From NCBI GenBank assembly GCA_023701385.1, contig JAMPXC010000031.1, positions 1 through 36,951 of the forward strand: 36,951 nucleotides of DNA. Direction: 5' to 3'. The notes under the pieces were generated by a model that was not told where the DNA came from, made no database searches, and worked only from the letters and a program-made list of their open reading frames with translations. The position numbers were made by a program, and so were the translations under genes. The stretch is from Pseudobdellovibrio sp. (GTDB lineage Bacteria; Bdellovibrionota; Bdellovibrionia; Bdellovibrionales; Bdellovibrionaceae). Below, in pieces: positions 1 through 36,951 of the stretch (positions are counted from its first letter, which is position 1; every line of letters begins with the position of its first letter).

Positions 1-101
1 GAAGAAGTTGCTTTTGCTGATTCGGATTTTTTAGATTTATCGGCACGTGAAGCATCAGTTAAGTTCAAGTTTTGTCCGACTTTGTTATGTGTAATTTTCA
101 T
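1..101 (-). CDS. flgM: Anti-sigma-28 factor FlgM, N-terminal part (cut by window edge)
   Basis: Only the first 33 codons are inside the window. The peptide begins MKITHNKVGQNLNLTDASRA and continues with a Lys/Ser-rich stretch, which resembles the disordered FlgM N terminus. FlgM binds the flagellar sigma factor FliA and is exported when the hook-basal body is complete. A GGAGG ribosome site lies about 8 nt upstream of the ATG, which fixes the start. It follows the flgJ-like gene by 58 bp in the same direction, the usual place for flgM in a rod/ring operon. The conserved C-terminal sigma-binding region is outside the window, so the name rests on the start of the protein and on position. Confidence 0.6.
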   Translation of the reverse strand, partial: MKITHNKVGQNLNLTDASRADKSKKSESAKATS

Positions 102-159
102 CTAAAACCTCCAAGGTCTCTATGTATCAAGTGTATCATAATTGCACGTTTCAACCAAA

Positions 160-873
160 TCATTCTGAGACAGAAGATTTGACAGTCCATACTAAAGGGC
201 TGGCCGTGCTAGCCAGACCTAAGGACTGTCCCGCCTCTAATTTGTCCCCAGGTGACAAATGACGGGTTTCTGCTGAAGGGGCCCCTTGTGTCATAATGAG
301 ACTTTCTAGGCCATTGTCGTGTTTAATCGTATACGACGTCTTATCACCTTCATGCATTTTCTTATTCTGCAAAACACCAGCCCATGGGGTCTGAACGTTT
401 ACATTTTTTTCATTCAGCGCTTGTTCCGGCTGCAACATATACGTTTGTTGCGACGGTGTATTCATCAGCTCTTGAAATTTAATTTTTTTATCTGTAGGAA
501 TCGGGCCCATGGGTTTATCAACTTTGCCCTCTTTACCCGTAATACCTAACTCAGCACCGTATCTTTCAGTGAGCTGTTGGTAAATTAATTCTGAAATACC
601 AAAACCACCGCGGTTATTTGCTTGCGTTGAGTATTCATCATCTAATTGCTCTTGAAAGATTTTTTCCGCGTTGTTGACTTTTAAAAAACCGCCTTCTTGG
701 ATTGTTGAGCGCATGTTGCGCATCATTTCTTTCATAAAATATTTTTCATACATATCCGACACTTCGCGGAGTTTCGCTTCACCCTCTTTAGAGGCATTTC
801 CTTCATTTTTAGCTTGAGCACCTTGCAAATGTCCGATCAGGCGCGATGAGCTTAACTTGGAAATATCAGCCAT
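160..873 (-). CDS. flgJ: FlgJ-like rod-binding protein with degenerate M23-like C-terminal domain
   Basis: The 237-residue protein has a rod-binding (FlgJ N-terminal) domain at about residues 35-108, including YEKYFMKEMMRNMRSTI and a GGFGISELIYQQL ending. This type of domain caps and guides rod assembly in the periplasm. The glucosaminidase domain of enteric FlgJ is absent. Residues about 162-232 instead look like an M23/LytM beta fold: IKHDNGLESLI near 183, then PGDKLEAGQSLGL, then SPLVWTV near 225. The zinc-binding HxH is replaced by LVW and no HxGxD motif is seen, so peptidase activity is unlikely. The start overlaps the flgI stop (TAATG), implying coupled translation. The rod-binding call is firm; the M23 reading is an inference. 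Confidence 0.85.
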   Translation of the reverse strand: MADISKLSSSRLIGHLQGAQAKNEGNASKEGEAKLREVSDMYEKYFMKEMMRNMRSTIQEGGFLKVNNAEKIFQEQLDDEYSTQANNRGGFGISELIYQQLTERYGAELGITGKEGKVDKPMGPIPTDKKIKFQELMNTPSQQTYMLQPEQALNEKNVNVQTPWAGVLQNKKMHEGDKTSYTIKHDNGLESLIMTQGAPSAETRHLSPGDKLEAGQSLGLASTASPLVWTVKSSVSE

Positions 874-1871
874 TAGAACGTCTCCAATTCACCGTGAAGA
901 GCACCGGCGGCTTTAATCGATTGAAGAATTGAAATTAAATCTTTTGGCGTAACACCTAATTTATTTAACGCTTGAACTAAATCACCCACGTTCGCTCCGG
1001 TATCAAGCAAAGCGACTTTATCATCTACGGGAGTTAATTTTTTTGTTTTTTCATCAACCACTTTTAACGTGATATTACCGTGACTTAAACCCACTTTAGA
1101 AATTCTAACTTTTTCACCGATCACGATTGTTCCGGTTTTTTCGTTAATAATTACTTTTGCTTTTTGGTCAGGATTAATTTCAATCGCTTCAATTGTTGCC
1201 ATTAACTCAACACCGCGGTTTTCGTAAGCAGGAGGAGTGATAATATCAACTGTTCCCGCATCTTTAGCTGAAGCGTATTGGCCACCTAATTCTTTATTAA
1301 TTGTAAGAATTGTGCGCGCCGCAGTTGTAAAATCGGGATTGTGTAAAGTCATGCGGTACATTTTGCGTGAAGCAAAATCAGCTTGAATATCACGCTCGAT
1401 CATAGCTCCGTTTGGAACGCGGCCCACTGTCGTGTGAACATCTTTGCCATCCCCAAGAACTGAAATCGCGCCTTGAGCCACAGCGAAAATTTCATCATTA
1501 CCTGCGCGAAGTGGCGCTTGCAATAACGTACCGCCCACAAGTGAACTGGCATCACCTACAGCACTGACTGTGATATCTAACGGGTTGCCCGCTTTAGCAA
1601 ATGGCGGAAGTGTTGCTGTGATAATTACCGCAGCTACGTTTTTAGATGAGATGTCTTTTTTATCTAACTGCACACCCATTTTTTCGATTAAACGTGCAAA
1701 TGATTTTGAAGTAAATTCAGCTTGCGTATCACCTGTACCTTTAAGGCCAACGACTAAACCGTAACCGATTAATTGGTTTTCGCGAACACCACGAATACTG
1801 GCTACATCTTTAAGACGAGCGGCTGTGGCATTTAATGATAATAATAAAATCGCTAAAGCTAATTTTTTCAT
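873..1871 (-). CDS. flgI: Flagellar P-ring protein FlgI
   Basis: This 332-residue protein forms the P ring around the flagellar rod in the peptidoglycan layer. It has a signal peptide (MKKLALAILLLSLNATAARL) followed by strongly conserved FlgI sequence: RLKDVASIRGVRENQLIGYGLVVGL near residue 19, then SKNVAAVIITATLPPFAKAGNPLDITVSA, GGTLLQAPLRAG and IVIGEKVRIS, and a C terminus PKDLISILQSIKAAGALHGELETF. Length is a little shorter than the enteric protein (about 365). It starts 5 bp after flgH, and its stop overlaps the flgJ-like start. Nothing is missing from the family signature. Confidence 0.97.
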   Translation of the reverse strand: MKKLALAILLLSLNATAARLKDVASIRGVRENQLIGYGLVVGLKGTGDTQAEFTSKSFARLIEKMGVQLDKKDISSKNVAAVIITATLPPFAKAGNPLDITVSAVGDASSLVGGTLLQAPLRAGNDEIFAVAQGAISVLGDGKDVHTTVGRVPNGAMIERDIQADFASRKMYRMTLHNPDFTTAARTILTINKELGGQYASAKDAGTVDIITPPAYENRGVELMATIEAIEINPDQKAKVIINEKTGTIVIGEKVRISKVGLSHGNITLKVVDEKTKKLTPVDDKVALLDTGANVGDLVQALNKLGVTPKDLISILQSIKAAGALHGELETF

Positions 1872-1876
1872 TCTTA

Positions 1877-2698
1877 TTACTCAGCTTTCTTTAAGTGAAC
1901 CAGATCAAGTTGTTGTTCGTATAATTTATCAGAACTAACTGTTTGGTCAGAAAAATCATCGCCACGCACAATGCCAGTTACAATTAATTTGTAAGGGCGG
2001 TTACGAATCGTTAAGTACTGTTGACCCGCAATGCGGTACTGATTATCAGCCAAACGCTCTGTGATTTTCACAGGAACCTGCTCGATATCTTTAAAATCAA
2101 TTTTTTCTAAAGCTGGATCTTTTGGAGCTGCAGCAACAGCAGCTGGTTTACGGCTATCTACACGCTGTTCAGCCATCACCAGTGCGGCATCGTCGTTATC
2201 CGCTTCATTTTTTGCCATGATCGCTTTTTTCTCTGTTTCGATATCGGCTAAACGTTGCTTAGCATCTTCTTCTTTTTTCTTTTTGGCTTCGGCTTCTTTT
2301 TTTTGATTTTCTAGTTCAACCAGTAAATCTTTAATCGCCAGAGCTTTCATCTGTACATCACGCATCGCCATACCTTGAACTAATAAAGTCGAAGGGTCAC
2401 CTTCACGGCGTTTTTTATTTTGCGCAAATAAATAACTTGTTTGACCCTCCATGACCCAAAGTGAACCCGCACCGGCGTGCAATTCAGAATCTTCTTCGAA
2501 TTTTTGACGTGTCATACGTTTATAGTTACGATCCGAAGTAGGCTCGTAATTATTGATATCTGAATATTTTGTTAATGGCTCTTTAACAACTTCTTCTTTA
2601 ACCACTGTTTCTTTTTTAGGTTCTTCACCGAAACCGAAAAAATTAGAAACTGTTGCACAGCCACAAAGAAAAAAAGGTAAAACTAACAAGTATTTCAT
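1877..2698 (-). CDS. flgH: Flagellar L-ring lipoprotein FlgH with a charged coiled-coil insert
   Basis: FlgH builds the L ring in the outer membrane. A lipobox LCGC puts the lipidated Cys at residue 14. The FlgH core begins at about residue 78 (GSLWVMEGQTSYLFAQNKKRREGD), the usual GSLW...LF..K....GD pattern. Residues of about 120-180 are an Ala/Glu/Lys-rich predicted coiled coil (ENQKKEAEAKKKKEEDAKQR and on). The ending resumes FlgH style, with ERLADNQYRIAGQQYLTIRNRPYKLIVTGIVRGDDF and a Leu/Lys-rich tail. At 273 residues it is longer than the common 230, and the extra length lies in the charged insert. It sits between flgA and flgI, the normal order. Confidence 0.93.
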   Translation of the reverse strand: MKYLLVLPFFLCGCATVSNFFGFGEEPKKETVVKEEVVKEPLTKYSDINNYEPTSDRNYKRMTRQKFEEDSELHAGAGSLWVMEGQTSYLFAQNKKRREGDPSTLLVQGMAMRDVQMKALAIKDLLVELENQKKEAEAKKKKEEDAKQRLADIETEKKAIMAKNEADNDDAALVMAEQRVDSRKPAAVAAAPKDPALEKIDFKDIEQVPVKITERLADNQYRIAGQQYLTIRNRPYKLIVTGIVRGDDFSDQTVSSDKLYEQQLDLVHLKKAE

Positions 2699-2725
2699 CC
2701 TTGAAAAACTCCTTATTATTAACTA

Positions 2726-3616
2726 CTACTCAATTTTAACTACGCCGCGATCAATAATTTTGGCCGCAAACATCTTGTTTGAGTCAATATTCTTAACTTT
2801 GATCACGTCACCTACAGCGCCACCTTCTTCAGCTTGGGCTGTGATTGAAATTTCTAAGGCCTCTGCGCCAAAAATAGCTTTAACCATTTGGCCTTTTTTT
2901 AGGATTGTTTCACGCTTTAAATCACGTGAAGAAATCATTTGGCCCGTTGTTAAAAAACGTGTCGCTTGCATACCGACGACTGATTTAACATCAGTTAGTG
3001 CATCTTGATAGCTTTGTAATAGACGCATTTCTGTTGTTACCGCATCTTCTGTAATCACATCGCCGATTTTTAATGGACGTGTTAGAACCGGAACATTCGC
3101 ATATTTTTTAAGTTCAACAACAACATAACCTTTTGTTTCAGGTGTTGAAGCTGAAAATACCGGAATTGAAACAGTTGATTTGTTAAAATCAACATTCATA
3201 TCTAATTCCCAGTCTGTTAATAAGTTCTGTGGAACTGAGTTAATTTGAATGCGGTATTCGCAAGTTCCACATTTAGCTAACAGATGATTCATGATTTTAC
3301 GCTCAATTTCTAACCGCGAAACGTTTGATTTAGAACGTAAAATTTTAACTTCGGCCGGAAGTCTGAAGTTTGATTCTAACCCCTGAAATTTTTTAATGAT
3401 CGCCAGACGGCTGATTGTTTTAGTTTGTGCATCACCTAATTCGATATCTTTTAAGTCAGATAAAGTCGATTCACTTAGGTTACGACCTTCAACGATATCA
3501 TAAGCTGTGATCACTTCACGGGGAGAAACTTCAATCGCTGAAGATAAGGTGATTTCACCTTTAGCCGAAGCGATCTGAGAAACAACCAATAAAGAAAATA
3601 GAACTAACTTTTTCAT
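2726..3616 (-). CDS. flgA: P-ring assembly chaperone FlgA
   Basis: FlgA is a periplasmic chaperone needed for P-ring formation. The 296-residue protein has a signal peptide (MKKLVLFSLLVVSQIASAKG). Its C-terminal SAF-like domain contains RPLKIGDVITEDAVTTEMR near residue 181, VVGMQATRFLTTGQMISSRDL, and KKGQMVKAIFGAEALEISITAQAEEGGAVGDVIKVKN, which is the classic FlgA ending. A CGTC pair at about 115-118 sits in the N-terminal part. The start codon shares one base with the flgG stop (TAATG), so translation is probably coupled. flgH follows after 27 bp. Confidence 0.95.
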   Translation of the reverse strand: MKKLVLFSLLVVSQIASAKGEITLSSAIEVSPREVITAYDIVEGRNLSESTLSDLKDIELGDAQTKTISRLAIIKKFQGLESNFRLPAEVKILRSKSNVSRLEIERKIMNHLLAKCGTCEYRIQINSVPQNLLTDWELDMNVDFNKSTVSIPVFSASTPETKGYVVVELKKYANVPVLTRPLKIGDVITEDAVTTEMRLLQSYQDALTDVKSVVGMQATRFLTTGQMISSRDLKRETILKKGQMVKAIFGAEALEISITAQAEEGGAVGDVIKVKNIDSNKMFAAKIIDRGVVKIE

Positions 3617-4401
3617 TATTTCACATTCACTGCTGTTTGAAGCATTTGATCTGAAGTTTGAACAACTTTTGAATTTGTTTCGTAAGCACGTTGTGCTGTG
3701 ATCATATTGATCATTTCATCAACGATATTTACATTACTTGTCTCTAATTGATTTTGTGCTACAAACCCTGCACCTTGGGTACCTGGGCGAGCTGTTGCAG
3801 CCTGACCACTAGCTACTGTTGGCGTAAATAAGTTTTTACCCATGCTTTTTAAGCCAGCTGGATTAATAAATGTTGCGATCTCAAGTTGACCGATCACTTC
3901 TGGTTCAGCTCCTGCTTGGTGAATAACACGAACTTCACCAGCCGGTGTAGCTTCAATAACCGTTGCTGTTTCTGGAATTGTTAATTCAGGAATTAAAGCA
4001 TTTCCGTTTTTATCTACAACGCGGCCTGAAGCATCTTTTCTAAAAGCACCATCGCGTGTGTAAGCAATTTCACCATCTGGCGTGCGTACTTGGAAAAAAC
4101 CATTACCTTCGATTTGAAAATCTAACGGATTATTCGTCATTTTAGTTTGACCGCCCGTAAAATCTTTTTGAATCGAAGCTGTGCGAACACCTAAACCTGT
4201 TTGCACACCTGTTGGCGTAATTGAATTTAAACCTGAGGCTTGGCCTGGGTCTTTTTGGTTACTATAAATAAGATCTTCAAATTCAGCGCGCGATTTTTTA
4301 AAACCTGCGGTATCAACGTTGGCAATATTATTGGCCACGACATCGATATTACTTTGTTGCGCGATCATTCCTGTAGCTGCTGTATTTAAACTTTTGAACA
4401 T
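3616..4401 (-). CDS. flgG: Flagellar distal rod protein FlgG
   Basis: FlgG forms the distal rod. The 261-residue protein matches the family in length and sequence. The N-terminal rod helix is MFKSLNTAATGMIAQQSNID followed by VVANNIANVDTAGFKKSRAEFEDLIY. The QTGLGVRTASIQKDFTGGQ and NPLDFQIEGNGFFQV segments follow, and the C terminus is VAQNQLETSNVNIVDEMINMITAQRAYETNSKVVQTSDQMLQ. It lies 29 bp downstream of flgF in the same operon and is coupled to flgA through a one-base stop/start overlap. Confidence 0.97.
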   Translation of the reverse strand: MFKSLNTAATGMIAQQSNIDVVANNIANVDTAGFKKSRAEFEDLIYSNQKDPGQASGLNSITPTGVQTGLGVRTASIQKDFTGGQTKMTNNPLDFQIEGNGFFQVRTPDGEIAYTRDGAFRKDASGRVVDKNGNALIPELTIPETATVIEATPAGEVRVIHQAGAEPEVIGQLEIATFINPAGLKSMGKNLFTPTVASGQAATARPGTQGAGFVAQNQLETSNVNIVDEMINMITAQRAYETNSKVVQTSDQMLQTAVNVK

Positions 4402-4430
4402 TTTAACCTCTTATAGTCTTTAAATTAAAA

Positions 4431-5270
4431 TTAACCTTTTGTATTACCAACTTGGTTGATCAGTTTATCGCTCATGTTGTCATAAGCACTGATCGCTTTT
4501 TGTGTTCCTTCAAACACCCGCTGCGCCATAATCATATCTGTCATTTCATTGATGATATTGACGTTACTTGTTTCTAAGAAACCTTGTTTTAACGAAGGAT
4601 TTTTAATCGCCGTGATTTCAGCATTCATATTTTCTTTTGTTGTATAGTAGTTATTACCGACTTTTTGTAAAGCATCGGTATTAGCCACATTGACCACTGA
4701 TAATTTACCCAGTTTTGTTTCGCCTTCGAAAACTTCACCGGCATCAGAAATTGTAATCGCTTGCGTACCGCTTACACGCACTGTGCGGTTATCGAAGTTA
4801 TCACCAGAAATTAATCCGTCTTCACCTTCGCCGCCCTCTAATAAAACGGGATTACCATCTTTAGTCACAAGCTGGCCGTTGCCATCCACAGTAAAGTTAC
4901 CCGCACGCGTGAATTTAACACCGGTTGGAGTTCCCACTTCAAAAAAACCTTGGCCATCAATTGCCACATCAAGTTTTCCGCCTGTTGATTTAAGGCTTCC
5001 TTGTTCGAAATTTGTGTACGTACCGGCTGCATCGACAAAAGCTTTGTCGCCGCCGTTTAATTCATAAAAACTGTCAATTGACGCTGGCATACGCGGAACT
5101 TTCATAACGTCTTGCTCTTTTTCTAAAGCCGTCAAATATTCGCTGAAAGTTTGCTGGTCTTTTTTAAATCCAGTGGTATTCACGTTCGCGATATTATTGG
5201 CGATCGTATCTAACTTTAGAGATTGCGCTACGGCCCCACTTAGGGCTGTATAAATACCTTTTAAACTCAT
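4431..5270 (-). CDS. flgF: Flagellar proximal rod protein FlgF (FlgG family)
   Basis: First gene of the rod/ring operon. I place the start at 5270 (MSLKGIYTALSGAVAQSLKL): an AAGGAG site lies about 8 nt upstream and rod proteins begin this way. An in-frame start at 5318 would add 16 atypical residues. The 279-residue protein has the rod helix with DTIANNIANVNTTGFKKDQQ, a central LDVAIDGQGFFEVGTPTGVKFTRAGNF segment, and the C-terminal FLETSNVNIINEMTDMIMAQRVFEGTQKAISAYDNM. The divergence from the adjacent FlgG and its first position suggest FlgF rather than a second FlgG. A sigma-54 promoter lies about 60 bp upstream. Confidence 0.9.
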   Translation of the reverse strand: MSLKGIYTALSGAVAQSLKLDTIANNIANVNTTGFKKDQQTFSEYLTALEKEQDVMKVPRMPASIDSFYELNGGDKAFVDAAGTYTNFEQGSLKSTGGKLDVAIDGQGFFEVGTPTGVKFTRAGNFTVDGNGQLVTKDGNPVLLEGGEGEDGLISGDNFDNRTVRVSGTQAITISDAGEVFEGETKLGKLSVVNVANTDALQKVGNNYYTTKENMNAEITAIKNPSLKQGFLETSNVNIINEMTDMIMAQRVFEGTQKAISAYDNMSDKLINQVGNTKG

Positions 5271-5330
5271 AGTTATGCTCCTTCTCACCACTAACGTGTC
5301 ACTCTTAGAGATTCTCAATATTAATGAAAG

Positions 5331-5347
5331 AGCAACGCCAATGCCAA
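5331..5347 (-). promoter_or_regulatory. Sigma-54 (-24/-12) promoter of the flagellar rod operon
   Basis: On the minus strand the sequence reads TTGGCAT-TGGCG-TTGCT. The GG of the -24 element and the GC of the -12 element are separated by exactly 10 bases, matching the RpoN consensus TGGCAC-N5-TTGCW at all but one position. Transcription would begin near 5320, leaving a leader of about 50 nt before flgF. Sigma-54 control of rod/hook genes is known in several flagellated groups. Confidence 0.8.
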
Positions 5348-5418
5348 AATGCCCGCATTTGTCTTTCGTCCAGTTGGCAAAGTTTTCCGCGCATCAGCGG
5401 CAATAAAGTGACACTACA

Positions 5419-5515
5419 GTCGAATTTGTCGACTCGACTAAACGCCAGTCTAGGAAAAGGATGTCATTAATTTGTCAGCGTAACTGTCCTCGACTGTCAA
5501 AAATGCTCTCTCGAC
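5419..5515. promoter_or_regulatory. Cluster of TCGAC boxes upstream of the sigma-54 promoter
   Basis: TCGAC or its complement GTCGA occurs at 5419-5423, 5428-5433, 5434-5438, 5490-5494 and 5511-5515, with several TGTCA copies between them. The cluster lies 70-170 bp upstream of the -24 element, the right distance for enhancer sites of a sigma-54 activator. No activator gene is in the window, so the role is inferred. Confidence 0.35.
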
Positions 5516-5542
5516 CTTTTCATAAGTTCACTAGATAATTAA

Positions 5543-6514
5543 ATGATGCTTTTACGAAATCTTTTCGCTGCCATCTGTGTTTTGAATTTAGCTGTGGGCT
5601 TGCCTTTTGCGCACGCCGCGGTTTCAAAAACGGCAGATCAAAAATTAAAAACGCTTTCTCTTAAGGATAAATTAAAAATCTTAGAGCAAAAGCAAAATGG
5701 CAAAAATGAGCATTTCATCTTTGATTTACCCGTCACTTACAATCACAAAGTGAGCTACTGGATTTCTTATTACCAAACACGCGGAAAAAACTTCTTTCGT
5801 AATTGGTTAGAAAAATCTTCGAAGTACATGCCTTACATTCAAGCCGAACTGAAAAAAGCTGGATTACCTGGTGATTTAGGTTACATGGTGATGATTGAAA
5901 GTGGATTCTCGGCAACGGCTATCAGCACAGCTAGTGCTGTCGGTCCTTGGCAATTTATTCCCTCGACCGGAAAACACTACGGCCTTACACAAAACTACTG
6001 GATTGATGAACGCCGTGATTTACAAAAAAGTACAAAAGCAGCGATTCGTTACATGACTGATCTGCATGCTGAATTTGGCTCATGGTATTTAGTGGCGGCC
6101 AGTTACAACATGGGTGAAGGCGGTTTACGCAGTAAAATTAAAAAATTCGGCACAAAAGATTACTGGGAACTGGTTCGTTTAGGGGCTCTGCCTCAAGAGA
6201 CGCAAGATTATGTTCCGAAGATTTTAGCAGCCTTAATGATTGCTAAAGCCCCTAATCTTTATGGCTTTCGTAATTTAGATCACGAATTTCCGTTAAGTTA
6301 CGAGTTTGTTAAAGCTCCGGCGGGAACAGATATCGAACTTTTGGCTGATTATTTAAGTGTAACCCGCAAATCGTTAAAAGATCTGAATGCTGAATTAGTG
6401 TTAGGTTATATTCCAAAAACATCGAAACAACACTGGATTCGTGTTCCGGTAGGTTCACTCGGTGTGGCACAACAGTTTTTTCGTGATCAAAACAAAAAAT
6501 TTGCGTTAGATTAA
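5543..6514 (+). CDS. Lytic murein transglycosylase (SLT/GH23 domain, MltD-like)
   Basis: A 323-residue exported enzyme expected to cleave the MurNAc-GlcNAc bond of peptidoglycan, releasing anhydro-muropeptides. A signal peptide ends near AHA-A at residue 26. The SLT domain spans about 90-240: catalytic Glu119 in MVMIESGFS, then ASAVGPWQFIPSTGKHYGL, IDERRDLQKSTKAAIRYM, and ASYNMGEGGL. The C-terminal part (about 255-315) has weak LysM-like character (ADYLSVTRKSLKDLNAEL, then a WIRVPVG strand), shorter than the multiple LysM repeats of MltD. It is divergent from the flagellar operon across a 272-bp gap, so it may help the rod pass the wall, but this is context only. The gene begins with two ATGs in a row (5543, 5546). 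lysC follows 4 bp later. Confidence 0.92.
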   Translation: MMLLRNLFAAICVLNLAVGLPFAHAAVSKTADQKLKTLSLKDKLKILEQKQNGKNEHFIFDLPVTYNHKVSYWISYYQTRGKNFFRNWLEKSSKYMPYIQAELKKAGLPGDLGYMVMIESGFSATAISTASAVGPWQFIPSTGKHYGLTQNYWIDERRDLQKSTKAAIRYMTDLHAEFGSWYLVAASYNMGEGGLRSKIKKFGTKDYWELVRLGALPQETQDYVPKILAALMIAKAPNLYGFRNLDHEFPLSYEFVKAPAGTDIELLADYLSVTRKSLKDLNAELVLGYIPKTSKQHWIRVPVGSLGVAQQFFRDQNKKFALD

Positions 6515-6518
6515 ACCT

Positions 6519-7718
6519 ATGTTAATCGTACAAAAATATGGCGGCGCTACTCTTGCTGATCCTGAAAAAATTAAATCCGCTGCCCGCCGTATTTCTGAAT
6601 TAAAAAAGAAAAATATCCAAATCGTAGCTGTGGTTTCTGCCATGGGGCAAACTACAAATCAACTGATTGAGTTAGCTCATAATGTAAGTCATTCTCCGAA
6701 TTTACGTGAGTTTGATATGTTACTTTCTGTGGGCGAACGTATCAGTATGTCATTAGTCAGCATTGCGCTCAATGACCTGGGCCACGAAGCCATCAGCTTT
6801 ACCGGAAGCCAAGCTGGAATTTTTACCGATGAATCCCACTTAGGTGCGATGATTAAAGATGTCAAAGCTCACCGCGTACAAGAAGCTTTAGAAAAAAATA
6901 AAATCGTCATCTTAGCGGGCTTTCAAGGTGTATCGCCAATCACTAAAGAAATTACCACATTAGGCCGCGGCGGTTCTGACACTTCAGCGGTTGCTATGGC
7001 TGCATTTTTAAATGCTGATCGCTGTGAAATCTTAAAAGATGTGAGCAGTATTTTTACCGCTGATCCAAAACTGGTCCCACAGGCTAAAAAAATCACGCAA
7101 ATGAATTACGATCATTTATTAGAGATGACTTTCTGGGGAGCCAAAGTTCTGCACTACCGCTCTGTTGAATTAGCTAAAGTTAAAAAAGTTAAATTATATG
7201 TTGGCCCTGCTCACGATCATCAGCATGGTGAAAGCAGTGATGGCACAATTATCCACGAGGGCATTATGTTTGAATCTTCAAAACCGCTGGCTGTAAATTC
7301 TCACTCTAAAATTTTAGAAATGACTATACAGTCAGACACAACAGCCCAGGCCTTTGAAATGTTATTTCAGGCTTTTCAGAAATCAAATATCGCTGTTCCG
7401 CAGATTTTAAATGGCTTTGTACAAAATAAAAAAACACATGTGTTAGTAACAGCGCCATCAGAAATTTTAGCAGCTATTGAAGCGATGGATTTTACAAAAT
7501 ACCCACAAATCAGTATCGCGAATAACAAGCTATGTTCTGTAAGCTTAACTTGCACAGGTTCAACTTTAAATGACACTTTAGTTGCGGTTACGAAGAAGCT
7601 TTCTGAAAGTAATATTCAACCGGCTTACTTTATCCAGTCAGCGATGAGCTTAAATTATATTGTTGAGCAAAATCACAAAGACAAAACGATTCAGACGTTA
7701 CACAGTCTTATTGGCTAG
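6519..7718 (+). CDS. lysC: Aspartate kinase
   Basis: A 399-residue aspartokinase, catalysing ATP-dependent phosphorylation of aspartate, the first step to Lys, Thr and Met. Kinase signatures in order: VQKYGGATLADPEKI at the N terminus (KFGGTS variant), VVSAMGQTTNQL, LLSVGERISMSL, GFQGVSPITKEITTLGRGGSDTSAVAMA, and CEILKDVSSIFTADPKLVPQAKKI with MTFWGAKVLHYRSVELA. From about residue 250 to the end are two ACT-like regulatory segments. The KYGGAT and CEILKDVSSIF variants differ from the usual KFGGTS and CEIYTDVDGVY, so this is a diverged but intact family member. It begins 4 bp after the transglycosylase with no strong ribosome site, so translation may be coupled. Its last 11 bp overlap the convergent lipoprotein gene. 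Confidence 0.93.
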   Translation: MLIVQKYGGATLADPEKIKSAARRISELKKKNIQIVAVVSAMGQTTNQLIELAHNVSHSPNLREFDMLLSVGERISMSLVSIALNDLGHEAISFTGSQAGIFTDESHLGAMIKDVKAHRVQEALEKNKIVILAGFQGVSPITKEITTLGRGGSDTSAVAMAAFLNADRCEILKDVSSIFTADPKLVPQAKKITQMNYDHLLEMTFWGAKVLHYRSVELAKVKKVKLYVGPAHDHQHGESSDGTIIHEGIMFESSKPLAVNSHSKILEMTIQSDTTAQAFEMLFQAFQKSNIAVPQILNGFVQNKKTHVLVTAPSEILAAIEAMDFTKYPQISIANNKLCSVSLTCTGSTLNDTLVAVTKKLSESNIQPAYFIQSAMSLNYIVEQNHKDKTIQTLHSLIG

Positions 7719-8241
7719 CTTCAGCTTGGCCCAATAAGTTTTGTAACTTAACCAGCTGTTCTTGTTCTGTTTGATTAGATTTATCGTTACCGATGTAAAA
7801 TACTAAGAATAAAGAAAGCCAGTTAACGATTTCGATATTTTCAACTTGGCCGTATTTGTTTTTTAATTGGTATTCATTAGTAAAACGAGAAGGAATGATT
7901 CCTAAACTTAAATACGTCGCACCCAAATTGAATATTTCACCGATTGAAAGTTCACTTTTTTTATTCGTGAATAAAACGCAGTACCCTTCGCAAGTTTCAA
8001 TTCTTTCACTGCGCACTAAGAGCACTTCAGTGAACATGTTCTTGGCTAAAATTAATTCACGAAACAGCTCAACATTCTGCAGATCTGACTCAGATTTGTT
8101 AGAAAAATAGATTTTAAGTTTTTCGGATTTGTATTTATCTGTCAGTGTCGGCTTTGGGTCGTGACTTACATTTTTCATGTAAGTCACGCATGAAGAAAAA
8201 CTAAACGCAAGAAGCACTACCAAGATGATTTGTTTTAACAT
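7708..8241 (-). CDS. Small putative lipoprotein downstream of the Cys/Gly-rich paralogues
   Basis: 177 residues, no family recognised. The N terminus MLKQIILVVLLAFSFSSCVT has a hydrophobic signal and a plausible lipobox Cys at residue 18. The body is charged, with another Cys pair (CEGYC) near residue 85. A hydrophobic stretch (EIVNWLSLFLVFYIG) near residue 140 could be a membrane segment, and the tail is Gln/Glu-rich. It starts 20 bp after paralogue A and likely shares its transcript, so it may anchor or help export the large secreted proteins; that is inference. Its stop overlaps the end of lysC by 11 bp, tail to tail. Confidence 0.75.
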   Translation of the reverse strand: MLKQIILVVLLAFSFSSCVTYMKNVSHDPKPTLTDKYKSEKLKIYFSNKSESDLQNVELFRELILAKNMFTEVLLVRSERIETCEGYCVLFTNKKSELSIGEIFNLGATYLSLGIIPSRFTNEYQLKNKYGQVENIEIVNWLSLFLVFYIGNDKSNQTEQEQLVKLQNLLGQAEASQ

Positions 8242-8261
8242 TTGCCCTCAATGACTAACCG

Positions 8262-10178
8262 TTATTTTGACGGAGTTTCTACTGTAATAAATGTGTGATA
8301 CTGGTCATTATAACGTTGGTTCATAATCTTCCAAATGTCACGGTTTTTACCACCGAACTCACCAGCATTAGCCATACCACGTAAAGCTGGAGCTTTAGGG
8401 CGGAATCCATTCACATCATTTTTATATCCTTTGCCATTTGAAGTTTTTGCTGGACTTCCTTTTTCGCTACCACCACCACCGAACATACTTGAGATAGCTC
8501 CTTTAGCATTTTGGAAGAAACCTGACAGACCACCTTTTTCACCGCCTTCGCCGCCTGCGCCATTACCAGCACCGTCACCGCCACCCATATTCAGATTTGC
8601 GCCCGGAGAACCTGCTGCTGCTGCCGGAGCAAATGGTGAACCGGCATCAGCTGTTGCTGTGCCTGAACCTGTTGGACGAGTTTCATCATATAAACCGCTT
8701 AAACCGCTATCATCAATTTTAACTTTACCGGCATTACTGCCACCGCCAGATGAAGAAAAACCAGGACCAGCAAATCCTGAAATCGGAGCTGCTACGCCCG
8801 AACCTTGCGGATTAATCTGTCTTACTGTCGACGCACACTTAGGATCCGTTGAACCAGGAGGACAACCTACCGAACTGTAAGAACAGCCTGGTTGATTCAA
8901 GTTTTGCATACACGTCAGTGGACTCACAACACTATCACAACTTTCTTTGCCGTTATTGCCCATAGTTAGCTGACATTTACAAATATCAGCTTTTTGCACG
9001 CTCTGCGCGAGTCTTCCGAGCATATCATCGAACTGACCTTCAGCAACCTGAGCATCGCCTTTACAAAATTTATCAATATTTTCCGAATACTTTTTGTGTT
9101 GTTGAGCACGCACCGCAAATTCATTTTTATGCTCTTCGCTCCAAGTTCCACCAGGATTTTTGGCTTCGTACTTAGCCTTACAAAGGCCTTCCAACTTATT
9201 AATATCTTCTTGAGCATACGCTTTAACGTCTGCACATCCTTGCTTACAAGCTTCTAATTCTTTTTTACAAGTTTTTTGAAATAAACTTAAAGCTTCAATA
9301 ACACCAGTGCCAGCCGCACTCATTTTTGCGCAAGATTCTAGCGCGCCCGAACCTGCATTTTGGGCGACCATAGCATCTAAACCGATAGATAGAACACGTT
9401 GGGCTTCAGAAATATTTTTATTAGTTTCTGGAGCATCTTTGCTACATTTATCAAAAGCGTCCTGACCTTTTTTAGAACAAGCTGCTTCTGCACTTTCAAT
9501 TTCTGTAAAACAGTCAGCAAAATCTTCTTCTTTTACTGTTGCTGTTGGAGATACCGGCGCTGCTTTTACACCAGGACACACTGTACCTGGTTTTGTTGCG
9601 TCCATTTCTTTATCATTTTCACAAACACAGCGAGAACCTTCTTGAACTGCACCCGCAACTGTACAACCTGTCTGATTTTCAACTTTTAAAGTATCAGGAT
9701 TTACAGGACAAGATACATACGCACTTTCTTTAGCACCTTTCGTTTTGCAAAGACAATCCCCATCACTACCTGATTTAGGGTCCCAATTAATATCCATCTC
9801 TGTAGATAATTGACCTTTCATATGCGTACAAAGCTGTTTTTTTAGTGACCCGCTGGCATTTACGCAGAAAAAGTATCCAAGAGTATTATCAAGAAGATCA
9901 CCGTGACCCGATCCGATGTATTGTGGATTTCCTGGATTAACAACAACCCCTGAGGATCCACAGGCTTTTACACCATTTCGCGCAGTAGCAGGTTTAACCG
10001 CAACTTTTTTACAACTGATTTCCTTGCCAAGCGCATCTCTGAAAACTTTAGTATAAGATTCACCAAGAAACTTAAGCTCTGAAAGCTTAACTTCTCCCGA
10101 TTCACAGCTTTGAGCTTGTGCGAGTTGATAACTTAGCAAAGATAATATGACGATGAAGTAGGATATAATGTTTTTCAT
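8262..10178 (-). CDS. Secreted Cys/Gly-rich protein, paralogue A of a four-gene array
   Basis: A 638-residue secreted protein of unknown function. I start it at 10178 (MKNIISYFIVILSLLSYQLA), which gives a clean signal peptide; an upstream in-frame start would overlap paralogue B. The first ~200 residues hold many Cys pairs. Residues ~210-400 are helical with spaced Cys (for example CKKELEACKQGC), then CKCQLTMG and short Cys loops. From ~450 the protein is Gly/Ser/Ala-rich, with SGFAGPG, GTATADAGSPF, a GFFQNAKGAISSMFGG helix, and a final KNRDIWKIMNQRYNDQYHTF motif. Paralogues B-D carry the same modules in the same order, but A is the most diverged. It begins 1 nt after the stop of B, so the two are co-transcribed. 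Confidence 0.85.
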   Translation of the reverse strand: MKNIISYFIVILSLLSYQLAQAQSCESGEVKLSELKFLGESYTKVFRDALGKEISCKKVAVKPATARNGVKACGSSGVVVNPGNPQYIGSGHGDLLDNTLGYFFCVNASGSLKKQLCTHMKGQLSTEMDINWDPKSGSDGDCLCKTKGAKESAYVSCPVNPDTLKVENQTGCTVAGAVQEGSRCVCENDKEMDATKPGTVCPGVKAAPVSPTATVKEEDFADCFTEIESAEAACSKKGQDAFDKCSKDAPETNKNISEAQRVLSIGLDAMVAQNAGSGALESCAKMSAAGTGVIEALSLFQKTCKKELEACKQGCADVKAYAQEDINKLEGLCKAKYEAKNPGGTWSEEHKNEFAVRAQQHKKYSENIDKFCKGDAQVAEGQFDDMLGRLAQSVQKADICKCQLTMGNNGKESCDSVVSPLTCMQNLNQPGCSYSSVGCPPGSTDPKCASTVRQINPQGSGVAAPISGFAGPGFSSSGGGSNAGKVKIDDSGLSGLYDETRPTGSGTATADAGSPFAPAAAAGSPGANLNMGGGDGAGNGAGGEGGEKGGLSGFFQNAKGAISSMFGGGGSEKGSPAKTSNGKGYKNDVNGFRPKAPALRGMANAGEFGGKNRDIWKIMNQRYNDQYHTFITVETPSK

Positions 10179-10179
10179 A

Positions 10180-12432
10180 TTAATTCTTCTCTCCAAAAAT
10201 AAAAGAGTCTTTTTGATCTTGAACTTTATATTGTCGATTCATAACTTTCCAAATATCTTCAAACTTACCGGCAATTTCAGTATCACTGCCTGAAGCAAGC
10301 CCGCGAATCATTTTTCCCGGACGCCATTTTTTTGCGTCAATCGGATTACCGTTCGCATCTAAACCACCGCTACCAAAACCATAGCCTGAAGTTTCGTTAT
10401 TATTCTTTTTGCTGCCGCCAAATAAATTGCCGAGCGCCCCTTTGGCTGAATTAAACATACCGCGAATTCTTGATTCAGCTGAAGATTCTGCATCTCCGCC
10501 CACTGAATTTTCGCCACTGCCAAAGTTACCATTAACTCCTGGGCTACCGCCACGGCCGTTAGCCGCACCGAATGGTGATGATGCATCTGCAGTTGTTGTT
10601 CCCGAAGCATTCATAGCTGTTACTTCATTTGATTTTAATTCACTTAAATCACCTGGGTTAATGCCTACACCTGTTTTGTCACTGCCGCCACTGACTTCAC
10701 CCACACCACCAAATCCTGAACTTCCGCCAGGACCTGCAAAACCACTCAAATTAGAATTCGAATTTATCTGTTTTACATTTGAAGCTACGCTTTTACATTC
10801 ATCACTATTCGGATTTCTAAAACAAATACATCTTGGTGAATTATCTGAAGGATTTAAACAATTCACCTGCGCATTAGCACAACCCGGAAGTGTTGGATCA
10901 GCTGAGCAATCTTTAGGACCTACTTGGTTAGTACAATTAGAACCACCCGCAGTTAATTGACACTCACACTGACTGGCACTTTTAAAAGTGTTATCCATAT
11001 CAGTCATGTAGTTACTCATTTTTTCACGATTGGTCACAGCTGTACCAGTTTCACATTTCGTGTTGTTGGTAGCCACGTTATTTTGCATTTGCTGGACTTG
11101 TTGATCAAACGCAGCTTTATTATCTTTATCCCATTCCGCATTCCAAGCATCTTCAGTAAATGCTAGAGGATACGGATTGTCTAAGCGGCATGTAAAACCG
11201 TTGCCTGTATAATAAACCCATTGTTTTTTACGACACTCTTGATAAACGCGCTCTTTGTTGGCGCTAATATATGAAGTCGCATCACCACAGCTTGTTTTAC
11301 AAGAGCTAATTTCAGTGTCACATTTACCGCGAAGCTCATCTAAAGCATAATAACCTGTAGATCCTGCTACAGCAGCTTGCGCACAATTTTGCGAAGCTCC
11401 CATTGCAGCACCTGTAGCCCCTTGTAATAAAGTTTGGAGAGCGCCAAGGGTATCATCTTCTTTACGATCTGGGTTACATTGATCAACAGCTGTTGAAGCC
11501 GCTGAATTACATGAATTTACTTTTTCTTGCATCTCACGTAAACACTCTGCTGCTGCCGTCGATGGTTGCGCTGGCGTAGCATCTGCTACACACACGCCCG
11601 CACCACCTAAACCAGCTGTATCACGATATCCATCAGCGCAAACGCAACTACGATTTTCTGAATCATAAACTTTATGATCTCCTCCACGACAAGCATTTGG
11701 ACAAATTTGATCAGTACCACGCTGAACAGAGTGGTTTCCTTCGTCATCACAACTGCAAAGAATCGGTGACCTTGAATCAGGTGTTGTACCTACAATACAT
11801 GGAGCTATGGCACAAGCACGACCATCCCAAACCCCATGTTTTTCTTCACAAGTTTCTTTCGTCGCACAACGGTGCGGAGCTTCTTCGGTACAAGCCGTGC
11901 TTGGCGTAGCCACCACAGTCTTACGTGGTGTTTCTTCTTTTTTTGTTTTGGTTGTTTTAGTTCTTTCTTTTTTAGCCGCGGCACGTTTGGCCGCTGCATC
12001 TGCTTCAAGACAGCCTTGAACCTGATTTCTGCGCTCTGATCTTGTTTTAGCATTTCTCGATTGCGCAAGACATTTATCACAAAGCGGGTCACCGACATAA
12101 CAAAGACGCGCATCACTTTGTGAATTGTCAGAACTACTTATATTTCGTTCAACCGCGAAGACACCATGATCACTTAAACATTTTTGATACTTATCACCGT
12201 AGTCACCAGCTTGTTTGTGACAATCGGCTTTAATTTTATCTTCGCCCGTTTTAGGAGCTGCCGCCGTTTTTTTTGGTTGTTGTTTTTTAAATGCTTGCGG
12301 CTTTACTTGATCAAGACAATTCACTCCGGCCTTACAAGGAATTTGCACTGTAGTTTTTTTTACTGGAGGATTAGCGAATGCAGCAATAGCAATAAAATTC
12401 ATCAAACTGATAATTAAAATTAGTTTGCTCAT
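10180..12432 (-). CDS. Secreted Cys/Gly-rich protein, paralogue B
   Basis: 750 residues, unknown function. The start at 12432 (MSKLILIISLMNFIAIAAFA) has a GAGGG ribosome site and a typical signal peptide. A Lys/Thr-rich stretch with spaced Cys precedes an EGF/TIL-like Cys cluster (CADGYRDTAG). A helical core begins AECLREMQEKVNSCNSAAST and includes AGSTGYYALDELRGKCDTEI. A second Cys cluster (CECQLTAGGSNC, CICFRNPNSDEC) leads into SNLSGFAGPG and a Gly/Ser-rich tail with GMFNSAKGALGNLFGG (about residue 658). It ends with FEDIWKVMNRQYKVQDQKD and FIFGEKN. Paralogue C shares the ending almost exactly, plus a 56-bp identical DNA tract. Its promoter block at 12475-12510 is shared with C. Confidence 0.88.
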   Translation of the reverse strand: MSKLILIISLMNFIAIAAFANPPVKKTTVQIPCKAGVNCLDQVKPQAFKKQQPKKTAAAPKTGEDKIKADCHKQAGDYGDKYQKCLSDHGVFAVERNISSSDNSQSDARLCYVGDPLCDKCLAQSRNAKTRSERRNQVQGCLEADAAAKRAAAKKERTKTTKTKKEETPRKTVVATPSTACTEEAPHRCATKETCEEKHGVWDGRACAIAPCIVGTTPDSRSPILCSCDDEGNHSVQRGTDQICPNACRGGDHKVYDSENRSCVCADGYRDTAGLGGAGVCVADATPAQPSTAAAECLREMQEKVNSCNSAASTAVDQCNPDRKEDDTLGALQTLLQGATGAAMGASQNCAQAAVAGSTGYYALDELRGKCDTEISSCKTSCGDATSYISANKERVYQECRKKQWVYYTGNGFTCRLDNPYPLAFTEDAWNAEWDKDNKAAFDQQVQQMQNNVATNNTKCETGTAVTNREKMSNYMTDMDNTFKSASQCECQLTAGGSNCTNQVGPKDCSADPTLPGCANAQVNCLNPSDNSPRCICFRNPNSDECKSVASNVKQINSNSNLSGFAGPGGSSGFGGVGEVSGGSDKTGVGINPGDLSELKSNEVTAMNASGTTTADASSPFGAANGRGGSPGVNGNFGSGENSVGGDAESSAESRIRGMFNSAKGALGNLFGGSKKNNNETSGYGFGSGGLDANGNPIDAKKWRPGKMIRGLASGSDTEIAGKFEDIWKVMNRQYKVQDQKDSFIFGEKN

Positions 12433-12474
12433 GCATTCCCTCATTGGTTCTTTTCGGCTAAAGATGATACAGAC

Positions 12475-12510
12475 TTGAGTCAATGTCTCAAATTAATACA
12501 AGACTTTTTT
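12475..12510 (-). promoter_or_regulatory. Conserved promoter/operator block upstream of paralogue B
   Basis: A 17-bp near-perfect palindrome TTGAGTCAATGTCTCAA (12475-12491) is followed by AATTAATACAAGACTTTTTT. The whole 36-bp block recurs with one difference at 14657-14692 upstream of paralogue C. Read on the minus strand, TTGAGA sits 16 bp before TATCAT, a possible -35/-10 pair, with the palindrome over the -35. A regulator binding this dyad would control both genes. Confidence 0.55.
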
Positions 12511-12537
12511 GAGGCTCAATATAGGGGTTATTAACAG

Positions 12538-14610
12538 TTAATTCTTCTCTCCGAAGATGAAATTATCCTTTTGATCCTGAACTTTATATTGGCGGTTCAT
12601 GACTTTCCAAATATCTTCAAACTTGCCCGCAAGCTCAGTGTCAGCGCCTGAAGCAAGCCCGCGTACCATTTTTCCTGGGCGCCATTTTGTAGGATCCATC
12701 GGATTACCATTGGCATCTAAACCACCACGATTAGAACCAAAGCCTGAAGAAGTTTCGTTATTTTTTTTGCCACCCAATAAATTTCCAATCGCACCTTTAG
12801 CGGTATTAAACATTCCACCAATTTTTGATCTTAACGAAGTATCGTCTTCACCTTGAGCGCTATTTGATTCACCCGATCCGAAATTTCCATTAACGCCTGG
12901 GCTACCAGCACCACTGTTAGCCGCCGAAAATGGAGACGCCTCTGCTATTGCGCTTCCCGACGCATTCATAGCAGTGATTTCGCTCGATTTAAGTTCACTT
13001 AAATCACCTACATTAACACCCACATCTGTTTTTCCACCGCTACTTGAATCGACCGTTCCGAAGCCGTCCGTCGAATTTCCCGGTCCAGTAAAACCACTGA
13101 GATTGGAATTTGGTTTTACATTGTTAACCGCACGGATACTTTTACATTCATTGCTATTTGGATTTCGGAAACAAACACACTTAGGAGAATTATCAGAAGT
13201 ACTTAAACAATTTACTTGCACATCACAGCCAGGAAGCGTCGGATCGGCCGCGCAATCTTTGGGACCAATCTGGTTCGTACAATTTGCACCACCAGAATTC
13301 AATTGGCACTCACACCGACTGGCACTTTTAAATGTACTATCCATATCAGTCATGTAATTGCTCATTTTTTCACGGTTAGTAACAGCCGTTCCAGATTCAC
13401 ATCTAGCATTGTCGGTAGCCACGTTATTTTGCATCTGTAAAATTTGCTGTTCGAAACTTGTTCTGTTTTCGGCATCCCACATCGGATTAAATCGCTCCGC
13501 CGGTAACGGCGGTCCGGCATTAGCTTGCTCGCGAAATGCTTTTTCACGACAAGCATTATAGATACGATTTTTATTTGCATTAATATATGAAGTCGCATCA
13601 CTGCAACTCGTTTTACAGCTGCCAATTTCGGTGTCACACTTACCGCGAAGTTCATCTAGTGCGTAATAACCAGTTGACCCCGCCACAGCGGCTTGCGCAC
13701 AGTTTTCAGAAGCTCCTATTACAGCCGTAGCCCCTTTTAATAAATTTTGAAGAGCACCGATCGTATCGTTTTTGTTGTCCGGGTTACATTGATCAACAGC
13801 TGTTGAAGCCGCTGAATTACATGAATTTACTTTTTCCTGTAATTCGCGCAAACACTCTTGGCCTGCGGTTGGCGACGGAGGTGTTGCTTCAGAAGCGACA
13901 CATGTTCCATTGTCGTCCCTATAACCTCCGGCACAAATACATCCACGTGTAATCAGATTATAAACCTGATGATCTTCAGCACGGCACATACTTGGACACA
14001 GCTGGTGTGTACCGCGCTCAATCGCATAGTTTACATCGTTATCACATTTACAGTAGTTACCATCACTTAAAGGACGATCTAAATCTGGAGTTGTTCCGCG
14101 GGGACAAGGCGCTACAGCGCAGGCTTGACCGTTCCAAATGCCATTGTTAGCTGTACAGGTCTCCTGTGTTGTACACCTAGCTGGAAAATTTTTAGAGCAA
14201 GTTCTTGCTGGAGCATTAACAACGATTTCTGGCAGAGTGCCGCCATCATAAATTGTATCATCGTTACCGGTTTTCATACATCGCGAAAACGCATCTGAAC
14301 TGATATCTTCAATTGTCTTTTTACATTTAATAAAAGTAGGATTTTGCGGATGGTACATTTGAGCATAGCTACCACCACTTTGCTTGATCACACCATTGTC
14401 ATTGGCGCACTCAGCGTAAATAGCATTACAACGACCCAGGGCATCTTTGGCTGCTTGAGTTTGACGTGATTCGCCCCCATATTTTGCAGAATACTCCTTC
14501 ATACAGTTTTGTATAAGCGGAGCACATTGTTTATTTGAAGCCCACTCAGCCATAGCAGACCCACTCAACAAGATTGATGAAATGAAGAATAGAAATAGAA
14601 TATATCTCAT
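12538..14610 (-). CDS. Secreted Cys/Gly-rich protein, paralogue C
   Basis: 690 residues, unknown function. I start it at 14610 (MRYILFLFFISSILLSGSAM), with a GAGGG ribosome site and a signal peptide ending near AMA; an upstream in-frame start adds seven residues without better support. Module order matches B and D: N-terminal Cys pairs, a CICAGGYRDDNGTC cluster, the GQECLRELQEKVNSCNSAAS helical core, AGSTGYYALDELRGKCDTEI, CECQLNSGGANC, CVCFRNPNSNEC, SNLSGFTGPG, a Gly/Ser-rich region, IGGMFNTAKGAIGNLLGG and the final KFEDIWKVMNRQYKVQDQKD. It has its own promoter block at 14657-14692. Intergenic gaps of about 105 bp on each side make it a separate transcription unit. Confidence 0.88.
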   Translation of the reverse strand: MRYILFLFFISSILLSGSAMAEWASNKQCAPLIQNCMKEYSAKYGGESRQTQAAKDALGRCNAIYAECANDNGVIKQSGGSYAQMYHPQNPTFIKCKKTIEDISSDAFSRCMKTGNDDTIYDGGTLPEIVVNAPARTCSKNFPARCTTQETCTANNGIWNGQACAVAPCPRGTTPDLDRPLSDGNYCKCDNDVNYAIERGTHQLCPSMCRAEDHQVYNLITRGCICAGGYRDDNGTCVASEATPPSPTAGQECLRELQEKVNSCNSAASTAVDQCNPDNKNDTIGALQNLLKGATAVIGASENCAQAAVAGSTGYYALDELRGKCDTEIGSCKTSCSDATSYINANKNRIYNACREKAFREQANAGPPLPAERFNPMWDAENRTSFEQQILQMQNNVATDNARCESGTAVTNREKMSNYMTDMDSTFKSASRCECQLNSGGANCTNQIGPKDCAADPTLPGCDVQVNCLSTSDNSPKCVCFRNPNSNECKSIRAVNNVKPNSNLSGFTGPGNSTDGFGTVDSSSGGKTDVGVNVGDLSELKSSEITAMNASGSAIAEASPFSAANSGAGSPGVNGNFGSGESNSAQGEDDTSLRSKIGGMFNTAKGAIGNLLGGKKNNETSSGFGSNRGGLDANGNPMDPTKWRPGKMVRGLASGADTELAGKFEDIWKVMNRQYKVQDQKDNFIFGEKN

Positions 14611-14656
14611 GAACTCAATTCCCTCAGCCAACCTTTCGGACGAAAGTCATACGGAA

Positions 14657-14692
14657 TTGAGTCAATGTCTCAAATTAATACAGGACTTTTTT
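14657..14692 (-). promoter_or_regulatory. Conserved promoter/operator block upstream of paralogue C
   Basis: Second copy of the 36-bp block, with the same TTGAGTCAATGTCTCAA palindrome at 14657-14673. On the minus strand TTGAGA is 16 bp before TATGAC. It differs from the 12475 copy by one base, while the flanking DNA on the gene side has diverged. That points to selection on the block or to recent duplication. Confidence 0.55.
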
Positions 14693-14716
14693 AAAGTGCA
14701 ATACAGTCGTTTACAA

Positions 14717-16810
14717 TTACTTCTTCTCTCCAAATATAAATAAGTCTTTTTGATCTTGAACTTTATAACGCTTGTTCATAACTCGCCAAATATCTTCAAA
14801 CTTACCGGCAAGTTCAATACCTTCACCCGAAGCAAGTCCACGAACCATGCGTGGACGCCATTTTTTTAAATCTATTGGATTACCGTTAGCATCTAGGCCG
14901 TTACCATAAGCACCCGATTTTGTGGCCTCACTGCTGTTCCCTTTTTTATCGCCAAATAAATTTCCAATCGCACCTTTGGCCGCATTAAACATTCCACCTA
15001 TTTTTGCATTGATTGAAGAGTCAGCTTCACCCTGAGCTGCATTTTCACCTGATCCGAAATTACCATTAACACCAGGGCTACCACCAGCACCAGCGACTCC
15101 AAATGGAGATCCCCCATCAGCTGTTGTAGTTCCTGAAGAATTCATAGCCGAGACTTCGTTTGAAGCAAGATTTTTGAAATCATCAGCGCTCAGATCAATA
15201 CCCGTTTTTCCACCGGCACCTGTTTCACCAATTCCATTTGTCGGAGTTACGGCACCAGGTCCCGCAAAACCATTTAGATTTGAATTTGTATTTACATTTG
15301 GTGTGCCTGCAACATTTTTACATTCACTGCTATTAGGGTCTCGGAAACAAACACACTTCGCCGAAGCATCAGAAGGGTTTAAACAATTTACCTGTGCATT
15401 CGCACATCCCGCCAGCGTTGGATCGGCCGCACAATCTTTTGGACCAACTAGGTTTACACAGTTTGCACCACCAGAACTTAACTGACATTGACACTGGCTA
15501 GCCGCTTTAAAGGTGCTGTCCATATCAGTCATATAGTTACTTACTTTTTCACGGTTGGTAACAGCAGTTCCTGACTCACACTTAGTGTTGTTACTGGCAA
15601 CACTAGCTTGCATTTCTTGAATTTTTTGTTCGAAGGGAGCTTTATTCACTTTATCCCATTCTTCATTCCAAACATCTTCAGTAAAAGCCATAGGAAACGG
15701 ATTGTCGAAACGGCAGCTTAAATAATCATACTGCTTTTTACGGCAGGCTTGGTAAATACGGTCTTTGTTGGCATTGATATACGAAGTCGCGTCACCGCAA
15801 CTTGTTTTACAGGTACCGATTTCAGTATCACATTTGCCACGCAGTTCATCTAAGGCGTAATAACCTGTTGAACCCGCCACTGCGGCTTGAGCACAGTTAT
15901 CTGAAGCGCCCATAACTCCCGTCGCGCCTTTTAATAAATTTTGCAGTGATGTGATCGTATCATTGTTTTCACGATCGGGATTACATTGATTAACAGCCGT
16001 ACTCGCTGCTGAATCACAAGAATTTACTTTTTCTTGAATTTCACGCAAACAATCTTGCGCTGTCTCTGATGGCTGTACTGGTGCCGCAGTTGCTACGCAC
16101 ACCATAACATTATCAGTACTGCCTGATGGATCACGATACCCGTCAGCACAAGCACAACTTTTAGTTGGCCCATCATAAACTTTATGATCTTCAAAGCGGC
16201 ACATACTTGGACATTGTTGTTGTGAACCACGCTCGATAGAAATACTGATATCACTTAGACATCGGCAATTTTGCGGAGAAACATTATCAGCCACCGTACC
16301 TTGCGGACATGCAACCGCCGCACAAACTTGACCATCCCAAGACCCATTATTATAGGCACAAGTAAGTTCTGTCGTACATTTTTCAGGATATTGTTTTGAA
16401 CATGTTCCGAGAATAGCTTTCGGTTGTAGGATCGTGTACTCAGCTTTTTCAGTTTTTTTAGTACTACCCTGCGTTCGTCCACGCATACACGCCGTAAAGG
16501 CATCTGAATTCGGATCAGAAATTGTTTTACGACATTCAATAAAGTCAGCGTTGGCCGGATTATACATTTGAGCGATACGACCACTTTTTTGTGTGATACC
16601 GCCGTTGGCAGCACTACATTCATTAAAATGTGCTAAACATTGTGCCTGGGCAACTTGGCGATCGGGATTAATTCTTAAACCAAATTTTCTTTTCACGTCA
16701 GCCATACAAGCTGTCATCTCAGGATTACAATTTCGATTAACAATTGCGGCTGTTGCATTCGCATCAAATGAAAAGAAGATGGCTACTAGCAAAAATAAAC
16801 TAAATCTCAT
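14717..16810 (-). CDS. Secreted Cys/Gly-rich protein, paralogue D (first of the array)
   Basis: 697 residues, unknown function, and the most upstream member of the array. The start MRFSLFLLVAIFFSFDANAT gives a signal peptide and has a GAGGGG ribosome site. N-terminal Cys-containing repeats (NRNCNPEMTACMADVKRKFG, then a Cys-spaced segment) are followed by CACADGYRDPSG, AQDCLREIQEKVNSCDSAAS, AGSTGYYALDELRGKCDTEI, CQCQLSSGGANC, CVCFRDPNSSEC, SNLNGFAGPG, a Gly-rich tail with IGGMFNAAKGAIGNLFGD, and the final KFEDIWRVMNKRYKVQDQKD. The palindromic block that precedes B and C is not present upstream, so regulation may differ. The upstream neighbour (PLP enzyme) is 65 bp away and probably a different unit. 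Confidence 0.88.
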   Translation of the reverse strand: MRFSLFLLVAIFFSFDANATAAIVNRNCNPEMTACMADVKRKFGLRINPDRQVAQAQCLAHFNECSAANGGITQKSGRIAQMYNPANADFIECRKTISDPNSDAFTACMRGRTQGSTKKTEKAEYTILQPKAILGTCSKQYPEKCTTELTCAYNNGSWDGQVCAAVACPQGTVADNVSPQNCRCLSDISISIERGSQQQCPSMCRFEDHKVYDGPTKSCACADGYRDPSGSTDNVMVCVATAAPVQPSETAQDCLREIQEKVNSCDSAASTAVNQCNPDRENNDTITSLQNLLKGATGVMGASDNCAQAAVAGSTGYYALDELRGKCDTEIGTCKTSCGDATSYINANKDRIYQACRKKQYDYLSCRFDNPFPMAFTEDVWNEEWDKVNKAPFEQKIQEMQASVASNNTKCESGTAVTNREKVSNYMTDMDSTFKAASQCQCQLSSGGANCVNLVGPKDCAADPTLAGCANAQVNCLNPSDASAKCVCFRDPNSSECKNVAGTPNVNTNSNLNGFAGPGAVTPTNGIGETGAGGKTGIDLSADDFKNLASNEVSAMNSSGTTTADGGSPFGVAGAGGSPGVNGNFGSGENAAQGEADSSINAKIGGMFNAAKGAIGNLFGDKKGNSSEATKSGAYGNGLDANGNPIDLKKWRPRMVRGLASGEGIELAGKFEDIWRVMNKRYKVQDQKDLFIFGEKK

Positions 16811-16875
16811 GGCCCCTCACCTGTTAAGTTTCGGTCAAAACACAAACAGGCTGAAGATCACAATGTAAATAATAT

Positions 16876-18015
16876 TTATTTTAAAACAAAAAGTGCTTTT
16901 TCTAAATCAGTTTCTGTGTTGAATGCGTTCGGAGTGAAACGTAATCCCGGGCCACGAACTGCATGAAAAATCTTTTCTTTGTTTAATTTGTCTGAAAGTT
17001 CTTTGTTCGTCATCGCACCACGAGGCTTAACATTAATAAACGGTGTTGAATTGATTTTTTCACTCTGATAAGGAGATACAATTTCGTATCCTAAATTCAC
17101 TAACCCCTGACGAAAAATTTTTGCTAATCGCAAGGCTTCAGTCTCGATATTTTTTATTCCAGTTTTCTGGAGCACATCTATAGATGCCCCCATCGCTGTA
17201 ATTTCTAAAACTTGTTTTGAACCCGGTTCAAATTTCAAAGCATCGCGTTTTGGTACACAGGCAAAATCTGAAGGGTCATCACAGGTTCCGTACGTGTACA
17301 TACCGATCACATGCGGTTTAAATTTTGGAATATGATTTTTACGTAACGCTAAATAACCAACACCTACTGGTGATGAAAGCCATTTATGACTTCCACCCAT
17401 CACAGCGTCTGCTCCCCAGCTCCAGATTTCACACGGATGAAGACCAAACCCCTGAATGATATCGACAGAAACAAAAATTCCTTTTTGCTTCGCTGTTTCG
17501 ATCACGTGTTTAATATCTTCCATTTGGCTTCCGGCCTGAAACTGCACCCAGCTAAAAGCAATCACTTTTGTTTTTGGTGTGATCGCTTTTAAATATTTCT
17601 CCATCGGAGTTGATAAGTTTTTTTCTGATTCAACGATAACAAGGTTTGCACCCACTTGATCGCACGCGGCTTTCCAGGGGTAAAGATGACTTCCGTACTC
17701 TTGATCCCACATTAAAACTTCATCGCCCGCTTGCAAACCGCACGAAAAAGCCACTTGGCTAATCGCTCCTGCGGTTGAAGAAAAGAATGCGACTTCACCC
17801 GCTTCACAGCCGATCATACCGGCTAAACTTGTGCGTGTGTTCGTTACATCAGCGGCGTAATCTTTATCGGTGTTGTAGCCTTCTTCCCAGAAGCGGCGTG
17901 ACCAGTAATCAATTTTTTCACGAGCGGCTCGTGTGATGGGTTGTAAACCCGCATTGTTTAAATGCACCAACTCGTTTCTGTTAAACTGGGCCTTGTAAGC
18001 TTCTAAGCTAGACAT
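16876..18015 (-). CDS. Class V PLP-dependent enzyme, probable C-S lyase (EgtE-like)
   Basis: A 379-residue fold-type I PLP enzyme. I start it at 18015 (MSSLEAYKAQFNRNELVHLN) because an AAGGA site lies about 8 nt upstream; a longer in-frame reading would extend into the OvoA fusion gene. PLP features: FFSSTAGAISQ near residue 77, SVDIIQGFG with Asp185, and GGSHKWLSSPVGVGYL with the Schiff-base Lys211. The C terminus (GPGLRFTPNAFNTETDL) is typical of the family. It overlaps the end of the sulfoxide synthase gene by 13 bp, so the two act together. In ergothioneine and ovothiol pathways a PLP lyase cleaves the sulfoxide adduct to the thiol, and that is the likely job here. A cysteine desulfurase or kynureninase-like role cannot be excluded. 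Confidence 0.8.
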   Translation of the reverse strand: MSSLEAYKAQFNRNELVHLNNAGLQPITRAAREKIDYWSRRFWEEGYNTDKDYAADVTNTRTSLAGMIGCEAGEVAFFSSTAGAISQVAFSCGLQAGDEVLMWDQEYGSHLYPWKAACDQVGANLVIVESEKNLSTPMEKYLKAITPKTKVIAFSWVQFQAGSQMEDIKHVIETAKQKGIFVSVDIIQGFGLHPCEIWSWGADAVMGGSHKWLSSPVGVGYLALRKNHIPKFKPHVIGMYTYGTCDDPSDFACVPKRDALKFEPGSKQVLEITAMGASIDVLQKTGIKNIETEALRLAKIFRQGLVNLGYEIVSPYQSEKINSTPFINVKPRGAMTNKELSDKLNKEKIFHAVRGPGLRFTPNAFNTETDLEKALFVLK

Positions 18016-21000
18016 GTATTTCCTTCTTTGATCAGTTGGATAAGCTCTTGCACCTGGGCAAAGTGTAACCGATACCCTAAAAGACAAATGCGAATCGAAT
18101 AACAGCCACCGATTTCACAGCCGCTTAAGAAAATTTTATTCTGCGAATTAATCCAGCCTAAAAGTTTTTTTGTTTTTTCTGAATTACCTAAATTAAAAGT
18201 TTGAATTGTTAAATGCGGTTCAGAAATCACGTTCACTGATTCGATTTTTTTAAGTTCTGCGTTTAAGTATTCAGATAATTTAATTTTTTCTTCTAAATTT
18301 AATTTAAATGGGCCGACCCCGAAAGCTTTTAGCGGAAGCCATACACGTAAGCCACGCGGGTCACGTGATAATTCCGGAGAAATATCGGCAAAGTCGATCA
18401 TGCTAAACTGTTCATCCTGAAGTCCTGGTGACGGCGGCATATAAGAACTGCTTCCCGCGTACTGTGTTTGCAAGTCGCCTTTATTTTTAATCAACAAACA
18501 GCCTACACCATACGGAATTTGCAAGGCTTTGTGTGGGTCTAGAGCCACTGATTGTGAACGCTCAATACCTGATAAAACTTTTTGGCCTTTTTCAGTTAAC
18601 ATAAATAAAGCGCCGTAGGCCCCATCAACGTGAAACCATATTTTATTTTTTTCACAGATATCGGCTATCGTACTTAATGGATCAACAGCGCCTGTGTTTG
18701 TTGTACCCGCAGTTCCAATCGCAGCAACTGTAATAAATCCGTTTTTCTTATCTTCGGTGATTGCTTTTTCGAGTTCAGAAGCAATCATTGAATAGTTTTG
18801 ATCGACCGGAATTAAACGTAAACACTCTTTCGGAAATCCTAAAAATGCTAAGGCTTTACCGATGCAGTGATGCACTTGTGTTGAAGCGTAAAAACGCGCT
18901 TTGGATAAATCGTTTTGATTGGCAAATAATTTATTTCTAGCCGCAGCTAAAGCCATCATGTTGGCTTGGCTTCCGCCACCCGTCAAAATACCTGTAGCTG
19001 TTGTATCAGGATATTTCATCATCGTGGTAAACCAACGAATCACTTCCATCTCTAAAGTGACTAAACCTGGAGCTAAACTAAAATGACCGGTGAATTGATT
19101 CATCGTCATCGCTAAAGCATGCGCTGGCGCACTCAGTGGATTTGCAGCACCTGCCACATAAGCCATATAACCTGGATGCCCTGGTTGCTGCCCCAGTGGC
19201 GCGATATCTTGTGCTAAGAACTGCACGAGTTTTTCAAAGCTTTCTGGGTTTTCAGGAAAGTTTTTCGTTGTTTGATACGGTCTACGATAATCTTTTTTAA
19301 TATCGTTTGTATAAGGATCAAGCGCTGATCCCATCGGAGAAACGTCTTTACGGTTTTGCTCAAAGTTAGTTACAAACTTTTCAACCGCTTGATAAGTTTT
19401 TTGAATTTCTTCGGCTGATAGCTCCATGGGTTGTTGAACCTGACGCCACCAGTTTTCATTTTGCATTTGATCTAAAACATTTTCACGACGTGTGTGAACA
19501 TATTCGCCGTTTTGTTTAAGTCTTACAGCAGCGTTATCAGTTGAACCATCTAAGGTTGTCGAAATACGAAAGCCTGCATGTTGAAAAAAATGCGGACGAA
19601 AGTGAAAGCGCGCATTCACACTGGCTTCATGGCCACAGCTGATAAAACTTCCGCCTAAGATCATTTGATGTTTGCCATCAAAACACGGTGTTGAAAAATC
19701 ATCGTAAAGTTTATTAATTTTAAATCCTTCAAGAGGATTAAATTGATCTTCAGCCCACTGCCAGACGTTTCCGAATAAATCATAAACGCCATCTTGCAAG
19801 GCTCCTGCGTTCACCGGGCGTGGTGAAGCGTGGTGATAGTTAAAATTAAATTTTTCAGACATGGTATCAGAAGATTTTTTATATTCTTGCTTTTGCAAAA
19901 CATCGTCTTCTTTTAAATTTAATTTTAACGAAACAAATTCAGCTTCAGTGATTAAACGGTAGTGCAGTGTTGATTTATCTTGTTCTTGCTTCCAACGGCA
20001 ATAAGCCTGCGCTTCGTGATAGTTCACTTCAGCAGGCCAATCCCATGGCATATCGATAATTTCAAAAACCGTACGTAATTTGTAATCGTGTAAACCTTCT
20101 GGGCCGTAAGCCACCCAAAATGTCGGGCGTTTTGTGTTACGAAATTTACGCCACATTAAACCTTCAGCTTGCCAGTATTTATCTTCAGTATAAGCTCCTG
20201 TGGCCACGAAATCATAATACTCACCGTTACTGATTAAGGCTTGAGTCATTTGAAAATCTTTTGTTTTAGAATTTCTATGACCGTATTCATTATCCCAACC
20301 AAAACTTGGCGCTGTTTCTGGTTTACCGTAAGAAACAAGGCTTCCTTGGTGTTTGCTCCACGCATTGACCGGAAAATCTTTACCTGCAACTGGCTTTGCT
20401 GTCTTTGTGGATTTAGTTCCATAAAGTGGCGCCCAGTATTTTGGAGTTTCAACTAACTCAATCGGAAGTTCGCGCATCAACACGCTGCTTGTTTCGAAGT
20501 GAATTTTTTCATGTTCAAATCCCATGAATAAAGCCCATAGCGGATGTTGTGGCCCAAGTTTAATATTTTTAGTTTTACGTGTTTCAAAATCTAAATCGGG
20601 ATGGGTCTGAATTAAATTTTTTATAAGGTTATAGATTTTTTGGCGATACTCATGAATTGTCGCAACCGATGGCCATTCCATCTCATTTTTCGACATATCA
20701 TCCCAACTCATTTCATCTACGCCTGTTTCAAGAACTTTCTCGAGATATAAATCCACAGGATTGTCCACAACACCGGCTAAACGTAATTTATTTAAAAATA
20801 AAACCGCTGGATGGCCATAGTAAAAAGCCAGTGGATGGCGCAACTGATGGTACGGAGGGCGCACATAAGTTGATTCATGCTTAAGGCTTGAAAATAAAAC
20901 TTCAGTTAAAGTCCACGTGTTATCGAAATAATCCAGAACATCTTGGCGTGTGCAAATTTCTAAATTAATCAAAGGCAATGCCGCTAGATATTTTTTCTCA

Positions 21001-21158
21001 CGGTCAAAACCCACACATTTTTCGGGGTGAACACCCGTCCACCAACGGTGACCAAATTTTTGCTGCACTTCGTTTGGCGAACTGCGGTCAACTTTCGGCG
21101 CTGATAAGTTGGGATTACGAGTTAAAGATACGGTTTGTGGTGTGTTGCTTAATGACAT
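18003..21158 (-). CDS. ovoA: Fusion of OvoA-type histidine-cysteine sulfoxide synthase and PLP group II decarboxylase
   Basis: A 1051-residue fusion. Residues ~35-240 are a DinB-like domain with the OvoA signature LETGVDEMSWDDM (143-155) and a probable iron site of His116 (YYGH), His216 and His220 (FEHEKIH). Residues ~265-535 are an FGE/sulfatase-modifying-type domain (LFGNVWQWAEDQF, LGGSF, FQHAGFRIS). These two domains define the enzyme that joins cysteine to the histidine imidazole as a sulfoxide using iron and O2. Where OvoA normally carries a SAM methyltransferase, residues ~563-1045 are a PLP decarboxylase: GGGSQANMMALAAAR (727-741), stacking His763, HVDGAYG with Asp845, and DPHK with Lys877. 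It may decarboxylate the histidyl adduct or its thiol product. The start lacks a strong ribosome site. Confidence 0.88.
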   Translation of the reverse strand: MSLSNTPQTVSLTRNPNLSAPKVDRSSPNEVQQKFGHRWWTGVHPEKCVGFDREKKYLAALPLINLEICTRQDVLDYFDNTWTLTEVLFSSLKHESTYVRPPYHQLRHPLAFYYGHPAVLFLNKLRLAGVVDNPVDLYLEKVLETGVDEMSWDDMSKNEMEWPSVATIHEYRQKIYNLIKNLIQTHPDLDFETRKTKNIKLGPQHPLWALFMGFEHEKIHFETSSVLMRELPIELVETPKYWAPLYGTKSTKTAKPVAGKDFPVNAWSKHQGSLVSYGKPETAPSFGWDNEYGHRNSKTKDFQMTQALISNGEYYDFVATGAYTEDKYWQAEGLMWRKFRNTKRPTFWVAYGPEGLHDYKLRTVFEIIDMPWDWPAEVNYHEAQAYCRWKQEQDKSTLHYRLITEAEFVSLKLNLKEDDVLQKQEYKKSSDTMSEKFNFNYHHASPRPVNAGALQDGVYDLFGNVWQWAEDQFNPLEGFKINKLYDDFSTPCFDGKHQMILGGSFISCGHEASVNARFHFRPHFFQHAGFRISTTLDGSTDNAAVRLKQNGEYVHTRRENVLDQMQNENWWRQVQQPMELSAEEIQKTYQAVEKFVTNFEQNRKDVSPMGSALDPYTNDIKKDYRRPYQTTKNFPENPESFEKLVQFLAQDIAPLGQQPGHPGYMAYVAGAANPLSAPAHALAMTMNQFTGHFSLAPGLVTLEMEVIRWFTTMMKYPDTTATGILTGGGSQANMMALAAARNKLFANQNDLSKARFYASTQVHHCIGKALAFLGFPKECLRLIPVDQNYSMIASELEKAITEDKKNGFITVAAIGTAGTTNTGAVDPLSTIADICEKNKIWFHVDGAYGALFMLTEKGQKVLSGIERSQSVALDPHKALQIPYGVGCLLIKNKGDLQTQYAGSSSYMPPSPGLQDEQFSMIDFADISPELSRDPRGLRVWLPLKAFGVGPFKLNLEEKIKLSEYLNAELKKIESVNVISEPHLTIQTFNLGNSEKTKKLLGWINSQNKIFLSGCEIGGCYSIRICLLGYRLHFAQVQELIQLIKEGNTCLA

Positions 21159-21183
21159 ATAACTATTCTCTATTCAGTTATAA

Positions 21184-21203
21184 CTAAAGGTTTTCGTCTT
21201 TAG
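21184..21203 (-). other. Small hairpin in the leader of the OvoA fusion gene
   Basis: CTAAAG (21184-21189) and CTTTAG (21198-21203) form a 6-bp stem with an 8-base loop, 25-45 nt upstream of the start. It could shape leader RNA or be chance in AT-rich DNA. Confidence 0.25.
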
Positions 21204-21283
21204 AAATTACTAGAATATCTTACAATAAAACTGTTATGATCAGTAGGAATAATCATTTAGCATTCGATGAACTTGATCATCTG

Positions 21284-21298
21284 ATAGGTACAAACTAT
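21284..21298 (+). promoter_or_regulatory. OxyR-type operator between the OvoA fusion and glutathione peroxidase genes
   Basis: The sequence ATAGGTACAAACTAT fits the OxyR half-site consensus ATAG-N-T-NNN-A-N-CTAT at every defined position. It is centred about 60 bp upstream of the peroxidase start and about 130 bp from the divergent OvoA fusion start. A good second tandem half-site 7 bp away was not found. No oxyR gene is in the window. Other LysR-family regulators share the T-N11-A layout. Confidence 0.5.
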
Positions 21299-21351
21299 CA
21301 CTTCGGTCAGAGTAGAACTTCAGATGCAAACTATCCGCAAGAGAGGATTTT

Positions 21352-21840
21352 ATGAAAAAAAGTTTTTTTGATTTCACAGTGAAAAGCGCCCAGGCCAAAG
21401 ACTATGACTTAGCACAACATAAAGATAAAGTTGTTTTGGTGGTGAACGTTGCCAGTAAATGTGGTTTTACTCCACAGTACAAAGGGCTAGAAGCATTGTA
21501 TCAAGAACACAAAAATGAAAACTTCACAATTCTTGGTTTTCCATGCAATCAATTCGGTTCACAAGAACCAGGATCAAATGAAGAAATTCAATCTTTCTGC
21601 GAAATGAATTACGGTGTTACATTTCCGGTTTTAGGAAAAGTAGCCGTGAATGGCTCTGATGCTGATCCAATTTACAAACACTTAAAAGAAGAAGCTCCAG
21701 GAATTTTCGGCACTGAGGCTATCAAATGGAACTTCACGAAATTTTTAGTTGGTAAAGACGGTCAAGTGATCGAGCGTTTCGCGCCAAACACTGAGCCACA
21801 AGATATCAACGAAGCCATTAAGAAAGCGTTAGGTAAATAG
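21352..21840 (+). CDS. Glutathione peroxidase family thiol peroxidase
   Basis: A 162-residue peroxidase that would reduce hydrogen peroxide or lipid hydroperoxides, using glutathione or more likely thioredoxin as donor. The active site NVASKCGFTPQY carries the peroxidatic Cys37 (Cys, not Sec). LGFPCNQFGSQEPG contributes Gln71, and KWNFTKFLV contributes the conserved Trp and Asn. Cys65 and Cys83 are further cysteines, one of which may resolve the disulfide. No signal peptide is seen, so it is cytoplasmic. The start has an AGAGAGGA ribosome site. It lies downstream of an OxyR-type motif and 2 bp before a small secreted protein gene. Confidence 0.95.
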   Translation: MKKSFFDFTVKSAQAKDYDLAQHKDKVVLVVNVASKCGFTPQYKGLEALYQEHKNENFTILGFPCNQFGSQEPGSNEEIQSFCEMNYGVTFPVLGKVAVNGSDADPIYKHLKEEAPGIFGTEAIKWNFTKFLVGKDGQVIERFAPNTEPQDINEAIKKALGK

Positions 21841-21842
21841 TT

Positions 21843-22403
21843 ATGAAAAATTTAGCAAAAACTTTGTGTGTCGTGTGTCTGTTCGCTACTCAAACTTTTG
21901 CTAAGTCACCGGCTGCGGAAGTGCCGCAAGCACAACCGCAGACCCAACAAGCTGATGACTGTACTTATGATTTTCCGAATGCCAAATCAGCCTTAGATGA
22001 AAAATCAAAAGATTTTTTGATCGTCAAAAAAGTGGTTCGTAACAACAAAGAAAAAGTTCTTACTCAAAAAGCCACTTTAAAAAAAGACAAAGTTAAAATT
22101 GAATTCACAACCGGCGGTTGTGCCCACTATGGCTATAGCTTTACTTACTCAAACTTAGGCCAACCTGAATTTACGGCCGACCAAGCCTTTAAAAGAGCGA
22201 TTGAATTGTTAAAAGCCACACCAACAACAGTTGAAGGCCAAGCTTTAACAAAAACCTTAATCGAAAACTTAGAATCAGCAGCGATGAATAAGATCTTTAG
22301 ACCGCCCAATGCGACTTATGATGTTCCGTGCGGTGATGCCCAGTGTGCTCTAGATGCGTCGGTTAAAGGTGTGCTTAAAGCCAGCTACAGCTTTGCCCTT
22401 TAG
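21843..22403 (+). CDS. Small secreted hypothetical protein co-transcribed with the peroxidase
   Basis: 186 residues, no family recognised. The N terminus MKNLAKTLCVVCLFATQTFA is a signal peptide with likely cleavage near AKS. A Pro/Gln-rich linker (AAEVPQAQPQTQQADD) precedes a domain with Cys at CTYDF, GGCAHYGYSF and VPCGDAQC, suggesting disulfides in the periplasm. The start codon is 2 bp after the peroxidase stop, so the pair is one operon. A link to peroxide stress rests on this context only. Its GC and codon style match the neighbours. Confidence 0.8.
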   Translation: MKNLAKTLCVVCLFATQTFAKSPAAEVPQAQPQTQQADDCTYDFPNAKSALDEKSKDFLIVKKVVRNNKEKVLTQKATLKKDKVKIEFTTGGCAHYGYSFTYSNLGQPEFTADQAFKRAIELLKATPTTVEGQALTKTLIENLESAAMNKIFRPPNATYDVPCGDAQCALDASVKGVLKASYSFAL

Positions 22404-22464
22404 TTTTTTCAATTTATTTTTGTATATCTTTGAGATTGTGCTCCTAGACTAGGCTCTCAGGAGG

Positions 22465-22630
22465 TGATCTACAAGTGGATCATTATACTGCCAAATCTTT
22501 CGTGATGAAATATGATCCATATGTGGATCATATTTACCACAATATTGGACTTATAAAAATATGATCTACAAATAGATCATATTTACTGGAGTATTACACT
22601 TATGTGATGTATGATCTATATATGGATCAT
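22465..22630. promoter_or_regulatory. Four-copy operator array of the HipBA module
   Basis: Four imperfect palindromes of the form TGATCYAYANNTRGATCA occur at 22465-22482, 22511-22532, 22559-22582 and 22611-22630. The second reads TATGATCCATATGTGGATCA plus two bases. The fourth overlaps the hipB start region. Classical HipB operators are also inverted repeats with a half-site of 5 bases (TATCC-N8-GGATA), so cooperative autorepression by HipB-HipA is likely. Confidence 0.8.
22475..22564 (+). CDS. Possible 29-codon leader peptide upstream of hipB
   Basis: A GTG at 22475 opens a frame of 29 codons ending in TGA at 22562-22564. It is preceded at 22459-22464 by AGGAGG, part of AGGAGGTGATC, which is fully complementary to the common 3' end of 16S rRNA. 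Spacing is about 10 nt. The peptide begins VDHYTAKSF and contains a second VDH where another operator lies, so the amino acids partly reflect the operators. It may be a translated leader or just a chance frame. Confidence 0.3.
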   Translation: MDHYTAKSFVMKYDPYVDHIYHNIGLIKI

Positions 22631-22879
22631 ACAGAAAAAGCTGGAATTTCAGAACCTGTAATTGTTAAGAATGTCTCTGATTTAGGAATGATAATTAGAG
22701 ATGAACGCAAGCGCAAAAACCTTAGTCAGGCTGAATTAGCAGCACGTGCAGGTGTAAGTAGACGACTAATTTATCAGCTAGAAAATGGCACCAAAGATTC
22801 ATTTCCAATTGGCAAAGTCTTACAAGTTATAAGAAGACTAAATCTCGAATTAAGAGCTTCTAAAAAAAGATCGGATTAA
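22604..22879 (+). CDS. hipB: HipB-like antitoxin, XRE-family DNA-binding protein
   Basis: Up to 91 residues. The helix-turn-helix is at about 29-82 (IIRDERKRKNLSQAELAARA, then GVSRRLIYQLENGTKDSFPI). HipB binds the upstream palindromes and holds HipA inactive. The start is uncertain: GTG 22604, ATG 22607 or ATG 22622 are all in frame. A GGAG at 22588-22591 best fits the first two. One operator (22611-22630) lies inside or across the start. hipA follows after 3 bp, the normal antitoxin-first order. The segment lies between gpx and recA operons that look native, so the module is probably acquired. Confidence 0.9.
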   Translation: MMYDLYMDHTEKAGISEPVIVKNVSDLGMIIRDERKRKNLSQAELAARAGVSRRLIYQLENGTKDSFPIGKVLQVIRRLNLELRASKKRSD

Positions 22880-22882
22880 TAG

Positions 22883-24136
22883 ATGTCTCGTTTATGGGTA
22901 TGGTTCCCACCTCACCTAATTGGAACTATCGAGCAGGATGATGATGGACTGTCTTTCACATATTCAAAGGAGTGGATGAACTACGAAAAAGCTTTTCGGC
23001 TATCGTATTCACTACCAATAACTAACTCTAAATACACAAAGGAAGCCGGTGCATTTTTTGGCAACTTGCTGCCTGAAGGAAACGCAAGGGATGCATTGTG
23101 CCGACGCTTTGGAATCTCGATAGACAACGACTTTGAATTGCTAGCGCGCATTGGAGAGGACTGTGCTGGCGCATTTATCATTACAAAACATTCTAAGCCT
23201 CCAACAGAGGCTGGCGGAGTAGAAGAAATTGAAAGAGAAACTTTAGCAGAATGGCTTAAGAACGATTCTTCAGGATTAATAGATTTGCAAGTGAAGGGTG
23301 ATCTTCGTTTATCTCTTGCTGGCGCACAAAACAAACTACCAGTTATCTATAAAGACGGAAAATTTTTTAAGCCTCTAAGTTCGCAGCCGACGACTCACAT
23401 TCTAAAGCCAGCGCCAAAAAGCTTTAAAAACATTCCGCTTAATGAGTGGATAAACTCCAAAGTCTACGCAGCTTTCGGATTAAAAACTGCAAATTCTGAG
23501 TTAATTAAAATTGGAGCGCGCTACGCACTGCTAGTTGAAAGATATGACCGAGTAAAAATAAATGGCAAATGGATTAGACTTCATCAAGAAGATTTCTGCC
23601 AGGCACTTGCTATAACGTACAAAAAAAAATATGAACAAGAAAATGGTCCTTCGCTCACAAACTGCCAAGAACTACTCGATTTTCGCTCTGATGACACCGC
23701 AGAAGACACAGATTATCTAATCAAATGGCAAATCTTAAATGTTCTAATTGGAAATTGTGATGGACACGGAAAAAATCTGTCTCTTCTCAGAGATCATGAT
23801 GGCAACTGGCGACTAGCTCCTTTTTATGATTTAGTTGCAACAACGCTTTATCCAAGATTAACAAAAAATTTAGCAATGTCTGTGAATGGCCAGTACGACT
23901 CTGGCACGATTCACCCGACCAACTGGAGAAAACAGTTTGAAATATTAAAGGTAAGTCCAACACATTACATGAAGGCGATTGAAAAAATGATTGAGGGAAT
24001 GCCTGACGTTCTGGAAAAGGTCTTGAACGACTATCAGGAAAAATACGGAACCAATCCATTTTTAGCCGATTACAAAGCTCATCAGTTACGAATAGTCAGA
24101 AGAAATGCGCAACTAATCAAACTAGATTCAAAATAA
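22883..24136 (+). CDS. hipA: HipA-like serine/threonine kinase toxin
   Basis: A 417-residue HipA kinase. In E. coli HipA phosphorylates glutamyl-tRNA synthetase and drives persistence. The N-terminal subdomain includes GAFFGNLLPEGNARDALC (56-73). LSLAGAQNKLPV (143-154) holds the P-loop Ser that HipA autophosphorylates. HILKP gives Lys175, the catalytic loop IGNCDGHGKNLSLL has Asp293 and Asn298, and APFYDLV has the metal-binding Asp316. All kinase motifs look intact, so it should be active. It ends 4 bp before a strong hairpin shared with the convergent recA operon. Confidence 0.95.
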   Translation: MSRLWVWFPPHLIGTIEQDDDGLSFTYSKEWMNYEKAFRLSYSLPITNSKYTKEAGAFFGNLLPEGNARDALCRRFGISIDNDFELLARIGEDCAGAFIITKHSKPPTEAGGVEEIERETLAEWLKNDSSGLIDLQVKGDLRLSLAGAQNKLPVIYKDGKFFKPLSSQPTTHILKPAPKSFKNIPLNEWINSKVYAAFGLKTANSELIKIGARYALLVERYDRVKINGKWIRLHQEDFCQALAITYKKKYEQENGPSLTNCQELLDFRSDDTAEDTDYLIKWQILNVLIGNCDGHGKNLSLLRDHDGNWRLAPFYDLVATTLYPRLTKNLAMSVNGQYDSGTIHPTNWRKQFEILKVSPTHYMKAIEKMIEGMPDVLEKVLNDYQEKYGTNPFLADYKAHQLRIVRRNAQLIKLDSK

Positions 24137-24139
24137 AAA

Positions 24140-24165
24140 GCCCCGGTTCATCACCGAGGCTTCTT
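24140..24165. terminator. Bidirectional rho-independent terminator between hipA and recA
   Basis: GCCCCGGT (24140-24147) and ACCGAGGC (24153-24160) pair with one mismatch around a 5-base loop. TTCTTT follows on the plus strand. On the minus strand the stem is followed by TTTTTATTTT, which is the better U-run, so recA termination is the stronger reading. Confidence 0.8.
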
Positions 24166-24191
24166 TATGTGTAGACCTAAAAATCAAATTC

Positions 24192-25373
24192 TTAGTTTAA
24201 TTTTTCTTTTGCAGCTTTTGCTTCTTTTACTGGAGCTTCTGCTTCTACACCAGCTTTAGCTTTTTTTGCTTTTTTCGGAGATTCCATTTCAACAGAATCT
24301 TCACCCGCTACGGCATCAGACATATCATTAGTTAATAATAACTCACCGATACCGTTTTTAGCTAAAATTTGTGAACGTAAATCAGTTTTAACAGCTGGAT
24401 TAGCTTTTAAGTATTCTTTAGCTTGGTCACGGCCTTGGCCTAAACGTTCACCTTTATAAGAGTACCATGCACCTGATTTTTCAACCATGTTAGCAGTCAC
24501 TGCTAAGTCTAAGATATCGCCTTCTTCAGAAATACCTTCACCGTACATTAAGTCGAATTCAACTTTTGTAAACGGAGGAGCCATTTTGTTTTTCACAACT
24601 TTAACAGCTGTTCTGTTACCAGTTACATCTTCACCATTTTTGATTGCGCCAACACGGCGTACATCTAAACGAACAGATGCGTAGAATTTAAGAGCGTTAC
24701 CACCAGTCGTTGTTTCTGGGTTACCGAACATCACACCGATTTTCATACGGATTTGGTTGATAAAGATAACTAATGTATTTGAACGAGAAATGGCCGCAGT
24801 TAATTTACGTAAGGCTTGTGACATTAAACGAGCTTGAAGACCCATGTGTGAATCACCCATTTCGCCTTCGATCTCTGCGCGTGGAACTAATGCTGCCACT
24901 GAATCGACAACTAATACGTCAACGGCGCCAGAGCGAACTAAAGTTTCAGTGATTTCTAAAGCTTGCTCACCAGTGTCTGGTTGAGAGATTAATAAGTCAG
25001 AAACGTTAACACCTAATTTACGAGCGTAGTTAGTATCTAACGCATGCTCAGCATCTACGAAAGCAACAACGCCACCTTTTTTCTGAGCTTGGGCAATTGT
25101 TGATAAGGCTAAAGTTGTTTTACCAGAAGATTCTGGGCCAAATACTTCAATGATACGACCTTTTGGAAGACCACCGATACCTAAAGCCACGTCTAATGAT
25201 AAAGAACCTGTAGAAATAACTTCTACGTCTTTATGTAACGAATCACCGTTACCTAAACGCATGATCGAACCTTTACCGAATTGTTTTTCGATAGTTGATA
25301 CTGCTAAGTCTAATGCTTTTAGTTTTTCGCCAGCTGCTTTTTGATCGGCGTTTCTGTCTTGTGGATTTGCCAT
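24192..25373 (-). CDS. recA: Recombinase RecA
   Basis: RecA coats single-stranded DNA, drives strand exchange and triggers the SOS response. The 393-residue protein has the N-terminal helix ([20 protein letters not shown]), Walker [10 protein letters not shown] at 79-87, [20 protein letters not shown] and [20 protein letters not shown], and the L2 region with [19 protein letters not shown]. It is about 40 residues longer than E. coli RecA; the extra tail from about 360 is Lys/Ala-rich ([20 protein letters not shown] and on), unlike the acidic tail of enterics. The ribosome site is AGAGAGG. cinA and pgpA are immediately upstream on the same strand, a common cluster. Confidence 0.98.
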
Positions 25374-25395
25374 GTGATACCTCTCTTATATGTCA

Positions 25396-25424
25396 TTTAT
25401 ATTTCTTCAAAATATTTGTATTAA
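25396..25424 (-). promoter_or_regulatory. Possible recA promoter
   Basis: On the minus strand TTAATA and TATAAA are separated by 17 bp, about 25 bp upstream of the ribosome site. The -35 is weak. I found no LexA-type palindrome (CTGT-N8-ACAG, or the TTAC-N3-GTAA form reported for Bdellovibrio) overlapping it. Confidence 0.35.
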
Positions 25425-25441
25425 AAAATCTTTTTAAAAAA

Positions 25442-25996
25442 TTATTTTAATGTCTCAGTCAGATGTTCAAGAGCTACCGCGGCCGCGGCAGCCTGAATCT
25501 CCTCGCGAGACAAAGTTTTACTACTATTTGTATTTACGAATTCGTGATGAAAAATCTGAGTTGCTATCTTCGTACCAGCCACCGCGAAAAACACAGTCCC
25601 TACAGGCTTTAATTCTGTTCCGCCTGTCGGACCTGCGATCCCCGTGACCGCCACCGTAACCACATCTTTCGATGTTGTCTTTTTGATTTGTGCGGCCAAT
25701 CCCTCAGCCATCTGTTTCGCACATTCAGAACTTACAGCGCCGAATTGTTTGAACACCGATTCTTGCACACCCAAAAAAGTACTTTTACTTTCGTTCGCGT
25801 AGCTGACAACTGAACCCCAGAAAATATCTGAAACTCCAGCTTTTCGGCTCAACGAACTTGATAAAAGTCCTCCGGTACAGCTCTCAGCAAACCCCACTAA
25901 CAAACCCTTGTCACGAATAACCTGAATAGCTTTTTCGAGGGCATTTTCCCCTCGAGAATTCAGATTTTCGGTTTGCACATTTGTTAGTGTCTTCAT
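25442..25996 (-). CDS. cinA: CinA-family nicotinamide-nucleotide amidase (PncC domain only)
   Basis: A 184-residue protein with the CinA C-terminal domain that deamidates NMN to nicotinate mononucleotide. Motifs: GLLVGFAESCTGGLLSSSLS near residue 32, SDIFWGSVVSYANESKSTFLGV, and VAVTGIAGPTGGTELKPVGTVFFAVAG. The N-terminal molybdopterin-binding-like domain of full CinA is absent, which is common for the stand-alone form. I start it at ATG 25996 (MKTLTNVQTE). A GTG at 26047 would add residues encoded by short DNA repeats and has no ribosome site. Gene order pgpA-cinA-recA fits a DNA-repair and housekeeping cluster. Confidence 0.92.
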   Translation of the reverse strand: MKTLTNVQTENLNSRGENALEKAIQVIRDKGLLVGFAESCTGGLLSSSLSRKAGVSDIFWGSVVSYANESKSTFLGVQESVFKQFGAVSSECAKQMAEGLAAQIKKTTSKDVVTVAVTGIAGPTGGTELKPVGTVFFAVAGTKIATQIFHHEFVNTNSSKTLSREEIQAAAAAVALEHLTETLK

Positions 25997-26020
25997 GCTT
26001 AATCCGTAATTACTTTCATA

Positions 26021-26061
26021 TAACTTACATATGAACTTACATATCACTTACACATATGTAA
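26021..26061. repeat. Tandem 12-bp repeats upstream of cinA
   Basis: TAACTTACATAT (26021-26032) and GAACTTACATAT (26033-26044) are adjacent near-identical copies. A diverged copy (CACTTACACATAT) follows and a partial copy precedes. The block ends in TTACACATATGTAA. It lies just before the chosen cinA start, where a promoter or regulator site would be. Confidence 0.5.
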
Positions 26062-26083
26062 AGAGGTTTTTTAAACAAAACTA

Positions 26084-26566
26084 TTATAAGGTCTGGGTTT
26101 GCGCCCCAAGCCATGGCGTGTAGGTATAAACCAACTGAAGAATAATATTGCATACGATTCCAGCAGCAATATCATCAATCACCACACCAACACCACCTTT
26201 TACTTTTTGATCAAGTTGTCTGATCGGAGGTGGTTTTACAATATCAACAATGCGAAACAAAACAAATCCCGCAATCAAACTTTGCCAAGTCAGCGGAAGC
26301 CAAGTCATCGTAATTAAAAATCCAACCACTTCATCAATCACAATTTCTTTTGAATCATGTGTGTGTGTGAAATTTTCGTAAGCCTGCGCAATTAAAATCG
26401 CCGCAATACAAAGGAGTAACACAACCACCATATAAGGAATCGCATGCAATTGTGCGAGCAAATACCAAAGCGGAATTGTCGCTAATGTTCCCCATGTCCC
26501 CGGAGATTTAGGCAATCTGCCGGCTCCGAAAAATGTAGCGAGTTGAATAACAAGTTTTTGATTCAT
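26084..26566 (-). CDS. pgpA: Phosphatidylglycerophosphatase A
   Basis: A 160-residue membrane enzyme that removes phosphate from phosphatidylglycerol phosphate to make phosphatidylglycerol. PgpA motifs are present in order: GAGRLPKSPGTWGTLATIPL (15-34), IVIDEVVGF (76-83, Asp78 and Glu79), FRIVDIVKPPPI (104-115) and GGVGVVIDDIAAG (124-136, Asp131-132). Several hydrophobic segments fit an inner-membrane protein. It is the first gene of a pgpA-cinA-recA cluster and is about 90 bp upstream of cinA. Confidence 0.96.
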   Translation of the reverse strand: MNQKLVIQLATFFGAGRLPKSPGTWGTLATIPLWYLLAQLHAIPYMVVVLLLCIAAILIAQAYENFTHTHDSKEIVIDEVVGFLITMTWLPLTWQSLIAGFVLFRIVDIVKPPPIRQLDQKVKGGVGVVIDDIAAGIVCNIILQLVYTYTPWLGAQTQTL

Positions 26567-26606
26567 GTTCTAAAGTGTTGCTTATCTGGATCGTTACGTC
26601 CAGCGA

Positions 26607-27650
26607 TTACCCGATGAGTTTAACAGATCCTGAACGCTTCTCTGAGATAGGTTTGTTTAAATTAAGCTTTTGCCCTTGAGAAACGCCATGATTGTAATCA
26701 CTGCTAGAGATTTGGCGCGAAGACGAACGTAAACTACGTAAGCGCGGAAAATACTCATGCACATAATCTTCAAGCTCGGCTTCAGCACGCACTATTAAAG
26801 CTTTTTCTTGTGGCTGATGGTTCACCACTTGGCCTTTAAGTTTTTGCGCAAAACCATCAAGTAACCCTAACTTCATTGAAGTTCCTGGGTACGACTTACA
26901 AGCCCGCAATAAAAAATGATAAACATATTCGGCCATGAGAGTATTCTCTTTTAAACCAATCACTTCTAACGCTTGATAGTACTCTAAAGTTTTTGCGTTA
27001 AACTCGTGAACCACAATGACTTGTACGAAATAAAATTCGACAAGCATAGAGATAATTTTCTTTTCGATTAAAGAGAGTCTTTTTTTACCCGTAGAAATCA
27101 GGATATGAGCCACATCACTTTTTTGCCCTAAGTCTGCTTGCTCAAGATTGTATTTCAAATACAACTCACGCACTTTCGTGGCGGCAAGACTGGCTTCGTG
27201 TTCGTTCGAAGACGTTGCCAGTGACATTAGCTTTTTAACTTTTTCAATCAGTGGATTTGCCACTTCTTCAATTAAAAAATCTGGATTCTCAGAAGCCAGT
27301 TCTACTTTGGTAGAACAATACCGGCTGTGCAGTTTTAATTTTTCACAAGCTTCGTGAAATTCTTTTCCGTGAGCTGAAACATCGGCCTGTGGATAGTGTT
27401 CATAAACCCATTGATGAGCCATTTCATGTTTTAAAACTCCCAAGACATGCGCCCACGAAAACTTCTGCACTAAATTTCTAGAAAGAGAAATCGTGCGGGC
27501 TAAATGATCGTACTCACCCCACTTCGTCACCGAATCAAATAACTGAATATTCACTAAAAGAAATTTCATCTTGCGGGTTTTCGCAATCTCAAGAAACTCA
27601 CGGCGAAGTTCTAATAGAATAATTTTTTCGGAGTCGAAGTGGTTGCGCAT
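26607..27650 (-). CDS. SprT-like zinc metallopeptidase fused to a DUF2786 region
   Basis: 347 residues. The N-terminal part has an HExxH site, HEMAH at 75-79 in VLGVLKHEMAHQWVYEHYP, and HGKEFH at 94-99 offers the third zinc ligand, as in SprT/Spartan-like peptidases. From about residue 135, EKVKKLMSLATSSNEHEASL, KVRELYLKYNLEQADL and the following segment match DUF2786. The tail is Ser/Arg-rich and probably disordered. No signal peptide, so cytoplasmic. SprT-like proteins in eukaryotes degrade DNA-protein crosslinks; a DNA-repair role near recA is tempting but only inferred. It is 40 bp from pgpA. Confidence 0.85.
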   Translation of the reverse strand: MRNHFDSEKIILLELRREFLEIAKTRKMKFLLVNIQLFDSVTKWGEYDHLARTISLSRNLVQKFSWAHVLGVLKHEMAHQWVYEHYPQADVSAHGKEFHEACEKLKLHSRYCSTKVELASENPDFLIEEVANPLIEKVKKLMSLATSSNEHEASLAATKVRELYLKYNLEQADLGQKSDVAHILISTGKKRLSLIEKKIISMLVEFYFVQVIVVHEFNAKTLEYYQALEVIGLKENTLMAEYVYHFLLRACKSYPGTSMKLGLLDGFAQKLKGQVVNHQPQEKALIVRAEAELEDYVHEYFPRLRSLRSSSRQISSSDYNHGVSQGQKLNLNKPISEKRSGSVKLIG

Positions 27651-27790
27651 CTACAGCAGTATACTTTTTCTTCCAGCCCAAGGTCTAGCTCGAAGGCTTC
27701 ATTGCTGGACGAAAAAGTGATTAGAAATCATACTGATTCAAGTTTATTTGCAAAGGAATGTCGTGTCTCAGACACGCGAAAGGTACACAC

Positions 27791-28111
27791 ATGAAAAAAA
27801 TTATCGCTTTATTAGCTTTAGCATCATTATGCGGTTGCGCTTCAACTCAGCCTGTTGGTGGTTTAATTTACGCTGACGTTCAAGGCCCGGTAGCTACAAC
27901 TCACTTACCTAAAGGTCCTTTACGTGGTGAAGCTTGTGCAACTGGTTGGTTCGGTTTATTTGCAACTGGTGATGCTTCAGTCGCTGAAGCCGCAAAAGCT
28001 GGTGGTATGTCAATCGTATCGCATATCGACCAACACAGCACAAATATCGTAGTTTACACTAAGTACTGCACAGTAGCTTACGGCTATAAAGGCGGAGCGA
28101 AAGCTCAATAG
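27791..28111 (+). CDS. TRL-like family lipoprotein
   Basis: A 106-residue putative lipoprotein. I start it at 27791 (MKKIIALLALASLCGCASTQ) with a GAAAGG site 8 nt upstream; an ATG at 27758 adds 11 residues but sits too close to its own AAAGG. The lipobox is LCGC. The TRL-like motif set follows: PVGGLIYADVQGPV, GEACATGWFGLFATGDASV, AEAAKAGGM and a final VYTKYCTVAYGYKGG. Function is unknown. A short hairpin CGTGTC-TCA-GACACG (27762-27776) lies in the leader just before the ribosome site and may affect translation. The gene stands alone between divergent and convergent minus-strand genes. Confidence 0.85.
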   Translation: MKKIIALLALASLCGCASTQPVGGLIYADVQGPVATTHLPKGPLRGEACATGWFGLFATGDASVAEAAKAGGMSIVSHIDQHSTNIVVYTKYCTVAYGYKGGAKAQ

Positions 28112-28127
28112 TTCTTTTGATTTTCAT

Positions 28128-28166
28128 GAGCGGGCGGTCAAGTAAACTTCAACGACTGCCCGTCTC
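28128..28166. terminator. Hairpin terminator between the TRL-like and SPFH genes
   Basis: CGGGCGGTC (28131-28139) pairs with GACTGCCCG (28154-28162) with one wobble. Flanking GAG and CTC extend the stem, and GATTTTATTCTT follows. It separates two convergent genes and probably serves mainly the plus strand. Confidence 0.6.
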
Positions 28167-28185
28167 GATTTTATTCTTGATCTAA

Positions 28186-29124
28186 TTAAGCTCTACCAGA
28201 CTTAGTATTCGCTAACGATGTCATCTGTTTCATCGTTTTTTCTAAACCATCTGAAGATCCATCTAAGAAGATCGTGTTACCTTTGCCGTTTTCAGCAAAG
28301 TGTTTGATCGCATCTGTCCACATAGAGAATAAAATAAACGAACTGTCTAAGCCGGCGTTTTTCATTTCGTCAGCGGCTTTAGCCATACCTTTTGCGACCT
28401 CTTCACGGAATAAAGCAATACCTTCACCGCGAAGTTTAGAAGCTTCTCTTTCGGCCTCAGCAGAAATTTTAATCGCCATACCATCAGCTTCAGCGGCTTT
28501 TGTTTTTTTGATTAATAAAGCTAACGCTTCATTCTCAGCGGCAGCTCTTAAGTTTGAAGAGGCCACAACTTGCGCCATTGACTGCATGATTGTTTCATCA
28601 AAAGTGATGTCATTTAATTGCATATCGATTAAATGGTAACCCCAAGATTTTAAATCTTCATCTAATTGGGCTTTAACCGCATTTACGATATCTTTGCGTA
28701 ATCCTAAAATTTCATTCTGGCGCTTAGTAGCTACGAAACCACGCACTGAACCTTCAACTGTTCTGTTTAATGTTTGCATTAAAGAACCAAAGTCGATGAA
28801 TTTAAACGCCACATCTTTAATTGTTGCTTCAGTTTGATCAATAACTGCATAAAGCAATAAGGCTTTGAAATTTACATTTGCCTGATCTTGCGTGATCGCC
28901 TGGAACTGCAATTCAACCGATTGATTTTGAATCGATACACGGCGAAAGATCACTTCAATAAATGGAATTTTAAAATTTAAACCTGGGTACATGATACGGC
29001 GGTATTTACCGAACATTGTAACAACAGACACTGTTCCTTGATTAACGGTTACGAATAATCCGCCAACGAAAGCTAGAACGATTAAAGCAATAATAATTGT
29101 TGAGAAACTTAAAGTTTCGAACAT
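28186..29124 (-). CDS. SPFH/band 7 (stomatin-prohibitin) membrane protein
   Basis: 312 residues with one N-terminal membrane segment (about 8-26, TIIIALIVLAFVGGLFVTV). An SPFH domain follows from about residue 28: VNQGTVSVVTMFGKYRRIMYPGLNFKIPFI, then VELQFQAITQDQANVNFKALLLYAV. A long Ala/Glu/Lys-rich coiled coil runs at about 185-245 (AEADGMAIKISAEAEREASK). Such proteins form membrane microdomain scaffolds or partner with proteases. No NfeD-type or FtsH partner gene is adjacent, so the specific role is unknown. Confidence 0.92.
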   Translation of the reverse strand: MFETLSFSTIIIALIVLAFVGGLFVTVNQGTVSVVTMFGKYRRIMYPGLNFKIPFIEVIFRRVSIQNQSVELQFQAITQDQANVNFKALLLYAVIDQTEATIKDVAFKFIDFGSLMQTLNRTVEGSVRGFVATKRQNEILGLRKDIVNAVKAQLDEDLKSWGYHLIDMQLNDITFDETIMQSMAQVVASSNLRAAAENEALALLIKKTKAAEADGMAIKISAEAEREASKLRGEGIALFREEVAKGMAKAADEMKNAGLDSSFILFSMWTDAIKHFAENGKGNTIFLDGSSDGLEKTMKQMTSLANTKSGRA

Positions 29125-29165
29125 GATAACACTCCTTGAAGTGCCATCATGTTAGGACGCCGTTA

Positions 29166-30362
29166 TTATTCCGGCAAGTACTTCTCGATAAACTCTAAGT
29201 ACTCCCACGTCATTCTTTTTACGCCTTCAAAGATTTTACCGTTCTTATCAGCTTGTAAGGCTTTAAGATAAGAAGGCGCGTTCTTTTGCTGACTTACCAT
29301 GCGGCCTTTGTACCATGCATTATAAAGAGTTAAGTCTTGAAATTCTTCTTGTTGGCTCATGGTTTTTGCCTTATTCGCGTAGTCATAAAAATAAAGTGGT
29401 TTCGGGCGCAAAACAAAACGTTTATCGCCATCGATATTCACATTCACTTCTTGATAGTTAGGGTCGGTTTTTCCTTGGCTGACATGAAAATTTAAAATCT
29501 CTTGTAGCGATACATCTTGTGGTTGGTAATTTTCAATACCCGATTCAAAATCTTGTTTTAATTCATACAGTGTATTGCGGCCGTCTTTACCTTTTACTAA
29601 CCCAATAAAACGTAAAGCACCACCTTCACCATTCACCGAACCAGAACCGCCACCTTCTTTTGCACGGCCGCCCACATCTAAAATTTCCAAACCTTCAGGT
29701 AATTGCCTTCTGAAAACTTCCATCACTAAATTATGTAATTTTTTGTCTGTGATTTTAGTCGAACGTTCGCCATCGTTAATCAAACGGTCACCGCTAGAAA
29801 ATTTTAATGCTTTTTTCACTTCCATATCACGAAATTGCTCTGGCGACATTTCTAAAAACTCAGTGATACGTTTCGGTAGATTTTTATACTCTTTACCTTC
29901 AATACCACGCTGGTATTGCTCCCAAAGGTCACTGGCTTTCATTTTTTTCACGCTATCCACAGCTTTTGTGGCAATTAAAAATTTAGTAAAATCTAAAACA
30001 TATGGTCCACGGCCAGCATCATCGTAATCGAGAGAGCGCCATTTCACTTTGCCATTAACCACTGTAGGACCGTAATTTCCATTATGAGGGTCACCTTCGA
30101 TCATACCTTCATATTTCAGAATACTTTCTGGAAGAAAATCACCCGAGTATTTTTTAAACCAAGCCCAAGACTGAGGAGCATTACTGCGGGCTAATTTAGT
30201 TAATTTATCAGAACTAATAGCGACCTTGACTTGTTCATAGGCAATAGGCGGATTTTTGGTACCAAATAAACTTCCACAGGTTACCGTTGCTTTGGCCATG
30301 GGAGCCAAAAACAATACAACTAGAGCTGAGTGTCTCAATGTGAAACGCTTGGTATTTGTCAT
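29166..30362 (-). CDS. Exported DUF2252 protein (kinase-like fold)
   Basis: 398 residues. A signal peptide (MTNTKRFTLRHSALVVLFLA, cleavage near AKA-T) is followed by DUF2252 motifs: MIEGDPHNGNYGPT (87-100), SLDYDDAGRGPYVLDFTKFL (110-129), a GGGSGSVNGEGG loop and RFIGLVKGKDG. In this family GDPH and DYDD resemble the catalytic and metal-binding loops of aminoglycoside-phosphotransferase-like kinases. Many DUF2252 members are cytoplasmic; export to a compartment without ATP is notable. The start has a GAGGTG ribosome site. The gene is divergent from recX across 86 bp that holds an 18-bp palindrome. Confidence 0.85.
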   Translation of the reverse strand: MTNTKRFTLRHSALVVLFLAPMAKATVTCGSLFGTKNPPIAYEQVKVAISSDKLTKLARSNAPQSWAWFKKYSGDFLPESILKYEGMIEGDPHNGNYGPTVVNGKVKWRSLDYDDAGRGPYVLDFTKFLIATKAVDSVKKMKASDLWEQYQRGIEGKEYKNLPKRITEFLEMSPEQFRDMEVKKALKFSSGDRLINDGERSTKITDKKLHNLVMEVFRRQLPEGLEILDVGGRAKEGGGSGSVNGEGGALRFIGLVKGKDGRNTLYELKQDFESGIENYQPQDVSLQEILNFHVSQGKTDPNYQEVNVNIDGDKRFVLRPKPLYFYDYANKAKTMSQQEEFQDLTLYNAWYKGRMVSQQKNAPSYLKALQADKNGKIFEGVKRMTWEYLEFIEKYLPE

Positions 30363-30394
30363 AAAATCACCTCATATACCAAGCAAACTATTGC

Positions 30395-30412
30395 AGCTTT
30401 GGTACCAAAGCT
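30395..30412. promoter_or_regulatory. 18-bp perfect palindrome in the recX/DUF2252 divergent region
   Basis: AGCTTTGGTACCAAAGCT is a perfect inverted repeat between the two divergent starts. It is followed by a tandem GCTTGCA pair (30410-30423). It could be an operator for one or both genes or a hairpin in a leader. Confidence 0.5.
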
Positions 30413-30448
30413 TGCAGCTTGCAGACCAACCCGCTAAAGTTGATTTCC

Positions 30449-30979
30449 ATGCGACGCCTGCCACCCCGAAAATTAGATCCTAATTACGTTGCTCCCATGC
30501 TGACCCTGAATCAGGGTAAAGACCGCGTGGTGGAGATGTTTGGCGCGCGCGATTACACGCTTAAAGAAATTGAAAAAAAACTAAAAAAGCGCCTTGAGCC
30601 CGAGCTTATGAAAGAGCTTTTAGAATGGGTCGCGGTTCAGTCGTGGTTTCCCACCGAAGAAAACATGACCGAACAGTTCGTGCGTGCCTTAGGCCATCGA
30701 AAAAAAGGGCAAAACTATATCAATCAAAAACTAAAAGCTGCAGGCCTTAAAACAGTGAAGATTTCAGCCGAGGTCGAACTGGAAAAAGCCTTAGAATTGC
30801 TAAAAGTTAAGTGGGATGAGGCCGAATTTCGTGGTTTGGGCTTTAAAGAGCTGCAAAAACAGAAAGCCAAGGTTATTAGATTCCTCGCTGGACGTGGATT
30901 TAACCTTTCCACAGCAAGTCAGGCCTATAATTCTTATTTTAAAACAGGTAAGGTAGACAATTATGATGAAGAATACTGA
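30449..30979 (+). CDS. recX: RecX family regulator of RecA
   Basis: A 176-residue RecX-like protein, which binds RecA filaments and limits their activity. The family's three-helix repeats are visible: GARDYTLKEIEKKLKKRLEP near residue 32, then WVAVQSWFPTEENMTEQFVR, KKGQNYINQKLKAAGLK, and a C-terminal KQKAKVIRFLAGRGFNLSTASQAYNSYF. I use ATG 30449 (MRRLPPRKLDPNY); a TTG 30 bp upstream is less likely. There is no strong ribosome site. Its stop overlaps the start of alaS by 17 bp, matching the frequent recX-alaS pairing. recA itself is 5 kb away on the other strand. Confidence 0.88.
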   Translation: MRRLPPRKLDPNYVAPMLTLNQGKDRVVEMFGARDYTLKEIEKKLKKRLEPELMKELLEWVAVQSWFPTEENMTEQFVRALGHRKKGQNYINQKLKAAGLKTVKISAEVELEKALELLKVKWDEAEFRGLGFKELQKQKAKVIRFLAGRGFNLSTASQAYNSYFKTGKVDNYDEEY

Positions 30980-33713
30980 AGTTAGAAATGCATTTGTTAA
31001 TTACTTTAAAAAAAATGGCCACACCCATGTAGCCAGCTCAAGCTTAATTCCTGAGAACGATCCGACATTACTTTTTACGAACGCCGGTATGAATCAGTTT
31101 AAAAACTGTTTCTTAGGTTTAGAAAAACGTGATTACACAAAAGCCGTAACTTCACAAAAATGTGTGCGCGCCGGCGGTAAGCATAACGATTTAGATAACG
31201 TTGGTTTCACAGCCCGTCACCACACATTCTTTGAAATGTTAGGTAACTTCTCTTTCGGTGATTACTTCAAAAAAGATGCAATCCACTACGCGTGGGAATT
31301 TCTAACTGTCGAATTAAAAATTCCTAAAGATAAATTATACGTGACTGTTTTCTTAGACGATGATGAAGCCGCCGACATCTGGCACAAGCAAGAAGGCGTA
31401 CCTAAAGATCGCATTTTCCGTTTAGGTGAAAAAGATAACTTCTGGAGAATGGGCGATGTAGGTCCGTGCGGTCCATGTTCTGAAATTTTCTACGATCACG
31501 GCCCTGACTTTGGAAAAATTGCTGACCCATTTGAATCTATCAAGGCCGGAGAAGACCGTTACGTAGAAATCTGGAATCTAGTCTTCATGCAGTTTGAAGA
31601 AACAGCTCCAGGTAAAATGAATCCATTACCAAAACCTTCAGTTGATACTGGCTCTGGGTTTGAGCGTTTAACTGCTGCCGTTCAAGATTGCTGGAATAAC
31701 TACAACACAGATTTATTCCAAGAAATTATCAAAACAGGTTTAGCTAAAGCGAATTCAAAACTTGATTACAACGAAATGATGAAGTGGGAACGCGCTAACA
31801 TTAAAACTTTAAATTCAGGTGCCGCTTTATCAGCTGAACAAAAACAAAAATTCGAAGATTTAACTGCAGTTCGCGTATTAGCAGATCACTGCCGTTCAAC
31901 TTCATTTTTATTAGCTGACGGCGCTCTTCCTTCAAACGAAGGCCGCGGTTATGTATTACGCCGTATCATGCGTCGTGCGATCCGTTACGGACGTAAGATT
32001 TCAACTGAGAAATCATTATTACTTCCGATGGCTGAAGCATTAATCGTAGCGATGGGTGATTTCTATCCAGAATTAAAACAACGTAAAGAGACAATCTTAT
32101 CAACAATTCGTGATGAAGAGGCCCGTTTCTTACAAACATTAGATAACGGAACAGTGATCTTCCACGAAGAGATCAAAAAATTAAAAGCCGCTAACAGCAA
32201 AACGATTTCTGGCGAAACTATTTTCAAACTTTACGACACTTACGGATTCCCGGTAGATTTAACAGCGTTAATGGCTGCTGAATTAGGTTTTGCTGTAGAT
32301 GAAGCTGGTTTTGAAAAAGTAATGCAGGCTTCAAAAGAAAAAGCGAAATCATCTTGGAAAGCTAAATCATTACAAGCTGATGAAAAGCACGTGATCGAGT
32401 TCGGCCAAAAACACTCGTCACAACCTACAAAATTTATTGGTTATGATCACTTAGTTTCAAAATCAAAAGTGATTGCACTTTCTAACGGTTCAAAAGAAGT
32501 AACTTCACTTAAAGCTGGTGAAACTGGTTATGCGATTTTAGATACAACTCCGTTCTATGCTGAAGGTGGCGGTCAAGTTGGCGATCATGGTTTATTATTA
32601 TCAACTCATGTTGATGCTAAAGTTCACGACTGCGTAAAACAAGGTTCAGTGTTCTTGCACCAAGTCGAAGTTGTTACTGGTGAATTAACATTAAATGAAA
32701 CTGTTAACGCGCACGTTGAATCTAAAGAACGCCGCCAAACAGCAAGTAATCACTCAGCAACTCACTTAATGCATTCAGCTTTACGTATTGTTTTAGGCAC
32801 TCACGTAACTCAAGCCGGTTCATTAGTTGATAGCTCAAAAACTCGTTTCGACTTTACTCACAATAAACCATTAACTGCAGAAGAAATTAAAAAAATCGAA
32901 GAGTTAGTGAACACTGAGATTTCTCATGCTCACACGGTTAAAGTTGAAAACATGGGCCACAAAGCCGCCATCGATAAAGGGGCTATGGCTTTATTCGGCG
33001 AAAAATACGGTGATGAAGTTCGTGTATTAACTATGGGTCAACCTGTGTTAGCGGCGAATGAAAAACCATTCTCAATCGAATTATGCGGTGGTACTCACGT
33101 TCACAACACAGCTGAAATCAGAGCGTTCAAAATCACTTCTGAATCAGGCGTAAGTGCTGGAGTTCGCCGTATTGAAGCGATCACTGGTGATGCGGTGATT
33201 GAATTATTTATGAAAAATACGGAAGAAGTTAAACAGGCTCGTTTAGCGACTGGTTTAGCATCTGATAAATCGATCGTTGAATGGATTGAAGCTAAAAAAG
33301 AAGAAGTTAAAGATTTACAAAAACAAATTAAAAAAGCTCAATCTGGCCAAATCAACGTGGATGAAATTGCAAAAACAGCGCAAACATTTGCTGGTGATGC
33401 TAAATACGTATTTGCCGATCTTGCTTTAGATGATCGCGAAGTGCTTTCGCAAATTAACGATCAATTAAAAAACAAAATCCAAAAAGGCGTTGTTATCGTG
33501 ATGGGTTCTGGCGAAGCCACTCATCCGGTGATTATCTCTGTTACTAAAGATTTAACATCGCAGTACCAAGCGGGAACTTTATTAAAAGATTTTGCACAAG
33601 TGCTTGGCGGTAAAGGTGGCGGACGCCCTGACTTTGCGCAAGGTGCAGTTCCTGATCGTTCTAAGATCAAAGAAGCTAACCAAGTCGTGCACACTAAATT
33701 GGGAATTAAGTAA
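30963..33713 (+). CDS. alaS: Alanyl-tRNA synthetase
   Basis: A 916-residue enzyme that charges tRNA-Ala. The catalytic core has SSSLIPENDPTLLFTNAGMN near residue 25 and RHHTFFEMLGNFSFGDYF near 85. VDTGSGFERL near 227 is a class II motif 3-type segment. The editing domain has HSATH (His597, His601) with ELCGGTHVHNT (Cys708, His712) for zinc, used to hydrolyse mischarged Ser-tRNA. The C-terminal C-Ala domain with GGKGGGRPDFAQG near the end is complete. The gene opens with two ATGs (30963, 30966) inside the end of recX and ends over a hairpin. Confidence 0.98.
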   Translation: MMKNTEVRNAFVNYFKKNGHTHVASSSLIPENDPTLLFTNAGMNQFKNCFLGLEKRDYTKAVTSQKCVRAGGKHNDLDNVGFTARHHTFFEMLGNFSFGDYFKKDAIHYAWEFLTVELKIPKDKLYVTVFLDDDEAADIWHKQEGVPKDRIFRLGEKDNFWRMGDVGPCGPCSEIFYDHGPDFGKIADPFESIKAGEDRYVEIWNLVFMQFEETAPGKMNPLPKPSVDTGSGFERLTAAVQDCWNNYNTDLFQEIIKTGLAKANSKLDYNEMMKWERANIKTLNSGAALSAEQKQKFEDLTAVRVLADHCRSTSFLLADGALPSNEGRGYVLRRIMRRAIRYGRKISTEKSLLLPMAEALIVAMGDFYPELKQRKETILSTIRDEEARFLQTLDNGTVIFHEEIKKLKAANSKTISGETIFKLYDTYGFPVDLTALMAAELGFAVDEAGFEKVMQASKEKAKSSWKAKSLQADEKHVIEFGQKHSSQPTKFIGYDHLVSKSKVIALSNGSKEVTSLKAGETGYAILDTTPFYAEGGGQVGDHGLLLSTHVDAKVHDCVKQGSVFLHQVEVVTGELTLNETVNAHVESKERRQTASNHSATHLMHSALRIVLGTHVTQAGSLVDSSKTRFDFTHNKPLTAEEIKKIEELVNTEISHAHTVKVENMGHKAAIDKGAMALFGEKYGDEVRVLTMGQPVLAANEKPFSIELCGGTHVHNTAEIRAFKITSESGVSAGVRRIEAITGDAVIELFMKNTEEVKQARLATGLASDKSIVEWIEAKKEEVKDLQKQIKKAQSGQINVDEIAKTAQTFAGDAKYVFADLALDDREVLSQINDQLKNKIQKGVVIVMGSGEATHPVIISVTKDLTSQYQAGTLLKDFAQVLGGKGGGRPDFAQGAVPDRSKIKEANQVVHTKLGIK

Positions 33714-33741
33714 TTCTTAAATAGGACTTAATTCCCCGTCT
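33701..33741 (+). terminator. Hairpin over the alaS stop codon
   Basis: GGGAATTAAGT (33701-33711) pairs with ACTTAATTCCC (33726-33736) across a 14-base loop; the first arm includes the last alaS codons. CGTCTTATTT follows. The right arm and tail match the later hairpin at 34672-34688 (GACTTAATTCCCC-TCTT), so the unit seems to have been copied together with the downstream gene. Confidence 0.6.
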
Positions 33742-33774
33742 TATTTCTACATTCGCATGAGAGCTCTATGACGA

Positions 33775-33792
33775 TTGGCATAGAGCTGGCAT
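33775..33792 (+). promoter_or_regulatory. Sigma-54 promoter of the first SdrD-B-like gene
   Basis: TTGGCATAGAGCTGGCAT has GG and GC separated by exactly 10 bases, as RpoN promoters require; the -12 reads TGGC in place of TTGC. The predicted start site is near 33802, about 40 nt before the ATG at 33844. A similar element occurs at the same place before the paralogous gene. Confidence 0.7.
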
Positions 33793-33843
33793 TTCCGAAA
33801 ATTTCTAAAAAAAATTCTTCGAAAATGAAAGGAAAAAAATCTC

Positions 33844-34629
33844 ATGCAGTCTTTAGTTAACAAAATTTTTACCATCCTGTTTCTTGTTTTCGCCACAGCA
33901 TTTGCGCAAGCGGCGCCTTGGGGCACAGTGCATGGTTACAAATTCAACGATCTTAACGGTAACGGTATCGATAACGGCGAGCCCCGCTTAGGTGGAATCA
34001 CTATTTCTATTCAGGGTAATGGCGTTCAAATGTCTGACATTACAGATGCAATGGGCCGTTATGATTTCGCCAACCTTCCTTTTCAGGAATATATCGTCTG
34101 CGAAGTTCTTGGTATTAATTCACCTTGGACACCGACTACACCTCAATGTGTAGAAATTGAATTAACGCCAAAAGATTCAAGCGACATGGTTATCTTCGGC
34201 AACAAACGTAAACCTGAAGAAGATAAAGGTTGTACGCGTACACAAGGTTTCTGGGGCAGCAGCCCGCAGGGCCAGGCTTTAGTGAAAGCTTTCTTTCCTC
34301 CACCATCAACTTTAGCTTTGGGCGGGCACGGCTACACAGCCGTGCAATTAGACAGTATTCTTGATGCACCCGTTGGCGGAAATGCCATCATCAATCTAGC
34401 GCATCAGTTAATTGCGGCTAAATTAAATCTTCTAAATGGTGCGAGCAGTGCGCCGATTCTAGCAACAATTAACAGCGCAGATGCTGCCATTGGAGCGTTG
34501 ATTATTCCACCGATTGCAGGTGGAGCTGTGGTTTCTCCCGCATCGCCGTTAGGGATGACAATGACTAGCTTAGCTTCTGATTTAGATAAATATAATAAAG
34601 GTGAAGCCGGAGTGCCTCACTGTAATTAG
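33844..34629 (+). CDS. Secreted SdrD-B-like domain protein, copy 1
   Basis: 261 residues with a signal peptide (MQSLVNKIFTILFLVFATAF, cleavage near AQA-A). The first half is an SdrD-B-like Ig-type fold (WGTVHGYKFNDLNGNGIDNG to DAMGRYDFANLPFQEYIVCE) with a Ca-loop-like DLNGNGIDNGE. The second half opens with CTRTQGFWGSSPQGQALVKA and continues as Ala/Leu-rich helices; Cys-TxTQG(F/Y)W motifs recur in secreted bacterial proteins. No anchor signal is seen at the C terminus (VPHCN). AAAGGAA precedes the ATG. The gene has its own sigma-54 promoter. It may be a surface or extracellular protein, function unknown. Confidence 0.85.
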   Translation: MQSLVNKIFTILFLVFATAFAQAAPWGTVHGYKFNDLNGNGIDNGEPRLGGITISIQGNGVQMSDITDAMGRYDFANLPFQEYIVCEVLGINSPWTPTTPQCVEIELTPKDSSDMVIFGNKRKPEEDKGCTRTQGFWGSSPQGQALVKAFFPPPSTLALGGHGYTAVQLDSILDAPVGGNAIINLAHQLIAAKLNLLNGASSAPILATINSADAAIGALIIPPIAGGAVVSPASPLGMTMTSLASDLDKYNKGEAGVPHCN

Positions 34630-34651
34630 TTTTCAGAAAATAGATTTTTCA

Positions 34652-34690
34652 AGATGGGGAATTAACGAGACTTAATTCCCCATCTTTATA
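34652..34690 (+). terminator. Perfect 14-bp hairpin terminator after SdrD-B-like copy 1
   Basis: AGATGGGGAATTAA (34652-34665) and TTAATTCCCCATCT (34672-34685) are exact complements with a 6-base loop, followed by TTATATT. It is the strongest terminator-type hairpin in the window and resembles the one at the alaS stop. Confidence 0.8.
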
Positions 34691-34719
34691 TTCAAATTGT
34701 TATGGGGTGACCATTACCC

Positions 34720-34737
34720 TTGGCACAACGCTGGCAT
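34720..34737 (+). promoter_or_regulatory. Sigma-54 promoter of the second SdrD-B-like gene
   Basis: TTGGCACAACGCTGGCAT has a consensus TGGCAC -24 element and GC exactly 10 bases after GG. The predicted start site is near 34747, about 40 nt before the ATG at 34786. Together with 33775-33792 it shows a shared regulon for the two copies. Confidence 0.75.
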
Positions 34738-34785
34738 TGACGACTGGTTCCGAGCTATTTGCCCAAGGAAAGGAACAAATATCCC

Positions 34786-35577
34786 ATGCAATCATCAACT
34801 TTTAAAATCATATCGGTTCTCTTATTAACATTAATGTCAGTTCAATCGCACGCAGCCACGACTGGATCAGTTCAAGGCTACGTCTTTCATGACGTGAACA
34901 GCAACGGCACAGATGACAGTGAAGGCCGCTTACCGGGATTTACGGTGGTTTTAAAAAATTTAGAAGGCACAGCCGTGCGCATGGCCGATTTGACCAGTAA
35001 CGACGGTTTATTTTCATTTTCAGATCTACCCTTTCAAAAATATTTGGTGTGTGAAGTATTTCCTGCAGATTCAAAATGGGTAACGACAACCGCACAATGC
35101 CAAGAAATTGAAGTTTCAGAAATGAACGCTGCCGTCATGATGTCAATCGGTAACAGACCCCGCTTAGATACGGATCTGGGCTGTACCCGTTCAATCGCAG
35201 AATGGACAGGCACACCACAAGGTCAGTTACTGTTTAAATTTTTAGTGCAAGACCCAACGACCATCACGCTGGGCACAAACAAATACAATTCTCCGCAATT
35301 AATCTCACTTTTAACAATGCCCATCAACGGCAATGCTTTATTAACTTTGGGTCAGCAACTGATCATCACCAAAACAAACATTATGGCCACAGCAAGCGGC
35401 ACAGCCATCACAGCCACCGTTAGTAATGCTGATACCGCTTTAGCTGGGTTATCGATGCCCCTGGGAAATAATAATTTTATCGATTCAACAACAGTTGAAG
35501 GAAAAAAAATGCTTAAGCTCGCCAACGAACTCAATCGATTCAACGACGGAAAAGCCGGCGTTCCGATCTGTCAGTAA
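34786..35577 (+). CDS. Secreted SdrD-B-like domain protein, copy 2
   Basis: 263 residues, paralogue of the preceding gene. I start at 34786 (MQSSTFKIISVLLLTLMSVQ); the AAGGAAAGGAAC leader resembles copy 1, and an upstream in-frame start would swallow that site. After the signal peptide, TGSVQGYVFHDVNSNGTDDS through FSFSDLPFQKYLVCEVF is the SdrD-B-like fold. The C-terminal half has CTRSIAEWTGTPQGQLLFKF where copy 1 has the intact TQGFW, so the motif has decayed here. The helical tail and the VPICQ ending parallel VPHCN of copy 1. The convergent lipoprotein gene ends 4 bp beyond its stop. Confidence 0.85.
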   Translation: MQSSTFKIISVLLLTLMSVQSHAATTGSVQGYVFHDVNSNGTDDSEGRLPGFTVVLKNLEGTAVRMADLTSNDGLFSFSDLPFQKYLVCEVFPADSKWVTTTAQCQEIEVSEMNAAVMMSIGNRPRLDTDLGCTRSIAEWTGTPQGQLLFKFLVQDPTTITLGTNKYNSPQLISLLTMPINGNALLTLGQQLIITKTNIMATASGTAITATVSNADTALAGLSMPLGNNNFIDSTTVEGKKMLKLANELNRFNDGKAGVPICQ

Positions 35578-35581
35578 TTTT

Positions 35582-36145
35582 TTATTGGCCGCAAGTTAAT
35601 TGCGGTAACTGGCTACGAACAGAATCAATCCAGCTGCGCAAAACGCTGGATTGATCTTCACAAAGATCAATCTTATTAGATCCACAGGCATCAGAAGCCG
35701 AACCCAATTGAATCACATCACTCGAAGTCACCACTTCAGCATACGGCTCTTGAATCACTTGCGCACAGGCTTCAGTTGCTGAAGGACCACCACGGCACAC
35801 TGACGAACGAGAAAGAATCGAACGCACATCAGTTAATAATTCTTGAGATAAACAGTAGGTCTTTAAATCACCGCTCGCTTCATCATGCTCGGCTAATACT
35901 CCTGATTCAGGGTCTAAAACATAATTCAATTTCGTCTTCACATAAAATTTATGTGAGCCTTTTTGCATTTCTGAGTTTTGTTCAGTGAAAAATTTTAATT
36001 GCTGCACTTGCAGGTCAGCTAAACTTTGCCCTTCAACTTTGTTATCAAGTTGTTGTGAAGCATCGTCGGCGAAATTACTGCGTGAACAGTTTTGGTAAGA
36101 GAACAATAAAATTAGAACTAAAAAAACGATGTATTTTGTTTTCAT
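35582..36145 (-). CDS. Putative lipoprotein, unknown function
   Basis: 187 residues. I start at 36145 (MKTKYIVFLVLILLFSYQNC) where a GGGG ribosome site lies about 9 nt upstream; the upstream in-frame start at 36163 is less supported. The signal segment ends in YQNC-SRS, a non-standard lipobox seen in many lipoproteins of Bdellovibrio-type bacteria. The mature part is charged with later Cys (YCLSQE, SSVCRGG, EACAQ, DACGSN, DLCEDQ, LTCGQ), suggesting disulfides. No family is recognised. It is convergent with the SdrD-B-like copy 2 gene. Confidence 0.75.
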   Translation of the reverse strand: MKTKYIVFLVLILLFSYQNCSRSNFADDASQQLDNKVEGQSLADLQVQQLKFFTEQNSEMQKGSHKFYVKTKLNYVLDPESGVLAEHDEASGDLKTYCLSQELLTDVRSILSRSSVCRGGPSATEACAQVIQEPYAEVVTSSDVIQLGSASDACGSNKIDLCEDQSSVLRSWIDSVRSQLPQLTCGQ

Positions 36146-36234
36146 TTTAAAGCCCCTTTTCACCCAGTCTCCTTATCGGCATAAGTAAGACGTATCTAAA
36201 TGGGAAAAAGGTACTTTTTTCAGAGCGATAACAC

Positions 36235-36433
36235 AAAAATAGCAGGAAGCTATTTTTGCGGCGTGAGCCGAAGGCTGCAGCCCCCGAAGCCGCCAGGCGT
36301 AGGGGTTTTGGGCAGGAGCCCAAAACAAAATAACTCCCTCAAAGTGTTGGTTTTAAAACCGTTTCTTGAGGGAGTTATAAAATGTGATAGAGAATTTTTG
36401 CTTTTGAGAGTCCGGACCGAAGTCCGGGTCTCT
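36235..36433. other. Hairpin-rich gene-free locus, possible structured RNA or repeat element
   Basis: Five hairpins occur in 200 bp: (1) AAAAATAGC/GCTATTTTT with AGGAA loop, 36235-36257; (2) GCGGC/GCCGC at 36258-36293 enclosing GGCTGCAGCC; (3) GTTTTGGGC/GCCCAAAAC with AGGA loop, 36305-36326; (4) ATAACTCCCTCAA/TTGAGGGAGTTAT, 36330-36378, enclosing GGTTTTAAAACC; (5) CCGGAC/GTCCGG with CGAA loop, 36412-36427, which on the minus strand is a UUCG tetraloop. The GC-rich middle contrasts with the AT-rich surroundings. A plus-strand reading frame here has no family resemblance. The stretch 36146-36461 otherwise holds no gene. Confidence 0.6.
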
Positions 36434-36461
36434 ATTGTTACGGCTTTATGCCTACTTCGGA

Positions 36462-36782
36462 TTAACCGCCGTGAGAAGCTTCTGTGCCTGTGGTTGCAGA
36501 GGCATAGAATTTCTTTTTAAGGTCTACTTCAACCTGAGCTACTGTCGCTTTTAATAAAACTTCAAACATCTCTTCTGGGTTGATTTTGTAAAGCTGAGAT
36601 AAGCTTCTTAGGGTATTTAACGGAGGATGTGAAATACCTCTTTCCCAGTTCGAAATAAATTGAGAAGTTGAGTAGCCTAATTTTTCAGCAACGTCCTTTT
36701 GCGATAAGCCGGATTGTACGCGTTTTTCTTTTAAGAACTTTGCAAGGATCTCTATCTGATTTGTTCTTTCTGTTGTTAGCAT
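36462..36782 (-). CDS. XRE-family transcriptional regulator
   Basis: 106 residues; I start at 36782 (MLTTERTNQIEILAKFLKEK) because AAGGAG lies about 8 nt upstream. A helix-turn-helix occupies about 18-72: RVQSGLSQKDVAEKLGYSTS, QFISNWERGISHPPLNTLRS. A short helical tail ends in a Ser/Gly-rich stretch (ASATTGTEASHGG). Such regulators often control their own gene; a 10-bp inverted repeat flanks its promoter region. Upstream sequence continues to the window edge with no other gene. Confidence 0.9.
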   Translation of the reverse strand: MLTTERTNQIEILAKFLKEKRVQSGLSQKDVAEKLGYSTSQFISNWERGISHPPLNTLRSLSQLYKINPEEMFEVLLKATVAQVEVDLKKKFYASATTGTEASHGG

Positions 36783-36792
36783 TGCGCTCTCC

Positions 36793-36860
36793 TTCAAGTA
36801 ACTTTTCCTAAATAAAATCTAACCTACAGGAAAATTCCGTGGCTTGACCTGTTACTTGAA
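36793..36860. promoter_or_regulatory. 10-bp inverted repeat flanking the XRE gene promoter region
   Basis: TTCAAGTAAC (36793-36802) and GTTACTTGAA (36851-36860) are exact complements separated by 48 bp. The first overlaps the ribosome site of the XRE gene. Two regulator-binding sites or DNA looping would explain them. The 36861-36951 stretch holds only an unassigned TTGACA-type element on the minus strand (36900-36905). Confidence 0.45.
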
Positions 36861-36951
36861 TACAGTTTAGCAACAAGGGTTCATTTAATAAAGCATTATT
36901 GTCAAAAACCTGTTAAGTTTTCTACACAGAGTTTTGTTGAAATCTCGGCTC

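Follow-up and report, generated by a model that had tools for sequence, protein, structure and literature searches.

Four long tandem open reading frames (ORFs) on the minus strand of the window, meaning the whole 36,951-nucleotide stretch of Pseudobdellovibrio sp. DNA that was analyzed, encode paralogues of a new, undescribed family whose logic resembles that of the Kil pilus tips of Myxococcus, although its members are not pilins. The Cys-rich family is spread through the order Bdellovibrionales, linked through a sister clade to a TadG-like large pilin, apparently expressed in the attack phase, and differently expanded and diversified in each lineage. We hold it to be an evenly balanced call that the array encodes attack-phase, Tad-pilus-associated surface proteins in which a constant anchor carries a diversifying head; the encoded proteins are probably involved in contact with prey or surfaces.

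Four paralogues with a constant core and tail

ORF calling placed four tandem ORFs of 644 to 767 aa within positions 8262 to 16810 (8262 to 10196, 10180 to 12483, 12538 to 14631, and 14717 to 16810, all minus strand), with starts that are mechanical calls. The paralogues were named P1 to P4 by order of transcription, and P3, P2, and P1 were taken as the copies lettered B, C, and D in the original prediction.

14717 to 16810, minus strand: paralogue P1, first gene of the array, 697 aa with 37 Cys
15311 to 16075, minus strand: P1 Cys-stapled helical core with C-C cluster, residues 246 to 500 (AlphaFold2 and invariant Cys)
14717 to 14890, minus strand: P1 C-terminal tail module, residues 641 to 697 (...RGLASG...DIWRVMNKRY...)
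12538 to 14610, minus strand: paralogue P2; the ORF opens at 14631, and the likely start gives 690 aa
10180 to 12432, minus strand: paralogue P3; the ORF opens at 12483, and the likely start gives 750 aa
8262 to 10178, minus strand: paralogue P4; the ORF opens at 10196, and the likely start gives 638 aa; the divergent copy and orthologue of the second gene of Bdellovibrio sp. qaytius

That these are four tandem secreted Cys- and Gly-rich paralogues, as originally proposed, was confirmed at these coordinates by the ORFs, by BLAST (pairwise E values of 0 to 5e-32, identity of 33 to 65%), and by a Sec-type hydrophobic leader in each protein. A simple hydrophobicity rule found such leaders in 65 of 76 family members, with several of the failures representing ORFs with misplaced starts or truncations. 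When the four proteins were aligned, identity to the first sequence was 59, 56, and 27%, many Cys and Gly positions were invariant (including Cys in the core), and the C terminus was closely conserved. The predicted CxCQL cluster, G(F)xGPG motif, Gly/Ser-rich region, AKGA helix, and DIW..MN..Y tail could all be located in every copy. The N-terminal Cys pair attributed to all four was clear in P1 and P2, weaker in P3, and absent from P4. A further Cys cluster is common to P1, P2, and P3 as described, but its EGF/TIL label is unsupported and no more than a resemblance, because the cluster has no Pfam domain match; at E values up to 1, EGF/TIL models went unmatched and the one line listed was DsrC (E of 0.18).

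Divergence was not evenly distributed along the proteins, as P1 to P3 consist of a variable N-terminal head upon a constant core and tail. Identity among these three was 17 to 37% in the N-terminal Cys domain, 47 to 52% in the next Cys cluster, 70 to 76% in the core, and 78 to 87% in the tail.

The original prediction had recognized no described family, and the database searches agree. Pfam, NCBIfam, and PHROGs contained no model scoring above cut-off for P1 to P4, no PDB sequence matched them, and no study of these genes was found in the literature, including under the HD100 tags Bd0520 to Bd0529. A phage origin was dropped because phage records and viral contigs held no relatives of P1 to P4 and PHROGs gave no match. 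The AlphaFold2 model of full-length P1 was poor (pLDDT of 52), with very low confidence in the Gly/Ser region, as disorder would give, and a tail modeled as a helix at low confidence. The P1 core alone was predicted as a helical bundle with long helices (pLDDT of 78, pTM of 0.69).

Distribution and repeated duplication at a conserved site

A profile built from the four window members detected the family in 27 of 66 genomes of the same taxonomic family. Profiles from the widened family raised this to 111 of 140 genomes of the order Bdellovibrionales, a distribution that rules out chance as the source of the pattern, and to 130 of 368 genomes in the phylum, with few and weak hits beyond the class. 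The closest named relative in a scan of genome contigs, and the only named one, was Bdellovibrio sp. qaytius, and members also occur in a genome that we take to be B. bacteriovorus HD100 (G003), in keeping with the earlier suggestion that the DNA came from a predatory bacterium. Three array copies are present in this presumed HD100 genome, at 488113 to 492573, and its TadG locus is at 131949 to 136742. A 247-aa gene at 483879 to 484622 in the same genome fits Bd0519, which is 247 aa (PMC10127604), and FlgF is Bd0530 (PMC12546842); from these positions we infer that the three HD100 array genes lie between Bd0519 and Bd0530.

The array site is conserved in most family genomes examined, in the order glutathione peroxidase, array, aspartokinase, SLT transglycosylase, and flgF/G/A/H/I. 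The corresponding features in the window are as follows.

21352 to 21840, plus strand: glutathione peroxidase, conserved array border across the family
6519 to 7718, plus strand: aspartokinase-like (lysC) gene, the opposite conserved border (sequence and synteny)
5543 to 6514, plus strand: SLT-domain lytic transglycosylase, followed by flgF/G/A/H/I
873 to 5318, minus strand: flgF/G/A/H/I

Copy number at this site varied from one to four across the family genomes. A tree of 73 members grouped copies by genome or close lineage, indicating that duplication of the array was repeated and lineage specific. P1 to P3 formed one group (support of 100/99), P4 joined the second gene of B. qaytius (100/100), and separate expansions were seen in G036, G015, G003, G007, G044, G051, and G046.

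Between the array and the glutathione peroxidase gene, both the window and B. qaytius carry genes that look like part of an ergothioneine- or ovothiol-type thiol pathway, which were not at that place in the other fetched genomes. One (18003 to 21158, minus strand) encodes a fusion protein in which a pyridoxal decarboxylase is joined to DinB and FGE-sulfatase (EgtB/OvoA-like) domains, and beside it lies a class V aminotransferase gene (16876 to 18087, minus strand).

FliA-like promoters upstream of family genes

Two-thirds of the mapped attack-phase promoters of HD100 carry the FliA site TTAAG-N16-CCGATA (PMC3627812). Searching from −90 to +30 of each ORF start and allowing up to two mismatches, this site was found at 42 of 75 family genes (56%) compared to 45 of 633 other genes at the same loci (7%). 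Control searches gave similar values for family and other genes, at 5% and 4% on the reverse strand and 1% and 3% farther upstream. When the region was widened and no more than one mismatch was allowed, the counts were 25 of 75 versus 16 of 626 (Fisher P of 2.8e-16, to be read as a guide, the underlying rows being related and the 75 genes not phylogenetically independent). Within the window, three of the paralogues have candidate sites with the same 16-base spacing, and the −35 box is about 45 to 53 bases from the start.

16829 to 16855, minus strand: P1 FliA-like promoter, TTCAG-N16-CCGAAA, two mismatches
14634 to 14660, minus strand: P2 FliA-like promoter, TCAAT-N16-CCGAAA, three mismatches, at the same spacing and a similar distance
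12452 to 12478, minus strand: P3 FliA-like promoter, TCAAG-N16-CCGAAA, two mismatches

The P2 and P3 promoters both fall within repeat D11. No FliA-like promoter was found for P4, and the TadG genes themselves lack a FliA site. Judged by these motifs, the family looks to be expressed in the attack phase.

Two other features were noted near this site in other genomes. Three tandem 155-aa genes adjoining the glutathione peroxidase gene of genome G049 (locus L042, 6656 to 8873) each have a near-perfect FliA-like site (TTAAA-N17-CCGATA) and are perhaps another attack-phase tandem family. In HD100, the abundant attack-phase small RNA APsRNA1 (PMC3627812) is encoded at 499375 to 499581, directly past flgI (498400 to 499326).

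A sister clade beside TadG and a shared C-terminal tail

Beyond P1 to P4, the window genome had no match at the BLAST level that relates these four to each other, and profiles added one remoter member, on contig C85. Three genes make up this second conserved locus, which was found with a profile of the C-terminal 75 residues: the first encodes a TadG-like pilin (Pfam Tad, E of 7.7e-7), the next the Cys-rich protein, and the third another secreted protein. The TadG-like pilin (locus L085, 4983 to 7493, minus strand, 836 aa) is conserved through the order, and the same trio occurs in another family of the order. Of 63 genomes of the phylum with a strong TadG match, 48, the window's own included, have a Cys-rich gene of this sister clade at most 5 kb downstream of it on the same strand (a count of listed matches only, with coordinates copied by hand from the search tables). 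The two genes were within 1 kb of each other in 44 of the 48, with a median gap of 386 bases, and most exceptions had them on different contigs. TadG-linked members stand apart from array members in the tree, with few exceptions. Neither TadG nor any other tad gene lies near the array; its own link to Tad pili would come through the sister clade, by guilt by association.

The third protein of the TadG locus has an unrelated body, yet its end, GVAGDDIFLMMNRRYKLK..Q.SF, aligns with the array tail, LAGKFEDIWKVMNRQYKVQDQKDSF (hhalign E of 1.1e-6 over 30 columns), and among the fetched loci this tail was present on these two families only. A tail common to two otherwise unrelated secreted proteins of one locus suggests that both use a common docking partner or sorting route.

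The tad marker RcpC was present in 64 of the 66 genomes of the taxonomic family. The window's genome is one of the 64, with RcpC on contig C50 and the TadG-like gene on contig C85. Other classes of the phylum have TadG but not the Cys-rich family, and these proteins are therefore dispensable for Tad pili.

A candidate set of interchangeable heads for Tad pili

If the array encodes Tad-associated surface proteins of the attack phase, a Sec-exported, disulfide-rich family would have undergone tandem expansion lineage by lineage, with each gene transcribed in free-swimming attack-phase cells from its own predicted FliA promoter. The leader would direct export by Sec, and disulfide formation would accompany folding into the modeled helical bundle. 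The flexible Gly-rich linker and conserved C-terminal helix could then anchor the protein to the machinery of the Tad (type IVc) pilus, perhaps at a TadG-containing tip, leaving the variable N-terminal Cys domain as the putative exposed part that meets prey or surfaces. With several copies, a cell would have a choice of heads to exchange on a single type of anchor, comparable to the Kil tips.

PilY1 and PilC are tip adhesins of type IVa pili. The proposed proteins are like them in being large, exported, non-pilin proteins that would sit at a pilus tip, but there is no Pfam sequence or domain match between them, and the likeness is a functional analogy only.

Myxococcus builds interchangeable tips for its Kil pilus from four sets of TadE/F/G-like minor pilins, whose exposed domains vary and whose prey preferences differ, and a B. 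bacteriovorus tip was modeled in the same study (PMC12075869). The KilL/KilM/KilN tips with TadE/TadF/TadG (PMC12075869) share with the array the use of multiple paralogous sets with variable domains, which in the array are putatively exposed, many predicted disulfides, and occurrence in predatory bacteria; their association with a TadG-like large pilin has a counterpart in the sister clade of the array. However, the window proteins have a helical-bundle core, and their array is outside any tad cluster. P1 to P4 have neither a pilin domain (Pfam Tad/TadE) nor a prepilin-type leader, carrying Sec-like leaders instead, and are not themselves minor pilins.

The TAD operon of Bdellovibrio (bd0109 to bd0119) is under FliA; predation requires flp1, flp2, and flp4, whereas attachment does not (PMC5430801). 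This operon and its flp pilins resemble the Cys-rich family in the latter's predicted FliA control and attack-phase timing and in presence in the same genomes, although the window genes lie outside the operon, and the main text describing it does not mention TadG (PMC5430801). A broader proposal, which we offer tentatively and consider somewhat doubtful, is that Bdellovibrionales customize Tad pili with a rapidly duplicating, Sec-exported, disulfide-rich set rather than with variable minor pilins of the Myxococcus kind, using a common C-terminal helix for docking and variable heads for prey recognition or invasion. Candidate genes for the part that touches prey are the three HD100 genes between Bd0519 and Bd0530 and the one adjoining the TadG-like gene.

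Alternative roles

The original prediction had guessed at matrix, fiber, or prey-contact proteins. That interpretation is partly supported: the FliA sites and TadG adjacency now point to attack-phase, Tad-linked surface proteins, and a generic matrix is less favored. Secreted or envelope matrix proteins, or cell-wall-like structural proteins, made in the attack phase, cross-linked by disulfides, and unrelated to Tad pili would account for the Sec leaders, the mean Cys content of 3.9% across the family, the long Gly-rich linkers, and the attack-phase promoters. We consider such a role unlikely, as it leaves unexplained both the adjacency to TadG and the tail held in common with a second secreted family.

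The proximity of the array to flgFGAHI throughout the family, together with the FliA-type promoters, raises the possibility of flagellum-associated proteins coexpressed under FliA, for example components of a membrane-sheathed flagellum or its surface. This is improbable, because the oppositely oriented lysC and transglycosylase genes separate the array from the flg genes, the sister clade adjoins TadG rather than flagellar genes, and members, although as weaker matches, are kept in genomes at least 90% complete that lack FlgI (G073, G095, G124, and G125). Of the two, a function with the Tad pilus is the better fit. We give equally little credence to a role in the periplasm, without surface exposure, as chaperones or assembly factors of the Tad tip. 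The operon-like placement after TadG suits such a role, and through their common tail the proteins could bind one periplasmic partner, but a rapidly diverging head and a changing copy number are seen more typically in exposed parts.

It is very improbable that the proteins are effectors with a ClyA-like helical fold that the Tad pilus delivers and that form pores in prey or damage it, since the fold searches that placed ClyA and AhlC among the top matches of the P1 core returned ClyA-like toxins and generic helical bundles at noise level (Foldseek E above 0.001), the match to ClyA (VIA Z of 9.3, root mean square deviation of 5.8 Å over 201 residues) falls below what helical bundles reach by chance, the core is Cys stapled, and designed bundles score alike.

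Elsewhere in the window, tandem genes at 33844 to 34629 and 34759 to 35577 (both plus strand) encode two secreted paralogues, each pairing an SdrD_B-like N-terminal domain with a C-terminal domain of unknown type, and a gene at 29166 to 30362 (minus strand) encodes a 398-aa, probably exported protein that had no Pfam match. The gene at 22883 to 24136 (plus strand) encodes a HipA-like kinase in which Pfam recognizes both the N- and the C-terminal HipA domain.

Follow-up and report, generated by a model that had tools for sequence, protein, structure and literature searches.

The genome of Pseudobdellovibrio sp. encodes a protein in which an OvoA-type sulfoxide synthase is joined to a group II PLP decarboxylase, and this gene is directly followed by a gene for a class V PLP enzyme. 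On balance, we favor the reading that these two genes constitute a pathway to a decarboxylated 5-thiohistidine, most likely 5-thiohistamine (5-mercaptohistamine), and that members of the Bdellovibrio group carrying the fusion probably make an undescribed sulfur-containing histamine and not the antioxidant ovothiol. In this pathway the N-terminal half of the fusion would form 5-histidylcysteine sulfoxide by an oxidative, iron-dependent coupling of L-cysteine with L-histidine, in the manner of OvoA, the class V gene product would cut the C-S bond to yield 5-thiohistidine, and the C-terminal PLP decarboxylase, which occupies the place of the OvoC domain in ordinary OvoA, would strip the histidine carboxylate to give 5-thiohistamine. 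The relevant features of the window (the whole stretch of DNA analyzed, 36,951 nucleotides of contig JAMPXC010000031.1) are listed in Table 1; the position, strand and length of the fusion gene are those reported in a preliminary description of this DNA.

Table 1. Coordinates of the fusion gene, its domains and key codons, and neighboring genes in the window.
Feature	Position	Strand	Details
Fusion gene, OvoA-type sulfoxide synthase and group II PLP decarboxylase	18003..21158	-	ATG start, 1051 aa
Sulfoxide synthase half	19557..21053	-	residues ~36-534; matches DinB_2 78-223, FGE-sulfatase 276-532, TIGR04344 64-532
H116 codon	20811..20813	-	predicted iron ligand; the same in all 22 fusions; conservation at least 97% when OvoA-methyltransferase proteins are aligned too
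Iron-binding HxxxHxE motif (H216-E217-K218-I219-H220-F221-E222)	20493..20513	-	H216 and H220 predicted ligands
Residue 218 codon	20505-20507	-	between iron-ligand histidines
Y485 codon	19704..19706	-	conservation at least 97% over fusions and OvoA-methyltransferase proteins together
Conserved linker	19464..19556	-	residues ~535-565
Group II PLP decarboxylase half	18006..19463	-	residues ~566-1051; PF00282 match 630-989
K877 codon	18528..18530	-	PLP lysine; aligns with human histidine decarboxylase K305
Y906 codon	18441..18443	-	invariant catalytic-loop Tyr; counterpart of Y334 in the alignment with human histidine decarboxylase
Class V PLP enzyme (EgtE/SufS-like fold)	16876..18015	-	379 aa; proposed C-S beta-lyase
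Four consecutive genes	8262-16810	-	644, 767, 697 and 697 aa; downstream of lyase gene; mutually similar, Cys-rich
Glutathione-peroxidase-family gene	21352-21840	+	PF00255, 141 bits; divergent from fusion gene, 193 bp apart
HipA-family gene	22883-24136	+	PF07804, PF13657

An artifact of assembly or annotation, or a chance arrangement, can be ruled out, because Bdellovibrio sp. qaytius (CP025734), whose genome is closed in a single contig, has a full-length copy (85% identical), and about 20 more copies come from independent assemblies. A search of 60 near relatives recovered six more full-length copies, of which that of B. sp. qaytius is the closest, and a scan of genome contigs identified further copies in MAGs of Bdellovibrionales and Bacteriovoracaceae. 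The ovoA_Nterm model is matched above its cut-off in 35 of 369 Bdellovibrionota genomes, and 22 of these 35 encode a fusion-type long frame of 1019-1089 aa; beyond these intact frames, a contig end truncates one fusion and an inserted reading frame splits another. In the Bacteriovoracaceae MAG P-RSF-NP-05 (L063:8001-12632) the fusion gene is broken by a 438-aa ORF of opposite orientation, which may be an insertion element. Outside Bdellovibrionota, a single-query scan of genome contigs returned OvoA-methyltransferase proteins and some that are short or truncated; none is fused to a decarboxylase.

The N-terminal half is OvoA-like, in agreement with the signatures noted in the preliminary description. 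Profile search with TIGR04344 (ovoA_Nterm) gives 577 bits (cut-off 400), and all 22 fusions match this model. Identification of this half as EgtB (TIGR03440, 125 bits, cut-off 360) or as SenA (NF041186, 122 bits, cut-off 420) was rejected. The signature GVDEMSWDDM is found at residues 146-155, and H116, H216, H220 and E222, which make up the predicted three-His iron site with its HxxxHxE motif, are invariant across the 22 distinct fusions. Residue 218 is lysine in 22/22 fusions and arginine in 57/58 OvoA-methyltransferase proteins. Conserved positions that differ between these two types of protein are few, and 81 positions are nearly invariant between them, including the iron ligands and Y485, which we take to be the counterpart of EgtB Tyr377 and OvoA Tyr417. 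The role of the tyrosine at that position has been described (PMC10903977). Since the fusions and the OvoA-methyltransferase proteins both keep the iron ligands and Y485, the same coupling of histidine and cysteine is expected of the synthase half, as judged from its conserved residues.

In order to place the fusions among their relatives, a maximum-likelihood phylogeny was obtained for 85 synthase domains, including those of all 22 fusions. The fusions form one clade (support 100/100), with a single label change in 100% of bootstraps. The sister of this clade is an OvoA-methyltransferase protein from a Bdellovibrio relative of the same family (G192, locus L107; support 98/96), and both nest in a larger clade consisting mostly of OvoA-methyltransferase proteins. 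The simplest account appears to be that the methyltransferase was exchanged once for the decarboxylase. The linker of the fusion starts with DNAAVRL, which resembles KDSAVRL of the G192 protein; because such a segment is common to both protein types, the swap point would lie just after it.

An uncultured Silvanigrella MAG encodes an OvoA synthase (L059:7666-9579, +) with a C-terminal extension that is truncated by the contig end. In a one-sequence search, its tail shows a weak similarity to the beginning of the profile built from the fusion decarboxylases (15 bits, E 3e-7), and this protein, which lies outside the fusion clade, could represent an older or separate fusion. The product of a gene upstream of it (L059:336-4391, +) is 1352 aa long and contains AMP-binding and PP-binding domains.

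The C-terminal half was recognized in the preliminary description as a complete group II decarboxylase, and profile search bears this out: PF00282 (Pyridoxal_deC) matches with 213 bits (cut-off 27). The PLP lysine K877, D845, the stacking histidine H763 and the loop tyrosine Y906 are invariant in the 22 fusions and align with human histidine decarboxylase, the sequence of which was checked against the PDB match. The active sites of both halves look intact. The AlphaFold2 model of the fusion is of moderate quality (mean pLDDT 70) and weak around both active sites; when it is used as a Foldseek query, OvoA_Th2 (8khq) is the top match, and group II decarboxylases, 4obu among them, appear lower down. 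Purifying selection is equally strong on both halves of the fusion and on the downstream class V gene, with dN/dS values of 0.075 for the synthase, 0.081 for the decarboxylase and 0.079 for the lyase gene.

None of the curated substrate-specific NCBIfam equivalogs (His, Tyr, Glu, Asp and diaminobutyrate decarboxylases) scores above its cut-off for the decarboxylase half. The best score is obtained with diaminobutyrate decarboxylase (153 bits, cut-off 900), and the histidine decarboxylase family model reaches 72 bits (cut-off 305). The nearest stand-alone homologs, at 34-38% identity, are uncharacterized actinobacterial and haloarchaeal proteins. Relative to stand-alone homologs, N673, H692 and the YMPP catalytic loop starting at Y906 are invariant residues peculiar to the fusions, which suggests that the decarboxylase half has a distinct substrate. 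No OvoA is annotated near the plasmid-borne close relatives of this domain in haloarchaea and Streptomyces. In Actinophytocola xanthii, a decarboxylase homolog with 34% identity (L061:13002-14408, +) is encoded downstream of an OvoA-methyltransferase gene, at a distance of about 2.7 kb. This arrangement was set aside as supporting evidence, as a flavoprotein-like gene intervenes and no other locus has the same layout.

The decarboxylase might act first, converting histidine to histamine, which the N-terminal half would then sulfurate to 5-thiohistamine; as histamine has been reported to be a substrate for OvoA (PMC9103826), this order of steps gives the same product. Such an activity is consistent with the presence of S931 at the position of human histidine decarboxylase S354 and with the match of H763, D845, K877 and Y906 to the catalytic residues of that enzyme. 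However, the score with the histidine decarboxylase family model is low, V668 and G691 are found where the human pocket has Y81 and F104, and the near-invariant OvoA positions, which serve an enzyme using L-histidine, are unaltered in the fusions. We regard decarboxylation of histidine ahead of the synthase step as unlikely.

Substrate prediction is uncertain for the group II decarboxylase superfamily, and the decarboxylase half could also use an amino acid unconnected with thiol synthesis, or a by-product, for example cysteine sulfinate arising from an oxygenase side activity of the synthase. Cysteine sulfinic acid can be a further product of OvoA (PMC9103826), and the related solved structures include cysteine sulfinate decarboxylases. 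A role as a pathway step is favored by the fusion of this domain to the synthase, its replacement of the OvoC domain and its joint conservation with the lyase, and a substrate outside the pathway is in our estimate likewise unlikely. Within the pathway, loss of the cysteine carboxylate would prevent a PLP beta-lyase from acting and therefore fits the conserved lyase poorly. In the proposed scheme it is the histidine carboxylate that would be removed, after C-S cleavage.

The class V gene starts with an ATG at 18015, with AGAAGG just upstream, and overlaps the fusion gene by 13 nt; an alternative TTG start, with an ORF reaching 18087, is less likely. The protein matches PF00266 (Aminotran_5, 143 bits), its PLP lysine (Lys211 in SHKW) is invariant, and its structural model (pLDDT 90.6) leads to SufS/CsdA folds in Foldseek. 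Assignment as a SufS-type cysteine desulfurase was rejected, since the C-terminal Arg loop reads RGPGLRFTPNAF, without Cys, and the SufS model gives 114 bits (cut-off 475). EgtE, the C-S lyase of ergothioneine synthesis, has the class V PLP fold in common with this protein, but the latter scores 52 bits with the EgtE model (TIGR04343, cut-off 400) and is not an EgtE by this family test.

Of the fusion loci, 20 extend far enough to show what lies downstream, and in 20 of 20 the class V gene is directly 3' of the fusion; it is the only neighbor common across genera; the other neighbors of the fusion change between genera. The fusion-linked lyases form one clade (100/100), the sole member without a visible fusion beginning at a contig edge. 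Three related genomes from another bacterial family, which lack the fusion (G226, G220 and G227; loci L130, L131 and L132, respectively), encode a stand-alone OvoA N-terminal protein of 445-513 aa. The gene after it is again a class V gene, from the wider family to which the fusion-linked lyases belong, and these loci contain neither a methyltransferase nor a decarboxylase. Such genomes may make free 5-thiohistidine. The class V family is not linked exclusively to OvoA, as it is also present in Bdellovibrionota genomes without an OvoA match, beside unrelated genes. Since the wider family occurs without OvoA, we infer the lyase role: the class V protein would be the kind of C-S lyase that the pathway requires, and its role need not be restricted to the thiol pathway.

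OvoA-OvoB fusions reported from hydrozoans (PMC9103826) likewise join an OvoA synthase to a PLP enzyme, in that case a C-S lyase, whereas here a decarboxylase is the fused partner and a separate gene encodes the proposed lyase. That the fused PLP domain is itself the C-S lyase, leaving another task for a class V protein whose family is found also without OvoA, is very improbable: the domain joined to the synthase belongs to the group II decarboxylases and has Tyr906 in its catalytic loop, the class V gene always adjoins the fusion, and relatives that have OvoA but lack the decarboxylase still have an adjacent class V gene.

Profile search for OvoC (TIGR04345, cut-off 170) reveals no such domain within the fusion protein itself and gives at most 40 bits in the 12 fusion genomes tested, compared with 232 bits in the G192 genome. 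The genome containing the window has other short methyltransferase-like matches to this model (best match 38.7 bits), but weak matches of this kind turn up in every control genome and none in the 12 fusion genomes approaches the cut-off, so that an unlinked methyltransferase acting on 5-thiohistidine, with ovothiol remaining the end product, is scarcely credible. The preliminary description had proposed a decarboxylated, mercaptohistamine-like thio-imidazole rather than ovothiol as the product, and this reading is strengthened by the single domain swap, the lack of OvoC in the 12 genomes and the invariant class V gene. Counting against the two-gene pathway are the lack of a curated decarboxylase match above cut-off, the presence of the class V family outside OvoA genomes, the failed EgtE cut-off and the weakness of the model around the decarboxylase active site.

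In terms of other thiol genes, the genome containing the window, which is 95% complete, has no match to EgtD (ergothioneine methyltransferase) and no GshB (glutathione synthetase) above cut-off. The absence of EgtD and GshB is not universal: three Bacteriovorax-type genomes with the fusion have divergent GshB-like genes, and three fusion genomes have EgtD-like genes, one of them above cut-off. It is conceivable, if somewhat doubtful, that 5-thiohistamine or a derivative serves as a main low-molecular-weight thiol and redox buffer in those Bdellovibrio-type bacteria, the present one among them, that lack EgtD, OvoC and a recognizable glutathione synthetase.

Among the loci compared, the peroxidase gene neighbors the fusion only in the window and in Bdellovibrio sp. 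qaytius, and for this reason we do not count it in the pathway. The four Cys-rich genes have no Pfam or NCBIfam match, and B. sp. qaytius has homologs of them at the corresponding location.

The fusion can be compared with several known systems. The bifunctional OvoA/OvoC ovothiol synthases (OvoA_Th2, 8khq; Erwinia tasmaniensis OvoA) share its N-terminal family, iron motif and catalytic Tyr, but end in a SAM methyltransferase where the fusion has a group II PLP decarboxylase, OvoC being missing from the genome. Group II decarboxylases such as the Ruminococcus gnavus Trp decarboxylase (4obu) and human histidine decarboxylase (4e1o) have the PLP Lys, Asp, stacking His and loop Tyr in common with the C-terminal half, which differs from them in being joined to a sulfoxide synthase, in its own N673, H692 and YMPP loop, and in falling below every substrate-specific cut-off. 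The 5-thiohistidine N-acetyltransferase of Proteiniphilum saccharofermentans (PMC12631010) likewise tailors 5-thiohistidine by a reaction other than methylation, although there a separate CoA enzyme carries out acetylation and here a fused PLP domain would carry out decarboxylation. Before the report of that enzyme in 2025, no enzymes forming 5-thiohistidine derivatives were known besides those of ovothiol synthesis, and the known enzymatic fates of 5-thiohistidine are only two, methylation to ovothiol and N-acetylation (PMC12631010). Neither an OvoA-decarboxylase fusion nor thiohistamine biosynthesis was found in the open-access full text searched, in keeping with the novelty suggested in the preliminary description; an earlier mention in the literature on ovoA evolution is possible.

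The fused decarboxylase appears to have been gained once, and strong selection has maintained it in several families and genera within the Bdellovibrio group. It points to a third branch from 5-thiohistidine, leading to small thiols of a new class. Loss of the carboxylate would alter charge and metal binding, and the resulting compound could become a building block or a signal.
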